This document shows positions 1 to 64,000 of a stretch of DNA of 64,000 nucleotides, piece by piece. The stretch spans positions 1-64,000 of the forward strand of contig CAIWNE010000059.1 in the NCBI GenBank assembly GCA_903913915.1, written 5' to 3'. The translations under genes and the position numbers were made by a program. The notes beneath the pieces were generated by a model. The model did not search any database, had not been told where the DNA came from, and saw only the letters and a program-made list of their open reading frames with translations. The DNA comes from an uncultured Opitutia bacterium (GTDB lineage Bacteria; Verrucomicrobiota; Verrucomicrobiia; Opitutales; UBA953). Numbering within the stretch: position 1 is the first letter of the stretch; the number at the start of each line of letters is the position of its first letter.

Positions 1-1506
1 ATCCGCGACGGCGGCATCATCTTCCCCTGCGCGGTCGGCATTTGGATCGGCTCCTCCTCGGATAATATCGTCACCCACAACGAGGTCTCCGACCTCTACT
101 ATTCGGCGATTTCCGTCGGCTGGCGCTGGGGCTACGCCCCCAGCAAAGCCAAGCGTAACGTGGTGGATTGGAACCACCTGCACCACCTCGGCAAGGGCCT
201 CCTGAGCGACATGGGCGGCGTCTACACGCTCGGGCCTTCGGAAGGGACCCGCGTCCGCCGCAACCTCATCCACGACGTGATGTGCCTGCAATACGGCGGC
301 TGGGGACTCTATACCGACGAAGGCAGCACGGGCATCACGATGGAAGGCAATGTGACCTACCACACCACCGCTGGCGGCTTCCACCAGCATTACGGGAAGG
401 ACAACATCATCCGGAACAACGTCTTCGCGTTCTCGGAAGAACATCAGGTGAAGCGTTCGCGCGCCGAGGACCACCTCTCCTTCACCTTCGAGAAGAACAT
501 CCTCGTCTACGACCGCGGCGACCTGCTGGGCGGAGTCTGGTCGGGAACGACCGCGAACTTCCTGAACAAGGAAAACGTCTTCTGGGATTACTCCGCCCGG
601 CCCGTGACGTTCACCGACAAGAAGCTGCCCTTGGCCGAATGGCAGAAGCAGGGCCAGGACCTCGGCTCGGTCGTCGGCGACCCGCTCTTCGAAGACCCGG
701 CCAAGCATGACTTCCGGCTCAAGCCCGGCTCGCCTGCGCTGGCCCTCGGCATCCGGTCCATCGACGTCTCCGCGATGGGCGTGCTCCGCGCCGACCCCGC
801 CTGGCGGAAGCTCGCCGAGACGTTCGACCGCGGCCCGGAAGCCGTCCGCCCACCCCGTCCCGACGCGCCTCCGCTCAACATCCGCCAAGGCTTCGAAGGT
901 CGCATCGTCGACCAACAGCGGCCGTTTCCGCACGCCACCCCTGCCCTCACCCTTCTCAACTCCCCTCCGGGCAAGCCCCGCGTCAGCCTAGGCGACGCCC
1001 TCCGTCTGACCACGGCCAAGCACGCGGAAGGCAAGCAGTCGCTGCTGTTCCAGGACGCCCCAGGCCTGCCCGCCGCCTATTACCCGATGATCTCCTTCCA
1101 TCCGAACCATCGGACGGGCACGTCGAGCGTCAGTTTCGCGCTCTACCTGGAGCCGAAGGCGATCTTCATCCACGAGTGGCGCACGAAAGGAAATCCCTAC
1201 CGGACCGGCCCCGTCCTGCACATCGAGAACGGCCGCCTCACCGGCGTCAAAGGCCTCGACGCCGTCGTACCGCTCCAGAAATGGGTCCGCTTCGAGCTCT
1301 CGGCCGTCATCGGCGACGCGACGACGGGACGCTGGAACCTCAAGGTCACGCCGGAAGGCGAAGCGACCAAGGAATTCAAGGACCTCCCCTGCCGTCACAA
1401 GGACATGACGACGCTCGACTGGGTGGGCTTCATCAGCAACGCGAACGAGAAGACCGAGTTCTACCTCGACGACCTCGCGATCCTGACCGACGACCCCGCC
1501 CGCTGA
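1..1506 (+). CDS. Right-handed beta-helix protein, 5' partial
   Basis: The reading frame is open from base 1, so the N-terminus lies outside the window; about 501 residues are visible. The first ~190 residues have the short Asn/Gly-rich turns and repeating beta-strand pattern of right-handed parallel beta-helix (pectate-lyase-like) proteins, with phrases such as NEVSDLYYSAIS and NNVFAFSEEHQVKR. The last ~200 residues form a different beta-rich region resembling a concanavalin-like/LamG sandwich. Family knowledge suggests a secreted polysaccharide-active or polysaccharide-binding protein; the substrate cannot be told. The gene ends at a TGA immediately followed by the stop codon of the convergent esterase gene. 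Confidence 0.75.
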   Translation: MRDGGIIFPCAVGIWIGSSSDNIVTHNEVSDLYYSAISVGWRWGYAPSKAKRNVVDWNHLHHLGKGLLSDMGGVYTLGPSEGTRVRRNLIHDVMCLQYGGWGLYTDEGSTGITMEGNVTYHTTAGGFHQHYGKDNIIRNNVFAFSEEHQVKRSRAEDHLSFTFEKNILVYDRGDLLGGVWSGTTANFLNKENVFWDYSARPVTFTDKKLPLAEWQKQGQDLGSVVGDPLFEDPAKHDFRLKPGSPALALGIRSIDVSAMGVLRADPAWRKLAETFDRGPEAVRPPRPDAPPLNIRQGFEGRIVDQQRPFPHATPALTLLNSPPGKPRVSLGDALRLTTAKHAEGKQSLLFQDAPGLPAAYYPMISFHPNHRTGTSSVSFALYLEPKAIFIHEWRTKGNPYRTGPVLHIENGRLTGVKGLDAVVPLQKWVRFELSAVIGDATTGRWNLKVTPEGEATKEFKDLPCRHKDMTTLDWVGFISNANEKTEFYLDDLAILTDDPAR

Positions 1507-2343
1507 TCACTTCGCGGGCTTGGGGTTTTCCTTGAAGAACCGGACGATCAGTTCGGTGGAACCCTTGGCGTACTCGTGTCCGCCTCCGTGGATCGCGGCC
1601 ACGAGCGGCGCGCCCTTGCTCGACGCGTAGATCGTCGCGTCGAGGACGCCGTCCTTGGCCCAAGGCTTGCCCTCCTCGGCGCAACCATTGAAGCGGCGGA
1701 CCGCGGCGAAGGTCGCCTCCTGCCAGGCGAACTTGACGAGCGGATCGTTCTGACCGGCGACATGGATCACGGGCATGGGCGAGGCGATCTTGGCGTCCGC
1801 CCTCAGCCCGCCGGCGACGGAGCCGATGGCCGCGATGACTTCTGGACGGGCCTGCCAGAGGAGATAGCTGAAGGCCGCCCCGTTGGAATGGCCCATCGAG
1901 AAGACCCTCCGGGCGTCGACCGGGTGCTCCTTCTTGAGGTCAGCCAGGATGGCGTCGAAAAGATGGATGTCCCGGTCGCCTTCGCCGCCGACGGTCGTCT
2001 GCCATCCGGGCAGCCGGCCGGCCTTATCGACGAGCGGAGAAGCCGTCGGCAGGCCCTGGGGAAACACCAGGATCGAGGTCGTATCCGCCTTGTCGTAGCC
2101 CCAGCGGCCGGCGGCCTGGGCGGCCCTGCCGCCATGACCATGCCAGCAGAAGACGACGGCCACCTGGCCGGAAACCCCGGCCGGAATGCGCACGAGGGCC
2201 GTGCGTTTCACGCCGTCGACGGTCCATTCGCGCTCGACGAACCCCTCCGGCGCCTTGGCCGTGAAAAGGTCGCGCAGCCGGTCTTGGGCGGGCATCGCGA
2301 CCGCGTAGAACAGGAAGAAGGCGATCAGGACGATCTGGTGCAT
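1507..2343 (-). CDS. Secreted PHB-depolymerase/LpqC-like esterase
   Basis: A 278-aa alpha/beta hydrolase with a hydrophobic N-terminal segment (residues 3-17) that looks like a signal peptide ending near MPAQ. The nucleophile elbow is GHSNGA with Ser153. An early HGHGG oxyanion-hole motif sits near residue 68, GQNDP is a likely acid segment, and His252 or His256 (HGGGH) is the likely catalytic histidine. This arrangement is typical of the polyhydroxybutyrate depolymerase / feruloyl-esterase-like family acting on ester bonds outside the cytoplasm. Substrate unknown; given the neighbours, a polysaccharide acyl esterase is as plausible as PHB. Converges tail to tail, with no gap, on the beta-helix gene. 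Confidence 0.75.
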   Translation of the reverse strand: MHQIVLIAFFLFYAVAMPAQDRLRDLFTAKAPEGFVEREWTVDGVKRTALVRIPAGVSGQVAVVFCWHGHGGRAAQAAGRWGYDKADTTSILVFPQGLPTASPLVDKAGRLPGWQTTVGGEGDRDIHLFDAILADLKKEHPVDARRVFSMGHSNGAAFSYLLWQARPEVIAAIGSVAGGLRADAKIASPMPVIHVAGQNDPLVKFAWQEATFAAVRRFNGCAEEGKPWAKDGVLDATIYASSKGAPLVAAIHGGGHEYAKGSTELIVRFFKENPKPAK

Positions 2344-2349
2344 AAACGA

Positions 2350-2384
2350 GGCGGGCTTCCCGATATAACACCGGGAAGCCCGCC
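2350..2384 (-). terminator. Hairpin downstream of the BI-1 gene
   Basis: A perfect 12-bp inverted repeat (2350-2361 with 2373-2384) around an 11-nt loop lies just downstream of the leftward Bax-inhibitor gene and seven bases upstream of the esterase start codon. It is GC rich but followed by only a short T run on the minus strand, so it may be a terminator, or an mRNA structure affecting the esterase gene. Confidence 0.5.
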
Positions 2385-2405
2385 GAGGTTGCCGAGATGT
2401 CCGGC

Positions 2406-3143
2406 TTAGTCGCGTCGGCCGCCGGCGAAGAAGCGGATGACGTAGAAGAGCAGCGTGACGAAGGAGGAGAACAGGATGAAGGCCGCCGCGACGTGCTGGT
2501 CGGTCTCGAGGGTGTTCTTGATCTCGCTGGTCTGGTAGAGGATGACGGTGGCCATCAGGACGATCATCGCGATCGAGAACCAGGCGCCGAGGGTCAGGCC
2601 GGCGATGGCGGCCACGAGCACGATGGCGAGGACGGCGAAGCTTCCGAGGATGATGGCGATGCGCAGGAACGAGAAATCGAGGTTGGTCATGAACACCAGG
2701 GCGGTGAGGCCGGCGATCATGCCGCCGGTGACGATGCCGGCGGGGACGAGCACGCTGCTGGCGTTCCCCTTGGTGGACAGGATGACGTAACCGATGAGCG
2801 GGATGAAGATCAGGGCTTCGAGCACCACGTAGAGGCCGAGGCCGGCGTACTGCGCCGGACGGGAGGCGCGATTGAAGGCCATCGACTGGGCGACCGTGGT
2901 CGCCCCCCAGAATGCGAGCATGACGAGGAGGATGCTCCAGCCGCCGAGGGAGCGGATCATGGAGAAGAGGCCCGAGAACAGCGCGAAGGCGATGCCGGCC
3001 TTGTGGTCGAAGCCGACGAAGAAGATCGCCAGCAGCGCCGCGAAGGCGGCGAAGCCGATGGCCACGAGGCCGTAGGTGCGACGGAAGAAGGCGGCGCGGT
3101 CGGCGGCCGGGGCGTCAGCGACGATGAAGGGATTGGATTCCAT
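2406..3143 (-). CDS. Bax inhibitor-1/YccA family membrane protein
   Basis: A 245-aa polytopic membrane protein with about seven hydrophobic segments and a short acidic N-terminal tail (MESNPFIVADAPA), matching the Bax inhibitor-1 / YccA / YbhL family in length and layout. The FFRRTYGLVAIGF start of the first helix and the YQTSEI segment before the last helix are characteristic. Family members are calcium-leak channels or modulators of membrane protease FtsH; the exact role in this organism is unknown. It stands alone between the esterase and the prepilin-like gene, both on the same strand. Confidence 0.85.
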   Translation of the reverse strand: MESNPFIVADAPAADRAAFFRRTYGLVAIGFAAFAALLAIFFVGFDHKAGIAFALFSGLFSMIRSLGGWSILLVMLAFWGATTVAQSMAFNRASRPAQYAGLGLYVVLEALIFIPLIGYVILSTKGNASSVLVPAGIVTGGMIAGLTALVFMTNLDFSFLRIAIILGSFAVLAIVLVAAIAGLTLGAWFSIAMIVLMATVILYQTSEIKNTLETDQHVAAAFILFSSFVTLLFYVIRFFAGGRRD

Positions 3144-3191
3144 GCTCCCAATCTTAGCCCTTTTGCCCGTCAGTCAAGTCCGCCCCTGCCC

Positions 3192-5714
3192 TCAGCGGTT
3201 ACGAAACCGCACGGAAATTATCCTGAAGCGACGACCGAGGTGCGCCGCCGGATTCTCTTCGGCGATACGCTGGACGGTCAGCTCGCACACGCAGCTGCCG
3301 CCCATGCCTTCGGCCCGCCCGGTGACGATCAAGGTGTCGCCCCGCACCGTCAAGACTGGCGCCCAAGCTTCGAGCAAGTCTTCGGGATGCAAACGGACCG
3401 GCAACGCCGCCTGCGACGCGGCCCAAGGGGCGTCGACATGCGCCGCCTCCAAGGCATCTCCCAGCACGCCGGATTCGGCGAACGCTTGGACCGAGGCGTA
3501 AGGCCAGCCGTGAGCAGGAAGCATCTCGGCGATGCGGCGGGCCAACTCTCCCAGCTTCGCCTCATCGATCATCCGGACGCTCTGCTGCTCCACCAAGCCT
3601 GCCAGGGCTAATTCCGACAACCCCGCCGCCGATGCGTCCGCGACATCCACCTCGGACAAAGCGCCCCACTTGGCCAAGGTCGCACCTGCAGGCCGGGTGA
3701 AGAACAAGGCTCCGGCGAGTTCCCGCGGCCCGAACGGTCCGCCGCCATCCGGCTTCCACCTCCCGATGGCAGCACGCAGGAAAGCCTCCCACGCCTTGGG
3801 GTCGCGCGAGTTGATGTTGAACGGCCCGACGACATACAAAGCCCTCGCCGCATCGGGGGAATCGGCGCCCACCGGCGGACCGGCGGAAACAAGGAACGGA
3901 TCATGCGAGACGACTCCCGGCTCGGCCACGCCCAAGGGCGCGCCGCAGAACGCGCCGTCGAGGCGGGCCATCCACGCCTTGGAAGCATCACCCTCGAGAT
4001 GCCGCAGGCAACCGACGGACAGACAAGGCCAACCTGGAATGTCGCGCAACCGGACGGAAGCAAACGCTCCCGCCGTCGTCGCATCATGACGATTCGCACG
4101 CAGATCCCAGAGCGGGCCGGCCAGAGGCGAAGCGTCCTGGTCGACCACGTCCAAAGCCGACAGCACGGGGTGGTCGACCGACCATGCGGAGGCCGCCATC
4201 GGATCCCGGAAATCCCACGTCGCGCGGGCGAGCGCGCCGGAGGCGACCGCGGCGCTGAGTTCGCCGATGTCGCGCGACCTGAGACGCACCCTGAGGCAGG
4301 CACGCCGCTCTCCGATCACATAACCGGAACTATCCTCGCGCGAGTAGTCCTCCCCCGTGGTCCGGATGAGGAAATCAGGGAAAACGACGTTCTCCAAAGC
4401 GATGACGGGGCCGGCGGGATAATCGGCGATGGCATCGTCACGCGCGGGCTCGCCGGCATAAGGGCGCAGGCGGATGCCGACCGTATCCCGGAATCGCACC
4501 GCGATCTCGATCCGATCGCTGGGCAGGAAAACGAGAGGGTCCGTCCGCCTCCATCCCGGCCCATGGTAGGCGCGATCCATCTTCCAGGTCATCCGGGTAA
4601 GGATACGCGACAGACCCTGCGGCTGAGAGTCCGGGGACGGATTGACCAGCGCATAGACTTCCCCTGGCAGCAATCCCCGGGCCGCCATCCCGTGGGTCGC
4701 GGGATCGGCGACCTCCGCCCAGAACCAGAGCCCACGCTCGCGCAATCCCTGCCGGATGATGCCGAAGTCTTCCTGCGGGCAGTCATCGAGGTCGACCACG
4801 AAGGAACTTTGCGTCTCGAGGTTGGTGACGGTCACTTCCGGGGAGCCGACGACCTCCACGAGGAACATCTTGCCCTGGGGGCCTGCCAGCATGGGCACGG
4901 TCAACGGATTCCAGAAAACCATCGAGCCGTGGAAACGAAGCCGATGGCGACCATCGCTGCGGGAGTTGAAGAACCCCAGGCTAAGGCGGAAGTCCGTCAG
5001 CACCGGCAGCGTCCTCAAGGCCCGCGGCGGATCCTCCGCCCGCACGAGCGGATAACCCTTAACCGGCGTCACGGCGAAGGCGGCGCTGCGCAGCACGTCG
5101 GCGATCGGCTGTCCGACCTCGGCGACCAACGTCGGCGCGTCAGCCAGGTTCTTCCGCCAACCGCCCCGGACCGGATCCGTGAGCAGACCGCGCACCTGCC
5201 AGCTGGTACCAGGCGCGGCTGGCAACCCGAACAAATCCCGGCCTCCGACCGCCAAGGCCACCCGCTGCGAATCAGAGACCGACTCCGCCAAGGCATGCGG
5301 CAGCTTCGCCCTTCCGGCCGAAGTCTTCGCCCACGCCGAGGCCTGGATCGCGGCGACATAGCGGGCCGCGTCGTCATGGGAAAGCGACAGGTCCTCGACC
5401 TCCCAAGAACATCGGACGGAACCATTGGCGAACTCGCCTGTCATATCGCAAAGACCTGACCGGCTCGCCACGACCAGGCCTCCTTTCGGCCCGACGAAGC
5501 TATCCGCGACATCCGGTCCAAGCCTCGCCTGAACCTCAGCGAGGCCCACCCATGCCGCATTTTCAGCTGCAAGACGCAATTCCTGCCGACGGTTGAACAC
5601 ATTCTGGCACCTTGACTCCAGGTTCGCCAGCGAGGCCAGCGTGACGGCCAGAGCGACGAGCGAAGCCATGAGCATCAGAGCGACCGACAATGCTAATCCG
5701 TTTCTCTTATTCAT
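3192..5714 (-). CDS. Large prepilin-like protein (Verru_Chthon cassette A-like)
   Basis: 840 aa from the ATG at 5714. The N-terminus (MNKRNGLALSVALMLMASL) is a short basic leader followed by one hydrophobic helix and then a polar helix (LANLESRCQNVFNRRQELR), the layout of PilX/GspK-type minor pseudopilins. The remaining ~780 residues are a large soluble region rich in Trp and Pro. This resembles the Verru_Chthon cassette protein A family of Verrucomicrobia, from memory of that family rather than a search. The open frame continues upstream into the response-regulator gene on the other strand, but the helix at residue 10 identifies the start. No type II secretion or companion cassette genes are adjacent. 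Confidence 0.6.
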   Translation of the reverse strand: MNKRNGLALSVALMLMASLVALAVTLASLANLESRCQNVFNRRQELRLAAENAAWVGLAEVQARLGPDVADSFVGPKGGLVVASRSGLCDMTGEFANGSVRCSWEVEDLSLSHDDAARYVAAIQASAWAKTSAGRAKLPHALAESVSDSQRVALAVGGRDLFGLPAAPGTSWQVRGLLTDPVRGGWRKNLADAPTLVAEVGQPIADVLRSAAFAVTPVKGYPLVRAEDPPRALRTLPVLTDFRLSLGFFNSRSDGRHRLRFHGSMVFWNPLTVPMLAGPQGKMFLVEVVGSPEVTVTNLETQSSFVVDLDDCPQEDFGIIRQGLRERGLWFWAEVADPATHGMAARGLLPGEVYALVNPSPDSQPQGLSRILTRMTWKMDRAYHGPGWRRTDPLVFLPSDRIEIAVRFRDTVGIRLRPYAGEPARDDAIADYPAGPVIALENVVFPDFLIRTTGEDYSREDSSGYVIGERRACLRVRLRSRDIGELSAAVASGALARATWDFRDPMAASAWSVDHPVLSALDVVDQDASPLAGPLWDLRANRHDATTAGAFASVRLRDIPGWPCLSVGCLRHLEGDASKAWMARLDGAFCGAPLGVAEPGVVSHDPFLVSAGPPVGADSPDAARALYVVGPFNINSRDPKAWEAFLRAAIGRWKPDGGGPFGPRELAGALFFTRPAGATLAKWGALSEVDVADASAAGLSELALAGLVEQQSVRMIDEAKLGELARRIAEMLPAHGWPYASVQAFAESGVLGDALEAAHVDAPWAASQAALPVRLHPEDLLEAWAPVLTVRGDTLIVTGRAEGMGGSCVCELTVQRIAEENPAAHLGRRFRIISVRFRNR

Positions 5715-5790
5715 CGATGGGGAATAAGCCCTATCGTGTTTCCGTTGATAATAAGAAGGCGAAGCAGGATACCTCTCATGTATCGACTCC

Positions 5791-6528
5791 ATGAAGACAT
5801 CATTGCGCAAGCTTCGCGTCTCCCGTCCGACCTTTCCGCTCCCGAAGAAACCGTCTGCGCCCGCCATGCCCGACGCGAAGAAGCGCGTGCTGGTGATCGA
5901 GGACCAGTCCGCGGTCTGCGACCTGGTCGCGGAGATGATCCACGCGCACCCGCGCTGCGACCTCGCCGGCAAGGGCTCCGACGGCGAGAGCGCGGTCGAG
6001 CTCGCGCTGCAGCTCCGGCCGGACATCCTCGTGCTCGACGTCGTCATGCCCGGCGTCGGCGGCATCGAGGTCCTCCGGCGCCTCGGCGGCAGCCTGCCTT
6101 CGATGAAGGTGCTCATCTTCTCGGGCAAGCAGGAGCCACACATCGTCCGCGCCCTGATGCAGGCCGGCATCCACGGCTTCGTGAACAAGAACGGTCCGCT
6201 CTCCGAACTGCGCAAGGCGCTCGAGGCCGTCGCCCTCGGCAACACGTGGTTCAACGAGGACTTCAGCCGCACGGTCCGCCAGGCCCTCGCCTCCCCCGCC
6301 CACCTCGGCGAAGGGGTGATCGACCAGCTCACCCCTCGCGAACGGGAGATCGCCGTGCTGATCTCCCAGAGCCACAGCAGCAAGGAGGTCGCCGCCCGGC
6401 TCAACATCAGCATCAAGACCGCCGAGAACCATCGGGCGAACCTGATGCGCAAGCTGGGCGTCCGCGACGTGGCGGGGCTGGTGCGCTTCGTGGTGCGGCA
6501 GGGGCTGGTCGACCCTGCGGCGGAATAA
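5791..6528 (+). CDS. NarL/FixJ-family response regulator (first of a tandem pair)
   Basis: 245 aa. A receiver domain (about residues 30-150) contains the acidic pocket (VIEDQS), the phosphoacceptor aspartate in ILVLDVVMPG, and the switch lysine in GFVNKNG. A LuxR-type helix-turn-helix follows (about 170-235; LTPREREIAVLISQ and SSKEVAARLNISIKTAENHR). It should be an aspartate-phosphorylated DNA-binding regulator. ATG codons at 5791 and 5866 are both possible; the shorter form starts directly before the receiver domain. No sensor kinase gene is nearby. The next gene is a close paralogue, pointing to local duplication. Confidence 0.85.
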   Translation: MKTSLRKLRVSRPTFPLPKKPSAPAMPDAKKRVLVIEDQSAVCDLVAEMIHAHPRCDLAGKGSDGESAVELALQLRPDILVLDVVMPGVGGIEVLRRLGGSLPSMKVLIFSGKQEPHIVRALMQAGIHGFVNKNGPLSELRKALEAVALGNTWFNEDFSRTVRQALASPAHLGEGVIDQLTPREREIAVLISQSHSSKEVAARLNISIKTAENHRANLMRKLGVRDVAGLVRFVVRQGLVDPAAE

Positions 6529-6602
6529 GATTGTTACCAGGCGACGCCCTTTTGCGTTCGCCTGCGGCCGGGGCGGGGTCAGAATCGGAGACACCCCCAC
6601 CC

Positions 6603-7274
6603 ATGAAGACAACTTCCCGGAAGGCGAAATCGGTCGTGGTCGTGGAAGACCAGACCGCCATCTGCGAACTGATCATCGAGATGCTCGAAGCCCGCGGCGT
6701 CTACCGCGTCCTCGGCTCGACGGCCGACGGCAACGAAGGCCTCGCCTTGGCGAAGCAGCTGAAGCCCGACATCCTGATCCTCGACATCCTCCTGCCCGGC
6801 ATCAGCGGCCTGGAAGTCCTGCGCCAGCTACACGACTCGCAGCCCGACCTCAAGGTGCTGATCTTCTCCGCGAAGTCCGAGAAGCAGCTCGCCCGCGGCC
6901 TGCTGAAGGTCGGCGTGCGCGGCTACGTGCCGAAGAGCGCCCGCCTCTCCGAACTCCGCCAGGCGGTCGACGCCGTCGCCGCCGGCGACACGTGGTTCAG
7001 CGAAGCCTTCCAGAAAGCGATGGCCGAAGCCCTCACGGCCCCCGAAAGCGACGTCGACGCCAAGGGCTCGACGCTCACCGAACGCGAGAAGGAGATCGCG
7101 ATCCTGCTGGCGAAGAGCTTCTCGAGCAAGGAAGTGGCGAGCAAACTGGACATCAGCGCGAAGACGGTCGAGAACCACCGCACGAACCTGATGCGCAAGC
7201 TCGGCGTCCACGACGTCGCCGGAGTCATCCGTTTCGTGGTCCGCCAAGGCTTCTACGACCCTTCGGAGGGCTGA
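6603..7274 (+). CDS. NarL/FixJ-family response regulator (second of a tandem pair)
   Basis: 223 aa from the ATG at 6603. Receiver domain with VVEDQT, the phosphoacceptor in ILILDILLPG and the lysine in GYVPKSA, then a LuxR-type HTH (LTEREKEIAILLAK, SSKEVASKLDISAKTVENHR). It is colinear with the preceding regulator and shares long stretches such as NHRTNLMRKLGV, so the two arose by tandem duplication; they differ most in the linker. Separated from the first copy by 74 nt and probably cotranscribed. No cognate kinase is seen. Confidence 0.85.
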   Translation: MKTTSRKAKSVVVVEDQTAICELIIEMLEARGVYRVLGSTADGNEGLALAKQLKPDILILDILLPGISGLEVLRQLHDSQPDLKVLIFSAKSEKQLARGLLKVGVRGYVPKSARLSELRQAVDAVAAGDTWFSEAFQKAMAEALTAPESDVDAKGSTLTEREKEIAILLAKSFSSKEVASKLDISAKTVENHRTNLMRKLGVHDVAGVIRFVVRQGFYDPSEG

Positions 7275-7351
7275 AAGGCCGTTTTTCGCCTTCGCTCAAG
7301 GGACCTGCGGCATTCGTTTGCGACCCGGGCGTTTTCGCCTAGGCTGATGTC

Positions 7352-9460
7352 ATGTCCGCCAGCTGGCCGCAAAGGTTCGTGCTGACGGTGACGGCCCTCG
7401 CCTTCGCCGCCTCCGGCCATGCCTGCGAGCTATGCCGCAAGGCCTACTACGATGCGATGGAAGCGGCCCCGAAGGCTTCCGCCCTTCACCCTGATGCCCG
7501 CGTCGTCGAGTATAAGCTGACGATCGCCGAACGGACGCTCAGCCCCGCCGGCAAGCCGACCCAGGTGCTCACGATCAACGGCACCTCGCCGGGACCGGTG
7601 CTCCGGTTCCGCGAAGGCGACGTGGCCCGCATCAAGGTGACCAACGGCCTCACGGATGACACGACCTCCTTGCACTGGCATGGCGTCCTAGTCCCGAACC
7701 TCGAAGACGGCGTCCCGGTCGTGACGACGCCGATCATCGGGCCGGGCCAATCCCGTACGTTCGAATTCCTCGTCCGCCAGCACGGCACCTATTGGTATCA
7801 CAGCCACACCGGCCATCAGGAACAGCGCGGAATCCATGGCGCCATCGTCATCGAACCGAAGACGCCCACGGTCCGCACCGACCACGACCAGGTCATCGTG
7901 CTGGGAGACTGGACCGACGAGCCCCCATCCGAAGTCCAGCGCACGCTGCTCCGCGGCAGCGACTGGTATTCCTTTCGCAAAGGGACCTCCCAATCGCTGT
8001 TCGGCGCCTACCAAGTAGGCAAGCTGGGCGAATTCTTCGACCGCGAGAAGGCCCTCGTGCCGCCGATGGACCTGTCCGACGTGGCCTACGACTTATTCTT
8101 GATGAACGGAAAACGCAGCCAGACGCTCCCGGGGAAACCTGGCGAGACGGTCCGAGTCCGCCTCATCAACGCTGGCGCCGCGAGCTACTTCTACCTGGAT
8201 GCCGCCGATGGCCCTCTGAAGGTCATCGCCGCCGACGGCCAGGACGTCGTGCCCTTCGAGCAGAAACGCCTGCTGATCGGGCCCGCCGAGACCTATGACC
8301 TTTTGTTGAAAGTCCCCGCCGGCACCTCTTCCGAACTACGAGCCACGGCTCAGGACGGCAGCGGCTCGGCCTCCGCCTGGCTCGGCGAAGGCTCGGACAT
8401 CAAACATGCCGCGCCTCCGCCCTCCCCCGAACGGTACGGGATGAACGCCTACCTGACGTCGATCCTCGATCAGGTCGACCCCGAACCCGGCGCCAAGGAA
8501 TCCGAGCGCCCGCTCTCACCTTACGCGAAACTCCGCGCGGCGACCCCGCACGCGGTCGCGTCGTCGCACCGCGAACTGACCCTCAAGCTGACAGGCGACA
8601 TGATCCGCTATGAATGGAGCTTCGACGGCCTCGACCCGCACGAAGCCGAAGCGATCAAGGTGAAGGAAGGCGAGACCCTGCGCCTGCGTCTGGTGAACAA
8701 CACCATGATGCACCACCCGATCCACTTCCACGGGCATTTCTTCCGGCTGGTGGATGCGGCCGACAAAGACCCGGCGACCTCGCCCCTGAAGCACACCGTC
8801 GACGTGCCGCCGATGAGCGTCCGCACGATCGAATTCACGGCCAACGAAGGCCAAGGCGATTGGCTCCTCCACTGCCACCTGCTCTACCACCATATCACGG
8901 GGATGGTCCGTACGATCCGCGTGACGGCCGCCGATGGCGCCGAACCGCCCCACGGCGCCGCGACGCATTCGATGCCGGCGACCTACTTCTGGGGGGAAGC
9001 CAGCTTAACGACCGCCGCCGTCAAGGGGTTCGCCACGGTCCAATCCGGCCGCGACAACTTCAACGTGTGCTGGGAAGAAGGCCTGCGCCACGACGACGGG
9101 CATGAACGCGAGCTCAGCTACTCCCGCTACGTCAGCACCCGCCTCTCGCTCGTCGCCGGATACCGTTTCGACGACATGGACGGCGGACGCGATGGCCCAT
9201 TCGCAGGCGCCACCTTCCGTCTGCCTTACTTCGTCGACTTCGGACTGACCCACCAGGCGGGTGGCGAGACCCGTGTCACGCTGATGAAGTCACTCCCACT
9301 GACCGACCGACTCTCCCTGGACCTCGGCTATCGCTATGGCCGACTGACGCACGCCGCCAGCTCGGCCGACCTCCGCTACCTGCTCACGAAGCAGTTCTCG
9401 CTTACGGCGGGATACAGCTCAGACTTCGGAGCAGGGGTCGGCCTCCTCACCCGCTTCTGA
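7352..9460 (+). CDS. CopA-type multicopper oxidase with C-terminal CopB-like beta domain
   Basis: 702 aa. An N-terminal signal-like segment ends near SGHACELC. Cupredoxin domains follow, with copper ligands HWHG (108-110), YWYHSHTGHQ (His150/152), HHPIHFHGHFF (about 452-462) and HCHLLYHHITGM (about 507-518, with the type 1 Cys and axial Met). This is a laccase-type oxidase that would oxidise periplasmic Cu(I) and help copper tolerance. Residues ~548-702 are not cupredoxin: they contain alternating amphipathic strands (ELSYSRYVSTRLSLVAGYRF, DRLSLDLGYRYGR, FSLTAGYSSDFG) ending in a C-terminal Phe, as in the outer-membrane copper protein CopB. It heads a copper cluster with the next two genes. 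Confidence 0.85.
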   Translation: MSASWPQRFVLTVTALAFAASGHACELCRKAYYDAMEAAPKASALHPDARVVEYKLTIAERTLSPAGKPTQVLTINGTSPGPVLRFREGDVARIKVTNGLTDDTTSLHWHGVLVPNLEDGVPVVTTPIIGPGQSRTFEFLVRQHGTYWYHSHTGHQEQRGIHGAIVIEPKTPTVRTDHDQVIVLGDWTDEPPSEVQRTLLRGSDWYSFRKGTSQSLFGAYQVGKLGEFFDREKALVPPMDLSDVAYDLFLMNGKRSQTLPGKPGETVRVRLINAGAASYFYLDAADGPLKVIAADGQDVVPFEQKRLLIGPAETYDLLLKVPAGTSSELRATAQDGSGSASAWLGEGSDIKHAAPPPSPERYGMNAYLTSILDQVDPEPGAKESERPLSPYAKLRAATPHAVASSHRELTLKLTGDMIRYEWSFDGLDPHEAEAIKVKEGETLRLRLVNNTMMHHPIHFHGHFFRLVDAADKDPATSPLKHTVDVPPMSVRTIEFTANEGQGDWLLHCHLLYHHITGMVRTIRVTAADGAEPPHGAATHSMPATYFWGEASLTTAAVKGFATVQSGRDNFNVCWEEGLRHDDGHERELSYSRYVSTRLSLVAGYRFDDMDGGRDGPFAGATFRLPYFVDFGLTHQAGGETRVTLMKSLPLTDRLSLDLGYRYGRLTHAASSADLRYLLTKQFSLTAGYSSDFGAGVGLLTRF

Positions 9461-9472
9461 ACCGAACACCCC

Positions 9473-9799
9473 ATGAAATCCCTCCTCACCCTCACCCTCG
9501 CCCTCGCCCTGCTCTCCTCGCTGCTCGCGGCTTCCGCGACGGACAAGCCGGCTGAAAAGGACAAAGGACACGACCACGGCGCCCCGGCCGCCAAGCCGAG
9601 CGAAGACAAGAAAGCCGACGCCCCCGCCAAGCCCTACCCCCTCAAGACCTGCATCGTCTCCGACAACGACCTCGACTCGATGGGCGAACAGGATTCGTTC
9701 GTCTACGAAGGCCAGACGATCAAGGTCTGCTGCAAGGCGTGCATCGCCAAATTCGAGAAGAACCCGGCGAAATACCTGAAGAAGCTCGAAGGCAAATAA
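9473..9799 (+). CDS. Small exported YHS/TRASH-like metal-binding protein
   Basis: 108 aa with a clear signal peptide ([20 protein letters not shown]), a low-complexity Lys/Asp/His linker ([10 protein letters not shown]) and a C-terminal module with [17 protein letters not shown]. That module closely parallels the YHS motif at the start of the downstream ATPase ([17 protein letters not shown]), so the two probably bind the same metal, most likely copper. It starts 12 nt after the oxidase gene and is followed by a strong terminator. Probable role: periplasmic copper binding or delivery. Confidence 0.7.
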
Positions 9800-9808
9800 G
9801 CCTCCCGA

Positions 9809-9833
9809 AGCCCCGCAGAAGCGGGGCTTTTTA
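9809..9833 (+). terminator. Rho-independent terminator after the small metal-binding gene
   Basis: An 8-bp perfect GC-rich stem (9809-9816 with 9821-9828) with an AGAA tetraloop is followed directly by a run of T. It ends the oxidase/small-protein transcript, so the ATPase gene at 9891 probably has its own promoter. Confidence 0.9.
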
Positions 9834-9890
9834 TTGGGGATGTCGTCGACCTGTCCTCGCCACCGATGCACATCAGGGTATGCTGACCTG

Positions 9891-12200
9891 ATGAACGCCA
9901 CACCGACCTCCGAGCACCGCGACCCGGTGTGTGGCATGTCGGTCCGTGCCGATTCGCCGTTGCGATATCAGCACGAGGGCACGACCTACTATTTCTGCAA
10001 CCCGAGTTGCCTGAAGAAATTCCAAGCCGACCCGGCAAAGTACCTTGGCTCGGTCGCATCGGCGGACTGCGACAACGCCTGCTGCACGGTCGAGCCGACG
10101 GACGGACTGAACTACTCCTGCCCGATGCACCCGGAAGTGACGCAGGCCGGCCCGGGCACCTGTCCGAAATGCGGCATGGCTTTGGAAGCGTCACTACCCG
10201 ACCCCGATCGACCCGACCCTGAACTGGCCGACTTCCGGCGCCGCTTCTGGGTCACCTTGCCTTTCACGATCGCCCTGGCCGCGATCGAGATGGCCGGACA
10301 CTCGCTGACATTCCTGCCTCATACCACCCTGCCTTGGATCGAACTGGCGCTCGCCGCGCCGGTCATCTTCTGGGGCGGCCATACGCTCTTCGCGCGTTTC
10401 GAAGCCTCGATCGAACAGCGCAGCTTCAACATGTGGACGCTCATCGGCCTCGGCGCCGGCGCGGCCTTCGGCTACAGCCTGGCGGCGACTTTCCTACCGG
10501 ACTGGTTCCCGGACTCCTTCCGCGAGATGGGCAGGCTCTCGGTCTACTACGAAGCCGCCGCGGAGATCGTCAGCCTCACCCTGCTCGGCCAGATCCTCGA
10601 ACTCCGCGCCCGCGCCAGCACCTCCGGCGCCCTCGCCGCGCTGCTCGGCCTCGCCCCAAAGACGGCCTGCCGCGTCGATGCTGACGGGCAGGAAACCGTC
10701 ATCCCGCTCGGCCACATCCGCGTCGGCGACCAGATGCGCGTGCGTCCAGGCGAGAAGATCCCGGTCGACGGCGTCGTCCTCTCCGGCGGCAGCGCGGTCG
10801 ATGAATCGATGCTGACGGGCGAACCGTTCCCGGTCGCCAAGCACCCCGGCGACAAGGTGACGGGCGCCACGCTGAACATCGACGGAAGCTTCACGCTGCG
10901 CGCGGAGAAGGTCGGCGCCGACACGATGCTCTCCCAAATCGTCCAGATGGTGGTGGATGCCCGTCGCTCGAAGGCCCCGATGCAGAAGATGGCCGACGTC
11001 GTCGCGGGTTATTTCGTGGTGGTCGTCGTGAGCATCGCCCTGATCACGTTCTTCGCCTGGGGCTTCCTGGGCGCCGAGCGCGGCTGGGTCCTCGGTCTGA
11101 TCAACGCCGTCTCCGTCCTGATCATCGCCTGCCCGTGCGTGCTCGGGCTGGCCACGCCGATGTCCATCCTGATCGCTACGGGCCGCGGCGCGACCCAAGG
11201 CATCCTCTTCCGCGACGCGGCGGCGATCGAGACGCTGCAGAAGGTCGACACGCTGGTCATCGACAAGACCGGCACGCTGACCGAGGGAAAGCCCCGCCTG
11301 ACGCTGATCCTTCCTTCGGCAGGCTTCACCGACGCCGAAGTCCTGCGGCTCGCGGCCTCGCTCGAACTCAGTAGCGAGCACCCGCTGGCATCGGCCTTGG
11401 TCAACGCCGCGAAAGAACGTGGGCTCGACCTCCGGGAGACCGCCGATTTCCTGGCCGTGACCGGCCAAGGCGTCCGCGGACGTCTCGACGGGCGCGAACT
11501 CATCCTCGGCAACGCCGCCCTGCTCCGCTCCGTCGGCGCCGACCCTGCCCCTCTCGTAGCCCAGGCCGAGGCGCATCGCCGCACCGGCGCGATCGTGCTC
11601 TTCCTAGCCGTCGACGGTCATACCGCTGGCGCGCTGGTCGCCGCCGACAACCTCAAGCCCACGACGGTCCAGGCCTTGCAGGAGATCCGCGCCGCCGGTC
11701 TCCGCATCATCATGGCCACGGGCGACGCTGAAGCGACCGCCCAAGCCATCGGCCGTGAACTCGGCCTCGACGAAATCCACGGCGACATGACGCCTTCGAC
11801 CAAGCAACAGCTCATCGAACGCCTCCGCGCCGAAGGTCGCATCGTCGCCATGGCAGGCGACGGCATCAACGACGCCCCGGCGCTCGCCCAGGCCCACGTC
11901 GGCATCGCGATGGGCGACGGCACCGACGTCGCCATCCGCAACGCGCAGGTGACCTTGGTCAAGGGCGACCTGCGCGGCATCGCCCAAGCCTGCGCCCTCT
12001 CCCGGGAGACGGTCGCCAATATGCGCCAGAACCTCGGCTTCGCCCTCGGCTACAACGCCCTCGGCATCCCGCTGGCCGCCGGCATCCTCACCCCCCTGAC
12101 CGGCTGGACGCTTTCGCCGATGATCGCCGCCGCCGCCATGAGCCTGAGCTGCGTCTCCCTGATCGCCAACGCCCTCCGGCTTCGCCACCGGAAAGCCTGA
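9891..12200 (+). CDS. copA: Copper-exporting P1B-type ATPase with YHS and metal-binding N-terminus
   Basis: 769 aa from the ATG at 9891 (an in-frame ATG at 9834 would overlap the terminator). The N-terminus carries a YHS domain ([17 protein letters not shown]) and a heavy-metal-binding CPMHPEV...CPKCGMAL module instead of a ferredoxin-like HMA domain. The core has eight membrane segments, the transport CPC motif ([12 protein letters not shown], residues 414-416), phosphorylation site DKTGTLTEG (Asp458), SEHPLA and [10 protein letters not shown]. These define a Cu(+)-exporting P1B ATPase of the CopA/CopB group, moving copper from the cytoplasm. It completes a cluster with the multicopper oxidase and the small YHS-like protein. 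Confidence 0.9.
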
Positions 12201-12249
12201 CGCCACTTGCGTCCGAGCGGTTTCGTCCTAGCAATAAGGACTCCCTTCC

Positions 12250-13305
12250 ATGACCACCACCGCCCAGGCCTACGGCTCCGCCTCCCCCTCCTCGAAACTC
12301 GCCCCGCTGCAGATCGCGCGTCGCACCCCCGGCCCGACGGACGTCCAGATGGAGATCCTTTATTGCGGCGTCTGCCACTCCGATGTCCACACCGCGCGCG
12401 GCGAATGGCCGGGCACGAACTACGCCTGCGTCCCAGGCCATGAGATCGTGGGCCGCGTGACGGCGGTCGGCGCCAAGGTCACGAAGCTCAAGGTAGGCGA
12501 CATCGGCGCCACGGGCTGCATGGTCGACTCCTGCCGCACCTGCCCGAGTTGCCGGAAGGGCCTCGAACAGTTCTGCCTCACCGGCGCGACCTTCACCTAC
12601 AACAGCCCCGACAAGCACCTCGGCGGCCACACCTTCGGCGGCTACTCCTCCGCCATCGTCGTCGACGAAGCCTTCACCCTGCGCGTCCCGAACGGCATGG
12701 ACCTCGCCGCCACGGCTCCGCTCCTCTGCGCCGGCATCACGACCTACTCCCCGCTCCGCCACTGGAAGGTCGGCCCCGGCCAGAAGGTCGGCATCGTCGG
12801 CCTCGGCGGCCTCGGCCACATGGGCGTGAAGCTCGCCCGGGCCTTCGGCGCCCACGTCGTGCTCTTCACCACCTCGCCCTCCAAGGTCGCCGACGGACTC
12901 CGGCTCGGCGCGCATGAGGTCGTCGTCTCGACCGACGCCGCCGCGATGGCCAAGCATGCCTCCTCGCTGGACTTCATCCTGGACTGCGTCTCCGCGAAGC
13001 ACGACCTCAACGCCTACCTCTCGCTGCTGCGCGTCGACGGCACCCTCTGCATCGTCGGCGTGCCCGAGCAGCCGCTCGCGGTCCACGCCTTCAGCGTGAT
13101 CATGCCCCGCCGCAACTTCAGCGGCTCCTGCATCGGCGGCATCGCCGAGACCCAGGAGATGCTCGAATTCTGCGCCAAGCACGGCATCGTCTCGGACATC
13201 GAACTCATCCCGATCCAGAAGATCAACGAAGCCTGGGACCGCATGATCAAGCAGGACGTCCGCTACCGCTTCGTGATCGACATGGCCTCGCTCAAGCAGG
13301 CCTGA
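12250..13305 (+). CDS. Zinc-dependent NAD(P) alcohol dehydrogenase (YahK/CAD-like)
   Basis: 351 aa, the usual length of the cinnamyl-alcohol-dehydrogenase/YahK branch of medium-chain dehydrogenases. Catalytic zinc ligands are Cys42 and His64 (GVCHSDVH, PGHEIVG); the structural zinc site is Cys95/98/101/109 (CRTCPSC...FC). The Rossmann motif GLGGLGHMGVKLA is intact. It should reduce aldehydes to alcohols with NADPH in the cytoplasm. It starts 49 nt after the copper ATPase; a link with metal stress is possible but not shown. Confidence 0.9.
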   Translation: MTTTAQAYGSASPSSKLAPLQIARRTPGPTDVQMEILYCGVCHSDVHTARGEWPGTNYACVPGHEIVGRVTAVGAKVTKLKVGDIGATGCMVDSCRTCPSCRKGLEQFCLTGATFTYNSPDKHLGGHTFGGYSSAIVVDEAFTLRVPNGMDLAATAPLLCAGITTYSPLRHWKVGPGQKVGIVGLGGLGHMGVKLARAFGAHVVLFTTSPSKVADGLRLGAHEVVVSTDAAAMAKHASSLDFILDCVSAKHDLNAYLSLLRVDGTLCIVGVPEQPLAVHAFSVIMPRRNFSGSCIGGIAETQEMLEFCAKHGIVSDIELIPIQKINEAWDRMIKQDVRYRFVIDMASLKQA

Positions 13306-13330
13306 GGTCGGCGATCCTCGGCAAAGGAAA

Positions 13331-13356
13331 GGGCCGCCCCACGGGCGGCCCTTTTT
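13331..13356. terminator. Bidirectional terminator between convergent genes
   Basis: A 9-bp GC stem (13331-13339 with 13343-13351) around a 3-nt loop is followed by five T on the plus strand and preceded by an A-rich stretch, so it can end both the dehydrogenase transcript and the leftward SGNH hydrolase transcript. Confidence 0.9.
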
Positions 13357-13375
13357 CGTCCCTCGGACAGGCTGC

Positions 13376-14113
13376 TTACTTCAGCAGTTCCTTGACCTTG
13401 CCCTCGATGGCGTCGGCCCAGATCTGGTAACCCTGGGCGTTCGGATGCAGGAGGTCCGGCATGATGTTCTTGGACAGCGTGCCGTCGGCTTCGAGGAACT
13501 TGGCGCCGATATCGAGGAAGAAGACCTTCTTGTCGTCGGCGAAGCCCTTCACGATGGCGTTGGTCGCCTCGTTCTGCTGGCGGTACTTGTCGTCCTTGTT
13601 CGGTCCGCGCGGGAAGATGGCGAGGACGAGGATCTTGGCGTCGGGGCACTTCTGCTGGAGCTTGGCGATGATCGCCTTGACGCCTTCGGCGGTCTGCTGG
13701 GCGGTGCACTGGTAGACGGCGCCGTTGAGTTCCTTCTGCGGGCGGCCCTGGTGGCCGGTGTTGTTGGTGCCGATCATCAGGACGATCTCCTTCGGCTTGA
13801 GGCCGTCGAAGTTGCCGTGCTCGAGGCGCCAGAGGACGTGTTCGGTGCGGTCGCCGCCGATGCCGAAGTTCGCGGCCTTGAGCGGAGCCCAGGACTTGTC
13901 CCAGACGGCCTTGCCCTTGCTCTCCCAGCCGTGGGTGATCGAGTCGCCGAGGAAGACGAGCTCGGCCTCGCCCTTCTTGGAGATCTCGTTGAAGGATTCA
14001 TGGCGCTTCTCCGTGCCGGGATGGAGCACCGGCTGGATGGCGTAGTTGACTTCGGCCGAAGCGGCGACGAGGGACGCCACGAGGGCGACGAGGGACGTGA
14101 TGCGGGTCTTCAT
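13376..14113 (-). CDS. Secreted SGNH/GDSL hydrolase
   Basis: 245 aa with a signal peptide (cleavage likely after SLVAASA). SGNH blocks are clear: block I FLGDSITHG with Ser58, block II NFGIGGDRT, block III MIGTNNTG with Asn117, and block V DLLHPNAQGY with Asp220 and His223. This is the platelet-activating-factor acetylhydrolase-like branch common in Planctomycetes and Verrucomicrobia, often acting as acetyl esterases on glycans (family knowledge). It lies downstream of the xylanase and small membrane-protein genes on the same strand, consistent with xylan deacetylation, which is an inference. Confidence 0.85.
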   Translation of the reverse strand: MKTRITSLVALVASLVAASAEVNYAIQPVLHPGTEKRHESFNEISKKGEAELVFLGDSITHGWESKGKAVWDKSWAPLKAANFGIGGDRTEHVLWRLEHGNFDGLKPKEIVLMIGTNNTGHQGRPQKELNGAVYQCTAQQTAEGVKAIIAKLQQKCPDAKILVLAIFPRGPNKDDKYRQQNEATNAIVKGFADDKKVFFLDIGAKFLEADGTLSKNIMPDLLHPNAQGYQIWADAIEGKVKELLK

Positions 14114-14114
14114 G

Positions 14115-14135
14115 GGGGTAGGCGCACCCTACCCC
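14115..14135 (-). other. Hairpin abutting the SGNH hydrolase start codon
   Basis: An 8-bp perfect inverted repeat (14115-14122 with 14128-14135) with a 5-nt loop lies one base upstream of the leftward hydrolase ATG. In mRNA it would cover the ribosome-entry region, so it could limit translation or act as a weak terminator of the upstream transcript. Confidence 0.35.
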
Positions 14136-14166
14136 TCCCCGCGCGGCTGGCAAGCCCCTCTCGTCC

Positions 14167-14493
14167 TCAGGCCGGCCCTGGGAACATACCGCGCGACAAT
14201 GCTCCCCAGACCATCACGAGCATCGTCAACCAAGCACCGGAGAGGAAAAAGACGACCCAAGCCACCCGTCGCTCCCAGGCCGGCGGATCCACGGGAACAC
14301 GCAGACACAGGAACAGCCCCGAGGAAAGAAAAGCGACGGGGATGACCACGAAACTCAGGAGAATGTGCATGGGGCGCTGATACCAACCCATCACCTCGGC
14401 CACCAAGACCCAAAGGACGCAGACCAGGGTCGCCGAGGCGGCCATGACGAAAGCGTGGCGGACCATCCGACGGAAAGTCAGCGGGGAGGTCAT
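14167..14493 (-). CDS. Small membrane protein, unknown function
   Basis: 108 aa from the ATG at 14493. Three hydrophobic segments are visible (around residues 12-33, 40-60 and 75-98), the last containing WVVFFLSGAWLTMLVMVWGA. I do not recognise the family. Its start overlaps the xylanase stop codon in an ATGA junction (14490-14493), so it should be translated together with the xylanase. A longer frame upstream is only a shadow of the xylanase gene. Confidence 0.6.
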   Translation of the reverse strand: MTSPLTFRRMVRHAFVMAASATLVCVLWVLVAEVMGWYQRPMHILLSFVVIPVAFLSSGLFLCLRVPVDPPAWERRVAWVVFFLSGAWLTMLVMVWGALSRGMFPGPA

Positions 14494-16775
14494 TTCGTTT
14501 CCGGCATGGCGTAGTACGCGACCTCGGCGAAGAAGAACTCCGCCATGTTGAGCCTGGCGTAGTCGTAGTGGCCGATGGCCTTGAGCACGGCGGAGCGCCC
14601 CTCCTCGCCGCCGGACAGGGCCACCACCGCCGCGGCGGCCAGCGGGTTGCGCATCCACGTCGACTCGTAGTTCTTGCGCGGGCCGCGCTTCTTCATGTCG
14701 CCGGTCTCGGAAAGTCGCTTCGCCTCGGCCTGCGTCGTTTGCGGGAACCAGGTCGTATACACGGCCCGCCAGTCAGCGCTGCCGAAGGCCTTCTGGTCGG
14801 CGTTGTCGAACTGGACGTACGTCGCCACGGCCGGCAGCGCGAACTGAGCGTTGACGGCGAGGCCCTTGAGATACGCCTCCTTGACGGCCGGATCGGTCTC
14901 GACGGCTGCGAGATGGGCGAGGCCCGCCTGGCTGCCGACATAGATCCAGAGCTGTCCCTTCTCGATATGCGGGATGAACTCAAGGTCGCGGGGGCAACCC
15001 AAGGCACAGACCTCCTGACGCGTCTCGGCGGACCTGGCCGGCTTCTCGGCGAGGGCCTTGCGATAGCGCTCCAGCCACGCGGCGTCGCCGGTCATCTCGT
15101 ACGTGGCCCGCAGGAGATAGAGATAACGGACGACATCGCGGAAATGCTCGCCCTTGAAGCCGCCACGGAACTGGCCCTTGAACGCGCCGTCGGAAGGCAC
15201 CTGCCAACCGTTGCCTTCGAGCACGTCGGCGACCTCGCGCACCTTGGCCACGAGGACGGCCCGTTCGGATGCGGTCGGGATATCGCTGCGGAGATAGGCA
15301 TGCATGCCGAGGAACCAGGGGTGCATCTGGTCATCCGAGCTCAACGGGTAATGGCACTTCCCGTCGGAGCCGATGCCACGGGCGATGAAGCCGGGGACGT
15401 CGGAGACCGAGGCGCACTTGAGGAGCCCCTGCGAGAGCCTGCGGGCCTGGTCCTTGTCGGAGACGGAGCCGGAGCGACGCGCCCGCTCGACCATGGCCTG
15501 CAGGTACATGCCGGTGAACATCGGGCCGTTCTCGATGGGACTCCACCAGCCGATGGCGTTGGGCTTTCCGAGCCGGCAGTCTTCCGGCGTCGGCAGGTCG
15601 CCCACGTAATCGCGGATGATGCCATGCTCGTCGACGAACCGGCGCCAAGTCTCGGCATGCGCCTTCTCGATCGCCTGGGCCGGCGCGACCGCCGCCGTCA
15701 GTTCCTTCACCACGGCGTCGTAGGCCGGCTTGGCCTTGCCCTGCCGGTCGAAGAGCAAGGGGTAGTTCACGCGCTTCCACGGGAAGTCGTTGAGCCAGCT
15801 CTGGCCGTCGTGGAGGTTCCAGAAGGAGACGCGCGCGATGACGTCGTCGTACTTGCGGAACAGCCGGAACAGCCGGGCGTATTGTTCGGCCTGACGGGCG
15901 AGGATCTCCGGCGGGCAGCCGTCGACGTAAGGATCGATCTTAGCCATCTCCGCGCGGTGGATGTTGTTGTCCGCCCACCAACGGCCGCGCGGGATGACGT
16001 CGATGTCGAGTTCGGAGACCACGACCTTCATGCCGATGCCGCGCAGGGCGATCAGCGTCTTCTCCAGCGCCTCATAAGGGACGCGATCGATCTCGTAGTG
16101 TCCCTGCAGGCCGACGGCGTGGACGGGCGCGTTCCTCGCCTTCAGCCGGGCGAGTAGCGCCAGCATCTTCTCCCGCTTGCCGTCCAGCTCGTTGTTATAA
16201 TCGTTATAGCTCAGCACCGCGGCGGGGTCGGCCGCATGGGCGTATTCGAAGGCCCGGGCGATGAACTCCTCGCCCGCGGCGCGCGTCCAGCCCGACTCGC
16301 GCAGGTCGGCCTTGCCGTCGTCGAGCGCCTCGTTGACCACGTCCCAGGCCGCGACCTTGCCCTTGTAGCGGCCGACCACGGTGTCGATGTACGACTTCAT
16401 GCGGGCGAGCAGGACCTCCTTCGTGGCGGGTGCGGCGCCATCCTGATAGAACCATGCCGGCGTCCGGTCGTCCTTCGCCCAGACCAGGCAGTGACCTACG
16501 ACCTTGAGGTCCTTCGCGTTGGCGAAGGCCACGAAACGGTCGGCCTGATCGAAGTTCCAGGTCTTGTCCGTCGGCCGAAGCGCGGCCGGCTTCATGCAGT
16601 TCTCCGGCGTGACATGGCTGAACTGCGTCGTCAGCAACGGCCAGTCTTCCGGACGATCGGGGATCCGGTCGGCCAGGCCGACGCCGGCCGCCCAAGGAGA
16701 AGCCTGCCGCAACGTCTGGGCCGAAACGCGGACGACGGATAAAACCAAGGCCAAGACGAACCAGGCGCGAATCAT
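14490..16775 (-). CDS. GH10 endo-1,4-beta-xylanase with large C-terminal domain
   Basis: 761 aa from the ATG at 16775, which starts a signal peptide (MIRAWFVLALVLSVVRVSAQ). Residues ~20-360 are a GH10 TIM barrel: acid/base Glu149 in WDVVNEAL, nucleophile Glu255 in VVSELDID, plus HCLVWA and SFWNLHDG. It should cleave xylan backbones outside the cytoplasm. Residues ~365-761 are a second, mainly helical domain (for example MFTGMYLQAMVERAR, GSQAGLAHLAAVETDP) that looks like an alpha/alpha-barrel glycan-active fold; I cannot assign a family. Ordinary GH10 enzymes end near residue 360, so this is an unusual fusion. Translationally coupled to the small membrane protein. Confidence 0.85.
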   Translation of the reverse strand: MIRAWFVLALVLSVVRVSAQTLRQASPWAAGVGLADRIPDRPEDWPLLTTQFSHVTPENCMKPAALRPTDKTWNFDQADRFVAFANAKDLKVVGHCLVWAKDDRTPAWFYQDGAAPATKEVLLARMKSYIDTVVGRYKGKVAAWDVVNEALDDGKADLRESGWTRAAGEEFIARAFEYAHAADPAAVLSYNDYNNELDGKREKMLALLARLKARNAPVHAVGLQGHYEIDRVPYEALEKTLIALRGIGMKVVVSELDIDVIPRGRWWADNNIHRAEMAKIDPYVDGCPPEILARQAEQYARLFRLFRKYDDVIARVSFWNLHDGQSWLNDFPWKRVNYPLLFDRQGKAKPAYDAVVKELTAAVAPAQAIEKAHAETWRRFVDEHGIIRDYVGDLPTPEDCRLGKPNAIGWWSPIENGPMFTGMYLQAMVERARRSGSVSDKDQARRLSQGLLKCASVSDVPGFIARGIGSDGKCHYPLSSDDQMHPWFLGMHAYLRSDIPTASERAVLVAKVREVADVLEGNGWQVPSDGAFKGQFRGGFKGEHFRDVVRYLYLLRATYEMTGDAAWLERYRKALAEKPARSAETRQEVCALGCPRDLEFIPHIEKGQLWIYVGSQAGLAHLAAVETDPAVKEAYLKGLAVNAQFALPAVATYVQFDNADQKAFGSADWRAVYTTWFPQTTQAEAKRLSETGDMKKRGPRKNYESTWMRNPLAAAAVVALSGGEEGRSAVLKAIGHYDYARLNMAEFFFAEVAYYAMPETK

Positions 16776-16890
16776 CCCCGCATCAAACCCGACGGCCGAC
16801 CTATGTAAACTGCTTACGAGACATCGGCCGCCGGACATGGGGCTTTCTGATAAGGTTTTACTCAGGAAGCCGGCCGGCAGAGAATATCGC

Positions 16891-18687
16891 ATGCGCCGAC
16901 CCCTCGTGCCGTTCCTGCTCAGCCTCCTGCTGGGCCTCTCCGCGCTACGCGCCGGACCGAACCCGATCATGGATTCGGCGAAGTCGAAGATCGACGCCTT
17001 CCATGCGGGCGAGAAGCCCAACGGGGCCTTCGTCCGCGTCGTCTACTTCCATGCGGCCGACCAGGCCCCGCTGGCGGACTTCGAAGGCCGCCTCGAACGG
17101 AGCCTGAACGACATCTCGGCCTTCTATCGCGAGGAGATGCTCAAGCGCTACGGCGTCGCGACCGAAGGCCTGCCGCTGGAACGCCGCAACGGGAAGTTCG
17201 TCCTCCACGTGGTGAAGGGCCGGCAGCCCTCGGCCCATTATGATTACAGCTCGGGCGGCGAGACCTGGAACGAGGTGAAGGAGGCGCTCGGCGAGAAGAT
17301 CAGCCCGGCCCGCGAGCATGTGCTGATCTTCTACGGGCTCTGCGAGAAGGAGGAGGACGGCCGCTACGTGATCCACGCCCCTTATTACGGCGCGGGGGAC
17401 AGCGACCAGCAGCACGGCCTCTGCCACGCGGCGGACTGCGAGATGCTCGACCCGCCCCTGCTCGTCCGCAAGGACCTGCCCTTCGTCTTCAAGGAGCATA
17501 GCTACGAGCGGATGACGATGAACGTCGCGAAGTTCAACACGTGGTATCTCGGCGGCCTCGCCCACGAGCTCGGACATGGGCTCGGCTTCCCTCACGACAG
17601 CGGCGCGCCCGGCGAAGCCTCCGGCGTCGCCCTGATGGGCGGAGGCAACCTCACCTACCGCGAGAACCTCTGGGGCGGCACCCGGCCCGCCTATCTCTCG
17701 CTCGCGACCGCCCTGCGCTTCGCCGCCCACCCGCTGGCCACGGGATCCGACAAAGGCCGCTGGCAGCCCAACGACGCCGCGATCAACGACCTCGCCGCGA
17801 CCCGCGCCAAGGGCACTTTGCGGCTCACCGGCCGCATCACCTCGAGCGTGCCGCCCTGCGCCTTCATCGCCAGCGTCTGGCCGACGACGGCGAAGACCGA
17901 CCACGGGGCGCAGACTTTCTGCTCCGCCATCGACACCTCCGGTCGCTTCGCCGTCGAGATCACCGGCCTCACGGCGGCCTCCTACCGACTCAAGCTCGGC
18001 AGCCTGCTCGTGAACGGAGCCGAAGCGAAGGAGCGCTACGTCTTCAGGTGCGACCCCGAAGGCATGCCGTCCCTGGGCTTCCTCCATGACCGCATCGTGG
18101 TCGCCGCCGAACAGGCCGTGCTCCGCGATCCGGCGAAAGCCGACCTCCTGCTCAGCGACCGCGCCGTCGCCGCCGCCCCGGACGAAGCCACCCGCGCCCA
18201 GCTGCGCCTGCTGCGCGAACTGCGCCGCCCGCAGCCCGCGCCGACCGACCTCGCGACGGTGCGCGCAGGCGTGTTCAGCCTGTCGGACGCCAAGTGGACC
18301 GCCGCCAAGGTCGCCTGGGGCCAGCCCGCCCGCAACCGCTTCGGCAGCAACGACGCGGTGCTGCTCAGGATCGACGGCCAGCTTTTCGCCAAAGGGCTCT
18401 ACGCCCATGCCAGTTCGCGCTACGCGTTCGCCCTCGAGGGCAAGTGGAAGACGTTCGCCGCGACGGCCGGCCTCCGTGACGGCGCCGGCGCGGAGCCTTC
18501 CGCCGTCTTCGTCGTCATCGGAGACGGCAAGGAGCTCTTTCGCTCCAAGCCCCTGAAGGAGAACGAACGCCAGGGACTCAGCATCGACGTCACCAACGTC
18601 AAGCAGCTCGAGCTGCTCACCGAAAGCGGCGAGAAGACCAATCGGAGCTGCTGGGCGATCTGGGCCGATCCGGTCGTGCGGCGCTGA
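16891..18687 (+). CDS. Secreted zinc metalloprotease-like protein with NPCBM domain
   Basis: 598 aa from the ATG at 16891, chosen because it begins a signal peptide (MRRPLVPFLLSLLLGLSALRA); an in-frame ATG lies at 16837. The metzincin-like zinc motif HELGHGLGFPHD (His225, Glu226, His229, His235) is intact. Residues ~460-598 (from VFSLSDAKW, with GLYAHASSRYAF and SIDVTNVKQLEL) match the NPCBM/NEW2 carbohydrate-binding module. It is probably an exported protease targeted to glycoconjugates. Divergent from the xylanase gene, with a 115-bp shared promoter region. Confidence 0.75.
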   Translation: MRRPLVPFLLSLLLGLSALRAGPNPIMDSAKSKIDAFHAGEKPNGAFVRVVYFHAADQAPLADFEGRLERSLNDISAFYREEMLKRYGVATEGLPLERRNGKFVLHVVKGRQPSAHYDYSSGGETWNEVKEALGEKISPAREHVLIFYGLCEKEEDGRYVIHAPYYGAGDSDQQHGLCHAADCEMLDPPLLVRKDLPFVFKEHSYERMTMNVAKFNTWYLGGLAHELGHGLGFPHDSGAPGEASGVALMGGGNLTYRENLWGGTRPAYLSLATALRFAAHPLATGSDKGRWQPNDAAINDLAATRAKGTLRLTGRITSSVPPCAFIASVWPTTAKTDHGAQTFCSAIDTSGRFAVEITGLTAASYRLKLGSLLVNGAEAKERYVFRCDPEGMPSLGFLHDRIVVAAEQAVLRDPAKADLLLSDRAVAAAPDEATRAQLRLLRELRRPQPAPTDLATVRAGVFSLSDAKWTAAKVAWGQPARNRFGSNDAVLLRIDGQLFAKGLYAHASSRYAFALEGKWKTFAATAGLRDGAGAEPSAVFVVIGDGKELFRSKPLKENERQGLSIDVTNVKQLELLTESGEKTNRSCWAIWADPVVRR

Positions 18688-18698
18688 CGAAGGGGCGC

Positions 18699-20585
18699 CT
18701 ACTTGGCGAGCTTGGCCGGGTCGGGGTAGACCAAGGCGTCCACGCGGCCTTCGAGCACGTCGATGGAATGCTTGAGGATATGCGTCGGCGCATACTTGCC
18801 ACCTTCGAGCTTGGCCGACGCCTCGCCGGCGAAGACCTGCTTCATCACGGGCAACGACGGGCGGGCGATCTCGCCGAGGCGGTCGAGCACGTTGCAGGCG
18901 ATCATCACGGCGCCGTCATTATCCTTCAGACGGATGACGCGTTCCAAGGCTTTCAGGCCTTCGGCAGGCTTGCCGAGACGGGCCAGCGCTTCGGCGGCCG
19001 CCGCGACCACGGCGGCGGACTTGTCCTCCAAGGCGACCTTCAGGGCCGCCTCGGCGCCCGCGGCCTTCGGACCAAGGATCGTGCAACCTTGGGCTCCCCA
19101 CCAGCGCATGGGTTCGCTGGGGTCGCTCAGGGCGGCGATGAACTGCGGCAGGTTGGCCGGGTCGCGATCCGAGGCGCGGCAGGCCAGCGCATAGACCTTC
19201 TCGACATCCCAGGCGCCCGGGGCATGCGAGGCTTCGTAGCCTTCGAGCGGCGACCCTTCGGGCAGCAGGCCGTTGTCCTTGATGCGAAGGGTCTGTCCGA
19301 GGAGCGCGGCGCGCATCCGGTCGAGCGTCGCGCGGTGCTCCGGGGCGGCCGCGAGGTTATGGACGCTGTCGGGGTCGCTCTCCATGTCGTAAAGTTCTTC
19401 GGATGGCTTGCTGCCCCAGAACTGCGCCGTGGCGGCGGTCAGGCGTCCGGCGGCGGCCTCGCGGGCCCAGGACTGATAGCCGCGCGCCTGGAACTGGTAT
19501 TCGAGACGCTGCACGTACGGCAGGTCCGGACGGAAGTTGCGGATGTAAAGATAACGGGAACCGGCCACGCCGCGCATCATGTCGTAGCACGAATCCATGC
19601 GGTCGCGCGTCGTGAAGACGAACTCGTTGGCAGGCGCCTTGGCCGGACCGGCCATCGCCCTGCCCTGCATGTACTCGGGGATCTTCAGGCCGGCGAGCGA
19701 GAGCATCGTCGGGGCGAAATCGACGAAGTGCACCGGATCCTTGATGCGCGACCCCGGGGCGGCCGGGGCGAGATGACGCCACTTGGGCGGGTAGTAGACG
19801 ATGAGCGGCACGTGCACGCCGCTCTCCTGCAGGAAGCGCTTGCTGCGCGGAAGCACGCCGCCGTTGTCGCCGTAATAGAAGACGATGGTGTTCTCCGCGA
19901 GGCCGTCCTTCTCCAGGTCACGCAGCTTGGCGGCGATCTGCCCATCCATGACGAGCATGTGATTATAATAACGCGCCCAGTCGGCGCGGATCTCCGGGGT
20001 GTCCGGCTGATAGGGCGGGATACGGACCTCGGAAGGCTTCAGCGGGACGAAATCAAAGGGCAGCTCCTTCTCCGGGAACAGGCAGCTCTCGTGCGTGACC
20101 TCGTGGTTGAAGACGCTGAAGAACGGCTTGGACTTGTCCTTGTTGCCGCGCCAGTGGGCCTGCTTGCCTTGGGCGGTCCAGGCGTCCTTGATGCTGATCG
20201 GGGAATTATAATCCGTCTTCGCGTTGTTGGAGGTGAAGTAGCCCGCCTCGCGGAGCAGCGCCGGGAAACCGCGGAGCCACGATGGGATGATGCCCTGGGC
20301 GCGCATGTGCTGGGCCGGGCCGCAGGTCTCCGGGCTCATGCCCGAGATGATGTTGAAACGCGATGGCGCGCAGACCGGACAGGTGAAGCAGCGTTCGTAG
20401 ACCACTCCTTCGCGGGCAAGCTTGTCGAGCGTCGGCGTGCGCGCGAGCTTGTCGCCGTAGCAGCCCAGGAAGGTGTCGTTGTCCTCGCTCACCAGGCAGA
20501 GGATGTTCGGCCGATCCGGCTGGGCGGCGTTCAGGCCGACGAGGGTGACGAGCAAGCCTAGGCAAAGCAGTCCGCGGAATCGCAT
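18699..20585 (-). CDS. Secreted type I sulfatase with C-terminal HEAT-like repeats
   Basis: 628 aa from the ATG at 20585, which gives a signal peptide (MRFRGLLCLGLLVTLVGLNA). The formylglycine motif CAPSR (Cys72) follows the metal-binding start NILCLVSEDND; FYYGDNGGVLPRSKR and HFVDFAPTMLSLAG are further sulfatase signatures. Residues ~500-628 contain Ala-rich helical repeats (AALKVALEDKSAAVVAAAAE, AEGLKALERVIRLKDNDGA) of HEAT type. It would hydrolyse sulfate esters of polysaccharides or heparin-like glycans and needs a formylglycine-generating enzyme encoded elsewhere. Its stop is 11 bp from the convergent metalloprotease stop. Confidence 0.9.
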   Translation of the reverse strand: MRFRGLLCLGLLVTLVGLNAAQPDRPNILCLVSEDNDTFLGCYGDKLARTPTLDKLAREGVVYERCFTCPVCAPSRFNIISGMSPETCGPAQHMRAQGIIPSWLRGFPALLREAGYFTSNNAKTDYNSPISIKDAWTAQGKQAHWRGNKDKSKPFFSVFNHEVTHESCLFPEKELPFDFVPLKPSEVRIPPYQPDTPEIRADWARYYNHMLVMDGQIAAKLRDLEKDGLAENTIVFYYGDNGGVLPRSKRFLQESGVHVPLIVYYPPKWRHLAPAAPGSRIKDPVHFVDFAPTMLSLAGLKIPEYMQGRAMAGPAKAPANEFVFTTRDRMDSCYDMMRGVAGSRYLYIRNFRPDLPYVQRLEYQFQARGYQSWAREAAAGRLTAATAQFWGSKPSEELYDMESDPDSVHNLAAAPEHRATLDRMRAALLGQTLRIKDNGLLPEGSPLEGYEASHAPGAWDVEKVYALACRASDRDPANLPQFIAALSDPSEPMRWWGAQGCTILGPKAAGAEAALKVALEDKSAAVVAAAAEALARLGKPAEGLKALERVIRLKDNDGAVMIACNVLDRLGEIARPSLPVMKQVFAGEASAKLEGGKYAPTHILKHSIDVLEGRVDALVYPDPAKLAK

Positions 20586-20718
20586 GATGCGGTACAATTT
20601 GCCATGAAGACCCGGGCTTGGAAGAGCCAAATGGCGGAGCCGTGCCACCAGGCAGGCGGCATGGCTCAGCGGGACAGGGGCGGTTCGGGCAGTCCGCCCA
20701 TGCCCCGGCTCACGCGGA

Positions 20719-21405
20719 TCACGGCAACACCGTGACCTTGCCGTCATGCAGGTCGTAATAGGCGCCGACGATCCGGATCGCGCCGGTGCGTTCCAATCCT
20801 GCCAGCACCGGGCTGCGGCGCCGGAGTTCCGTCACGGACCGCAGGACGTTCGCGCGCACCGAGGCGTCGAGCAGCTCGCCCTCGCCGGCCCCTGCCGGGA
20901 GATGGGTACGCGCCTCCGCGACGGCCGGAGCGATTTCCGTCAGCACGGCCCCCATATGGCCGAGCTCGGCCTTGGCGATCGCGCCCTTGACGGCGCCGCA
21001 ACCGCCGTGGCCGAGGACCATCACGAGCTTGGCGCCCGCCAGCTTCGTCGCGAACTCCAGCGAACCCAGCGTCTGCTCGCCGACGACGTTGCCCGCCACG
21101 CGGGCCACGAAGATGTCGCCGACGCCCTGGTCGAAGACGGCTTCGACCGGCACGCGCGAATCGACGCAGGACAGGACGATCGCCTTAGGGTACTGGGCCA
21201 TGGCGGTCGCGGCGACCTGACGGCGCCAATCCTTGTCGGCCGGATGTCCGGCGACGAAACGGGCGTTGCCTTCGGTCAGCTGGCGCAAGACCTCGTCGGG
21301 CGAAGCCGCGGCCTGTTCGTCGCGTCCCGTCGCCGCCCCGACCGGGGCGGCGACACACAGCAGCAACATAAGGAGAAGCTTGGGATTCGGCATGGATGTG
21401 TTCAT
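20719..21405 (-). CDS. Exported beta-class carbonic anhydrase
   Basis: 228 aa from the ATG at 21405. A signal peptide (MLLLCVAAPVGAA) precedes a beta-carbonic anhydrase domain with zinc ligands Cys80 and Asp82 in SCVDSR and His133/Cys136 in LGHGGCGAVKGA. It interconverts CO2 and bicarbonate, and the signal peptide places it outside the cytoplasm, unlike most beta-class enzymes. It lies 8 bp downstream of the SbtA-like transporter gene on the same strand, so it should supply or trap bicarbonate at the transporter. A much longer open frame in this position is an artefact running through the transporter gene. Confidence 0.9.
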   Translation of the reverse strand: MNTSMPNPKLLLMLLLCVAAPVGAATGRDEQAAASPDEVLRQLTEGNARFVAGHPADKDWRRQVAATAMAQYPKAIVLSCVDSRVPVEAVFDQGVGDIFVARVAGNVVGEQTLGSLEFATKLAGAKLVMVLGHGGCGAVKGAIAKAELGHMGAVLTEIAPAVAEARTHLPAGAGEGELLDASVRANVLRSVTELRRRSPVLAGLERTGAIRIVGAYYDLHDGKVTVLP

Positions 21406-21413
21406 GGGGAGAT

Positions 21414-22376
21414 TCAGAGGCAGGCCGCGGCGACCTTGGCGTAGAGCGGGATCCCGAGGACGATGTTGAGGGGGAAGGTCAGCCCGAGGGACAGTCCGAA
21501 GTAGAGCGAGGGGTTGGCTTCGGGGATGGCGAACCGGAGCACCGCCGGCACGGCGATATAGGAAGCGCTCGCGGCCAGGGTCATCAGCAGCGCGCCGTCG
21601 CCGGCGGGCAGGCGGAGCAGCAGCGCCAGGCCGAGGGCGAGCGAGGCATGGACGAGCGGACCGACGACCGCATAGGCCAGCACCCAGCGGGACTTGCCCA
21701 TGACCTCCTTGAAGTTCCGGGCAGCCAGCAGGCCCATGTCCAGGAGGAAGAAGGCGAGCATGCCCTTGAAGAGATCGACGGAGAACGGCTGCATCACGGC
21801 CTTGCCCCGCTCGCCGGTGAGCAGGCCGACCACCATCGCGCCCAGGAGCAGGAGCTGAGCGCCGTCGGTGAAGGATTCGTGGAGGACCTTGCCCAAGCTC
21901 AGGGAAGGCGCGGCGGCGGAGCCGGCCGTCCGTCGGCGCAGGAGATTGGCCATGACCACCGCCAGGATGATCGCGGGCGATTCCATCAGCGCCATCGCCG
22001 CGGACATGTGGCCGCCGTAAGGCACGCCGGTGTTCTCGAGATGCTGGGTCGCGGTGATGAAGGTCACGGCGCTCACGGAACCGTACGTGGCCGCCAAGGC
22101 GACGGCGTCCAGGGGCGGCAGGAACTTGCGGAGCAGCAGGTAGCCGAGGAGCGGCACCACGATCGCCAGGAGCACCGCGCTGCCGAGGCCGGCGGCGACC
22201 GTCGCCGTCAGGCCGGACTTCGCCAAGGCGAACCCGCCCTTCAGGCCGAGCGCCATCAGGAGGTAGAGCGACAGGAACCGCGAGACCTGCGGAGGGATCT
22301 CGAGGTTCGAACGGACGAGGCCGGCGAAGGCGCCGAAGACGAAGAACAGGATCGAAGGGTCGAGGAGATTGCTCAT
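21414..22376 (-). CDS. sbtA: SbtA-family sodium-dependent bicarbonate transporter
   Basis: 320 aa with about ten hydrophobic segments. The pattern matches the SbtA (DUF897) family: LYLLMALGLKGGFALAKS in the first half, the ATYGSVSAVTFITAT segment, and ALMESPAIILAVVMANLL. Family members import bicarbonate with sodium and are best known from cyanobacteria. Here the gene is the first of a two-gene operon with an exported carbonic anhydrase and is divergent from a LysR regulator. No SbtB-like PII gene is adjacent, so the usual allosteric control seems absent or distant. Confidence 0.8.
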   Translation of the reverse strand: MSNLLDPSILFFVFGAFAGLVRSNLEIPPQVSRFLSLYLLMALGLKGGFALAKSGLTATVAAGLGSAVLLAIVVPLLGYLLLRKFLPPLDAVALAATYGSVSAVTFITATQHLENTGVPYGGHMSAAMALMESPAIILAVVMANLLRRRTAGSAAAPSLSLGKVLHESFTDGAQLLLLGAMVVGLLTGERGKAVMQPFSVDLFKGMLAFFLLDMGLLAARNFKEVMGKSRWVLAYAVVGPLVHASLALGLALLLRLPAGDGALLMTLAASASYIAVPAVLRFAIPEANPSLYFGLSLGLTFPLNIVLGIPLYAKVAAACL

Positions 22377-22433
22377 GACCTCCGTTCGTAGGCCCTTGAC
22401 CCATCGTTAAAAGTCTAATTTAAAAAACTTACC

Positions 22434-22451
22434 CATAGTGTTTAAACTATG
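22434..22451. promoter_or_regulatory. Palindromic operator overlapping the LysR start codon
   Basis: CATAGT and ACTATG (22434-22439, 22446-22451) form an inverted repeat with a 6-bp spacer. The right arm contains the ATG of the LysR gene. It sits in the AT-rich 72-bp region between the divergent sbtA operon and regulator, where LysR proteins normally bind for autoregulation and activation. Confidence 0.5.
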
Positions 22452-23375
22452 AACATCACCTTCCGCCAGCTTGACCTTTTCCGCGCCCTCGTCGCCACCG
22501 GCAGCGTCAGCGGGGCCGCCCGCGAGGCCGGCGTCACCCAGCCCACCGCCTCGGTCCACCTCCGCGAGCTCGCCGAGGAGATCGGCCTACCCCTCTACGA
22601 GGTCATCGGGCGGACGGTGCACCTCACCGAGGCGGGCAAGGAACTCGCCGCGTCGGCGCGGATCATGCACGACGAATGGGAATCCTACGGCCAGAAGGTC
22701 GCGGCGCTGAAAGGCGCGGAGCGAGGTCGCCTGCGCGTGGCGGTCGTAAGCACCGCCAAATACTTCGTCCCTCGCCTGCTCGGCGAATTCTGCTCCGCCC
22801 ATCCTGGCGTCGACGTCGCCCTCGAGGTCCTGAACCGCGACGGCGTGATCGACCGGCTGCGCCAGAACCTCGACGACCTCTACGTGATGTCGCGCCCCCC
22901 GGCCGACCTCGCCCTCGAGGACCGGGTCTTCCTGCCCAACCCGCTCGTGCTCATCTGCGCCAAAGGCCATCCGCTCGCCAAGCGGCGGAAACTGGACCTA
23001 CGCCTGCTGGCCGAGGAACGCTTCATCCTGCGCGAAGAAGGATCAGGCACCCGTCTGGCGGCCGACGCCCATTTCCGCGCGCATCGTTTCAAACCCAAGG
23101 TTCGCCTGACCCTCGGCAGCAACGAAGCCATCAAGGAAGCCGTCGCAGGCGGGCTCGGACTCGCGGTCGTCTCCAGCCATGCCCTCCGTCTGGCGCCTTC
23201 GTCAGGCCTCGTCGTGCTGGACGTCGCCGGCTTCCCGATAGCGTCGAGCTGGCACATCGTCTACCCGAGCGGACGACGGCTGTCTCCGGTGGCCAAGGTC
23301 TTCGAGGAGCATCTCGTGCGTCACGCGCGCGACCTGTCCGGCGAGCTCATGCGGCCGAACCAGCCCGCGCGTTAG
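22449..23375 (+). CDS. LysR-family regulator of the carbon-uptake operon
   Basis: 308 aa. The winged helix-turn-helix is at residues 1-65 (FRQLDLFRALVATGSVSGAA, TQPTASVHLRELAEEIG), followed by an effector-binding domain with RLRVAVVSTAKYFVPRLL and SNEAIKEAVAGGLGLAVVS. Length and order are typical for LysR, close in style to the CbbR/CmpR group that controls carbon fixation and bicarbonate transport. It is divergent from sbtA, so inducer-dependent control of bicarbonate uptake is the natural inference. Its 3' end overlaps the convergent MATE gene by 29 bp. Confidence 0.85.
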   Translation: MNITFRQLDLFRALVATGSVSGAAREAGVTQPTASVHLRELAEEIGLPLYEVIGRTVHLTEAGKELAASARIMHDEWESYGQKVAALKGAERGRLRVAVVSTAKYFVPRLLGEFCSAHPGVDVALEVLNRDGVIDRLRQNLDDLYVMSRPPADLALEDRVFLPNPLVLICAKGHPLAKRRKLDLRLLAEERFILREEGSGTRLAADAHFRAHRFKPKVRLTLGSNEAIKEAVAGGLGLAVVSSHALRLAPSSGLVVLDVAGFPIASSWHIVYPSGRRLSPVAKVFEEHLVRHARDLSGELMRPNQPAR

Positions 23376-24666
23376 CCTGCCGGGAAGCCAGCCAGAGCGC
23401 GACGAAAGCGGCGGCCCAGGCGATGACCACGATGGCGACCCAGACCCCTTGCAGCCCGTACCAGGCGGCGAAGAGGGGAAGCAACAGGAATGGCGCGATG
23501 CAGTGCCGCGCCAAGCCCATCCACATGCCATACTCCGGACGGCCGAGCGCCTGCATGAAGAAAACGACGCTGAAGAGCACGGGGTAAGCCGGCAAGGCGA
23601 CGGCGGCGTAGGCGAGGTACTGCCCCAGATGGCCGGATGCCGAGCCGGTCAGGCCCGAATAGACGCAGAGCTTCGGCACCGTCGCGAGCAAGAGCAAGGA
23701 AGCGGCCAGCGCGACCAGGGAGGCCAGGCCGAGCCCCGTGCTCCAGATGCGGAAAGCCGACCGTAGGTCGCCGGCGCCGCGCGCGCGTGACGCCAACGGA
23801 AGCACGGACGAGACGAAGCCGATCAGCGGCATGGAGAAGAGATGCTCGATCCGCAGGGCGAAGCCATAGGCGGCCACGGCATCCTGACCGAATGTCGCCA
23901 CCTGGCGCGTGACGAGGAAGACCGCCACGGGAATCATGAGCATGTTCGCGACGTTGGGCGCAGCCTGCCGAAGGAGCGCCCGGAAGACGTCGGCTCGCAC
24001 CATCGTGAGGCGACCTAAGACCCAACCACGTCGGTGCGCGACCCAATACAGCCCGAGCATCCCCGCTAACTGCACGATCACGGTCGAAGCCGCGATGCCG
24101 GCGACTCCCCACTTCCCCATCAGGAGGAAGTTCAACAGCAGGTTGGCAAAAGCACCGCCGAAGAGGAACCAGAAGTTCGGACGGGCGTCGCCCGAGGCGA
24201 CCAAGGCGGAGTTGACCGTGGCGACCAAGAGGAAGGCGGCGGCTCCGCCGAAGAGGACCGCGGAGAATTCGCGGGCGAGCCGCAAAGCCTCTCCGCTCGC
24301 CCCCTGCCCCGCCAGCATCAGAGTGGCACCCCAGAGGCCGGCGATCGTCAGCACGCCGCCGAGACCTACCGCCAACAAGAGGGCATGCGTCCAGGTCTGC
24401 CTCGCCGCTGCGGACTCGCCGGCGCCCAGCTGGCGGCCGATCAACGCCGTGGCGGCCTGCGCGAGGCCGACCGAGAAAGCCATCAGCACGAAGAAGATCG
24501 GCGCGGCGAAGGAAACGGCCACGACCGCATCCGCGCCGAGCCGTCCGGCGCACCAGAGGTCGATCGGCGCGTAGAGCGTCCCGACGAACATGGCCGCGGC
24601 CGCGGGCAAGCCCATCCGCACCACCGATGCACGGATGGAAGAAGCTTCGACGACGGGAGGATTCAT
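23347..24666 (-). CDS. MATE-family efflux transporter
   Basis: 439 aa from the ATG at 24666. Twelve hydrophobic segments in two halves, with LPAAAAMFVGTLYAPIDLW near the start and an ALIGRQLGAGE motif typical of MATE carriers (NorM/DinF). It should extrude drugs or organic cations using a proton or sodium gradient. The start overlaps the stop of the DinB-like gene in an ATGA junction, so the two are translated together, under the divergent HxlR regulator. Confidence 0.85.
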   Translation of the reverse strand: MNPPVVEASSIRASVVRMGLPAAAAMFVGTLYAPIDLWCAGRLGADAVVAVSFAAPIFFVLMAFSVGLAQAATALIGRQLGAGESAAARQTWTHALLLAVGLGGVLTIAGLWGATLMLAGQGASGEALRLAREFSAVLFGGAAAFLLVATVNSALVASGDARPNFWFLFGGAFANLLLNFLLMGKWGVAGIAASTVIVQLAGMLGLYWVAHRRGWVLGRLTMVRADVFRALLRQAAPNVANMLMIPVAVFLVTRQVATFGQDAVAAYGFALRIEHLFSMPLIGFVSSVLPLASRARGAGDLRSAFRIWSTGLGLASLVALAASLLLLATVPKLCVYSGLTGSASGHLGQYLAYAAVALPAYPVLFSVVFFMQALGRPEYGMWMGLARHCIAPFLLLPLFAAWYGLQGVWVAIVVIAWAAAFVALWLASRQANARAGSAA

Positions 24667-25253
24667 GCCTTCAGGCCACGCAGGATCGCCTCGAGCTGAC
24701 GACGATGGAGACCGAGATGGACCGCGGCGAGGACATGCCAGCGACGGGCGGACATCGGCCCGAACCACGGGTGAGGGAAACGTGCGGGATCATCCAGGTC
24801 CTTGGCGGACGCGACGGCAGCGAGGACTTCGTCGCACGAAGCCTCATAGGCGGCGATGACCGCCCCGGTGACGTCGGGGCTCGGCTTGACGTCGGCGGTG
24901 GAAGCCTTCCCTGCGGGCACCCGGCCCTCCGACAGCTCGCGGATGATCGAAGCACACGCGAGGTTCACGAGGCGCAGGTGCTCGAGGGTCATCAGCACCG
25001 ACCAATGGCGGGAACTATCCTCCAGCCCGCGAGGCCGGGGGATCAGGACGCGTTCGCCCAGGCGTCCGGCGGGACAGACGCGCACCAGCTCGGCCACCAG
25101 GGCTCGTTCTTTCTGGAAGAGCGCCTCGATGCGCTGGCGACCGTGCGTCCATGCACGTAAGGCGAAGAGAATTCGCGCGATCTGCAGTTCGATGCCGGGA
25201 AGCCCGGCACCGGGCGCCGCGAGTTTGGGGGATTCGTTTTGGGTGGTAGCCAT
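24663..25253 (-). CDS. DinB-like four-helix protein
   Basis: 196 aa from the ATG at 25253 (an in-frame TTG lies at 25268). The protein is all-helical with histidines placed as in the DinB/YfiT metal-binding family: LEHLRLVN near the middle and VHLGLHRRQLEAIL at the end. Members include thiol-dependent transferases with a metal site; the substrate here is unknown. It is the first gene of an operon with a MATE exporter, divergent from an HxlR regulator, so it may modify or detoxify a compound that is then exported. Confidence 0.65.
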   Translation of the reverse strand: MATTQNESPKLAAPGAGLPGIELQIARILFALRAWTHGRQRIEALFQKERALVAELVRVCPAGRLGERVLIPRPRGLEDSSRHWSVLMTLEHLRLVNLACASIIRELSEGRVPAGKASTADVKPSPDVTGAVIAAYEASCDEVLAAVASAKDLDDPARFPHPWFGPMSARRWHVLAAVHLGLHRRQLEAILRGLKA

Positions 25254-25284
25254 GCCCGCACGCTTCAAGATTACTTTTAATTTG

Positions 25285-25298
25285 CAAGTAATTACTTG
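25285..25298. promoter_or_regulatory. Perfect palindrome between dinB-like gene and hxlR-like gene
   Basis: CAAGTAATTACTTG is a perfect 14-bp palindrome in the 80-bp AT-rich divergent region. Position and symmetry fit an operator of the adjacent HxlR-type regulator. If the GTG at 25298 were used as the regulator start, the site would touch the start codon. Confidence 0.55.
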
Positions 25299-25333
25299 TG
25301 GTCAGCAAGCGACCTGCCTATCAACCTCAATCC

Positions 25334-25702
25334 ATGAAGCCCAGACGCGCCCCAAAGAAGTCCGCTCTGGCGGCCAAGCGCCGCTCCCCCTGCCCCATCG
25401 CCTGCAGCCTGGACCTGTTCGGCGACAAATGGACCATGCTGGTCATCCGCGACCTCGCGCTCGGCAAGACGAGCTTCAAGGACTTCGCGACCGGTCCGGA
25501 AAACATCCCGACCAACATCCTTAGCGACCGGCTGAGCCGCCTGATGGAGAGCGACATGATCGGCCAGGCCCCCGTCGAAGGCGACGGACGTCGCCTCTCC
25601 TATCACCTCACGCCCAAGGGCCTCGCGCTGCGCCCGGTCCTGCTCGCCCTGCGCGACTGGGGCCTCGAATGGATCGATGGCACCGCTGCGAAACGTGCCT
25701 GA
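25334..25702 (+). CDS. HxlR-family transcriptional regulator
   Basis: 122 aa from the ATG at 25334; an in-frame GTG lies at 25298. The HxlR winged helix is clear: CPIACSLDLFGDKWTMLVIR, FKDFATGPENIPTNILSDRL, and the wing EGDGRRLSYHLTPKG. A conserved cysteine near the N-terminus (SPCPIAC) could sense thiol-reactive compounds, as in other members. It faces the DinB-like/MATE operon, which it probably represses through the palindrome in between. Confidence 0.85.
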   Translation: MKPRRAPKKSALAAKRRSPCPIACSLDLFGDKWTMLVIRDLALGKTSFKDFATGPENIPTNILSDRLSRLMESDMIGQAPVEGDGRRLSYHLTPKGLALRPVLLALRDWGLEWIDGTAAKRA

Positions 25703-25717
25703 CCGAAGATTCACCCC

Positions 25718-26770
25718 ATGCGCCCCCTCTTCTCCGCCCTGCTCGCGTCCATCATGCTCGTGACGGCCGTGCTGGCCTCCGAACCCCGGACAACCCCCTC
25801 GGCTGCAGACCATCCGACCGCCGACGAGGTGCTGCTCCTGACCTCCTTCAAAGCCAACGGCCAGTTCGGTCCTTCGCTTTCGCAGAGCACCGACGGCGTC
25901 CACTTCACGCCGCTCAACCATGGCGAGCCGTTCTTCCAGCCTCCCCGCTGGCCAAACGGCCAGAACCTCGTCCGCGATGCCTCCATCCTCTACCATGACG
26001 GGTTGTTCCACATGGTCTGGACGACGGGCTGGACCGGCCGGATCTTCGGCTACGCTTCCTCGAAGGACCTCGTGAGCTGGTCGGAACCCCGACAAGTGAG
26101 ACCATTCCCGACCACCCTGCCCTCCGAAGACCAGCCGGACAACGTCTGGGCCCCGGAGCTGCACTGGGATCCGGCGAAGCAGGACTTCTTCATCCTCTTC
26201 TCGAGCACCACGCCGCGCGAACGGAACAACGTCGACGCCAGTAACAACGACGGCAAGGTCGGCTCACGCTACGACAACCGCGTCTACATCACCCGCACCA
26301 AGGACTTCGTGAGCTACCGCGAGACCAAGGTCTTCTACCCTTGCGACTTCGCCTCCATCGACGCCGTGATGCGCCTCGACGAAGCCAACCATCGCTGGGC
26401 CATGATTATCAAATGCCCGCGCAACTGGGATCTCCCGCGGATGCCCGGGCGCAACCTCTGGGTCTCGTTCACCGGTCTCGACCTGGATCACCCCGACTTC
26501 ACGCCGTTGCACGGGCCGATCGCCGGCAACCATTCGCCGATGCATTCGAACGACGACCCCAAGAAGGCCATGGCGGAAGGCCCGACGCTCATCCGCTACC
26601 ATGACCGCTGGCTGCTCGTCTGGGACGAACCGGCCGGCGACGGACTCCAGCTCGCGACCTCCGCGGACCTCCTGACGTGGACGCACCGCAAGGACGCCAC
26701 CCTGCCCGCCAAGGAATTCCACGGCACCCTCTTCTACGCCCCCAAGGCGTCTGTCGGCTGGCTTAAGTGA
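25718..26770 (+). CDS. Secreted GH43-like beta-propeller protein
   Basis: 350 aa with a signal peptide (MRPLFSALLASIMLVTAVLA). The sequence has five-bladed beta-propeller features of GH43/GH62/DUF-type glycosidases: RDASILYHDGLFHMVWTT, YASSKDLVSWSEPR, NVWAPELHWDPAKQDFFILF and AEGPTLIRYHDRWLL. The WAPE motif, with a likely catalytic Glu, and the RDAS Asp are in the usual places. Arabinan or xylan side-chain cleavage is plausible; the precise specificity cannot be read. Confidence 0.75.
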   Translation: MRPLFSALLASIMLVTAVLASEPRTTPSAADHPTADEVLLLTSFKANGQFGPSLSQSTDGVHFTPLNHGEPFFQPPRWPNGQNLVRDASILYHDGLFHMVWTTGWTGRIFGYASSKDLVSWSEPRQVRPFPTTLPSEDQPDNVWAPELHWDPAKQDFFILFSSTTPRERNNVDASNNDGKVGSRYDNRVYITRTKDFVSYRETKVFYPCDFASIDAVMRLDEANHRWAMIIKCPRNWDLPRMPGRNLWVSFTGLDLDHPDFTPLHGPIAGNHSPMHSNDDPKKAMAEGPTLIRYHDRWLLVWDEPAGDGLQLATSADLLTWTHRKDATLPAKEFHGTLFYAPKASVGWLK

Positions 26771-26805
26771 AGCCGCGATTCCTATCCGCGGATCATGGAT
26801 AAAAA

Positions 26806-26828
26806 GAAGCCCCGGCGAGCGGGGCTTC
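26806..26828 (-). terminator. Terminator for leftward transcripts
   Basis: A 9-bp GC stem (26806-26814 with 26820-26828) has a 5-nt loop. The A run at 26801-26805 becomes a T run on the minus strand, so it ends transcripts coming from the decayed genes at 26.9-29.2 kb. Confidence 0.8.
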
Positions 26829-26850
26829 GTCAGTCCTCTTCACCGATGGA

Positions 26851-27228
26851 TCACTGCTTCGCAGGGTGTCCGACGCCTTCCATCTTCATCATGCCCTTGA
26901 AGTCGCCGAGCAGACGGAGGTCATCCTTCTACAACCCGGCTTCCGCGACGGCCAGACGCGCCAAGGCGGGCTCGACGAGGTCCGCCGGCAATCCGGCCTC
27001 CCGCAGTCCCGCCGACGTCCGCAGGTCGGCTCCGCCGCACACGACGAACTCCCATGCCTCGGCCGAGCGCTTCAGCAAGGTGCGCCCGCCGTGGCCGGAC
27101 TGGATCCATCCTGCCACCGCGTAATCGCCGACCAACGCGACGGAAGGCACCCTCAGCGGGGCCTCCGGCCGATCGAAGACGCCAGCCAGGAACGCCCGCA
27201 CGCCCTGCTCCGCCGACGCCGGCGTCGG
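26851..27228 (-). pseudogene. Remnant of a copper-uptake-associated-type protein, in-frame TAG
   Basis: The frame directly after the beta-helix gene's TAG reads PTPASAEQGVRAFLAGVFDR, then GDYAVAGWIQSGHGGRTLL, FVVCGGAD and LREAGLPADLVEPALARL. From memory this matches the small exported family annotated as copper uptake system-associated protein. A TAG at 26931-26929 interrupts it, after which the same frame continues as DDLRLLGDFKGMMKMEGVGH and ends at TGA (26851-26853), matching the family's usual tail. There is no signal peptide or ATG; a GTG at 27201 is the only start. So it is N-terminally truncated and broken by a nonsense codon. The family name is recalled, not searched. Confidence 0.55.
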
Positions 27229-29207
27229 CTACCGGCTGGTCGACTGACCGAGCTGCTCGCGGACCTCGGAGAGGATCACACGGGCGGGGACTTCGTGCTG
27301 GGCCAGCCTGCGGGCGACCAGCGCCGAAAGGTCACCCGCGGCTTCGGCGCGAAGGTTGCGTTCGAGCCTCACGTCAGCGGAAGACTCGGCGCCCGCCGGC
27401 TCGGCCCCCGTACGGGATGCCACGACCAGGTTGCCGGAGATCTCGCCGCCCTGGCCGTTCCGGAGAAAGAAGACCGACGTGACCTTGGCCTTCGGCAGCA
27501 GGCCGCTTCCCATCGTCGGCCGCACCGCGACGTTGTCGCGGATGACCGCGCCAGCGGCGTTGTCGACCGACACGGCGCCCGCGCCGGTGCCGACGAAAAG
27601 GTTGCCGCTGATCTCGAGGCCCCGGATCGGCTGGCCCGTGCCGCGCACGCGGATGGCGCGCAACGCGGGAGCGCACCCGGAGTCGACGAACACGTTGCCG
27701 CGGATGACGACACCATGGGGATCGCCGCCTTCGATGTCGATCGGCCGGCCGTTGCCCAAGGTCAGTCCGGCGCCGACGCGTTCCAGCCGGTTACCTTCGA
27801 ACAAGCCCGGGCCGCAACCGAGCAAGACCCGCTGGTAACTGTCGACGAAAAGACTGTCGCGGATCACCCAGCCGGCGTTCTGGAAGGCCGGGAACATCAC
27901 CGAAGCCTTGGCGAAACGGCCGCCGACGGGCTCGCGGAAGACGACCGTCTTGCCTTGCGCGGATTCGACCGTGAGCCGGCCGAGGTATCGGTCGGAGGGC
28001 GCATCATAAGCTTCGGCGAGCTGACCAGGCGTCAAGAGCGCCGGCACGCCCTCCTTGAACGTGAGGCTATGCTCCCCGGCGGCGACCGCATACTTCCAGT
28101 GGCCGTGGTTGTTGAAGGCGTCGTCGGTGGTGCGTTGCACCACCCAACGCTCGAACGTCGAGCCATGCGGACAGGCGCTCATGACGCCGTCGCCGCCGAG
28201 CAGGTTGTTCGTGCCCGGACGGGCCATGAAATGGCAGTTGATCCAATGATGGTCGCCGTACCCGTCAGCCTCGTCCAAGCCCGCCTTCGCGGCGAAGAAG
28301 CGGCAGTCCTTGACCGTGATCCGCCGGCAGCGGTCGAGCGTGATCGCCGCCGAGGTGCTGTAGACGAAGCCGAGCATGTCGCCGACTTCGAGCGTGCCGG
28401 ACGAACCGTAGGCCGACTGCCAGGCTCCGCTCCGGATCGCCTCGAGCAGTTTCCGGTTCTTGAACGTGAACCAGTAAAGACCGTCGGACGTCCGCTCCAT
28501 CTTGACGTAGAAGAGGTTCCCGGGGCCCCACCCTTCGTCGACCTGGTAGAGCGCGGCGACATGCCGGCCGTCGGCCTTGAACGGGATGCAACGGCCCTCG
28601 GCCGCCGGCATGCGTTCCAGCAGACGCGTCCCCGCGACCGGCCGGACCTGCACGCGGTTGCCTTCGAAATCGAACGCCGTGATCCGGGCGTCCATCGAGC
28701 CTCGCGGATCGCTGTCGATCGTGATGCCCTCCAGGCTCAGATGGCTGCAGTCGAAGACCTTGACCATCTGGTGATAGTGCGGCGCCGGGTGCTCCGAGAG
28801 ACCGAACCAGAACGTCGCGCCATATCCGATGATCCGGAAAGGCTTCGCCGGGTCGCCCTGCATGCCTTGGAGCGCGAAAGAACGTGGCCCCGTGTCCAGC
28901 CGGACGGAATCGAAGCGGACTCGCCCGGAGGGATGACATACGCCTCACGGCCGGCCGCGAAAGCGGCCCTGATTTCCGAGACGATCCGGGTGCCGGCGGC
29001 GAACTGCCGCTGCTTCTCATCTTCGGAGAAGCTCGGGCCCGGCGGATTGTCGGCGGAGTAAGGGATATCCAGCGCCGCGAACGAAGGCGGCGTCCGCGGG
29101 GCCTCAGCCAGGCCAAGCCCCAACGACAGCAGCGCCGCGAAGACGGCGGCCATGGCGCGGCCAAGGGCGCAAGCCAGCCGGTTCGCCTGAGGGATGAGCG
29201 TCCGCAT
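27229..29207 (-). pseudogene. Secreted right-handed beta-helix protein, frameshifted
   Basis: The N-terminal piece starts at the ATG at 29207 with a signal peptide (MAAVFAALLSLGLGLAEA) and runs to EAYVIPPGE near 28920. The protein then continues in another frame as VRFDSVRLDTGPRSFALQG and on through a long beta-helix (IRGNVFVDSG, LEISGNLFVGTGAG, VIRDNVAVRP) to the TAG at 27229. The two frames join cleanly if one base is missing near 28920; the second frame has a TGA only about 25 bases upstream, which limits the site tightly. No slippery heptamer is visible. Either a real inactivating deletion or a sequence error. Product: a pectate-lyase-fold secreted protein, substrate unknown. Confidence 0.7.
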
Positions 29208-29336
29208 CGGGCTGAGATGCAAACAGGGCCATAACCCATGTCGAACCCAACGTAGGCGAGTCTCAACCCCACACCGGACTCCGTTCATGCCATCTGAGCC
29301 TCAGGGCCTCTGAGCCTCCGAGCCTCTCTCAAAAAG

Positions 29337-29372
29337 TGGCGGAGAGGATGGGATTCGAACCCACGATTCACC
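29337..29372 (-). other. tRNA-Ser-like 3' fragment, probable attachment site
   Basis: On the minus strand this stretch reads as the T-arm and acceptor end of a tRNA including the terminal CCA (GTGGGTTCGAATCCCATCC, then TCTCCGCCA). The sequence is like the 3' end of tRNA-Ser. The 5' half is absent: bases 29373-29478 show no tRNA body. A tyrosine recombinase gene starts about 105 bp away, so this is best read as the att core left by integration into a tRNA-Ser gene. Confidence 0.75.
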
Positions 29373-29478
29373 GATAGGTCGAAATAAGGGGGGTTTACTA
29401 GGGTTTTCCGGGGTTTGGACGCCCTCAGATGACCTTGATTTGCTAGAGTTTTGCTAGAGCGTATCGGGAAGAAATCAC

Positions 29479-30636
29479 ATGGGCTCACTCCTCAGACAGA
29501 TCGAGCGTTCGAAAAACTGGTTGGCGCGCTTCCGCGCATCGGACGGAAAATGGCTGCAACGCACCACGGGCACGCCCGACAGGAAACTTGCAGAGCAGAT
29601 CCTGCAGCAGTTCGAGAACGACGCGCGCACGGCGGAGTACAACGGCGGGCTGGTCATCAAGAAGGTGGTCGATAACGCGATGGACATGCATCAGCGCGCG
29701 ACGGGCCGCAGCCTGCGCTTCCCCACCCTGCGCGCTTTCTTCGCCGACTTCCTGACGTCGAAGTCGATCAACAAGAAGACGGCCACCATCGCCTCCTACC
29801 GCAAGACCGTGAACCTGTTCCTGGAGCACATGGGCGCGGAGGCCGATAAGCCCGTCATCCGCGTGCAGCCGGCGGACGTGCAGTCCTTCATCAAGGCGCG
29901 CATGGCCCAGGGCGCCGCGCCGGCGACGGTCCGGCAGGGCATCGTCGTGCTGCGGATGATGTTCAAGCGGGCGCTCGACGAGGGCATGTGCGCCATCAAC
30001 CCCGCCGCCACGGTCGAGGTCCCCGACGGCGAGAGCCAAACCAAGCTCCCGTTCACGGACGAGGAAGTGCAGCGCATCCTAAAGGCCTGCCCGAGCGAAG
30101 AATGGCGTACCTTGGTCTTCCTAGGGTACTACACCGGCGCCCGTATGGGCGACTGCCTAGGGCTCACCTGGGCGTCCTTTGACCTCGGGGACACCCCTAA
30201 GCTCACCTATAAGCAGAAGAAGACCGGCAAAGGCTCCAAAGGCTGGGTCACCATCGCCGTCCACCCTGCCCTCCAGAAACGCCTCTTGGAGTGGCGCCAG
30301 GCCTCCAAGGCCGGCAAGGACGGCCCGATCCTCCCCGGCCTCACCGCAAAAGCCCTAGGCGGCAACACGGGCCCAAGCACCCTCTTTGTCCAGGTCGTCA
30401 AGGCAGCCAGCATCGACCCCTGCTACGCCACCACCGGCCGGAGCAAGCAGCCCCGGAAATGCTTCCACAGCTTCCGCACCACCCTCGTCACCCGGATGCA
30501 GAGCCTCGAGATCCCGCAAGAAGTCCGCATGAGCATCGTCGGCCACGCCAGCGCCGACGTCCACAAGGGTTACAGCCAGGGCGAATGGAACTCGGTCAAG
30601 TCCGCGATCAACAAGCTGCCGGACCTTGGAACCTAA
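29479..30636 (+). CDS. Tyrosine recombinase (integrase)
   Basis: 385 aa. An N-terminal Arm-type/SAM-like region is followed by a catalytic domain with Arg222 in TGARMGDCLGL, His330-x-x-Arg333 in FHSFRTTLV, His356 in GHAS and nucleophile Tyr365 in HKGYS. All core residues of an active tyrosine recombinase are present. It lies 105 bp from a tRNA-Ser 3' fragment, so it should catalyse site-specific integration and excision of the island in that tRNA gene. Confidence 0.92.
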   Translation: MGSLLRQIERSKNWLARFRASDGKWLQRTTGTPDRKLAEQILQQFENDARTAEYNGGLVIKKVVDNAMDMHQRATGRSLRFPTLRAFFADFLTSKSINKKTATIASYRKTVNLFLEHMGAEADKPVIRVQPADVQSFIKARMAQGAAPATVRQGIVVLRMMFKRALDEGMCAINPAATVEVPDGESQTKLPFTDEEVQRILKACPSEEWRTLVFLGYYTGARMGDCLGLTWASFDLGDTPKLTYKQKKTGKGSKGWVTIAVHPALQKRLLEWRQASKAGKDGPILPGLTAKALGGNTGPSTLFVQVVKAASIDPCYATTGRSKQPRKCFHSFRTTLVTRMQSLEIPQEVRMSIVGHASADVHKGYSQGEWNSVKSAINKLPDLGT

Positions 30637-30710
30637 GGAAATCAAGGTTGCGCAAGCTAAGGCGACCGAAACACGCTATTAGCCTGCTAAAAGAGTTGGT
30701 AATTGAACGT

Positions 30711-30724
30711 AGATTCGTGAATCT
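30711..30724. promoter_or_regulatory. Palindrome in front of the four-gene operon
   Basis: AGATTCGTGAATCT is an inverted repeat with 6-bp arms and a 2-bp centre, ending 14 bp before the ATG of the first operon gene. It is the only symmetrical site in the 102-bp intergenic region and is a candidate operator. Confidence 0.35.
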
Positions 30725-30738
30725 TCTCGACCATTACC

Positions 30739-31674
30739 ATGCCCGAATCAGACACCCTTAAAGAACGGCATTGGAGCAGATTTAATAATATTCTGTTCCC
30801 TCTCGTACTTGCCCTAAACCTTGGCCTGACACTGTTCCTGATGGTCGGATTGAAGGACTATGACGAAATGAAGCGCGAACTCGTGGACAAGTCCGCGCTA
30901 GTACAAGAGGCGAGCGCACTTCGTTTCGAAATCTCTACGCTGAAGTCTGAACGCGATTCGCTTGAAGCAGCCCGCAAGGAACTCTCGGCGGTTCAGGCCA
31001 AACTGCTCGAAGCCAAAAGTACCATCGCGAAAGCCGAAGCAGCCAACCTGACCCTAGACGCATTGCGCAATGAAGAGTCGTCCCTTAACGCCCGACTCGC
31101 CGAAAGCAGAAAGAACATCAACAACCTCATCGAAAGCCGCGGCAAATTGACGGAGGCCGAAAAAGCCTCTGATCAAAAGATTGCCCGCGCCGCGGCAGCT
31201 GCGGAAGAACTTGCCTCAACCCAAGCAAAGTTGAGCAAGGCGCTCTCTGAGCTCCAAAAAACGCAGTCAAGTCTCGAAGAAATCGCGAAGGCAAAAGCGC
31301 TTCTTGATGCCATAAATGCGGAACTATCCATAAAAAAACCCGAGCTCGCAGCAGTACGCGACGAACTAACGGCGCAAACAAAAGCCAGATCCGAAGCCGC
31401 CGCGGAACTTGCGGTCATTGCAAAGAAAAAATTTGACCTTCAAAGCCTAGATGATGCCCGCACAGAACACGTAAGGTTGGTGACAGAGCGAGCGTCGCTC
31501 AAGTCGGAGATCGCACAGATCTCAGGACAAAAAGAGGCAACGCAAAAGGAACTAGATGCACTTTCGAAAAGCCTAGGTCAGGCACAAGGCCAAGCCAGGA
31601 TTCTGTCCACCCAGAAGGCCGACCTAGAGTCGGAAATCGCTGCCCTACGCGCAGCAATCAACAAAACAAAATGA
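30739..31674 (+). CDS. Membrane-anchored coiled-coil protein (operon gene 1)
   Basis: 311 aa. One membrane helix at about residues 17-37 (NILFPLVLALNLGLTLFLMV) is followed by ~270 residues of nearly continuous heptad-type Ala/Glu/Lys/Leu coiled coil (for example ARKELSAVQAKLLEAKS). There is no enzymatic motif. Topology suggests a long cytoplasmic rod on the inner membrane. Its TGA overlaps the next ATG (31671-31674), and that product also has an N-terminal membrane helix plus coiled coil, so the two could form a hetero-oligomeric rod. I do not recognise a named family. Confidence 0.7.
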   Translation: MPESDTLKERHWSRFNNILFPLVLALNLGLTLFLMVGLKDYDEMKRELVDKSALVQEASALRFEISTLKSERDSLEAARKELSAVQAKLLEAKSTIAKAEAANLTLDALRNEESSLNARLAESRKNINNLIESRGKLTEAEKASDQKIARAAAAAEELASTQAKLSKALSELQKTQSSLEEIAKAKALLDAINAELSIKKPELAAVRDELTAQTKARSEAAAELAVIAKKKFDLQSLDDARTEHVRLVTERASLKSEIAQISGQKEATQKELDALSKSLGQAQGQARILSTQKADLESEIAALRAAINKTK

Positions 31675-33674
31675 ACTACTCATTCCTGATTCAGGCCGGG
31701 CTATGGGGCACATCCTCTGTCCTTTCAGCCCTAGCAGTAACTCAGTACCTAAACTTCAGGCGAAAAGAGAAGAACCTACCTGCTGCCTGCGAATTTGAAG
31801 CACTCGAAACAGAGTTAGCACTTCGACGCTCCCAGCTAAGAGAAGCCAACGAGACCATCGGACGGGCGCAAATCGTACTTACCCACGCTGAAGAGACACG
31901 CAAATGGATTGCGGAACAGAAAGGTGAACTAACAAGAATAGAGGCTGACCGCAAAGCCCAAGAAGGGCTTAGAGCCGAAGTCATCACCCAACAGGCGAAA
32001 TTGGACGCCCTGATGTCCGAACTAGCCCGAGCAGGGAAAGAAATCGCGGCAGAAGAGGCCAAGGTGGTAAATCTTGCGACACAGAAAGCGCAACAGGAGG
32101 CCGCGGTAGAAGAACTCAAGGAGCAGCTCATGAAGCTGCAACAGGAGATCGCCGACCGCGCACTTCATCTGAATGCGATCCGTTACGACATCAACCAGGG
32201 AGAAATCGAGCAGAAGAGACTGATCTCCATGCAGGAGTTGACAGAAAAAGCCTTAACCAAGGCGAAGGTCGCCTACGAGGCCACTCTTACCGCCATCGAC
32301 GAGGCAAAACGCAAACTCGCTGACACCGAGACCAAGACATACGAGCTGGAACAGAAGGCCCAGCGACTTCAGAAGGAAATCGACAGTCTTGAAGTCTGGA
32401 AAAATACGCTGGCAGCACTGCTTCAGAAAATTGAAGCCGACCTCAAGCGAGTGCATCCGCAGGCAACGGGAGAAGACCGCTATCGTGACCTATGGGAACC
32501 AGTCCCCTTCGAGGAACTCCCGGTAACGCATATCGCCAAGCCGAGGGCGCGAGAAGAAGAGCGCCTTGCCCTAGAAAGGACTTCGGACTACCTCGAGTCC
32601 CATAGCCTACAATACCCCAAGCGTGTACTGAACGCTTTCCATACTGCACTTAAGACCGCCGACATGTCACCACTGGTGGTGCTGGCAGGCATCTCTGGTA
32701 CCGGCAAATCCTTGCTGCCTAAGCGATACTCGGAAGCCATGGGCATCCATATGATTTCCCTTGCAGTTCAACCCCGGTGGGACAGCCCCCAAGACCTTTT
32801 TGGATTCTTTAACCACCTCGAAGGAAGATATAAGGCGACGGAACTGGCCAGGGCCATGGTGCAGTTCGAACGTTATAATCGGAACGACTGGAAACTGCCC
32901 CAGGGATGGGATCACGCCAGAGATGACCGCATGCTTCTCGTCTTGCTGGATGAAATGAACCTCGCCCGCGTTGAGTACTATTTCTCAGAATTCCTGAGCA
33001 AGCTGGAAACAAGACGGTCCATCCTCAAAGACGAAGATAATCCGTTAAGCCGCGCCGCAGTAGAGATTGCGCTAGACACAGGAAGCCTGCAGGACGGGGA
33101 ACATAACATCCGACTATACCCGGGACGAAACATACTCTTCACCGGAACGATGAACGAAGACGAATCGACGCAAAGCCTTTCGGATAAAGTTCTCGATCGT
33201 GCCTGCGTGCTCCGTTTCGGGCGGCCAGCGAAGATGGCATCAGCAATCGAACAGGAGCCTGAACAGCCAGAAGACAGAGGACTTGCATATGACACATGGA
33301 GGCTTTGGTGCGAAAACGACCTAAGCGAATCCGACGAGCGTAAAGTCAACCAGTGGATTGGAGAGCTTAACGACGCTATGGAGATGATCGGAAAACCCTT
33401 CGCGCATCGCGTGCATCAGGCCATACTTGCTTACGCAGGCAACTATCCTCGTGACAATAACCGCATCAACCTGGCGATGGCAGATCAGATTGAGCAGCGT
33501 ATCATGCCCAAACTGAGAGGCATCGAACTCGAAGGAAACCAAGATGCTCTTGATGCGGTCAAAAGAGTCATCGCTCAGGCAAATGACGCAGCGCTCATGA
33601 AAGCGTTCGAATCGGCGACCGAGCATCACTCGGGCACATTCCTCTGGCGAGGCCTGGATCGCACGAAGGAATGA
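31671..33674 (+). CDS. Membrane-anchored coiled-coil McrB-like AAA+ ATPase (operon gene 2)
   Basis: 667 aa. Residues ~6-28 (LIQAGLWGTSSVLSALAV) are hydrophobic; ~40-270 are coiled coil; ~320-520 form a McrB-type AAA+ domain with Walker A GISGTGKS (339-346), Walker B LLVLLDEMNLARVEYYF (from about 420), and a sensor/arginine region FTGTMNEDESTQSL...LDRACVLRF. Classic McrB proteins use GTP and an N-terminal DNA-binding domain; here that domain is replaced by a membrane-linked coiled coil. Overlaps genes 1 and 3 by ATGA. A motor or sensor working with the DUF2357-like partner, as McrB does with McrC, is the inference. Confidence 0.75.
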   Translation: MNYSFLIQAGLWGTSSVLSALAVTQYLNFRRKEKNLPAACEFEALETELALRRSQLREANETIGRAQIVLTHAEETRKWIAEQKGELTRIEADRKAQEGLRAEVITQQAKLDALMSELARAGKEIAAEEAKVVNLATQKAQQEAAVEELKEQLMKLQQEIADRALHLNAIRYDINQGEIEQKRLISMQELTEKALTKAKVAYEATLTAIDEAKRKLADTETKTYELEQKAQRLQKEIDSLEVWKNTLAALLQKIEADLKRVHPQATGEDRYRDLWEPVPFEELPVTHIAKPRAREEERLALERTSDYLESHSLQYPKRVLNAFHTALKTADMSPLVVLAGISGTGKSLLPKRYSEAMGIHMISLAVQPRWDSPQDLFGFFNHLEGRYKATELARAMVQFERYNRNDWKLPQGWDHARDDRMLLVLLDEMNLARVEYYFSEFLSKLETRRSILKDEDNPLSRAAVEIALDTGSLQDGEHNIRLYPGRNILFTGTMNEDESTQSLSDKVLDRACVLRFGRPAKMASAIEQEPEQPEDRGLAYDTWRLWCENDLSESDERKVNQWIGELNDAMEMIGKPFAHRVHQAILAYAGNYPRDNNRINLAMADQIEQRIMPKLRGIELEGNQDALDAVKRVIAQANDAALMKAFESATEHHSGTFLWRGLDRTKE

Positions 33675-35356
33675 GCCAAGCCGGCGCCATCTTCTTCGAT
33701 GACCCCTGGGGGTTTCTGCTATACGCCGGAAACCGACCCGCGAACACTGCAAGCGTAGATGGCGCAGGTACGCCGCGTTCACTCACTGCATTTAGTTCAA
33801 GACCTCCTAGATGGATCGATGGTGCCGGCCTTTCCCCGAAGGCGAGCTTAGCTTTCCGCTGGAGCGGGCAGGACTACCAATCCTGGCATATGCCCTGCAG
33901 CAATACGGCCAAGGATGGCAAACATGATCTCGACCTCCGCTGGACCATCAACGGGGAGGAAACAAGTCGCATAAGGCAACTAGGGCTACTTCACAGACCG
34001 CCCGAAGATGCGGAAGAGCACAACCCTGACGCCCTCCGCCAGGACTCATTAATCAATTGGATGGTTCATTCCTTCCAGGAGTTGGGCCACACCGAGGCGA
34101 CCGAGGAGGATTCCGACATCCGTACGATGATTCGCCGAACTTGGAAAATGGCTCAGGAGATCTGGATTGAACCCAAGTCTTGCGAACCACGGATGGAGCT
34201 AATTATCAAGATGGCCCAAGACCGGCACCTCATCCGGGCCTTGCAAGCCATCGGCGAATCGCCTCGGCGGATTCTGATCCGAGTCCGCGAATCGACGCCA
34301 GTCGGACGCGTCCAAGAGATGGACGCAGCATGCATAAGGCACTACGCTAAGCTTCCTGGAAATTCACCTGCCCAGAAGGCCGGCCCTCGCCAAACGCTCC
34401 TCGCGGTACAACGGCGCCCGTCGTTTGACACACTTGAAAACAAGGTAGCAGCATGGACCATGGCAGCGCTTCTGAAGCGGGCCGAATCTTGGCGACGCAA
34501 ACAGACTAAAGTCGCCCTTGCTGGAACACGCGCCCGCTCCGTAGCCCAACTAGCGAAAGAGAACCAGCTACTCCTCAATTCAGAGAACCTTTGCGACATC
34601 AGGTACGCGAGCCTCGCCCATCCCGCCAGCGCCAACTACCCCCTGACTATGGAGACGCGGTACAAGACCGCCTACAAGGCCTACCGCGAACTCCTACGAT
34701 ACCAGAAAATCAAGGATGACGCATGGACATGGCGCAGGCCACTCTGGTCCGAGACGGTCGGGCAGCTGGTCAATTGCTGCCTGCTTCGGCTCTGGCCAGG
34801 GGCAATCCTAAGCACCCCCTTCTACCGCAAGGAAGCCGACCGCGGCCGATGGCTGGCATCGCAAGCCTCCGCTGGGCCATTCAAGACCCCGTGGGGTCAG
34901 GCTTATCTCATAGACAGCCACGACCTGGAATCATGCAACCAGGAGTCGGTGCGCAGACTGTTGGACGTCGAAGACAGCCCGCTTTCCAGCATTGGGGCAA
35001 CCGGCTGCGACCAAGCCCTTTGGTGGCCAGAAAAATCAGCCATCTTACCGATCTGGGCGACTATCTGGACGGATGACACAAACACTTGGCAAGCTTCCCT
35101 GCCCCGCGCAGGACAGGCCTTGGTGCGGTATGCATCTCAACCGAACACTGCGCTTAAACGTGTCGGCGGCCTTATCATTACTGCCCATGCGCAAGCTGAC
35201 CGGGCCACGATGGACTCCGATCATTCATCAGGGAAATACATCCATGGCATACGCTTGCCAATGAGCACCGGCATTCTCGAACCCCAAGGCTTCTCACAAG
35301 CAATCGACTTACTCGACAAATCACTCATCGGGGCAACGGAGGCACTTTTTAGATGA
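33671..35356 (+). CDS. DUF2357-like protein (operon gene 3)
   Basis: 561 aa, no signal or membrane segment. The centre (about residues 220-300) has RRPSFDTLENKVAAWTMAAL preceded by a basic segment, like DUF2357 proteins that pair with McrB-type ATPases in place of McrC. The C-terminal ~200 residues contain WWPEKSAILPIWATIW and TALKRVGGLIITAHAQ; I see no unambiguous PD-(D/E)XK triad, although a diverged nuclease core cannot be excluded. Start and stop both overlap neighbours by 4 bp, implying fixed stoichiometry with the ATPase and gene 4. The DUF2357 assignment is pattern recognition only. Confidence 0.5.
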   Translation: MSQAGAIFFDDPWGFLLYAGNRPANTASVDGAGTPRSLTAFSSRPPRWIDGAGLSPKASLAFRWSGQDYQSWHMPCSNTAKDGKHDLDLRWTINGEETSRIRQLGLLHRPPEDAEEHNPDALRQDSLINWMVHSFQELGHTEATEEDSDIRTMIRRTWKMAQEIWIEPKSCEPRMELIIKMAQDRHLIRALQAIGESPRRILIRVRESTPVGRVQEMDAACIRHYAKLPGNSPAQKAGPRQTLLAVQRRPSFDTLENKVAAWTMAALLKRAESWRRKQTKVALAGTRARSVAQLAKENQLLLNSENLCDIRYASLAHPASANYPLTMETRYKTAYKAYRELLRYQKIKDDAWTWRRPLWSETVGQLVNCCLLRLWPGAILSTPFYRKEADRGRWLASQASAGPFKTPWGQAYLIDSHDLESCNQESVRRLLDVEDSPLSSIGATGCDQALWWPEKSAILPIWATIWTDDTNTWQASLPRAGQALVRYASQPNTALKRVGGLIITAHAQADRATMDSDHSSGKYIHGIRLPMSTGILEPQGFSQAIDLLDKSLIGATEALFR

Positions 35357-37824
35357 ACGAATTCGGCCTAGGTCTAGATTTCCTCGGCGCCAAACCATGG
35401 TCAGCTGTCGTAATTCCCGGACGGCGGATTGAACGTCCCAAATCATTTCAAGCCGGACTGCCTACGGCACTGCTGCCCCTGCAACGAGGCGAAAGGCCGC
35501 CCACTGGATCGGTCGCCGATGAACATCGTCGCGGTCGTGCATTAGCGTGGCCCCCCGAGGCCCAGGTGCCTCCCCTCGGAGATCCGGTGAACGGCTCTGG
35601 GCGCATCCCGTTCTGTGCGCCCTTCGAGATGCTATGTAAGGGAGAAAAGGAGTGGGGGAAACTAACCGACCAGCAGGTAGCATGGAAGCCTGATGGAGCG
35701 ACAGAAGTCTCCCTAAGCGCGGCCAAGCTCATCGCCCAAGAAGTCGATGCTTTCGCCCAGGCAGGCCAAAAAACCGGGCTGGCAGTACCCGACGCACTTG
35801 GCGTCGGCGGCCAGCAGGCGATTCTTTCCGCCGTAAGAGCATCGAATCTTCTACTGATACCTCGATCAATTGCAGCCGTGATCGGATACTGCAGAGCCAG
35901 TGAACCCACATTGCCGAAAGGACATATTACTGTCGTAGACACCAGCTTCGGCGCCTGGTCTATCGCCAAAGTTCCTGTGGACGTCAGAGAAGGACCAGAT
36001 GGCAAGGAGTGGAACGTGCCGGTCAGCGACAACCGCCTACGTCGAAATAAACTAAGCCCGACCGGCTGGGGCATCCTCCGAAAGGCTTTACGTACGCCCC
36101 TGCCGCAAACTCTAACCACAGGATGGGCGACAGAAATACTTACCGGAAAAACCAAGCTAAACGCTTCCAGCACGGAAGTTACGCTCCGACTGAATGAATC
36201 CTCATACCCTTGGCAATCTCCGCTTATCGGCGAAAGCTCACTCGTGAAGTCGCTCGAGGAGATATCCAATGAAGACGACAAAGTCACCTGCGATAGCCCC
36301 TATAAACGCAACCTCGGGCTTATGGTCATCGGGCCGCTGGCCAAGACCCGCTTTGACGCGTCTAGCCTAACCCAGCTAATTCAGCTTCGTCTTGGCTTGG
36401 AGCTAATTGAAGCCGAAGAGAGCTACGTCGCATCCGGCGCAGCCTGGGCAGCCGCAGCCACCGTGAACGGCTGGCCGACATGGCTGGAAAAGATGGAGGC
36501 ACTAGAGATTCACTATGTCGGCCCTGATAATCTCGGGAACCAGGCAAATCAATGGATGGAAGTCCTCCCCAGCATGCTAGTCGATGCTGGCAGAGAATAC
36601 AGGAACCCAGAATCCATCACAGGCGTCAAACTTCGCGCTGGAAGCGACATAGTACGCATGTGCCTCAGACGGCCTAATTCTACCGAAGAAGCAGCGTGGT
36701 CTTATCGCGAAATCAGCACCAAGCCTGGCAAGCAACATCGAGATGACGTGCCGCTTCAGATCAACGTGTGCGCAAGGCCGGGACAAGGGTTCGCCGAAGT
36801 GACGGTTTCATCCATAACTGATGGCCTTTTCCAGAGCGTCCTAGACTGGGAAAACATGCAGGAGACAGGGCAACCACCCGAACTGCCCAAGGGTTACATC
36901 GAGAGAGCTGTAGAACTGAAATCGGCACCGGAACTCTGGAGCAACTGCCGAGACGACATGATGAAACTACGGAAGTGGCTCGATGACGACGAGAAGGAAG
37001 ATGACATCATTGAGGCATGCAGGTCTCTGGTTAGACGGCTTAACAAGACACTCTCCGCGGAGAACTATCAGAAAGGTTACGGTAGGATGGTTAAACCCGA
37101 CCAGTTCGCGCTCTACACCCCAATGGGCAGGGATACCAGCCCGACTGGACCGCAGGCCCAAGAGGCTGCCAACCTTATTGAACGCCTTAAGACGGCGATG
37201 CGTAAATGGATCCGTGCTAACCCGGATGCGAACAAAGGGGAGAAATGGATCAAGAAAACCGCTGGATGGCTCTATCTCGGCTGCCCGTCCGAATTTACCA
37301 AAGACGCAATACGCGACATCACCGGAAACCACGTGGCCGTCGAGGAGGTCCACCTACACATCGCAGGCCTATGCATACATTCGGATACCGATTGCATCGA
37401 TTTCTTTGATTCGTTCACCCGGAAGATGCATGAATCAACCGCACCAAACAACTGGATGAAGGCCCTAAGAAACCTCATTAAGCTAAACGAGGATTCGCTA
37501 AAGACAGTCGACGAGGATTTAGTTGAGAAAATGTTCGCACAGTCGGTCGATAAACTTGCGTGGGCCTATGAAAACGACCGGCCGCAAATCACCTTCAACA
37601 CACTTGAAGCATTATTTTTCCTTCTGAAATTCCGAAGATATCATAGATCGTTCATAACGAAAGGCAGTGGCCTACATAAACGGGTGAATGACCTATGCCA
37701 GCGCATACAGAGAGATACGCAAAAACCGAAAACAGAACACTTAGCCGAAAAGTTCGTCACATTTCTCAACTGGGAAGGCGATAACGATGGACTGAGTGAC
37801 GTACTGCAAGGAGATGACGACTAG
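35353..37824 (+). CDS. Hsp70/actin-like N-terminal region, large unknown protein (operon gene 4)
   Basis: 823 aa. Residues ~140-210 read like an Hsp70/actin-fold ATPase core: TGLAVPDALGVGGQQAILSA, LLLIPRSIAAVIGYCRA, then the phosphate-2-like strand-turn HITVVDTSFGAWSIAKV. A later segment (NLGLMVIGPLAKTRF and YVASGAAWAAAA, residues ~320-375) fits the adenosine-loop half. The C-terminal 400 residues are mainly helical and unrecognised. Ends in an acidic tail and overlaps the convergent SNF2 helicase stop by 4 bp. Actin-like proteins with McrB/DUF2357 partners are not a standard defence architecture I can name. Confidence 0.5.
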   Translation: MNEFGLGLDFLGAKPWSAVVIPGRRIERPKSFQAGLPTALLPLQRGERPPTGSVADEHRRGRALAWPPEAQVPPLGDPVNGSGRIPFCAPFEMLCKGEKEWGKLTDQQVAWKPDGATEVSLSAAKLIAQEVDAFAQAGQKTGLAVPDALGVGGQQAILSAVRASNLLLIPRSIAAVIGYCRASEPTLPKGHITVVDTSFGAWSIAKVPVDVREGPDGKEWNVPVSDNRLRRNKLSPTGWGILRKALRTPLPQTLTTGWATEILTGKTKLNASSTEVTLRLNESSYPWQSPLIGESSLVKSLEEISNEDDKVTCDSPYKRNLGLMVIGPLAKTRFDASSLTQLIQLRLGLELIEAEESYVASGAAWAAAATVNGWPTWLEKMEALEIHYVGPDNLGNQANQWMEVLPSMLVDAGREYRNPESITGVKLRAGSDIVRMCLRRPNSTEEAAWSYREISTKPGKQHRDDVPLQINVCARPGQGFAEVTVSSITDGLFQSVLDWENMQETGQPPELPKGYIERAVELKSAPELWSNCRDDMMKLRKWLDDDEKEDDIIEACRSLVRRLNKTLSAENYQKGYGRMVKPDQFALYTPMGRDTSPTGPQAQEAANLIERLKTAMRKWIRANPDANKGEKWIKKTAGWLYLGCPSEFTKDAIRDITGNHVAVEEVHLHIAGLCIHSDTDCIDFFDSFTRKMHESTAPNNWMKALRNLIKLNEDSLKTVDEDLVEKMFAQSVDKLAWAYENDRPQITFNTLEALFFLLKFRRYHRSFITKGSGLHKRVNDLCQRIQRDTQKPKTEHLAEKFVTFLNWEGDNDGLSDVLQGDDD

Positions 37825-40730
37825 GCGATTATCCATCTGATACAGAAAATCTGAGACGTCGTCTCTTTCGGCCTTAGTTTATCCTTACTGGACTGGATAA
37901 TAGCATCAGACCTCTCCCTGAGAAGGTCGACCTGAGCCATGTACCTTTCACGTTCCCTCAGCATCTGTACACGAACATCTTCCCTGCTCTCGTTCAAATC
38001 GATTTCTTTGGCGAAGTCGGTGCAGTCGGCAATCTGCTTAGAGAGCACGGCAAGCTTCTCTCGAAGTTCATTGTAATGGGACATGAACTTGGCCTCCTGG
38101 TCGGCCGTCCACGACTGTACTTTCGCGAACTCCTCCTGCATGCACTTCTTATTCCGTTCGTCGCGCCCCTTCTTTAAAGACGCAGCCATGGCGGAGTCAA
38201 ACTGGTCCAACTTCAAAGCGATGTCAGCAGTCAGACCAGCATCTAATTTTAGCACGGAAGCCTTTAAATCGAAAAGCGTCCTCGTCAAATCCTCAGGAAG
38301 GACATCACCAGAATCAAGACAGGCCGCCAATAACAGATGGTCTTCTCCAGCATTACCGGGATAATCAAAGGATAGTTTCGAGAGACGTAACCATCCTGAT
38401 TTCCCCCGAAACGAGAGAAGCCCTGAGACCTGTCGATCATGACCAGATAGGTCAAAAGAGAGACATGCGGCAGGCACGTCCATGTCCAAACCCCGTGCGA
38501 TAACCTCGCCGGCCAATGGGTGACCTATACGATAAGGGTGCACCATTGAACCTGGATCCTTGCTCAACTCATAGATTCCTTCTTGGGCAGCGATCGACCC
38601 TAGCATGGGCCGCTTGAGATGGAACCTATGTTTCTCATCATCGAAGTCAGCAAGGTCCCTAAGTACATATCGCGTAAGTACCCAGAGCCTACGTGCGACT
38701 ACATCTAGAGAACGGGCGGCATCAATTCGAACCTTATCAATGACAGATTGATCAAAATGACTCAGGAGATCGACCTCCGCCTGCCGCCTGGCAGCGTCAA
38801 TTTGTTGCTGATTCTCCTCCCCAAGCTTACGGAATGCAGCAGCAATTTCTTCAGGCCTCCTGCATTCCTGAATGATCTGCATCACTCTACGCTCAAAGCC
38901 AACACCTGCCGCGTCGACTCGACCGAGCACCTCGTCCGAGGCTCCGAAAACTCCGTTGAAAACTTGGAATTTTTCCTGCAAAAGTTCGTACACACGTTGG
39001 TCTGCTGCATTAGTCTTATTTACGAAATTGACCACGACTACGTCGCATTTCTGACCGTAACGATGGCAACGGCCGATTCTTTGTTCGATACGCTGCGGAT
39101 TCCAGGGAAGGTCATAATTAATAACCAGGTTGCAGAACTGAAGATTGATCCCTTCTGCCGCTGCTTCGGTCGCAATCATGATATCTGCAGTATTCCTGAA
39201 GTAGTCAACAAGCGCAGCGCGCATATCCGCAGTCTTAGAGCCGGAGGTCTTGCCAGGATTCTCCTCGATCCATTTTGCATAGATCTGCCTGGAGAGATCG
39301 TCAGAGTTTGAACCGTTAAAAAGTACGACTCTACCCTTATACTCCGACTGCTCCAGCTCAGTCAGGATATAGGACTGAGTGCGTTTTGACTCCGTGAAAA
39401 TGATGGCTTTTTTATGTACAGATCCCTGCCCTTCTTGGGCTTTTGCGGCAGCATCAAACCCAGCCTTAAGCGCCTCGAGAAGCACCTTACCCTTGGAATT
39501 CCTGCTCACGGAACCAGCAAGCCGTGCATACTCCTTTAGCTGCTCTAGTTCTAGTTTTGCCTCGGCCACTTCTGAGGCACTTAGGATTGGGTGTTGCCGC
39601 TCGTCCCCCTCATCATCGTCATCACCTTCGTCCCACTCATCGATGATTTCCGGCAATTCATCGACATCCTCAACCAATGCAGCAGGCAGTGCCGACTCAC
39701 CCTCGCCCCTGGCAATAGTTTCCGACAATGATGCATAGAGCCCCTCTAAGGTATGAGCTATGGCAAAACTCGATGAGGCCAGAAGTTTGCGGAGCACCAT
39801 AGTCATCAATGCTCTTTGCCTATCTGGCAAAGCATATAACCTAGGTCTACGCAGGTATTCATCTACCATCTCATACAGCCTGACTTCGTCAGGGTTTGGT
39901 TCGAAGTCTTGGACCAAAGCCAGCCGATTCGTGAACTTTACGAACTGACGCACATCCCTACGAAGCGTTCGCTTGCACACGCTGAGAAGGCGTCCTCGAA
40001 GCTCCTCTTGAACCTCCTTCGTCATCGCGCCCCTGGCGTAGCGCTCCCTGAATCCTTCGACGGAACCAAACTGATACTCATCAATTATGCTAACCAAGCC
40101 GTAAAGTTCGAGGAGTGAATTCTGCAGAGGCGTAGCCGTAAGCAACACCTTGAAATAAGGTTCAATTGCCTTCTTGATACGACGAGCCTGCTTGTTGTTG
40201 GGTTTGTATACGTTGCGGAGGCGGTGAGCCTCATCAACAACCACCATATCCCAGAAACCTGGCCCGCCATTTTGCGGATTGATATAGAACTCGTTCTTCG
40301 CGGCAAAGTTATAGGAGACAATGATGATAGCGTCCTGACGGAATGGGTTAAAGTTCCCCTGCTGCGCCTGAAGCCGGATATCCTTGTTCTCAAGAATGAC
40401 TGACTTTAAGTGGAACTTATCCATCAACTCCGAACTCCATTGTTTCCGGAGGTTAGCTGGAACGATAACCAACAGACGACGCTTACGCTCCGCCCACTTC
40501 TGCGCCAACAACAGGCTGGCCTCAATCGTCTTACCAAGGCCGACTTCATCCGCAAGGATAGCACCCGCAGCGATAGGGGATCGAACAGCAAACATGGCCG
40601 CTGCAACTTGGTGAGGATTTAAGTCAACCTTGGCATCGCTCAAAGCCCGGGCAAAGGCTTCGGGAGTGCCGATTTCGGCCCTGCGCTCCAGCTCCATGGC
40701 CAGGAGCTTAGCATGATATGGGGTGCTCAT
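37821..40730 (-). CDS. SNF2/RapA-like DEAD-box helicase
   Basis: 969 aa. Superfamily 2 SNF2 motifs are complete: LADEVGLGKTIEA (motif I), IVPANLRKQW (Ia), VVVDEAHRLRN (II), LLTATPLQN (III), and in the C-lobe IIFTESKRTQSY, ATEAAAEGINLQFCNLVINYD and RIEQRIGRCHRYGQ (VI). An acidic insert (DEWDEGDDDDEGDE) separates the lobes, and the C-terminus is coiled coil. An ATP-driven nucleic-acid translocase; RapA/HepA-like forms occur in DISARM and other defence islands. It converges on the four-gene operon with a 4-bp overlap. Confidence 0.9.
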   Translation of the reverse strand: MSTPYHAKLLAMELERRAEIGTPEAFARALSDAKVDLNPHQVAAAMFAVRSPIAAGAILADEVGLGKTIEASLLLAQKWAERKRRLLVIVPANLRKQWSSELMDKFHLKSVILENKDIRLQAQQGNFNPFRQDAIIIVSYNFAAKNEFYINPQNGGPGFWDMVVVDEAHRLRNVYKPNNKQARRIKKAIEPYFKVLLTATPLQNSLLELYGLVSIIDEYQFGSVEGFRERYARGAMTKEVQEELRGRLLSVCKRTLRRDVRQFVKFTNRLALVQDFEPNPDEVRLYEMVDEYLRRPRLYALPDRQRALMTMVLRKLLASSSFAIAHTLEGLYASLSETIARGEGESALPAALVEDVDELPEIIDEWDEGDDDDEGDERQHPILSASEVAEAKLELEQLKEYARLAGSVSRNSKGKVLLEALKAGFDAAAKAQEGQGSVHKKAIIFTESKRTQSYILTELEQSEYKGRVVLFNGSNSDDLSRQIYAKWIEENPGKTSGSKTADMRAALVDYFRNTADIMIATEAAAEGINLQFCNLVINYDLPWNPQRIEQRIGRCHRYGQKCDVVVVNFVNKTNAADQRVYELLQEKFQVFNGVFGASDEVLGRVDAAGVGFERRVMQIIQECRRPEEIAAAFRKLGEENQQQIDAARRQAEVDLLSHFDQSVIDKVRIDAARSLDVVARRLWVLTRYVLRDLADFDDEKHRFHLKRPMLGSIAAQEGIYELSKDPGSMVHPYRIGHPLAGEVIARGLDMDVPAACLSFDLSGHDRQVSGLLSFRGKSGWLRLSKLSFDYPGNAGEDHLLLAACLDSGDVLPEDLTRTLFDLKASVLKLDAGLTADIALKLDQFDSAMAASLKKGRDERNKKCMQEEFAKVQSWTADQEAKFMSHYNELREKLAVLSKQIADCTDFAKEIDLNESREDVRVQMLRERERYMAQVDLLRERSDAIIQSSKDKLRPKETTSQIFCIRWIIA

Positions 40731-40779
40731 CCTGCAATACTTCCAATAAAAACTTGGGGCAGGTCAATCGTTCGAACCT

Positions 40780-40809
40780 TTGGAAAGTCGGAAACTACTC
40801 TGATATGCT
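40780..40809 (+). promoter_or_regulatory. Possible sigma-70-type promoter for hsdM
   Basis: In the 202-bp region between the divergent helicase and hsdM genes, TTGGAA (40780-40785) and TATGCT (40804-40809) are 18 bp apart on the plus strand. A transcript would start near 40816, giving a leader of about 115 nt. This is a loose consensus match. The rest of the region is AT-rich without other recognisable features. Confidence 0.3.
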
Positions 40810-40932
40810 AACCGCCAGCCATAAAAAGAACTAGATAGGAGAATTGTAACTCAATTAACCACCAATGAGTTGCCTCCAGCATCATCCAGGGTATCCATCT
40901 AGGACTGCCCCTCAGGGCCACCCCTTACCCAG

Positions 40933-43365
40933 ATGCCGATCAAGAAGTCTGACCTTTATTCCTCTCTCTGGACCGCCTGCGACTCCCTCCGAGGAGGCAT
41001 GGATGCCAGCCAGTACAAGGACTACGTCCTAACCCTGCTGTTCATCAAGTACGTCAGCGACAAGTACGCGAACAGCAAGGACCTCCGCCCTGCTGTCCTC
41101 ATCCCTAAAGGGGCCAGCTTCGCCGACATGGTAGCGCTCAAGGGCAAGAACGACATCGGCGACAAGATCAACAAGCAGATCATCGGCCCCCTTACCAAGG
41201 AGAACGAACGTCTGGCCCGCAGCGACTTCCCGGACTTCAACGACCCCAACAAGCTGGGCGAAGGCAAGGCGATGGTCGATCGCCTGACTGAACTAATCAG
41301 CATCTTCCAGAAGCCCGAATTGGACTTTTCCGGCAACCGCGCCGACCACGACGACATCCTGGGTGACGCCTACGAGTACCTGATGCGTCACTTCGCATCG
41401 GAAAGCGGCAAGAGCAAGGGCCAGTTCTACACCCCATCCGAAGTGAGCCGGATCGTCGCGCACGTCATCGGCATCTCTCCGAAGAACGCTAAGGCATCGA
41501 CCACCGTCTACGACCCTACCAGTGGCTCGGGCTCGCTGCTCCTCAAGGTGGCAGCGCAGTCAGGTACGCGCATCACGATCGAAGGCCAGGAGATGGACGT
41601 CACGACCGCCGGCTTGGCCCGCATGAACATGATCCTTCATGACTTCCCGACCGCCACCATCGCCAGCGGGAACACCCTGTCGGACCCCAAGTTCAAGGAC
41701 GGCAATAAGCTTCGGACCTACGACTACGTCGTAGCCAACCCGCCCTTCTCGGTGAAAACCTGGACCACCGGGCTGACTCCCGAGAACGACCCGTATGAGC
41801 GCTTCGCCTGGGGGATTCCTCCAACGAAGCAGGGCGACTATGCCTTCCTGCTCCATATCATACGTTCCATGAAGAGCACCGGGAAGGCCGCCTGTATTCT
41901 TCCCCACGGCGTCTTATTCCGCGGGGGCGCTGAAGGCGTCATCCGCACCCAGCTCATCCGATCTGGCTACCTGAAGGGCATCATTGGTCTTCCTGCCAAT
42001 CTATTCTACGGCACCGGCATCCCTGCCTGCATCCTGGTCTTGGACAAGGAGAACGCCGCTGCCCGCAAGGGAGTCTTCATGATGGACGCCTCCAAGGGCT
42101 TCATGAAGGATGGGAACAAGAACCGCCTCAGGGAGCGAGACATCCACCGCATCGTCGACACCTTCACCAAGCAGTCAGATGAAGCCAAGTTCGCACGCAT
42201 GGTGCCTGTGGCCGAAATCGCCGATCCGAAGAATGACTTCAATCTCAACCTGCCGCGCTACATCGACACGACGGAACCGGAGGACCTCCAGGACATCGAC
42301 GGACACCTTCGTGGAGGCATACCTGAACCTGATCTGATCGGTAAAGATAGCCTTATCGCCCCTTACTGGAAGGTCCTACCCACCGTCTACAAGGACCTGT
42401 TCGAGTCAGCAGGCCGCCCAGGATACGTCCGGCTCAAGATCCCGCAATCGGATGTCAAAGCGGCCATCCTTGGCCACCCGGAGTTCGTCGCCTTCCAGAA
42501 GAGAGCCACCAGGGGCTTCACGGAATGGCGCCAAGCGACCACGCCGCGTCTCACTGCATTCGGCAAGGGCGGACACCCAAAGGCGTTGATCACGGAAATC
42601 GCGGAGTCCCTTCTTCATGCTTATGGCAAGACACCATTGATTGACGCCTACGACGTTTACCAGCACCTGATGGACTACTGGGCAGAGGCCATGCAGGACG
42701 ACTGCTACCTTGTCGCCGCTGAAGGTTGGGCTGCCGAAACCCACCGAATTCAAGAAACTGACAAAAAAGGGAAGACGAAAGACAAGGGCTGGGCCTGCGA
42801 CTTGGTCCCCAAAGATCTGATCGTGGCTAGATTCTTTGCCAAGGAACAGGCCGCCCTTGAGATCAAGCAAGCTGAACTTGAGACCGCAACCACTGCCCTC
42901 ACCGAGTTGGAGGAAGAGCATTCAGGCGATGAAGGCTACCTTGGCACTCTCGACAAGATCGCCAAAGGCGAGGTCAACGCCCGCCTCAAAGAGATCAAGG
43001 GGGACAAGGAGTCAAAAGACGAGACTTCCGTGCTCAAACACTGGGTTGAATTGGCGGAGCGTGAGGCCGAACTCAAGCGCGAGGCGAAGGAGCAAGCCGC
43101 AGCCCTCGACGAACTAGCCTACGCAAAGTACCCCAAACTGACCGCAAGTGAAATCAAGACACTAGTGATAGAGGACAAATGGATGGCACGACAGTCGGCC
43201 ATCGTGCAGGGCGAACTCGACCGCGTCTCCCAAACTCTTAATAATCGTATTAGGCAGCTTGCAGAACGCTACGACACCCCGATGCCAACGCTAAGTGCGG
43301 AGACTGATAGGCTTTCGTCCCTAGTCGATCGTCACCTTAAGAACATGAGGGGTGATTCAAAATGA
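40933..43365 (+). CDS. hsdM: Type I restriction-modification methyltransferase subunit
   Basis: 810 aa. An N-terminal HsdM helical domain (LRGGMDASQYKDYVLTLLFI) precedes an N6-adenine methyltransferase domain with SAM-binding DPTSGSGSLLLKVA and catalytic NPPF (about residue 269), and GQFYTPSEV. The C-terminal ~300 residues (from about 500) are an unusually long extension with a charged coiled coil (ETATTALTELEEEHSGDEG, AEREAELKREAKEQAAA). It methylates adenine in the site chosen by HsdS. Overlaps hsdS by an ATGA junction. Confidence 0.93.
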   Translation: MPIKKSDLYSSLWTACDSLRGGMDASQYKDYVLTLLFIKYVSDKYANSKDLRPAVLIPKGASFADMVALKGKNDIGDKINKQIIGPLTKENERLARSDFPDFNDPNKLGEGKAMVDRLTELISIFQKPELDFSGNRADHDDILGDAYEYLMRHFASESGKSKGQFYTPSEVSRIVAHVIGISPKNAKASTTVYDPTSGSGSLLLKVAAQSGTRITIEGQEMDVTTAGLARMNMILHDFPTATIASGNTLSDPKFKDGNKLRTYDYVVANPPFSVKTWTTGLTPENDPYERFAWGIPPTKQGDYAFLLHIIRSMKSTGKAACILPHGVLFRGGAEGVIRTQLIRSGYLKGIIGLPANLFYGTGIPACILVLDKENAAARKGVFMMDASKGFMKDGNKNRLRERDIHRIVDTFTKQSDEAKFARMVPVAEIADPKNDFNLNLPRYIDTTEPEDLQDIDGHLRGGIPEPDLIGKDSLIAPYWKVLPTVYKDLFESAGRPGYVRLKIPQSDVKAAILGHPEFVAFQKRATRGFTEWRQATTPRLTAFGKGGHPKALITEIAESLLHAYGKTPLIDAYDVYQHLMDYWAEAMQDDCYLVAAEGWAAETHRIQETDKKGKTKDKGWACDLVPKDLIVARFFAKEQAALEIKQAELETATTALTELEEEHSGDEGYLGTLDKIAKGEVNARLKEIKGDKESKDETSVLKHWVELAEREAELKREAKEQAAALDELAYAKYPKLTASEIKTLVIEDKWMARQSAIVQGELDRVSQTLNNRIRQLAERYDTPMPTLSAETDRLSSLVDRHLKNMRGDSK

Positions 43366-44600
43366 ATACCGCCATCAAACATACCGATATAGGCTCAATC
43401 CCTGGGGACTGGGAAATGATGACATTAGGGACGTTGTTTTCGTTCACGAATGGGCTCAATGCGGACAAGTCAGCATACGGAAAGGGCACACCATTCATTA
43501 ATGTGCTGGAGCCGATTACTTACTCGCACATTTACGGCCCAGAAATCCCCGGGCGCGTACAAATCTCCGGCGAGTCAGCCATGGCATTTCTGGTGAAAAC
43601 TAATGACATAGTCCTCAACCGTACATCCGAGACAGATTCGGAACTTGGTCTCGCTGCCGTCTACCTCGGAGATAGGCAGGTAGTTTTTGGAGGTTTCGTT
43701 ATTCGCGGTAGGCCAATCAGCGACGCGCTAGATTCGAACTATTCCGGCTACGCGCTTCGCGCAAAAATGATCCGAACACAGATCGTTTCCATGGGACAAG
43801 GCGCAGTTCGTGCGAATATCGGACAACAGAACCTCAAGCGAGTATTAGTCACAGTTCCACCTAAGCACGAACAGAAGGCCATCGCCAAGGCCTTGGGCGA
43901 CATAGACGCCCTGATCGCCGCCCTAGATCGTCTCATCTCCAAGAAGCACGGTATCAAGCAGGCAACGATGCAGCAATTGCTGACCGGCAGGATCCGACTG
44001 CCTGGTTTCAGCGGCAAGTGGGAGACGAAACAGGTGGCAAGCTTTACAAATTGCGTCGCTGGCGGAACGCCAAGCACGCTTGTACGATCATACTGGGATG
44101 GCTCTATTAAATGGATGAGCTCGGGAGACCTGCACCTTAAAAGAGTAAAAGACGTGCCCGGACGCATCACTCAGGCTGGTCTTGATAATTCAGCTGCGAC
44201 GATTCTTCCCAAGCAGTGTGTGCTTATCGGGCTAGCTGGCCAAGGTAAGACCAGAGGCACTGTTGCAATAAACCTGACAGAACTTTCCACAAATCAATCA
44301 ATCGGGGCCATCCTTCCTAATGGCACATTCGTGCCTGATTATCTTTTTCACAACCTAGATAGACGTTACACCGAACTGCGTGAACTGTCATCCGGCGGAG
44401 GACGCGGTGGACTAAATTTGAAACTACTTGGAAGCCTCGAAATCCCGCTTCCTTCAATTCATGAACAAGCCGCGATTGCCAGCGTCCTCTCCGACATGGA
44501 CGCCCAGATCTCAGCTCTTGAAGCCCGACGGAATAAGACCAGAGCGCTCAAACAAGGCATGATGCAGGAACTGCTCACCGGAAAGACCCGACTCATTTAA
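43362..44600 (+). CDS. hsdS: Type I restriction-modification specificity subunit
   Basis: 412 aa with the classic two-TRD architecture. TRD1 occupies about residues 1-160, the central conserved helix follows (ALGDIDALIAALDRLI and KQATMQQLLTGRIRLPGF), TRD2 spans about 210-370, and a second conserved helix ends the protein (SDMDAQISALEARRNK, MMQELLTGKTRLI). The two helices are internal repeats that space the half-sites of a bipartite target. The target sequence cannot be predicted. Base composition of the TRDs is more AT-rich than that of hsdM and hsdR, as expected for exchanged cassettes. Confidence 0.93.
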   Translation: MNTAIKHTDIGSIPGDWEMMTLGTLFSFTNGLNADKSAYGKGTPFINVLEPITYSHIYGPEIPGRVQISGESAMAFLVKTNDIVLNRTSETDSELGLAAVYLGDRQVVFGGFVIRGRPISDALDSNYSGYALRAKMIRTQIVSMGQGAVRANIGQQNLKRVLVTVPPKHEQKAIAKALGDIDALIAALDRLISKKHGIKQATMQQLLTGRIRLPGFSGKWETKQVASFTNCVAGGTPSTLVRSYWDGSIKWMSSGDLHLKRVKDVPGRITQAGLDNSAATILPKQCVLIGLAGQGKTRGTVAINLTELSTNQSIGAILPNGTFVPDYLFHNLDRRYTELRELSSGGGRGGLNLKLLGSLEIPLPSIHEQAAIASVLSDMDAQISALEARRNKTRALKQGMMQELLTGKTRLI

Positions 44601-44611
44601 CCAAGACATCC

Positions 44612-47600
44612 ATGGCCGAGACCCCCCGATCAGAGCGCAAGACGCAGAACCGCGTCATCGACCTTTTCACCTCCCCAAATGGGCTTGGCTACCGTTACCT
44701 TGGGGAGTGGCACAAGCGCGGCAACAACCGCTGCGTAGAAGTCGGCCTCCTGCAAGCTAACCTAGCCACCCGCGGCTATGGCCCCGCCCAGATTTCAGCC
44801 GCCATCAAGAGGCTCGAGGACGCTGCCGACACGACAGGCATCAACCTCTATCAGGCGAACCTTCGGACCTACCAGCTCCTCCGTTACGGAGTCCAGGTCC
44901 AGACGGCTGTCGGTAAGGCGCATGAAAGCGTCAGCCTGATCGACTGGGATAACCCCGAGAAGAACGACTTCGCCTTGGCCGAGGAAGTCACCCTTAAGGG
45001 CGGCTATGAACGCCGGCCTGACATCGTGCTCTACGTCAACGGTATCGCCGTAGCCGTGATCGAGCTTAAGCGCGGCTCCGTCGAGATAGCCAACGGGGTC
45101 CGGCAGCTGATTACTAACCAGGAACCCATCTTCAACATGGGCTTCTTCAGCACCGTCCAGCTCGTCCTAGCCGGCAACGATACTCAGGGACTGCGCTACG
45201 GCACAGCCGGAACCAAGGAAGAGTTCTTCGTAACATGGAAGGGTGAAGGCGAAATCGAGGCGACTGACACCACCCCCGGAGCCCACCTGGATCGCCCTCT
45301 GGCCCAGATGTGCAACAAGACCAGGCTGCTGGACCTGATCCGCAACTTTATCATCTTCGACGCCGGTGTTAAGAAGGTCCCCCGACCCCACCAGTACTTC
45401 GGGGTCAAAGCCGCCCAGGAACGCATCGCTAAGCGCGAAGGTGGAGTGATTTGGCATACCCAGGGAAGCGGCAAGAGCATCCTGATGGTCCTCATCGCCA
45501 AGTGGCTCATGGAGCACGATCCGGAGGCCCGCATCCTCATCATCACCGACCGTGACGAGCTGGATAAGCAGATCGAGGGTGTCATGAGGAATGCCGACGT
45601 CATCCCCAAGGACTCAGAGTCTCCACGTATCACCTCGCGGGCTAAGTTGGTCGAGAAACTCGGAGCACACTCCCCTCGCCTGCTCTGCGCCCTCATCCAC
45701 AAGTTCGACACCTCGGACCTCAAGGGCGAGCCGCCCAGGATCTCCGGACGCTTCTACGTCTTCGTCGACGAGTGCCACCGCACCCAGGGCGGGGACATGA
45801 ACCGCCAGATGAAGCGCTGGATGCAGGACGCCATCTTCATCGGCTTCACGGGCACCCCCCTGCTCCGCAAGGACAAGCAACTGACGCGGGACGTATTCGG
45901 CACCTACATCCATACCTACAAGTTCCACCAGGCAGTCGCCGACAAGGTGGTCCTCGACCTAAAATACGAAGCCAGGAACGTCCCTCAGCAGCTCACCAAC
46001 CGCGAGTCCATCGATAAGTGGTTTGAGCAGAAGACCAAAGGGCTAAACGACTACCAGAAGGCCGTCTTACGCAACAAGTGGGCGACCATGGAATCCCTGC
46101 TCAGCGCCGGCGAACGCAAGCAGCGTATCATCGCCGACATCATCGAGGACTTCGGCCTCAAACCTCGCCTCAACAGCGACCGGGGAACCGCGATACTCGT
46201 AGCCGATGAGATCTACGACGCCTGCCACTACTTCAAGCTCTTCCAGAACACCGAGTTCGGCAGCCATGTGGGCATCGTGACCTCATATGAGCCGAATCCC
46301 AGCGCGATCTCATGCGAGCCACCTGGCAGCACCGAACGCTACAAGTTCGACGTCTACACAAACCTGGTGCTCAAGGAGAAAGTCAAGACCACCAAGCAGT
46401 ACGAGGATGACGTGAAACGCCGCTTTAAGGAGGAGCCGGCCAACATGAAGCTAATCATCGTCGTCAGCAAACTGCTGACCGGCTTCGACGCCCCAAGCTG
46501 CTCCTACATCTACCTAGACCACAGGCTCCGGGATCATACCCTCTTCCAGGCCATCTGCCGAACCAACCGCCTAGACGGTGATGACAAGGACTACGGCTAC
46601 ATCGTCGACTACAAGGAGATGCTGGGCAACGTCCAGGAGGCCCTCGCCGTCTACAACTCCGACGAGCTAGACACCGACCTGGGCGGAGGCGGCACCAACG
46701 ACGTCAACATCAAGAACTGGCTGCAGGAAGGCAGGAAGCAGCTCGATGATTCACTCGAGGCCCTGCGTCATCTCTGCGAACCCGTCGCCCACCCCCGCGA
46801 GATTGAGCAATACCTACGCTATTTCTGCGGAGACGCGGCCGACCCCGAAGCCCTGAACCAGACCGGCCCGATGCGCGACTCGTTCTACAAATCCGTCGCC
46901 GGCTTCGTCCGTGCCTATGCAGCCATCTCCGCCGACATGACCGAGGCGGGCTACACCGAGGCCCAGGCTGCCGCCATCCAGAAAGAGGTGGAGCTCTACA
47001 GCGAGATCCGTTCAGCCATCAAGAAGCACTCCGGGGAGGAACTGGACACTAAGCCCTACGAGGCCGATATGCGGCACCTGCTGAACACTTACGTCCAGGC
47101 CGATTCAGTCAGGGACTTGGGCAACCTAGGCAACCTCACCCTCACCGAGCTCATCATCAAGACCGGCATGCACGATGCCATCGCCCAGAAGCTTAACGCC
47201 AAGGGCAAGCTGTCCAAAAATGCGGTCGCTGAGAGCATCATCAACAACATCCGAATCACGCTGAAGCGCGACCAGCTCACCGACCCACAGTTCTACGAGC
47301 AGATGTCCAAGCTCCTGGACGACCTGATCGCCAAGCGCCGCGACGACTCCGCCGACTACGAGGCCTTCCTGAAGGATGCAGAATCCCTGGTGAAGAAGAT
47401 CTCCACCAAGCACTACAGCGCCGGGGTGCCCCAGGCCCTCCAAGGCCGCCCCTTGGCGACCGTGGTCTACAACAACCTGCCAAGGATCTTGGCAGCAGCG
47501 GCGCCTGACGCCACAGCCGACCAGAGCTCCGAATACGGCGAACGAATGGTGAACCTATCCCTCTCCATCGACCAGGTGATGCGCGAAAACGCCCCTGCCG

Positions 47601-47722
47601 GCTGGAAGGGGGATTCAACCCGAGAGGCTCAGGTGCTTAACGCCCTCTACCCGGTGATGAACCGTGACGAAGCCGCTACCTTGGCCCTGTTCGAGTTGCT
47701 TAAGAATCAACCCGGCAACTGA
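44612..47722 (+). CDS. hsdR: Type I restriction-modification restriction subunit
   Basis: 1036 aa. The N-terminal PD-(D/E)XK nuclease is at about residues 136-156 (RPDIVLYVNGIAVAVIELKR; Asp and Glu-x-Lys). The SF2 motor follows with WHTQGSGKSILM (about 285), VDECHRTQGG, FIGFTGTPLL, and SKLLTGFDAPSCSYIYLD with FQAICRTNRL. A helical C-terminal region should dock on HsdM/S. It translocates unmethylated DNA and cuts at a distance. It starts 11 nt after hsdS and overlaps the next start by one base (TGATG). Confidence 0.94.
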   Translation: MAETPRSERKTQNRVIDLFTSPNGLGYRYLGEWHKRGNNRCVEVGLLQANLATRGYGPAQISAAIKRLEDAADTTGINLYQANLRTYQLLRYGVQVQTAVGKAHESVSLIDWDNPEKNDFALAEEVTLKGGYERRPDIVLYVNGIAVAVIELKRGSVEIANGVRQLITNQEPIFNMGFFSTVQLVLAGNDTQGLRYGTAGTKEEFFVTWKGEGEIEATDTTPGAHLDRPLAQMCNKTRLLDLIRNFIIFDAGVKKVPRPHQYFGVKAAQERIAKREGGVIWHTQGSGKSILMVLIAKWLMEHDPEARILIITDRDELDKQIEGVMRNADVIPKDSESPRITSRAKLVEKLGAHSPRLLCALIHKFDTSDLKGEPPRISGRFYVFVDECHRTQGGDMNRQMKRWMQDAIFIGFTGTPLLRKDKQLTRDVFGTYIHTYKFHQAVADKVVLDLKYEARNVPQQLTNRESIDKWFEQKTKGLNDYQKAVLRNKWATMESLLSAGERKQRIIADIIEDFGLKPRLNSDRGTAILVADEIYDACHYFKLFQNTEFGSHVGIVTSYEPNPSAISCEPPGSTERYKFDVYTNLVLKEKVKTTKQYEDDVKRRFKEEPANMKLIIVVSKLLTGFDAPSCSYIYLDHRLRDHTLFQAICRTNRLDGDDKDYGYIVDYKEMLGNVQEALAVYNSDELDTDLGGGGTNDVNIKNWLQEGRKQLDDSLEALRHLCEPVAHPREIEQYLRYFCGDAADPEALNQTGPMRDSFYKSVAGFVRAYAAISADMTEAGYTEAQAAAIQKEVELYSEIRSAIKKHSGEELDTKPYEADMRHLLNTYVQADSVRDLGNLGNLTLTELIIKTGMHDAIAQKLNAKGKLSKNAVAESIINNIRITLKRDQLTDPQFYEQMSKLLDDLIAKRRDDSADYEAFLKDAESLVKKISTKHYSAGVPQALQGRPLATVVYNNLPRILAAAAPDATADQSSEYGERMVNLSLSIDQVMRENAPAGWKGDSTREAQVLNALYPVMNRDEAATLALFELLKNQPGN

Positions 47723-48438
47723 TGTCCGAAACCATCAAGTTCGGGGACCTAGAGATCCCTGTCGCCAGGAAATCGGTTAAGAACGTCCACCTATCCGTAT
47801 ACCCCCCTCACGGGAAGGTAACCCTGGTCGCGCCTACCGGCACAAGGCTTGAGGTCGTACGTGCCTACGTGGCCACCAAGCTCGCCTGGATCAAAGCCCA
47901 ACAGCGCAGGATGAAGGACCAGGCCAGAGAGGCCCCCCGGATCTTCGTGGAACGTGAGAGCCATCACATCTGGGGACGCCGTAGGCTCCTCAGCGTGGTC
48001 GAGAAGGAAGAGAAGCCCTCGGTCCGGATGGATCACCGCCGGCTCATCCTCACCGTCAGGCCGAAAACCCCCACCCCGAAGCGTAACGAAATCATGCAGG
48101 AGTGGCATCGCTCCTTGCTCCATGAGGCCATCCCTCCCCTGATCGCCAAGTGGGAACGGAAACTACGCGTCAAGACATCGGCCTATTTCCTTCAGCGCAT
48201 GAAAACTCGCTGGGGCGGCTGTAACCCTAAGGCTAAGACGCTCCGGTTGAACACTGAGCTAGTCAAGAAGCCCAAGGACCTGCTGGAGTACGTCGTAGTA
48301 CACGAGATGATCCACCTCCTGGAGCCCAGGCATAGCGAGCGGTTCATGACCCTCATGACCGAGCACTACCCTGCCTGGCAGGAAGCCAGGGCCGAGCTCA
48401 ACGCCCTCCCCCTCGCCTCAGAGATTTGGCGCGAATGA
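47722..48438 (+). CDS. YgjP-like (DUF45/M48-type) metallopeptidase
   Basis: 238 aa. The zinc motif VVHEMIHLLEPRHSERF (His194, Glu195, His198, further His) is the hallmark of the YgjP/WLM-related DUF45 family; WGGCNPKAKTLRLNTELV is the conserved stretch before it. Members are commonly found directly downstream of type I hsdR genes and are suspected to process or control restriction subunits. Here the start codon overlaps the hsdR stop by one base, so it is part of the restriction operon. Confidence 0.88.
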   Translation: MSETIKFGDLEIPVARKSVKNVHLSVYPPHGKVTLVAPTGTRLEVVRAYVATKLAWIKAQQRRMKDQAREAPRIFVERESHHIWGRRRLLSVVEKEEKPSVRMDHRRLILTVRPKTPTPKRNEIMQEWHRSLLHEAIPPLIAKWERKLRVKTSAYFLQRMKTRWGGCNPKAKTLRLNTELVKKPKDLLEYVVVHEMIHLLEPRHSERFMTLMTEHYPAWQEARAELNALPLASEIWRE

Positions 48439-49223
48439 CCCCAAGCAACAAGCTGCCGAACGGCGGAAGCATCCGGCATAAATCCGGAGTTCACTATATC
48501 TCGGTGCTAGAGACAGGTTGCCAGGAACTCGAAGCCTTAGTGAAACTAGTAGCCGTTCACCACAACGCGTCGATCAATTTGACAGATGCAAACTCAAAGG
48601 TACTTGCCCGGGCAAGCGAAGATGCGATCTCACAATTAGCCTGTATTAAAACCTACTCGTTGCTTTTCGACAAAGGAGGAGATGCAGCGTCCCTCGGCAA
48701 CTTTCTGGCAAAGAACCCCATCGAGAGCAGCAGTGACACTCTACTCAAGTATGCAAACGAATTAATCATAATAACTAAAGACCCTGAGAAAGAAGATCAC
48801 TTCAGCGCAAACGCGCTCAGTATCGATGAAATCGTCGCCAATAAGGACTTCAAAGAAATGAACATCCAGGGCGCCGAGGAAATTCGGCGCAAACATAGAC
48901 GAATATGCTCTATATTTGAACGACTCAAAACGCGCGAAAAGGCCATTAGGCTAAAAGATGCACGCGACTTGTGGCTTGCGCACGCTTCGCTTGCCTCAGG
49001 CGACATGAGATTCGTCGAGCACTCAAACCACACCTTGTATCATTTCCTCAAACTCTGCTCGATAGTTTTAAGAATCTCAGTCGAGACATACATGCCAGCA
49101 GCCTTTGAGGTCAACGGGCGCAACACATGGCATGCGGTAAACTCTCTCATTCCCACCTTCAGCGCATGCCAAAAGAAACAACTTCAGGAAGACCCATCGA
49201 AGAACAGCAATTGCAGCAGTTAA
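48435..49223 (+). CDS. HEPN-motif protein (AbiU2-like), tail of the restriction operon
   Basis: 262 aa from the ATG at 48435, which overlaps the upstream TGA (ATGA); a TTG three codons earlier is possible. Helical protein with RDLWLAH (Arg177 to His183), an R-x5-H spacing typical of HEPN RNase-type active sites, as in AbiU2-like abortive-infection proteins. The base composition is clearly more AT-rich than hsdR. It could act as a back-up suicide effector of the restriction operon. The HEPN/AbiU2 idea rests on this motif and context. Confidence 0.5.
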   Translation: MTPSNKLPNGGSIRHKSGVHYISVLETGCQELEALVKLVAVHHNASINLTDANSKVLARASEDAISQLACIKTYSLLFDKGGDAASLGNFLAKNPIESSSDTLLKYANELIIITKDPEKEDHFSANALSIDEIVANKDFKEMNIQGAEEIRRKHRRICSIFERLKTREKAIRLKDARDLWLAHASLASGDMRFVEHSNHTLYHFLKLCSIVLRISVETYMPAAFEVNGRNTWHAVNSLIPTFSACQKKQLQEDPSKNSNCSS

Positions 49224-50032
49224 CCCTTAGACTTCCAATTAAACGGCCCAGAGGCCGACCTAGCCAAGATTACGCTGGCGGCTGCAGACCAGGAGCTGAA
49301 TAGGTAATCCTGCTTGAATACGTAGGCACCCCCGTCAGGGGCGATTACCCCTTCCTTGACCAGATACTGCCTGAGGTTGCGTACGCGCTCGGGGATAGCG
49401 GGGGTATCTTCGATTACGGCGAAACTGCCCGCCTTGACTAGGAAACCGTTGGGCATCTCCTGTCCCTGCGCCTTCACGCCCTTGGCAGACATGACCAGGA
49501 GATTGCTTGCGGTCGCGGCCTTAGCGACGGACCGGGTAAACATTCCAAGACCCAAGGCCGGGAAACAAAGAAGCATCTCGGACAGGAAAGTCTCTGCATC
49601 AGCCATATCCGACTCGGACATTGAGGGCTGATCGGGCTTATTTCCGTTCTCCAAGACGCAACGCTTGGCATGCCCAGCAAGCTCCACCAGTCGCGATTCG
49701 ATGTACTGGATATGAGCCTTGTTTAGGCTCTCATCCTTGCTCGTGAAGGAGACGCACATGGTCCAGAAGTCCTTCTTCACGAAGTGACTCTCCAGACGCC
49801 CCAGGACGGGGTCGCCCTCGCCGATGTAGACATGAGGCAAGGCGCTGTCCTCGTCCTGACCGACCAATACGTAGATGCCGGTCCGCTTCAGCTCCTTGCG
49901 CTTCTTGGCCTCGGACAGCAAAGCCCTGGGGAAAACCAGCCCATGGCCGGTCCAGTTGGACTTCTCGATCGTACGCACGCCGTCGGGATCACCTTCAGGC
50001 AGGAAGATCTTAAGGCTGTAAGGGGCAGACAT
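49220..50032 (-). CDS. GIY-YIG nuclease-family protein with DUF4357
   Basis: 270 aa from the ATG at 50032. The N-terminal half has GIYVLVGQDEDSALPHVYIGEG, which is the GIY...YIG signature (written in two parts of about 22 residues), and a helix with HIQYIESRLVELA that supplies the Glu. The C-terminal part (GFLVKAGSFAVIEDTP ... FSSWSAAASVILARSASG) is DUF4357. Such proteins are frequent in mobile elements and restriction islands; nuclease activity is expected but unproven. Converges on the HEPN-like gene with a 4-bp overlap. Confidence 0.85.
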   Translation of the reverse strand: MSAPYSLKIFLPEGDPDGVRTIEKSNWTGHGLVFPRALLSEAKKRKELKRTGIYVLVGQDEDSALPHVYIGEGDPVLGRLESHFVKKDFWTMCVSFTSKDESLNKAHIQYIESRLVELAGHAKRCVLENGNKPDQPSMSESDMADAETFLSEMLLCFPALGLGMFTRSVAKAATASNLLVMSAKGVKAQGQEMPNGFLVKAGSFAVIEDTPAIPERVRNLRQYLVKEGVIAPDGGAYVFKQDYLFSSWSAAASVILARSASGPFNWKSKG

Positions 50033-50327
50033 TCTGAAAGCCAACCAGCTGGCACAACGGCTGGCAAGCGCGGGGCCGGGGAACGGCCCTGAACTTTGTC
50101 AATAGCGCACACCTCCCACATTGTGGGTGCGTTGAGTGGTTGCCAGGACCAGGGAGCATTCGGAGCCGGTGATAACTCCCTTTTGCAGGAAATAATATTC
50201 CGCCGAACCGCCGGCAGAAGCACGTATATAAACCTCTACTAGGTAGACTTTTATGGACTGATGGACAGCCCTGTGAATCGGCTGTCGGTCGATTGTTTGC
50301 GCCAAACGGTTAACTCCCACGCGTGGC
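50033..50327. other. Intergenic region upstream of the replication-like module
   Basis: About 300 bp without a supported gene. It contains one short hairpin (CCCACA at 50115-50120 with TGTGGG at 50122-50127, extended by CGCAC/GTGCG) and an AATAATATT stretch near 50190. It leads into the repeat array at 50328 and may hold promoters for both flanking genes. Confidence 0.4.
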
Positions 50328-50349
50328 TGTGACACTGTGACAGTGTGAC
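50328..50349 (+). repeat. Iteron-like array, left copy (3 x 8 bp)
   Basis: Three TGTGAC hexamers at 50328, 50336 and 50344 are spaced exactly 8 bp apart (units TGTGACAC, TGTGACAG, TGTGAC). A matching array in opposite orientation lies at 54565-54586; the two share a perfect 15-bp inverted match (50335-50349 with 54573-54587). The array also overlaps the GTG that could start the next gene. Confidence 0.7.
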
Positions 50350-50383
50350 GACCAACCCCCGCAAGCAGCCCCAGACCACGCCC

Positions 50384-51694
50384 ATGAAGTCCAAGCCCAA
50401 GACCCCCCCCACCAGCCACCCCAAGGCCAAAGCCCAGGCCAACCGCCTGAAGTCCAAGCTAAAGCCCAAAGCCCGCCCCAAGCCCACCAGGAAGGCAAAG
50501 ACGAAAACCAAGCCCAAAGCCATATCCGTAAAGGGCCGTTCGATCAAAACACCGGCACGGACGACGAATACGAAAATGAGCGCGGAAAAGGCTGCGGAGA
50601 CGGTCGCGGAGATCTCGGCAACATCTGCCACATCTTCAACAACATCGACTTCGACGCCGACATCGACACTGGTGGCGACATCAGCGCCGACATCGTCGTC
50701 TCCATCGTCATCGTCGTCATCTTCAGCAGCACCAAGCCCAAAAACGCCGGGAACCAAGCCTACACGGCATCGCAAGTCTTACGGCGACTACAAGGCCCTG
50801 GCTCCATACCTGGCCAAGCTTCCTCCGATCACCGGCTACGATGAATACGACCTCCGTGGCGTGGAAAGCGAAGCGGAGATGATTGTTGGAGCTAACTATG
50901 ACTATGCCAGAGAGGCCCTGCGCCAGGCGCTGCTGAGACTGCCTTGGCGCGGCCAGATCCTTGGAGCCGAGAACCTAGCCAAGGTCATCAAGGACGAGCC
51001 CCACCTGCTCTCATGCCCCATCGACCACGGCAATCTCTACTACTTTGAGCAGATGTCCTATATGGTGGTGATCTGGAAGACCTACGCTCCGGACGAACTC
51101 TTCCCGCCGCCCTTCATGTCTTTCATCGAGAAGATAAGGCCAGAAATCACCAGGTACCACCGGCCCAACCCCGTCATAGCCTTCATGCATACGGACGACA
51201 CCCCGATCAGGCACAAGGGCAGCCAGGCCACCTCCGACACTATCGTCACGCACATCCCGAAGAACCTGCTGCGCCAGCCCAGCCTTAAGGAGGCCATACG
51301 CGCCTTCACGCAAGCCGCACGGGCATCGGGGGCGTTCGGCGAGAACGGGAAGAGCCGGCCGACAAACGACTGGCTTGCTCTGACCTACCACAAGTACGCC
51401 CAAGGCAACCAGGAGCCTAAGCCCTACCTCCGCTTTCCGGACCAGCTCCGGCCGGGCGCGGTCACCCTCGGAACGGCCGCTAGCAAAATCTACGCGGGCG
51501 CCTTCCCAAAGCCATACAACGCCCCGGTGGAGACCACCTGGTCGAGCGCGGTAGCAAGGGCGGAGGAACGCATCATGACACTGACCGAAGTGCTCATGAA
51601 GCTGGTGGGAGACTACCACATCACGCCCACGGTCGTACCGAGTTTTGTCGGGCGGTGGCCCGTTAACGAACAACCAGAACCTACTTGTTCGTAG
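50384..51694 (+). CDS. Element protein with Lys/Pro-rich and Ser/Thr-rich N-terminus
   Basis: 436 aa from the ATG at 50384; an in-frame GTG at 50345 lies inside the repeat array. The first ~65 residues are a basic low-complexity tract (KPKARPKPTRKAKTKTKPKA), followed by a Ser/Thr/Ala run (TSTSTPTSTLVATSAPTSSS), then a folded ~300-residue domain (YDEYDLRGVESEAEMIVG, PWRGQILGAENLAKVIKDEP). The folded domain is not one I recognise. The basic tail suggests DNA or RNA binding. First gene of the replication-like module. Confidence 0.6.
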   Translation: MKSKPKTPPTSHPKAKAQANRLKSKLKPKARPKPTRKAKTKTKPKAISVKGRSIKTPARTTNTKMSAEKAAETVAEISATSATSSTTSTSTPTSTLVATSAPTSSSPSSSSSSSAAPSPKTPGTKPTRHRKSYGDYKALAPYLAKLPPITGYDEYDLRGVESEAEMIVGANYDYAREALRQALLRLPWRGQILGAENLAKVIKDEPHLLSCPIDHGNLYYFEQMSYMVVIWKTYAPDELFPPPFMSFIEKIRPEITRYHRPNPVIAFMHTDDTPIRHKGSQATSDTIVTHIPKNLLRQPSLKEAIRAFTQAARASGAFGENGKSRPTNDWLALTYHKYAQGNQEPKPYLRFPDQLRPGAVTLGTAASKIYAGAFPKPYNAPVETTWSSAVARAEERIMTLTEVLMKLVGDYHITPTVVPSFVGRWPVNEQPEPTCS

Positions 51695-51750
51695 GCCGAA
51701 AAATGGATGCGGGGGGATTTCCGTGAACGATTGCGGACGCTTCAACCCAC

Positions 51751-52050
51751 ATGTCGAACACTGACAAAGCCGGCGCCGTCCCGGCCAACAAAGACGGCAC
51801 CAACCAGTCCCTGATCATCCGCCCCGAGTGGCTGCGCCTCCCCAAGCCGGGGCATCGCTGCCCCGCCTCGGGCCTGTGCCGGTCGTACCTCCACACCCTG
51901 GTGCGCGACGGCAAGGTCGGCACGGTCAGCATCCGCGAGCGCGGGCGCAAGACGGGCATCCGGCTGATCAACTACGACAGCCTGATGGCCTTCATCGCCA
52001 AGCAGGGCGACTCCGGCGAACAGTCCAAGAAGGAAGGGGGTGCCCAGTGA
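51751..52050 (+). CDS. Small HTH/excisionase-like protein
   Basis: 99 aa. The central part (CRSYLHTLVRDGKVGTVSIR, then GIRLINYDSLMAFI) resembles MerR/excisionase-type helix-turn-helix proteins that recognise DNA and end with a beta wing. Its TGA overlaps the GTG start of the primase-like gene (GTGA, 52047-52050). Probable DNA-binding accessory or repressor of the element. Confidence 0.6.
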   Translation: MSNTDKAGAVPANKDGTNQSLIIRPEWLRLPKPGHRCPASGLCRSYLHTLVRDGKVGTVSIRERGRKTGIRLINYDSLMAFIAKQGDSGEQSKKEGGAQ

Positions 52051-53054
52051 TCGCCAACCCCTTCCGCCGCCGGCCGACCTTCGAGGAGCTGTTCGTGCTC
52101 CTGGGTCTGCCGCCCATCAAGGGCAGGAACGTCCCCTGCCCGCTCCACGCTGACAAGCGCCCCTCCTTCTCGGTGTTCATCGGCTCCAACGGCATCGAGC
52201 GGGGCAAGTGCTTCACGGGCTGCTTCAACGGGGACGTCTACGACCTGTACGCGCGCGCCTTCCGTTGCGACCGCAAGACGGCCTTCATCGAGCTCAACCG
52301 TGCCCTCGGCATCGCGACTGCGACCTTCCAGCTGGAGAGGCCCCTACATGAACGCTTCCTGCCCGCGCCCAAGACCGCGCCTCGCGAGGAACGCCTGCGC
52401 CCCTCCCTGCCCCTGGAACTCGGGGACGAACGGATGGTCGTCGACCTATCCAGCCTGCGGCGCCTTCACGAGGGCGGCGTCCGACTGGCCTTGGAACGCG
52501 GCCTGCTGCGCTTCGGCCATTACCTCAAACGCCCGGCCTGGATCATGACGGACAAGTCCGGACTGCTGATGCAGGCGCGTCGGATGGACGGGCAGACCTG
52601 GTTCAAGGAGAGCAAGGCCATCACCCTGAAGGGTTCGGACGCCAACCACCTCCTCGGGGTCGGCGAAGCCGCCGAGGCCGACCTGCTCTTCGTCTGCGAA
52701 GGGGGACCGGATATGCTGGCCGCCCATGCGGTGGCCTACGAAATGGGCCTGCTCAAGGCCTTCCCCGAGGAGCGCATCGCGGTTACCGGCCTCATGGGTG
52801 CGACCATGCGACCCCGCCGGGCGACCCTGGCCGGCCTGAAGGCCAAGCAGGTGGTCATCTGGGCCCATGCCGACAAGTCCGGGCTGGAAGGCGCCAAGGA
52901 GTGGAAGCGTTGCTTCTGGGCCAAGGACCGGAAGGTCGACGTCATCCCGGCCAACGAGATCGTCCCGGGCCTGAAGGACCTGAACGACGTGGTGTCCTCC
53001 GCCGGCGGCCTGGCCGCGATCATCGCCAAACTGGGGGGCCTGAGCCATGCCTGA
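52047..53054 (+). CDS. Primase-like protein with CHC2 zinc finger and Toprim motif
   Basis: 335 aa from a GTG at 52047. The N-terminus has a CHC2-type zinc-binding set: Cys31 and His34 in PCPLHADKRPS, Cys55 and Cys59 in KCFTGC. Further on, VCEGGPDMLAAH (Glu218, Asp222) is a Toprim-like E-G-x-x-D motif, and VIWAHADKSG resembles the second acidic Toprim motif. The order matches DnaG-type or phage/satellite primases, with no helicase domain in the same chain. It overlaps the DUF3987 gene by 8 bp. Confidence 0.75.
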   Translation: MIANPFRRRPTFEELFVLLGLPPIKGRNVPCPLHADKRPSFSVFIGSNGIERGKCFTGCFNGDVYDLYARAFRCDRKTAFIELNRALGIATATFQLERPLHERFLPAPKTAPREERLRPSLPLELGDERMVVDLSSLRRLHEGGVRLALERGLLRFGHYLKRPAWIMTDKSGLLMQARRMDGQTWFKESKAITLKGSDANHLLGVGEAAEADLLFVCEGGPDMLAAHAVAYEMGLLKAFPEERIAVTGLMGATMRPRRATLAGLKAKQVVIWAHADKSGLEGAKEWKRCFWAKDRKVDVIPANEIVPGLKDLNDVVSSAGGLAAIIAKLGGLSHA

Positions 53055-54504
53055 GGACAACGAACAACAGCCTGCCTTGCCCGGGCAGGCCAACCCGACG
53101 GCCCGCCCGCCCTTCCCAGTGCATCTGCTGTCCCCCCGGGTCCGCGCGATGGCGGAGGCCGTGGCGGCATTGACGACCACGGGGTCGAACCTCCCGGCCG
53201 CGGTGGCAGCCTCCATCATGAACGCATGCATCTGCGGCTCGGTCCGCGTGATGCACCGCTCGCACCCCGAGCTGGTCACGCCCACCGGGACGTTCCACAT
53301 CACCGTGGGCGTCAGCGGCAGCGGCAAGAGCATGGCCGGGAAACTGCTCATGGGGCCGATCTACGAGTACGAGCGGCGGGCCAAGGAACGGTTCAAGAAG
53401 GAGGTGCGCCCCCGCCTCGAGGCCAAGCGGGTCGAGGTGGATGCCGAGATCAAGTACCTAAGCAACGAGGCATCCAAGAACCCCGAGGACAAGTCCAGGA
53501 GCGACCGCCTGACGGTGCTGTTCGAGCGTAAGCAGGCGATCGAGGACGCGCTGCACTCCCCGCAATACGTCGTCGAGGACATCACGGTGCAGGCCCTGTC
53601 GCGCCTGCTCTTCCATTCCGACGGACGCATCCTGCTCATGTCGACGGATGCGCGAGAGTTCATCGCCAACCTGCTGGGGCGCTACAACAACGGCAACCCC
53701 GACGACAGCGCCATCCTGAAGGGCTTCAGCGCTGAACCGATCAAGTTCATCCGTAAAGGCGCCAACGGGCAGCTCGAGACCATCGACATCCCGCGTACCG
53801 CGATGTCGATGCAGCTCCTGGTCCAACCGGACAAGGCCACCGAAATGGCCGAGTGCAAGGGCCTGCAGGAAAGCGGCCTGCTGCAGCGCATGCTCTTCGT
53901 CTGGACCGATAACCGCCCTGGGCGGTCCTTGCTCAGCAAGTCCATCCCGCCCGAGGTCAAGGAAGCCTATGAGAGCCTCGTCTACGAGCTGATGGACGCC
54001 TACTACGTGTTCCCGGGCGAGATCATCTTCTACCTGTCCGACGAGGCCTGGCAGGAGCTGCAGGCCTACCGGGACAAGACCGAGCTGGCGGCCGGCGACG
54101 GCGCCCACCCGTCCTGGACGTTCCACGCGCGCGACGCCGAGATGGTCACCCGCCTGGCCGCCGGAATGCATGCGGGCGACCACGGCTCAGCGGCCCACAA
54201 GAGCGAGATTTCCGCCGACACGATCCGCAGGGCGATCGCCCTCATGGACTACTACAACATCTTCCGGATGATGATCGCGGACGGCATGGCTGACCGACAG
54301 GACGACAAGGTCATGACCAAGCTCCGGGATCTGGCCACGAGCTATCCGGACGGGTTCAGCCCACGGGAAGCCCAGCGCAAGCGCATCGCCGGCATGCACA
54401 AGGACGCCGAGGCCGTCCAAGCCATCCTGGACCTGAAGGTAAAGAACGGGGTGCTGCAGCTCGTCGGCGACGGCCCTCCAAGGTACAAGTTCTCCCTCCG
54501 CTAG
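53047..54504 (+). CDS. DUF3987-family P-loop ATPase of a mobile element
   Basis: 485 aa. Walker A is GVSGSGKS (88-95), preceded by TGTFHITV. A long charged helix follows (about 110-165), then RILLMSTDAREFIANLLGRY with an acidic Walker B-like segment and MLFVWTDNRPGRSLL. This matches DUF3987 proteins, found next to primase-like genes in integrated elements and satellites, and probably acts as the replicative helicase-like partner. The C-terminus looks like a winged helix. The last gene of the module, followed by a terminator. Confidence 0.8.
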   Translation: MPEDNEQQPALPGQANPTARPPFPVHLLSPRVRAMAEAVAALTTTGSNLPAAVAASIMNACICGSVRVMHRSHPELVTPTGTFHITVGVSGSGKSMAGKLLMGPIYEYERRAKERFKKEVRPRLEAKRVEVDAEIKYLSNEASKNPEDKSRSDRLTVLFERKQAIEDALHSPQYVVEDITVQALSRLLFHSDGRILLMSTDAREFIANLLGRYNNGNPDDSAILKGFSAEPIKFIRKGANGQLETIDIPRTAMSMQLLVQPDKATEMAECKGLQESGLLQRMLFVWTDNRPGRSLLSKSIPPEVKEAYESLVYELMDAYYVFPGEIIFYLSDEAWQELQAYRDKTELAAGDGAHPSWTFHARDAEMVTRLAAGMHAGDHGSAAHKSEISADTIRRAIALMDYYNIFRMMIADGMADRQDDKVMTKLRDLATSYPDGFSPREAQRKRIAGMHKDAEAVQAILDLKVKNGVLQLVGDGPPRYKFSLR

Positions 54505-54508
54505 CCGC

Positions 54509-54543
54509 AAGGCCCGGAAGACTCAGGTTTTCCGGGCCTTTTC
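54509..54543 (+). terminator. Terminator at the end of the replication-like module
   Basis: A 10-bp stem (54509-54518 with 54531-54540) with a 12-nt loop is followed by a T-rich tail and begins 4 bp after the DUF3987 stop codon. Confidence 0.85.
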
Positions 54544-54564
54544 GCATCCGATGACGTCCAGCCC

Positions 54565-54586
54565 GTCACGCTGTCACACTGTCACA
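54565..54586 (-). repeat. Iteron-like array, right copy (3 x 8 bp, inverted)
   Basis: On the minus strand this is TGTGACAG, TGTGACAG, CGTGAC at 8-bp spacing, the same period and number as the left array at 50328-50349 but in opposite orientation. It lies just beyond the module terminator. Confidence 0.7.
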
Positions 54587-54621
54587 GCCGCACGAGATGT
54601 AAACGCACCGGGTGGATGGAA

Positions 54622-55632
54622 TCAGCGACCCGCACCGTTCAGACGACCTTCGAGCTCACGGAGCTGCTCCATCAACTGGTCAAAGTCGGGCGAATCGCCG
54701 AAGAACATCTCCTCGCGCATCTTCTCATAGTCCGAACGCCAGGCGCCGAGATCGGCATCGGCTGGCATGATCCTGAGCGCACCGGGCGTCATCTGATCAT
54801 ACTGCACCCAGCTGACATTATAGGAAACCTTCCGATCATCGACGATCATACGGAATAGCCCGGAATCGGCGATGGCTTCGGCAGCTACGCCTTTCTGGCT
54901 CAGGCACCAGATATCATAGTAATGTCGGGACAGCCTCGGACGCCTATTCTTGCCGGCGGGGCGCAGACGCTCCTCGTGAAGCAAGCAGACCTTCTCCCAG
55001 AAAGTCCGCTTGGATGAGATAACCCTTACTCCGAATTCCCGTTCCGAGCTGAGCTTGGGATTATCGGCCAGCACGTAGGCTACGATGCTGCGTTCGACGT
55101 TGGGGTAGTTTTCGGGGCGCGCCCCGAGCTCGATCTTCACGACAGGGCTGACATATCGCTCCGCCCCCTTGGCGAACACGCTAGGGTATTCGACCGAGAC
55201 GCACCCTGCCACTTCGGGCGACAAGGTGATCTTACATCCCAGCCCGTCCATCTTGGCGAGCAAAGCAGGCATCAGGCCTTCGGAAATCCACTTTGCGGAC
55301 GCCTCCTCAAGACGCTTGAGCCTCCGGTCTCGCTGGCTGTTGTTCTGGGCGGCGGCCGGCGACTCGTCCCGACTGATGCCGAGAAGGTCCTTGTCGACAA
55401 CGATGTCGATGTCCTCGGAGAATCGCTCGATGATGTCCCAGGCCTTCGAGAGCGAGGTGCCGCCCTTGAACGTCAGCTTGTCGCCGATGCCAGGCAGCGA
55501 GAACAGTTCTCGCAGGGTCAGGCACACCCAAAGGTCCTTCTCCACGCTGGCCGCAGCTAGACCCTTGGATTGTTCGACCTGCAGGTAAGCAGCCCGTTTG
55601 AGGTCATCAGGCAGCCGGAGGAAATCCCTCAT
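54622..55632 (-). CDS. abiEii: AbiEii/AbiGii-type nucleotidyltransferase toxin
   Basis: 336 aa. The nucleotidyltransferase motif is complete: FKGGTSLSKAW (Gly57-Ser60) and RFSEDIDIVVD (Asp74, Asp76), with SVEKDLWVCLTLREL upstream, typical of AbiEii toxins. Family members are type IV-like abortive-infection toxins that transfer nucleotides, some to tRNA acceptor ends. Its start overlaps the upstream antitoxin stop by ATGA (55629-55632). Transcribed leftwards from the palindromic operator at 56257-56291. Confidence 0.9.
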   Translation of the reverse strand: MRDFLRLPDDLKRAAYLQVEQSKGLAAASVEKDLWVCLTLRELFSLPGIGDKLTFKGGTSLSKAWDIIERFSEDIDIVVDKDLLGISRDESPAAAQNNSQRDRRLKRLEEASAKWISEGLMPALLAKMDGLGCKITLSPEVAGCVSVEYPSVFAKGAERYVSPVVKIELGARPENYPNVERSIVAYVLADNPKLSSEREFGVRVISSKRTFWEKVCLLHEERLRPAGKNRRPRLSRHYYDIWCLSQKGVAAEAIADSGLFRMIVDDRKVSYNVSWVQYDQMTPGALRIMPADADLGAWRSDYEKMREEMFFGDSPDFDQLMEQLRELEGRLNGAGR

Positions 55633-56252
55633 CGGGAGCCAGCCTCCTCAAGGATGGGTCGCACGGCATCGGCAATCCATGCAGGCGCATGCGCCATATG
55701 CCTCGCCACGGCTGGACGCTCATCAGGCGTGATATTCCTCCGGATGGCCTCCATGGCGGCGGCATCTATGTTGGCCCGCCCCATATGGCGCATGGCGCTC
55801 ACGATGAGCCCGGCCTTGGTCCCAGCTCCGGCCATGTAGCGCGGCGAAGCGTGCTTGAAGGTGATCTGCCGCTTCCCGATGCGGATCACGCGGGAAGGTC
55901 CGCTCGTGAGGAAGGTGGTTCGTCCAGGCACTTGCTCGGAGATGCCGAGAATGTTCGCAGCGCTCGCGCCGGAAGGCTGCACCTTCGCCTGCTCGGTCCG
56001 CTCAATGGCCTTAGCGATGGCGGCGGAAGACGGCGGCACCTCGCCGAGGATCTCATTGATGATCGGCCGGTCGTACATGCCTCGGCTGAGCTGGCGCACA
56101 TGACCCGCTGCCTTGATGCGCTTGAGGGCGGAGGCCACGGCATTGCGCGTACCAAGGTCATAGAACTGCCTGGGCATGAACACAGTGCCGGGCTTCATGC
56201 CCCGGATTCGGGAGATGAGTCGGCTATCGGTGGAATTGGCATGCTTTCCCAT
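55629..56252 (-). CDS. AbiEi/DUF6088-type antitoxin
   Basis: 207 aa. The N-terminus is a winged helix-turn-helix (FMPRQFYDLGTRNAVASAL, RIKAAGHVRQLSRGMYDRP), followed by the body typical of DUF6088/AbiEi (GASAANILGIS, TTFLTSGPSRVIRIGKRQI). It would bind the operator 5 bp upstream of its start codon and repress the pair, and counteract the AbiEii toxin encoded next. The order antitoxin-toxin with a 4-bp overlap is standard. Confidence 0.85.
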   Translation of the reverse strand: MGKHANSTDSRLISRIRGMKPGTVFMPRQFYDLGTRNAVASALKRIKAAGHVRQLSRGMYDRPIINEILGEVPPSSAAIAKAIERTEQAKVQPSGASAANILGISEQVPGRTTFLTSGPSRVIRIGKRQITFKHASPRYMAGAGTKAGLIVSAMRHMGRANIDAAAMEAIRRNITPDERPAVARHMAHAPAWIADAVRPILEEAGSR

Positions 56253-56256
56253 GACT

Positions 56257-56291
56257 TTTTGACACTACAATTTGTAGGATATGTGTCAAAA
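56257..56291. promoter_or_regulatory. Nested palindromic operator of the AbiE-type pair
   Basis: Outer arms TTTTGACAC (56257-56265) and GTGTCAAAA (56283-56291) form a perfect 9-bp inverted repeat. Within it, CTACAA and TTGTAG (56265-56270, 56272-56277) form a second 6-bp repeat. It lies directly upstream of the antitoxin start codon, the position where AbiEi binds inverted repeats to repress its operon. Confidence 0.75.
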
Positions 56292-56456
56292 CTATTGCCA
56301 GAGGCAAGAGAGGCAAACCGGGGTATTGGCCAAGAAAAACGAGATTATAATCATCATGTTTTGGCAGATATATCGACCAATCCAGGTCATCCGCCCTACC
56401 CTGGCCAGCGGGATACGCGCCTGGACAGCCGGCTAGCGATCTGAAAGCTGCCCTAC

Positions 56457-57449
56457 GTGAAATACTGGTGGGTCAACCAAGGCCAGACCTACCGCGAAGA
56501 GCGGAAGGGCGGGTACCTATGGTCCCCCAAACGTAGCCAAGGCAAAGACAAGCAAGCCACTGTCCGGAACCCCTTCTACGAGTACATGAGGGAGGTGGCT
56601 CCCGGAGACATGGTCTTCTCATACAAGGACGGCCACGTGGTCTCCTGCGGAATCATCACCTCCTACTGTTACGAGAGTCCCAAGCCGGACGAGTTCGGGA
56701 AGATCGGACAGAACTGGTCTCAGATCGGCTGGCGAGTCGACGTACGGTATTCGGAAGTGAGCCCCTTCAAGCCAAAGGATCAGCTGCAGCGCATCGCCCC
56801 ATTCCTGGAGCAGAAGCACGCGCCGCTCCTCCCGAACGGCAGCGGCAAACTGCTTTACCTCACCACCATCTCCCCCGAATTCGCCGGCGTGATCATCGAC
56901 GCCTTGGGAGCACCAGCCCGTGCCTGCCGCGAGGAAGCCAGCCACCTCAGCCTCCACGACTCCACCGAGAACTTCGCCAACGCAGTCGAGGAACAGGTCG
57001 AACAATACATGGCCGAAAAGGTCCGCCAGGACATCGAGATCCCGGAGACGACCCGCCTGGCCCTCGTCAAGGCCCGCATCGGCCAGGGAATCTTCCGCGA
57101 AGAGGTCTCGAAGGTCGAAAAGCATTGCCGCCTGACAGGCGTAGAGGACGGAGACTTCCTGGTGGCCAGCCACATCAAGCCCTGGAAGGATTCCGACAAC
57201 CGGGAACGTCTCAGCGGCCAGAACGGCCTCATGCTCACCCGAACCCCGGATCACCTGTTCGACAAGGGGTTTATCTCGTTCGCAGATGACGGCCGACTGC
57301 TCTACGCGGCTCGGGTCAACCGCGAAGCCCTGGCGAAGATGAAGATCCCCGAGGAGGGCGTCAACGTGGGCAGGTTCTCAGCCCAACAAATCGAGTTCCT
57401 GCGATACCACCGGGACAGCATCTTCAAGAAGAAGGTCGTCGCAGCCTGA
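56457..57449 (+). CDS. EVE-HNH type modification-dependent nuclease
   Basis: 330 aa from a GTG at 56457, confirmed because MKYWWVNQGQTYREE is the usual start of EVE/PUA-like nuclease proteins. The N-terminal EVE-like domain (to about 130; VAPGDMVFSYKDGHVVSCG) probably recognises modified bases. The C-terminal HNH domain (about 222-275) has CRLTGV, VASHIKPWKDSD, NGLMLTRTPDHLFDKGFISF. The family cuts DNA with modified cytosines, such as phage DNA. It stands alone between the AbiE-type pair and the TauD unit. Confidence 0.85.
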   Translation: MKYWWVNQGQTYREERKGGYLWSPKRSQGKDKQATVRNPFYEYMREVAPGDMVFSYKDGHVVSCGIITSYCYESPKPDEFGKIGQNWSQIGWRVDVRYSEVSPFKPKDQLQRIAPFLEQKHAPLLPNGSGKLLYLTTISPEFAGVIIDALGAPARACREEASHLSLHDSTENFANAVEEQVEQYMAEKVRQDIEIPETTRLALVKARIGQGIFREEVSKVEKHCRLTGVEDGDFLVASHIKPWKDSDNRERLSGQNGLMLTRTPDHLFDKGFISFADDGRLLYAARVNREALAKMKIPEEGVNVGRFSAQQIEFLRYHRDSIFKKKVVAA

Positions 57450-57451
57450 CG

Positions 57452-57482
57452 AAAAAAAAGGGGGACCCCTTCGGAGTCCCCC
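57452..57482 (-). terminator. Terminator of the TauD/Cys-tail unit
   Basis: A 7-bp stem (57460-57466 with 57476-57482) and an A run at 57452-57459, which is a T run on the minus strand. It ends the leftward transcript 29 bp after the stop of the Cys-tail gene and may also stop the converging nuclease transcript. Confidence 0.8.
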
Positions 57483-57510
57483 TGCGAACCAAACCAATTA
57501 GGCGGGCTGG

Positions 57511-58068
57511 TTAGTCGTTCGAACAGGCGTGCCAGCAGCGCCCGGAGCAATCATGCCAGCAATCGGTGCCCTCGGGACTGCTGAGGACCTCGCCGAAGGC
57601 CTCGTGGTAGAGCTTCTGCGTGCGACGGAAGGCGCCCTCGAGATCCTTGGCATCCTGCTCACCGCGCATCCCGAAGTAGGGATAGTGGTGGAAGTACCCG
57701 CCGAAGATCTTGTGGCTGTCCTGATGGTAGGCGCGGGTGTCCAGGATGTGGTAGTGCCAGATCAGGTCGATCTGCTTGGTCGGGACGATGCCCTTCCCGT
57801 GGCGCTTGCTGAGGGTGAGGAAGCGCTTGTACTCAAGCTCAGCCTCATCCGCCTGCGGCTTGGTCCAGCCCTGGCCCTCATCCTTGTCACCCAGCTTCAT
57901 CTTGACCATCTCCAGGTCGATCGCGGCGATGTCCGCCTCGACGCCCTTGGTGATGAGCCAGCCGATGCGCTCGGCGTTGATCGGCTCGGGGAAGACCAGA
58001 TGGTCGTTCCCGATGGCCGCGGTGGTGGCGGCCACGGAGGCCGCCTTGTTTTCGTTGATCTGCTTCAT
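57511..58068 (-). CDS. Glycine-rich-domain-like protein with a CxxxCxxxCxxxC tail (possible peptide precursor)
   Basis: 185 aa from the ATG at 58068. The body has QIDLIWHYHILDTRAYHQD followed by FGGYFHHYPYFGMRG, the WH-x-H-x-L-D and HH-x-P signature of the glycine-rich domain-containing protein (GRDP-like) family. The last 16 residues, CWHDCSGRCWHACSND, are four Cys units exactly four residues apart (Cys170, 174, 178, 182), with CWH twice. Families of this kind with Cys-rich tails occur as suspected modified peptides or metal-binding tails. It follows the TauD-like gene by 43 nt on the same strand, suggesting that the oxygenase acts on it. Confidence 0.6.
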   Translation of the reverse strand: MKQINENKAASVAATTAAIGNDHLVFPEPINAERIGWLITKGVEADIAAIDLEMVKMKLGDKDEGQGWTKPQADEAELEYKRFLTLSKRHGKGIVPTKQIDLIWHYHILDTRAYHQDSHKIFGGYFHHYPYFGMRGEQDAKDLEGAFRRTQKLYHEAFGEVLSSPEGTDCWHDCSGRCWHACSND

Positions 58069-58111
58069 GTTTATGTGTGTTTTTGGGTTTCCGTCTTGAG
58101 CCGACGGGGGC

Positions 58112-58756
58112 TTAACGACCGCCCTCGCGGTCGAAATTGTCCTTGGGGTGGCCGACCCAGTGGCGGATGAGCAGCCGGCCCTTGTCGCCGCCGATGGCCG
58201 TGCGGCCATGGAGCATGCGGGAGTTATCGATGAGGAGCACCTGCCCCGGCTCCAGGACGACCCTCTCGGTCTCGACCTGGTCCAGCGCCGCCACGAAGGC
58301 ATCAAGATGTTCGTCGGCTCCTTCGCGACGGAACCACGGGGTGAAGAAAATCCAGTCCTTCACGCCGAGGTCATTGCGCACCACGGGCCAGCGCTCTAGG
58401 TCACGCGGAAAGACCTGGTGGGAGCCCATGGTGACCTCAGCCAACGCTGCCCTGGTCGACGCCGGCAGGGTCCACAGGGCGAGACGGGCGTCCTTAAGCA
58501 GGCTGACCCCGCCTTCGGAACTCTGACTCACGCAGTGCCAACCGATCCACCGAGCCCGGGGATGGTCGGTGTGAAGCTGCATCTCAAGGTCAGTAGCCAA
58601 CGCGGCACGGGCGTTGGGGCGCGGCGCAATCAGCGTCTTCTGGATCACAGGGCCTAGGGCGGAGAGCGTGAACTCCGTGGCATCAGGCGAGGAGGACTCA
58701 AAGGTCGCCCAGCCGTCCCTGACCAGCTTACGGAGAATGTTCGTATGCGGCGTCAT
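58112..58756 (-). CDS. TauD/TfdA-like Fe(II)/2-oxoglutarate oxygenase
   Basis: 214 aa, shorter than typical TauD (~280). The iron triad is visible: His62 and Asp64 in LHTDHPRARWIGWHC, His183 in DNSRMLHGRTA; a distal Arg in RLLIRHW could bind 2-oxoglutarate. It should hydroxylate or otherwise oxidise a substrate in the cytoplasm. It is directly upstream of the Cys-tail protein gene, and a 2OG oxygenase beside a Cys-rich peptide is an unusual pairing. It could instead be a free metabolic enzyme. Confidence 0.8.
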   Translation of the reverse strand: MTPHTNILRKLVRDGWATFESSSPDATEFTLSALGPVIQKTLIAPRPNARAALATDLEMQLHTDHPRARWIGWHCVSQSSEGGVSLLKDARLALWTLPASTRAALAEVTMGSHQVFPRDLERWPVVRNDLGVKDWIFFTPWFRREGADEHLDAFVAALDQVETERVVLEPGQVLLIDNSRMLHGRTAIGGDKGRLLIRHWVGHPKDNFDREGGR

Positions 58757-58769
58757 GATCGTAGACGGC

Positions 58770-58859
58770 TCAAGCCAGACGATTGAACGTCGAGGTCACA
58801 GTCGCCCCGGTGCGGGTGAACACCGGGAGGTCCAGGCGGAGATGAGTGGCAATTTCCAT
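58770..58859 (-). CDS. Possible 29-aa small ORF before the TauD-like gene
   Basis: A 30-codon frame (MEIATHLRLDLP...) ends at a TGA 14 bp upstream of the oxygenase start. Its composition looks protein-like, but there is no clear ribosome site. A competing 40-codon frame on the same strand ends in an ATGA overlap with the oxygenase start. At most one is likely to be real; either could be a leader peptide or a small substrate peptide. Confidence 0.2.
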   Translation of the reverse strand: MEIATHLRLDLPVFTRTGATVTSTFNRLA

Positions 58860-58986
58860 GCGATGACTGTCGCATGAACCGAAATGCCCAACGTGGGCCC
58901 GAATAGGTCCGGAATATAACTTACCTAACCCTATTTACAACAGAGGTTTATGGAATATAATATTCCAGGCTTTATGCTCGTACCGC

Positions 58987-60831
58987 CTATTTTCCGATTT
59001 CCGAAGCCCGAGCGGCGCCTAGGCATATGCGCCTAAGCTCGGCATGCATGTTGAAGTAGATGCCGTAGTGCCGTTCGCCGACCTTCTGAAGAACCATGGC
59101 GAAGTTCAAGTTCTCCGCCGGAGGCTTGAGCTCCTTCGTGAAGGAAAGCCCGTAATCATCCGAGACAGTAAGATGATCTCCGAGACTTATCAGCGTAATC
59201 ACTTCGGGCAGAAGCCATACCGGAACCTCCGAATCAATCATCTCCTCACGGCTCTCCCGCCCAAACAACGTCTTGAGCGTAGATGAGTATTTCTGGAACA
59301 CTTCCTTAGCCTTAGACGAATCTCCCGCTAGCATACTGAACCACTGCAGACGGCCTTCGAAAAGGCTGACAATGGCAATGTCAGGGGCATTACCGCATTT
59401 CTCTGCCAAAGCTGCATAGTCTTCCACGGACTTGCTGATGGTCGCAAGGTTACGTCCGCTCGGCTTGACGAAACGTGGGTTGGTCAAAAAACCTGCAAGG
59501 TAACGATTTACAAGCAGGTTGACCGCCGGATCGGGATTTCCTGAACGACACGAGCTCAGCAACTCGTCAACCATGTCCGCCATCTTTGCCTGCTCCTGGA
59601 GCTTATCGTCGCGTCGCGAGTCAGACGGGACAAGGCAACGCCTGGAGAGGAGAAACGCCTTGGCGAGCTTCTCGGTGGTCCCCCACCCCGCAGAGCGCTT
59701 AGCCAAATAGTCTTCGATGGTGGCTGCATCCCTTCCAAGCAGCTCCCGGAACTCCGAATCATAATAGCCAGAAGCAATCGCCTCGTAGCGGGTGCGGGAG
59801 CAGTGCAGCCTGGCCTTCATTTCCCGCGTCGGCTTGGAATGTCCCAATCGGCTCAAAGCCTCGAAAACCAGAAGATCATTGGCACCCGGGGTCGTGCTGC
59901 TAAGCCGCGAAAGTGACTTCCAGAGGTCACTTCCGTGGGGGTGACTCTCATGGTCCTTAAGCATCCGAACACACTCGGCTGCGCTCTCCCGAACGAAAGC
60001 ATCTCCCAGCGTAACGGCTCGGCCCCGCAAGGCGGACAACAGGCGCTGCCAAGCATGATCCTCGACGCATTGCCTGGCAACGCGAACACGCTTCGGGTCC
60101 GCCTTGCTATCCATAGAAAGCTTAGCTCCTGCGCCTGCTGACGATGAGAACTTCCTTGGGGAGGGCATGTCCTCCTTCCCTTCTGCGATGGCTTCAAGGC
60201 ACTCGACCGCATAAGGCTGAGCCTCTCCAGCCATGCCAGCTTGGTAAACCGCGAAGGCCAGCGCCGGAATCAAGACCATCTTCGCAGCCATCTTCAACAC
60301 CTTGTGATGATCCTCATCCGGCATCTCACTATGAATGCGCAGACAGAGATGCGTATAAAGGGATAGCGTCTGCTGAACGCTCAAAGCACCAGGCCAACTG
60401 ACATTATCCTCCGGAAAAAAGTCCGGCAAGAGTTCGTCCAATCGCTCATCAACGGCCTTCTCAAAGCTTTCAAATTCGCCATACCTCAAGCTTACCCGAC
60501 CACCCTCGCCCGCATAGCTTCCAGCGAAGCGGAGGAAGTCGTCCTGAGACGAGAATTTAGCGAACTTCTTTGCGAAATCCTTAGCCACGGCGATGGCAGC
60601 CCTGACCGTGGACTTTGGGTCGGTGATCTTCCTGCGCCGCACCTTTTCCATTTTCTGATCCGGCGGCACATTTCGCAGCGATAGACCGTGCTTATGAAGG
60701 TAGGCATAAGCATCCCCAAGATCGTCTTGGCATTCGTAGGCCTTCTCCAGGTCAACTCGGACAACATCGAGTAGATGTGCGTAGATGAAGTCCGACCAGA
60801 ACTTGTTCTTTTCGCCGTCTGCGTCGTCCAT
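58987..60831 (-). CDS. Large helical protein of unknown function
   Basis: 614 aa, acidic at the N-terminus (MDDADGEKNKFWSDFIYAHL), with no signal peptide or membrane segment. The sequence is mainly helical, with Leu/Ala-rich stretches (KMAAKMVLIPALAFAVYQAG, AFLLSRRCLVPSDSRRDDK) and a Ser-rich linker (FSSSAGAGAKLSM). I see no enzyme motif and do not recognise a family. It is a single gene between the TauD unit and a small element gene. The upstream 58.86-58.99 kb region is AT-rich and without features. Confidence 0.55.
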   Translation of the reverse strand: MDDADGEKNKFWSDFIYAHLLDVVRVDLEKAYECQDDLGDAYAYLHKHGLSLRNVPPDQKMEKVRRRKITDPKSTVRAAIAVAKDFAKKFAKFSSQDDFLRFAGSYAGEGGRVSLRYGEFESFEKAVDERLDELLPDFFPEDNVSWPGALSVQQTLSLYTHLCLRIHSEMPDEDHHKVLKMAAKMVLIPALAFAVYQAGMAGEAQPYAVECLEAIAEGKEDMPSPRKFSSSAGAGAKLSMDSKADPKRVRVARQCVEDHAWQRLLSALRGRAVTLGDAFVRESAAECVRMLKDHESHPHGSDLWKSLSRLSSTTPGANDLLVFEALSRLGHSKPTREMKARLHCSRTRYEAIASGYYDSEFRELLGRDAATIEDYLAKRSAGWGTTEKLAKAFLLSRRCLVPSDSRRDDKLQEQAKMADMVDELLSSCRSGNPDPAVNLLVNRYLAGFLTNPRFVKPSGRNLATISKSVEDYAALAEKCGNAPDIAIVSLFEGRLQWFSMLAGDSSKAKEVFQKYSSTLKTLFGRESREEMIDSEVPVWLLPEVITLISLGDHLTVSDDYGLSFTKELKPPAENLNFAMVLQKVGERHYGIYFNMHAELRRICLGAARASEIGK

Positions 60832-61439
60832 TCGAGAAAGCTACTGTTGAGCTCGGTGCGCATCAACGCACAAGACCGGCACCCCGAAAACCGCACCATA
60901 CGAATCATAAGTACATGTCAATCAATGCTTAATAAGTCAAAGAAGTGGGCATTTCAGTGGGCTTTAAAAAGGGATGGATGAAAAACAACTACTCCCCCAA
61001 GAGCACGCACCCATTGCTTGCCCCGGCCATCAACCTCACCCAACGCACGCGTACATGGCTTCGAACCCCGCGCAACAAAGCCAAGGTCATCGCCTTCTTT
61101 CGGACTCCGGAGGACATCCGTATCACCCCCATCCCCAGTCCAAGCCTCGGGTCAGGATTGAAGTCGATGCCTAGCGCAGGATGCACTCTGACCGTCCGTG
61201 CAGGACGACTGGACGTGTCTTGCTGTCCTGAATGCTCCTGGATCGCGCAGGAAATCTGCGGAGTACTTCAAAGGGAGAAGCTCATAGGAAGTGGCGCCGC
61301 AGTTGTGGAATGTCCCAGGATCCAAGCCCGGACTCACAGGCAGGCCCATCGTCCCGGATATCCCGCGCGCGGGCGTGCGAGGCGCAGACAGGCGAGGCAA
61401 GCAACATGCCCGGCCTCTGGCCAGCGATTCAGCTCGGTG
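60832..61439 (+). other. Region without a clear gene before the small element gene
   Basis: An open plus-strand frame starts at 60945 and runs into the gene at 61440, but its first ~165 codons have poor protein character (Arg/Ala/His-rich, with GYPARGRARRRQARQATCPA), while the part after 61440 looks natural. Either this is the degraded 5' part of the gene or untranslated sequence. No tRNA or repeat is visible. Confidence 0.3.
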
Positions 61440-61868
61440 ATGGAAGCCGTGCTCGAGGCCCAGCGCCTAGCCGGGAAGTGGCTGGTCTTTCCCAAGCGGG
61501 CCATCGCCACCTCGGGCGAGTCCAACTACGTCGCGCCGGACAAGATCCATGCCGCACTGCTCGCCCTGGCCAAGGCGGCAGAGTTGAATTCCGGGAACGG
61601 GCTGGGGATGACTTGGGAAGCCTACATGGGGCGGGCAGGCTTCGACTTCAGTCCAAACTGCTCAGAGACGACTTTGGCCATGTTTCCCAGGCACTATTCA
61701 GTGCAGCACGAGAAGAGTAGGTACGTCATCAAGGCCCACGTCAAATTCGGCACGGGTACGGGAAGCGACTCTGCCCGAATCTACCTTGCGATGCCCGCAA
61801 GCAAAGGCATGCCGGTCGTGATCGGCCATATCGGGAGCCACTTACCCATCTCTGAACGCAGCCACTGA
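61440..61868 (+). CDS. Small element protein, unknown
   Basis: 142 aa from the ATG at 61440, with EAVLEAQRLAGKWLVFP, ESNYVAPDKIHAALLALA, HEKSRYVIKAHVKFGTGTG and a polar tail (SHLPISERSH). The frame is open for 165 further codons upstream, but that part looks non-coding. Function unknown. Probably belongs to the mobile element. Confidence 0.45.
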   Translation: MEAVLEAQRLAGKWLVFPKRAIATSGESNYVAPDKIHAALLALAKAAELNSGNGLGMTWEAYMGRAGFDFSPNCSETTLAMFPRHYSVQHEKSRYVIKAHVKFGTGTGSDSARIYLAMPASKGMPVVIGHIGSHLPISERSH

Positions 61869-61964
61869 TAAGAATTCATGCGGAGATTAGGACCGGCTAA
61901 TCTCCGCAAATTCTACGTAAGTGCCTGTCTGACTAATAAGTTGGGGTTAATTGGTCTCACCGCT

Positions 61965-61991
61965 CCTTAATGCAACTTATTTGCATTAAGG
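61965..61991. repeat. Perfect inverted repeat between convergent genes
   Basis: CCTTAATGCAA (61965-61975) and TTGCATTAAGG (61981-61991) form an 11-bp perfect stem with a CTTAT loop. It is AT-rich and has no T run after it, so it is not a standard terminator. It lies between convergent genes at 61868 and 62005, and may be a recombination, binding or weak termination site. Confidence 0.6.
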
Positions 61992-62004
61992 TGGCAGGAC
62001 GGAC

Positions 62005-62727
62005 TCAAACATTCCCGTTACGCAGCTTCATCAACTGGGTAGTCGGACCAACGGCCAGATACTGCGCGTTGGCCGGAAGCAGCTTGGCGAACACGATGGC
62101 CTCAACGAAAGCTGCATCTGCTTCCTTGAGCTTGCCGACTTCCAGGAGGTACATGCCCAGCCCCATGTGGGCGAACATCCCCCGAATAGGATCAGGCTTT
62201 CGCTGCAGCTTCCAGAGGGCCTGAGACTTCCTCAGACGAACCTCCACCTCGGGACCAAGGTTGTCGTCCGAAAGCGCCTGAGCGGCAATGCGCCAGGCAT
62301 CAGCTAGCCAGGGCAGATCTAGGCCGGTGCGCTCGGCCTCAGCGATCGAACGGAGCGCCCAGGACTCGGCCTTGGAAAAACGCTTAGCGTCGAACCAGCG
62401 GTCGGCGAGGGCGTGAGCCAGGAGGGAGGCCCGGTCAACGAAAGCCTTGTGCCGTGCGAAGAGCTCGAGCGCCTCCTCTTGCCAGGCATCGGCCTGCTGG
62501 TGGCGGGCACAGGCGCGCAGCACGATAGACATGTGCTGCTGGACGAGCGCATGAAGCAACCCCTGCCCTTCCGACTTCCTTGAGTTGGCGAGCACGACGG
62601 ATGCCACCTCGGCACGATTCCGGCCACCATTGAGTTCAGAAAGCAGCCGGCCGCACAGGACGGCGATGTCCTTGTCCAGGGCGAAGAGCTCCGCGATCTC
62701 GGCGGGGCTTGGGTCGGGCTGGCTCAT
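62005..62727 (-). CDS. TPR-like helical protein downstream of hipA
   Basis: 240 aa of regular helix pairs resembling tetratricopeptide repeats (VQQHMSIVLRACARHQQADA, WLADAWRIAAQALS, GLGMYLLEVGKLKEADAAFV). No catalytic motif is visible. It starts 14 bp after the stop of the HipA-like gene on the same strand, so it is probably the third or second gene of that operon, perhaps a protein-protein adaptor. Function unknown. Confidence 0.6.
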   Translation of the reverse strand: MSQPDPSPAEIAELFALDKDIAVLCGRLLSELNGGRNRAEVASVVLANSRKSEGQGLLHALVQQHMSIVLRACARHQQADAWQEEALELFARHKAFVDRASLLAHALADRWFDAKRFSKAESWALRSIAEAERTGLDLPWLADAWRIAAQALSDDNLGPEVEVRLRKSQALWKLQRKPDPIRGMFAHMGLGMYLLEVGKLKEADAAFVEAIVFAKLLPANAQYLAVGPTTQLMKLRNGNV

Positions 62728-62741
62728 GGCTCAGATGACAT

Positions 62742-64000
62742 TCAGCCAATCAGCAGGCGATGACTCTGCTGGATACGCCGAGCCTTGGCCGCATCGACGT
62801 CGTCGGCATCGGCGAACTCGGGCCAACGGCGGACCGCGGTCGTGACCTGCTCCAGGATCGCCTCGGCTTGGCCGCGCTTGAGCCCGACGACCTTGGCACA
62901 TGCCTTGAAATCGGAGAGTTCGAAACCGTCCGACTTAAGGTTGAGGGTCATCTGATGGGACGACGTGGGGCCGGCACCTTGGTTGAAGGTAATGTCATAT
63001 GCGGGCGACAGGGTCCATGCCCCGGATTTGTCCATGAGGAAGGAGATGTTCTTCACGTGGTCGTCCTGGTTGCGGGCGACGATGTTGAAAGCCATGCGTC
63101 GGAAGAGCTCGGCGGCGGTATCGGCGCCTAGGCCGAGTGCCCGCACCACATCGAAGGCCTGCTCATATCCATACGCCTTAGGTGAATTGAAGTCGAAATG
63201 GGCGAGCGCACCCAACGTCTGCATGTGGAGTTTATCGCCGCCCAAGGTGCGGTCGAAGCGACGGGTCATGAAGTGAGCCCGACCTCCTTCGAGGTGCAGG
63301 CGGCACTCGGACATCGCGATGCCCGCCGCGACGGCCATGCGGTGATAGGCATGCTCGATACGACCGTAACCCTTGGCATCCCCTTCCCCATCCAGCTTGA
63401 TGATCCACGGCTCAAACCCTTTCGCCGGCGTAACCTGCCCTGAACGGAACTCATCCGTGGAGCGATTCCAGGCTACGATCGCCTTGGATCGGGCGCCGCC
63501 GGCCGAGGTGCCGACGCTGAGCAACTGACGGAACGCCTCATCATCCTTGCCGCCCTGGGGGAGCCGCGCCGAAAACGCCTCACGCTCACTCATCAGTTCG
63601 GAGGCAAGGCGAGACAGGGTTTCCACCTCCAAGGCCGTATCGCGATGGGCGATCTCCGACCGGGCCGGTTCATATTCCAAAGCGCCCATGCCGCGGCTGC
63701 CCATGAAGCATAGCCGCTCGACTGCTGAGACGCTGTCAGCAGACCGACCTTGCTGGGAGAGCCAGGCGTTGATCAGCGCATTGCCGAACTTGTCCGGCAA
63801 CGAGTCGGCCAGCATGCCCGGAAGGCCCTTGAACGTTTCAGGATTGAGTTCGGGGAAGGTGAAGATGTCCGGACCAAGCGGCATCTTGAGCGGCGCTACC
63901 TGTATGCCGCTGCGTGCGAACTCCTCGTCATAGGCGAAGGCAATCCGACCACGCGCAGGATCAACGGACACGCCCGCGATGGTCCGACCCCACATCCTGA
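62742..64000 (-). CDS. hipA: HipA-family serine/threonine kinase toxin, 5' partial
   Basis: About 419 residues are visible. The frame stays open to the window edge, and the usual HipA start (a short hydrophobic strand before the LWGR motif) lies outside. WGRTIAG and GIQVAPLKMPLGPDI belong to the N-terminal HipA domain; the C-terminal kinase domain has FEPWIIKLDG (ATP-binding Lys), NIVARNQDDHVKNISFLMD (catalytic loop) and LSPAYDITF (metal-binding Asp). It should phosphorylate a translation factor or tRNA synthetase and induce growth arrest, neutralised by HipB, whose gene would lie upstream, outside this window. Confidence 0.9.
   Translation of the reverse strand, partial: RMWGRTIAGVSVDPARGRIAFAYDEEFARSGIQVAPLKMPLGPDIFTFPELNPETFKGLPGMLADSLPDKFGNALINAWLSQQGRSADSVSAVERLCFMGSRGMGALEYEPARSEIAHRDTALEVETLSRLASELMSEREAFSARLPQGGKDDEAFRQLLSVGTSAGGARSKAIVAWNRSTDEFRSGQVTPAKGFEPWIIKLDGEGDAKGYGRIEHAYHRMAVAAGIAMSECRLHLEGGRAHFMTRRFDRTLGGDKLHMQTLGALAHFDFNSPKAYGYEQAFDVVRALGLGADTAAELFRRMAFNIVARNQDDHVKNISFLMDKSGAWTLSPAYDITFNQGAGPTSSHQMTLNLKSDGFELSDFKACAKVVGLKRGQAEAILEQVTTAVRRWPEFADADDVDAAKARRIQQSHRLLIG

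Follow-up and report, generated by a model that had tools for sequence, protein, structure and literature searches.

A Type III-B-like CoCoNuT core with predicted membrane anchors beside a DrmD-like SNF2 ATPase on a bacterial integrase island

Four genes in a 64,000-nucleotide stretch of DNA from an uncultured Opitutia bacterium (contig CAIWNE010000059.1; this whole stretch is called the window) raise the question of whether they form an undescribed defence system, as the original prediction held, or belong to a system that already has a name. The four open reading frames are intact, all start with ATG and encode 311, 667, 561 and 823 residues. Their coordinates confirm that exactly 4 bp are shared at each of the three junctions (30739-37824, plus strand), which upholds the view that they form one operon.

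30739 to 31674, plus strand: gene 1, CnuA-like, N-terminal transmembrane (TM) helix and coiled coil (hydropathy; conserved position and architecture)
31671 to 33674, plus strand: gene 2, CnuB-like, N-terminal TM helix, coiled coil and NxD McrB-like GTPase (PADLOC PDC-M26A, E 1e-40; GTMNEDE motif)
33671 to 35356, plus strand: gene 3, CnuC-like, N-terminal beta domain, DUF2357 (Pfam, E 8e-8) and a nuclease-like fold without conserved catalytic residues (McrC-like model)
35353 to 37824, plus strand: gene 4, CnuD-like, Hsp70-like nucleotide- and substrate-binding domains (NBD, SBD) followed by a helical C-terminus (AlphaFold2 model, Foldseek DnaK)

The profile searches agree with the proposed pairing of a McrB-like AAA+ protein and a DUF2357/McrC-type partner. 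In addition to the PADLOC profile, the gene 2 protein matches Pfam AAA_5 (E 8e-5), and its N-terminal half gives coiled-coil and SMC-like matches. Two GTPase motifs were located in it, the first of them within GTMNEDE.

33153 to 33161, plus strand: NxD signature of CnuB (N495-E-D497, next residue E), invariant among relatives in alignment A1
32688 to 32711, plus strand: Walker A of CnuB (within GISGTGKS), core invariant in alignment A1

The model of the gene 3 protein (pLDDT 90.4) matches McrC in solved McrBC complexes (6hz4_M, Foldseek E 9e-10). It is beta-rich at residues 26-107, but resembles known Ig folds only weakly, the best match having E 0.27. Because no near-invariant D, E or K was found after residue 359, in the C-terminal fold, over 34 related sequences, we take this nuclease-like fold as inactive. 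Checking each protein by HMM thus worked for genes 2 and 3 and not for gene 4, which has no Pfam match and falls in no sequence family. The AlphaFold2 model of gene 4 (pLDDT 84.7), however, matches DnaK (Foldseek E 2.8e-10) and covers the NBD and SBD of DnaK and other Hsp70s, as expected from the Hsp70/actin-like ATPase region proposed earlier; a helical C-terminus follows. For gene 1 no recognisable domain other than its separate coiled coil and one TM helix was found in Pfam, PADLOC or NCBIfam. No curated family names genes 1-4 together, PADLOC offers just the candidate label PDC-M26A for gene 2, and a literature search for the label PDC-M26 returned nothing.

CoCoNuTs are McrBC-derived, predicted anti-phage systems that were named in 2024, and according to the main text of that study their defining feature is a McrB-like GTPase of the NxD kind joined to long coiled coils (Bell et al. 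2024, PMC11090510). As described there, Type III-B members consist of a separate coiled-coil CnuA, CnuB, CnuC with an inactivated nuclease, a separate Hsp70-like CnuD with HEAT-like helices, and CnuH, in which a UPF1-like SF1 helicase and a Vsr-like nuclease are fused; in those CoCoNuTs whose McrC nuclease is missing or inactive, a HEPN or other nuclease is closely associated (PMC11090510). Genes 1-4 make up the core (CnuA-B-C-D) of a Type III-B-like CoCoNuT, because the NxD GTPase, the DUF2357/McrC fold, the Hsp70 fold, the separate coiled coil and the gene order are all shared. The original prediction had found no named system for this set and proposed an undescribed one; for the four genes this does not hold, since the same core is the one published in 2024, and identity with a known system is what the prediction itself had named as refuting it.

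Scans of named genomes and viral contigs with the single gene 2 sequence gave no relative, whereas an alignment of gene 2 recovered 80 loci from named genomes, most of which show CnuA-B-C-D. They come from Planctomycetota, Verrucomicrobiota/Lentisphaerota/Kiritimatiellota, Thermodesulfobacteriota, Pseudomonadota and Cyanobacteriota. The expected collinearity in unrelated genomes was therefore found, and as dozens of loci across several phyla repeat the CnuA-D order, the arrangement is more than chance. Neighbouring genes were compared over 85 distinct loci, 48 of them with full flanks. The SF1 helicase (CnuH) is present in 57 of the 85, and it carries a DUF559/MTES_1575 (Vsr-like) C-terminus in all five that were scanned. 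In a CnuB tree of the loci found here, the window CnuB is nested among the CnuH-bearing (SF1-Vsr) Type III-B loci. Of the 384 genomes available for the class, 3 contain gene 4 relatives, and tblastn of gene 4 against plasmids gave no match.

The second question is where the proteins act. Genes 1 and 2 had been proposed to encode membrane-anchored coiled coils, and both have a predicted N-terminal TM helix that is conserved in relatives.

30790 to 30852, plus strand: predicted TM helix of CnuA (about residues 18-38; hydropathy 2.44 at residue 18)
31683 to 31751, plus strand: predicted TM helix of CnuB (about residues 5-27; hydropathy 1.47), N-out/C-in by charge

The value for CnuB is borderline alone, but the segment is conserved: an N-terminal hydrophobic helix (hydropathy of at least 1.4) is found in 78 of 85 CnuBs, and one is present in 66 of the 71 genes upstream of CnuB. 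The exceptions on both sides are mostly truncated contigs, and six of the seven CnuBs without the helix begin at a contig end. The CnuBs of two culturable strains, Synechocystis PCC 6803 and Rhizobium tropici CIAT 899 (which has a Type III-B-like operon), have it, while none of 14 other McrB-like proteins does, nor the CnuB of a TerY-P-type CoCoNuT on a Klebsiella plasmid (0/15 in all). Lysine and arginine are commoner after the helix than before it in 73 of 74 CnuBs (73:1 for N-out/C-in), so the CnuB GTPase should be cytoplasmic. For CnuA the topology by charge is ambiguous (25 vs 28), and net charge leans towards N-in (45:13). Three relatives carry a CxxC zinc-ribbon-like N-terminus ahead of the TM helix. 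As judged from sequence, CnuA and CnuB are thus probably both located in the membrane, and a double anchor appears to be near-universal in the family. This would be new relative to the main text of Bell et al. 2024, where the word "membrane" has 0 occurrences and "transmembrane", in the uses noted, concerns FtsB/CoCoPALM, EssC and legends (PMC11090510).

The neighbourhood was predicted to be that of a defence island, with an integrase, an SNF2 protein and type I restriction, and Pfam and PADLOC confirm these genes.

29332 to 29367, minus strand: 3' end of tRNA-Ser(GCT), probable integration site of the island (100% identity over 35-36 bp, two same-genus genomes)
29479 to 30636, plus strand: tyrosine-recombinase integrase, left end of the island (Pfam Phage_integrase E 3e-8; PHROG integrase E 3e-50)
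37821 to 40730, minus strand: DrmD-like SNF2 ATPase, convergent with gene 4, proposed CnuH replacement (SNF2 E 3e-32; PADLOC DrmD E 6e-194)
40933 to 47722, plus strand: Type I restriction HsdM, HsdS and HsdR, possible nuclease source (Pfam, PADLOC)

The CnuA-D locus opens a low-GC integrase island at the tRNA-Ser(GCT) 3' end. At about 30 kb, the GC content drops from roughly 66% to 50-60%, and a same-genus genome (G651) has an 89% identical junction. The window contains no complete tRNA, and a direct-repeat search of the window revealed no second att copy that was convincing. To the right, the island continues with primase/helicase-like genes and an AbiE-like pair.

CnuH was found neither in the window nor in its 94% complete genome, and three positive-control genomes gave signal. 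Because CnuH is absent, the locus is filed as a CnuH-less variant rather than as a full Type III-B member. The gene that follows the core is the SNF2 ATPase, which the original prediction gave as a neighbour only and which is now the more interesting part. It meets gene 4 tail-to-tail, with a 4-bp overlap at its stop (37821-37824), and as it lies on the opposite strand it is outside the CnuA-D operon. It matches NCBIfam DrmD_b with 652 bits over residues 28-649, below the cut-off of 950.

An SNF2 of the same family adjoins CnuA-D in the window and in three further loci (L050, L052, L053), the only four such loci known. It is convergent after CnuD in the window, L052 and L053, and directly upstream on the same strand in L050. 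No CnuH was detected in these four loci, of which L050 and L053 are on cut contigs, and the genome of L050 (G440, same phylum) gave only weak generic helicase matches. Among the 85 loci, 57 have only CnuH, four have only the SNF2 and none has both, with no SNF2 of this kind at a comparable score in the CnuH-bearing loci. The hypergeometric probability of this exclusivity is about 0.01 over all 85 loci and 0.03 when the count is restricted to the 48 fully flanked ones, relatedness being ignored, which is suggestive, not overwhelming. In L052, a PLD-like gene lies behind the SNF2, and HsdM/S genes are found beside the CnuA-D operon.

The SNF2s linked to CoCoNuTs occupy three separate positions in the SNF2 tree, with those of the window and L050 on long branches. 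A single clade for the four is rejected (p-AU 8e-5); gene neighbourhood defined this group, but the test was made once the tree was known. On the CnuB tree, at least two changes of the SNF2 state are required. Since they fall in three places, the CoCoNuT-linked SNF2s look independently and repeatedly recruited. The usual setting of the family is R-M-like clusters with Mod-like and Res-like genes. A plain operon membership of the SNF2, first suggested by locus L030, was dropped in view of the several origins in the tree and this usual home.

The locus is a Type III-B-like CoCoNuT core on an integrase island, and we think it rather probable that it is tethered to the membrane and has the adjacent SNF2 in the place of CnuH. 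The main alternative, which we regard as possible but doubtful, is that the SNF2 is unconnected with the core and forms part of the Type I restriction cluster or of some other R-M module, and that CnuA-D is a minimal CoCoNuT that has lost CnuH, either helicase-free or decaying. The SNF2 is on the opposite strand and adjoins HsdM, its relatives are found next to Mod/Res-like genes where there is no CoCoNuT, and HsdM/S also lie beside CnuA-D in L052; defence islands are shuffled, and as the family is common in R-M-like clusters the adjacency could come from such shuffling. However, the tail-to-tail arrangement of CnuD and SNF2 is repeated in the window, L052 and L053, the SNF2 of L050 is directly upstream of its core with no HsdM-sized ORF among the upstream-flank ORFs listed, and SNF2 and CnuH exclude each other over the 85 loci. 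The ORFs and GTPase motifs are, moreover, all intact.

The system may work as follows. CnuB would form a McrB-type GTPase ring, tethered by its TM helix to the inner membrane with the ring in the cytoplasm. The DUF2357 stalk of CnuC would insert into the ring and stimulate GTP hydrolysis, with no cutting by CnuC itself. CnuA would be a second membrane rod, perhaps paired with the coiled coil of CnuB, and the Hsp70-like CnuD might recognise the target, either RNA, which Bell et al. favour in the main text (PMC11090510), or nascent or unfolded protein. In an ordinary Type III-B system the ring presumably works with CnuH (SF1 helicase and Vsr-like nuclease); here the DrmD-like SNF2 motor could be the translocase in its place. 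No nuclease was found in genes 1-4 or the SNF2 (Pfam; for the SNF2 also NCBIfam), and the mechanism assigns cutting to a separate one; HsdR of the same island, about 7 kb away, is the only candidate seen. The complex may screen nucleic acid at the membrane as a phage enters the cell. We infer the defence function and the cooperation with the SNF2, as well as that CnuB assembles into a ring, that CnuC activates it and CnuD recognises the target, that the complex keeps watch at the membrane and that a nuclease comes from elsewhere.

A stronger version, which we put forward tentatively and think rather unlikely, is that of a separate envelope-anchored CoCoNuT subtype in which a DrmD-like SNF2 dsDNA translocase took over, on three independent occasions, from the RNA/ssDNA-type helicase-nuclease CnuH. 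If true, a predicted RNA-targeting machine would have been turned into one acting on dsDNA at the inner membrane. A recurrent swap from SF1-Vsr to SNF2 would also make the CnuA-D core a module that accepts different motors, and its sensing role separable from the effector. The conserved double anchor gives a testable place of action, the inner membrane at phage DNA entry, and constrains cytosolic models. With respect to the main text of Bell et al., what may be new is this anchor and the SNF2-bearing, CnuH-less variant.

It is very improbable that the locus is a CoCoPALM, that is a McrB fused to an FtsB-like TM/coiled coil and linked to pilus assembly. A TM helix and coiled coil before an NxD GTPase are the hallmark of that group in the main text of Bell et al. 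(PMC11090510) and are shared here, but no signal-peptidase or pilus family was found among the neighbours scanned, the window has a separate CnuA and an Hsp70-like CnuD, and its neighbours in the tree bear the Type III-B helicase-Vsr CnuH. We give as little credence to a non-defence role, in which the genes encode a GTPase/Hsp70 machine that sits at the membrane, deals with envelope or translation stress and is on the island by chance. The Hsp70-like subunit and the membrane anchors would fit such a role, and no experimental characterisation of Type III-B CoCoNuTs was found in the literature; the patchy distribution of gene 4 relatives, the integrase island and the nearby restriction genes speak against it. 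Least probable of all is an undescribed defence system, for which speaks that curated families leave the four genes jointly unnamed beyond a PADLOC candidate label, and against which stands the published Type III-B architecture.

Type IV CoCoNuT / Druantia I-II combines an inactivated CnuB with a YprA-like helicase (PMC12458937) and is ruled out, as the window CnuB motifs are intact and the helicase is an SNF2. Canonical McrBC shares the McrB-type GTPase and the McrC-type DUF2357 partner, but it has NxxD where the window has NxD, and the window is without an active PD-(D/E)xK and has the additional CnuA, CnuD and anchors. Like DrmD of DISARM, the window SNF2 matches DrmD_b; unlike it, it stays under the DrmD_b cut-off and sits by CnuA-D, and in the ten ORFs scanned with PADLOC (29479-48438) neither DrmA nor DrmB nor DrmC has a gene of its own. 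SNF2s elsewhere in the phylum, many of which adjoin Mod/Res-like genes, are 39-49% identical to that of the window, and the window SNF2 differs from other DrmD/SNF2 proteins in its long branch in the SNF2 tree. The Type III-C CoCoNuT of Synechocystis PCC 6803 (plasmid pSYSX) also has a CnuB with an N-terminal TM helix, CnuC and further genes in one operon, but a PLD nuclease gene is part of it and its annotation shows no CnuA as a separate gene; the cyanobacterial loci fall outside the group of the window in the CnuB tree. Compared with Type III-B CoCoNuTs, the window lacks CnuH, has the DrmD-like SNF2 next to the core instead and carries predicted anchors that go unmentioned in the main text of their description, while the separate CnuA, the NxD CnuB, the inactive-nuclease DUF2357 CnuC, the Hsp70-like CnuD and the nesting in the CnuB tree are all alike.

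The integrase island that carries the four-gene CoCoNuT core CnuA-D also holds other genes:

Window 47722-48438, + strand: YgjP-like metallopeptidase, immediately downstream of HsdR.
Window 51828-54504, + strand: DNA primase-like and DUF3987/phage helicase-like genes.
Window 54622-56252, - strand: AbiEii toxin and DUF6088 partner, on the same island as CnuA-D.

The primase-like and helicase-like genes suggest that the island is an integrative element of satellite or phage origin, and the AbiEii and DUF6088 genes are an AbiE-like toxin-antitoxin pair.

Three of the compared loci (L-numbers) need coordinates:

L052, 19638-20690, - strand: PLD-like nuclease gene behind SNF2.
L033, 2447-8424: CnuA-B-C with FGE-sulfatase-like, TPR and caspase (Peptidase_C14) genes ahead.
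L185, 8929-18081: CoCoNuT operon of Type III-C-like kind, on Synechocystis sp. PCC 6803 plasmid pSYSX.

The PLD-like gene is a possible nuclease partner at L052, and L033, where no CnuH (the helicase-Vsr protein) was found, may be a variant with a protease effector. In a clade of Phycisphaeraceae loci (L054, L056, L057, L059, L062) neither CnuH nor SNF2 was detected; the CnuB ORFs are very long, up to 1675 aa, and the CnuD-like genes are short.

A DrmD-like SNF2 also occurs in a widespread HTH-SNF2-...-Mod-...-Res-like gene cluster (L162, L163, L164, L165-L184). Plasmids of Rhizobium, Cupriavidus and Salmonella carry this cluster, as do genomes from the phylum to which the window belongs. We looked for an established name for this cluster and found none.

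In L038, L041 and L063, zinc-ribbon-like CxxC pairs lie N-terminal to the CnuA TM helix, hinting at a cytosolic N-terminus. The host of the Type III-C-like operon, whose CnuB is TM-anchored, is a model cyanobacterium.

Follow-up and report, generated by a model that had tools for sequence, protein, structure and literature searches.

A compact TauD-type oxygenase and a GRDP-like protein with a conserved cysteine tail form an obligate gene pair and a candidate protein-modification module

Comparison of gene neighbourhoods shows that a compact TauD-type oxygenase and a GRDP-like protein ending in a short cysteine-periodic tail (the CWH tail) form an obligate, co-inherited pair. The pair was found in the window, by which we mean the whole stretch of DNA that was analysed (64,000 nucleotides from an uncultured Opitutia bacterium), and its carriers come from three or more bacterial phyla. 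The tail, an element of 14 residues with sharp boundaries, is under strong selection, and the protein that carries it is probably the target of the oxygenase. We lean slightly towards a reading in which the enzyme would oxidise the tail, so that the two genes would make up a RiPP-like module for protein modification. The tailed protein is a member of a large family that has hardly been studied and whose architecture is that of modified-peptide precursors.

Results

Anatomy of the gene pair

The features of the locus, all on the minus strand, are as follows.

57459..57483, minus strand: intrinsic terminator directly 3' of the GRDP gene (11-bp stem, 3-nt loop, T run)
57511..58068, minus strand: GRDP-like protein (P0001), 185 aa, consisting of a helical body, a variable linker and a Cys tail (PF07173)
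57514..57561, minus strand: C-terminal tail CWHD-CSGR-CWHA-CSND, near-invariant as CWHDC..RCWHAC in 19/19; putative modified or metal-binding core
57562..57588, minus strand: variable linker between body and core, residues 161-169, unconserved in 19 homologues and of low AF2 confidence
58112..58756, minus strand: compact TauD-type Fe(II)/2-oxoglutarate oxygenase (P0002), 214 aa (PF02668, E=1.3e-15); candidate tail-modifying enzyme
58913..58940, minus strand: promoter-like site 5' of the oxygenase gene, weak (9/12), a consensus match only

Both open reading frames, and the repetitive cysteine ending behind a GRDP-like domain, had been described in an earlier note made from the sequence alone and are confirmed here. 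The GRDP frame opens with an ATG at 58068 and its stop codon ends at 57511; the product matches PF07173 above the Pfam gathering score (E=2e-6), carries the DxxWHxHxxDT...HHxP motif of GRDP-like proteins and has CWHDCSGRCWHACSND as its final 16 residues (57514-57561). The oxygenase gene precedes it with a gap of 43 nt and, given this short gap, the promoter-like site and the strong terminator at the GRDP stop codon, the two genes have the anatomy of one transcription unit.

A 614-aa protein encoded at 58987-60831 (minus strand) has no Pfam match; its homologues, 22-27% identical, also lie beside the pair at each of the three Opitutae loci, where they are divergently transcribed relative to it. 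This neighbour was dropped as a third gene of the module since it is common to the Opitutae loci only. Positions 29479-63995 of the window form an integrase-led island with many defence-type genes, including those for a DrmD-like helicase, a type I restriction-modification system, AbiEi/AbiEii, an HNH endonuclease and a HipA-like kinase. Despite this defence-rich region PADLOC gave no match for either protein of the pair, and a known defence role was set aside.

The upstream gene encodes, as the note had proposed, a TauD-like oxygenase with an intact iron triad: PF02668 is matched in all 19 oxygenase homologues, and the triad (H62-T-D64...H183) together with R194 is invariant among them. With an HxD...H triad, a 2-oxoglutarate-binding Arg and a match to the TauD profile, P0002 is a member of the TauD/TfdA superfamily. 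The oxygenase domain of a natural fusion protein (L050, see below) matches the folds of BBOX1, CarC, TauD and clavaminate synthase with Z scores of about 18-20. The window enzyme is shorter than the TauD-type enzymes of the PDB (fold-search targets of 244-286 residues), and the spacing from the Asp to the distal His is about 30 residues less than in TauD.

The oxygenase and the CWH tail occur together

A profile of GRDP relatives was scanned over 84,980 genomes and recovered 520 relatives, the best 80 of which were retained. The CWH tail is present in 18 of these best 80, and at all 18 of their loci a P0002-like oxygenase gene lies immediately upstream on the same strand, compared with none of the 62 loci encoding other tails (tblastn). 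Gaps between the two genes in the CWH loci range from -4 to 39 nt; at two loci (L048 and L049) the genes overlap in an ATGA, and in L050 the oxygenase and the GRDP protein are one continuous reading frame, that is, an in-frame fusion. A separate search yielded a further CWH protein, from a gammaproteobacterial genome (L118/L132), whose oxygenase gene is downstream. With the window included, all 20 CWH-tailed GRDP proteins thus have an oxygenase neighbour (18 upstream, at a distance of 43 nt or less or overlapping, one fused in frame and one downstream), the 20 loci representing fewer independent events because several are closely related or lie in doubtful MAG bins (L038, L045). The earlier note had asked whether such a protein is always found beside an oxygenase: the association holds throughout the CWH subgroup and fails in the wider GRDP family. 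Since it is missing from that wider family, the TauD oxygenase is one tailoring variant within it rather than its defining enzyme.

The oxygenase profile has exactly one match per genome in 17 pair-carrying genomes. Of 395 sampled Bacteroidota genomes, a single one has a member of this subfamily of oxygenases (E<=1e-25), and it is also the sole carrier of a CWH protein, the other 394 lacking the subfamily; the only other strong GRDP match in this sample (G638) has a different tail and comes from a genome without such an oxygenase. The distance matrices of the oxygenase and GRDP proteins correlate (Spearman 0.72), with none of 2000 permutations reaching as high a value, and on a tree of GRDP bodies the CWH/oxygenase label can be placed with one change, although a single clade is weakly supported (41/85). 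Carriers of the pair belong to the Verrucomicrobiota, Bacteroidota, Spirochaetota and Pseudomonadota, with Thermoflexus and Limnohabitans bins that are possibly misbinned.

A conserved tail behind a variable linker

In a codon alignment of 19 members, residues C170, W171, H172, D173, C174, R177, C178 and C182 are unchanged in every sequence and W179, H180, A181 and S183 are nearly unchanging, while linker residues 161-169 vary freely. The cysteine periodicity noticed in the window is therefore kept across the CWH subgroup (19/19). The tail codons themselves differ among the homologues at synonymous sites and so, with its residues fixed and the adjoining linker variable, the CWH tail is not a product of chance. 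The ratio pN/pS is 0.086 for the tail (residues 170-183) and 0.271 for the body, figures that, as synonymous sites are saturated, serve for comparison only and give no absolute rate; the tail is the most constrained part of the GRDP protein. An AF2 model of the window protein (pLDDT 85) predicts a helical body with confidence and leaves the tail, which is probably flexible, disordered. The model of the L050 fusion contains two confident domains, with a tail pLDDT below 50 and a pTM of 0.59 that make docking of the tail unreadable. In the terms used for RiPPs, the protein has a 14-residue conserved core set apart from its body by a variable linker, and a dedicated enzyme linked to the precursor in all CWH loci, the action of that enzyme on the precursor being a candidate one.

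The GRDP body has its own invariant residues

Across five bacterial and phage architectures, the body retains W68, Y80, P96, D101, W104, H105, H107, T111, Y114, D117, H127, H128 and P130. The invariant Asp/His set (D101, H105, H107, D117, H127 and H128) suggests a metal- or substrate-binding site and no passive leader, and the description of this body as leader-like in the earlier note is too simple; the body may itself be catalytic or metal-binding. Foldseek found no match to the body in the PDB at E<=0.001, VIA-align reached at most Z 5.0, to cyclin-like helices, which is uninformative for a helical model, and a profile made from the GRDP alignment matched no PDB sequence. Neither a signal peptide nor a TM segment is evident in the sequence or model of the window protein.

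Tandem, split and phage-encoded relatives

At least two Cys residues are present in all 80 tails of the best 80 GRDP relatives, and Cys accounts for 8.8% of tail residues against 1.4% of body residues. Among the Burkholderiales, the Variovorax tail comprises about ten copies of the tandem unit AAWCSLEAGKPS, and AAFCGVATKP (Pseudoduganella) and AAWCAVEPSAK (Albitalea) are each repeated eleven times; Thiomargarita has DTATCTDKIYV six times, and Bacteroidota tails contain CKAPKCRTACKPMKCK or CHTCHNQCSHC. Tails of 6-11 tandem Cys units, with a multi-core appearance, occur in L085, L089, L091, L093, L072 and their relatives. At many Burkholderiales GRDP loci a large GGDEF/EAL protein is encoded nearby, often directly upstream.

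The GRDP proteins of Gammaproteobacteria are often tail-less, with a small open reading frame directly upstream that ends in a Cys motif (for example CNGQCASGHCK) and with genes for a TonB-dependent receptor, TonB, an ABC transporter or a serine carboxypeptidase in the surroundings; these split loci are candidate metallophore-like RiPP clusters. In six of them (L133, L134, L135, L136, L138 and L139) the peptides end in CNGxCASGxC or ACMANCSGNCQS directly 5' of the tail-less GRDP gene, and the same loci carry the TonB-dependent receptor, TonB, ABC transporter or S10 carboxypeptidase genes. Peptides encoded in Halomonas and on a Pseudomonas savastanoi plasmid (L025 3719-3847; L027 3766-3900) have dissimilar N-terminal parts and a common ending, GGGHCQGGGxW, and precede genes for a GRDP protein and a membrane protein that is weakly MATE-like in Halomonas and has no Pfam match in P. 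savastanoi. On an Azospirillum ramasamyi plasmid (L024 4031-8423), a GRDP protein with a CGDTEARGCKSQNCP tail adjoins a SAM methyltransferase, another TauD-family oxygenase and a UvrA-like protein.

Distant relatives from Verrucomicrobiota and cyanobacteria combine a GRDP domain, a membrane segment (some with a TIGR04222 domain) and Cys/Gly tails. A viral scan with the single window protein gave no match, and the family alignment then recovered giant-phage relatives: contigs (L141-L147, L031) encoding GRDP proteins with long Cys/Gly/His tails. In plants, AtGRDP2 has a C-terminal glycine-rich region with interspersed cysteines (PMC4299439). The resemblance to RiPP logic proposed from the window alone is borne out in this wider family, where both multi-core tails and the split arrangement of peptide and GRDP protein are seen.

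Discussion

Proposed modification of the tail

If the oxygenase acts on the tail, the GRDP body would dock with it or activate it, as the natural fusion L050 suggests, and the enzyme would use Fe(II), O2 and 2-oxoglutarate to oxidise at least one side chain of CWHxC (the Cys, His, Trp or conserved Asp). The modified Cys/His site would probably bind metal or act in redox chemistry. The product may remain attached to the protein, as a protein-borne cofactor or metal site, and would not have to be released. No peptidase or transporter gene is conserved next to the pair, either in the window or at the homologous CWH loci (one M23 peptidase among 77 neighbours), and a released peptide is not indicated because a dedicated leader peptidase or exporter is missing from beside the window pair; a permanently modified whole protein is at least as likely, and a peptidase or exporter could be encoded elsewhere or be unneeded. 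Throughout the family the body would be the constant part, with Cys cores either fused to it or separately encoded, and the TauD enzyme would be a tailoring enzyme specific to the CWH core.

Some observations speak against such a module. The invariant Asp/His set of the body suggests an activity of its own, and the GRDP proteins that have other Cys tails and lack the oxygenase imply that a tail as such does not need one. In a further reading, possible but in our view rather doubtful, the GRDP-like domain would itself be a metal-dependent maturase, or an obligatory maturation partner, of Cys core peptides, working in cis where the tail is fused, often as multiple repeats, and in trans where the peptide is encoded separately. 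It would then define a new RiPP class found in bacteria and giant phages, to which the Cys-containing, glycine-rich tails of the plant proteins might also belong, and the TauD oxygenase would add a second modification in the CWH branch.

The main rival to oxidation of the tail is a tail that binds Zn, Cu(I) or Fe without being modified. In that case the GRDP protein would supply its partner oxygenase with iron, as a metallochaperone, or sense iron for it, and the oxygenase would act on some other substrate. The Cys4/His2 composition, the exact four-residue period and the invariance of both Cys and His are consistent with such a tail, as CxxxC plus His might do no more than bind Zn, Cu or Fe; other GRDP tails are likewise rich in Cys and His (for example CHTCHNQCSHC and CKAPKCRTACKPMKC), the body has its conserved Asp/His set and the partner enzyme requires iron. 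However, Trp171 and Trp179, Asp173 and Arg177, which a plain metal site does not need, are about as invariant as the Cys and His residues, and a metal tail would not require strict dependence on one oxygenase subfamily; other Cys-tailed GRDP proteins do without that enzyme. On balance we consider an unmodified metal-binding tail unlikely.

The fusion L050 and the co-inheritance of the two proteins would also fit a stable complex, with the GRDP protein as an indispensable subunit of a heteromeric small-molecule oxygenase and the tail as a docking or regulatory arm instead of a substrate; the enzyme, short beside the 244-286-residue PDB targets, might have an active site that only a partner completes. 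Set against this, the tail, predicted to be disordered, shows stronger conservation than the body, where the interface would lie, and no conserved metabolic genes were found adjoining the pair in the CWH loci, so that such an enzyme seems improbable. More improbable still is a pair that senses oxygen or iron, with hydroxylation of the tail serving as a signal, like the prolyl and asparaginyl hydroxylase switches, and not as a step in building a product. An obligate pair with no transporter or peptidase, and with no evident signal peptide or TM segment, would suit that role, but no regulatory gene is conserved next to the pair in the CWH loci (2-3 of 77 neighbour proteins are response regulators or have cNMP-binding domains) and the CWH tail resembles the core repeats of the wider family.

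The GRDP-like domain, which is of unknown function and occurs in bacteria, giant phages and plants, would gain a testable role as a carrier or maturation factor of cysteine cores. The two-gene pair is the most compact entry point to this family, having a single oxygenase and one obvious candidate substrate. Modification of the tail would add a Cys/His/Trp chemistry by a TauD-type enzyme, and would turn the 520 GRDP relatives from one scan into hundreds of unannotated candidate precursors, including multi-core and split, metallophore-like ones.

Comparison with known systems

In the open-licence literature, to which subscription journals and preprints are mostly external, we found no paper linking bacterial GRDP, DUF1399 or PF07173 proteins to modified peptides, Cys cores or oxygenases. 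The oxygenase resembles members of the TauD/TfdA superfamily (BBOX1, CarC, clavaminate synthase, AsnO) in its fold, at the Z scores given above, and in its intact Fe/2-oxoglutarate residues, and it differs from them in its shorter length and in always having a GRDP protein as its partner. Methanobactin operons (PMC3621798, PMC9601215), which combine a small Cys peptide with an exporter and a TonB-dependent receptor, are like the gammaproteobacterial split GRDP loci, with GRDP in place of MbnB/MbnC; the likeness is to these distant split relatives and not to the window pair.

TIGR04222 ('near_uncomplex') membrane proteins with Cys tails are proposed MNIO substrates (PMC12452194). They share with the window protein a C-terminal low-complexity Cys tail, and in at least some members (P0003 and L014, whose TIGR04222 domains span residues 204-412 and 210-443) the N-terminal part is a GRDP-like domain homologous to the body of the window protein. 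In contrast to them, the window protein is soluble, is without a TIGR04222 membrane domain (no match in it or in 69 relatives) and is paired with a TauD-type enzyme. An MNIO (PF05114) was rejected as the modifying enzyme, none being found in the window genome (94% complete) or in 13 of the 16 other pair genomes; nor was one found at the GRDP locus in Verrucomicrobiota that have GRDP and membrane-tail proteins.

Among RiPP families, proteusins have a long structured leader and a disordered core (PMC10858898), and the window protein likewise is folded in its N-terminal region and has a disordered core at its C terminus. It differs in having a GRDP fold instead of a nitrile-hydratase-like or Nif11-type leader, neither of whose profiles was matched, and in its enzymes. 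Borosins occur in fused (types I-III) and split (type IV) forms (PMC8429565), and in both families a domain and its C-terminal core are fused or separate depending on the taxon. The GRDP protein has no methyltransferase homology, GRDP-like being the only profile matched and an alpha-N-methyltransferase not among its matches, and its chemistry would concern Cys, His or Trp side chains; by analogy, the pattern of fused and split GRDP proteins nevertheless matches that of RiPP families such as the borosins.
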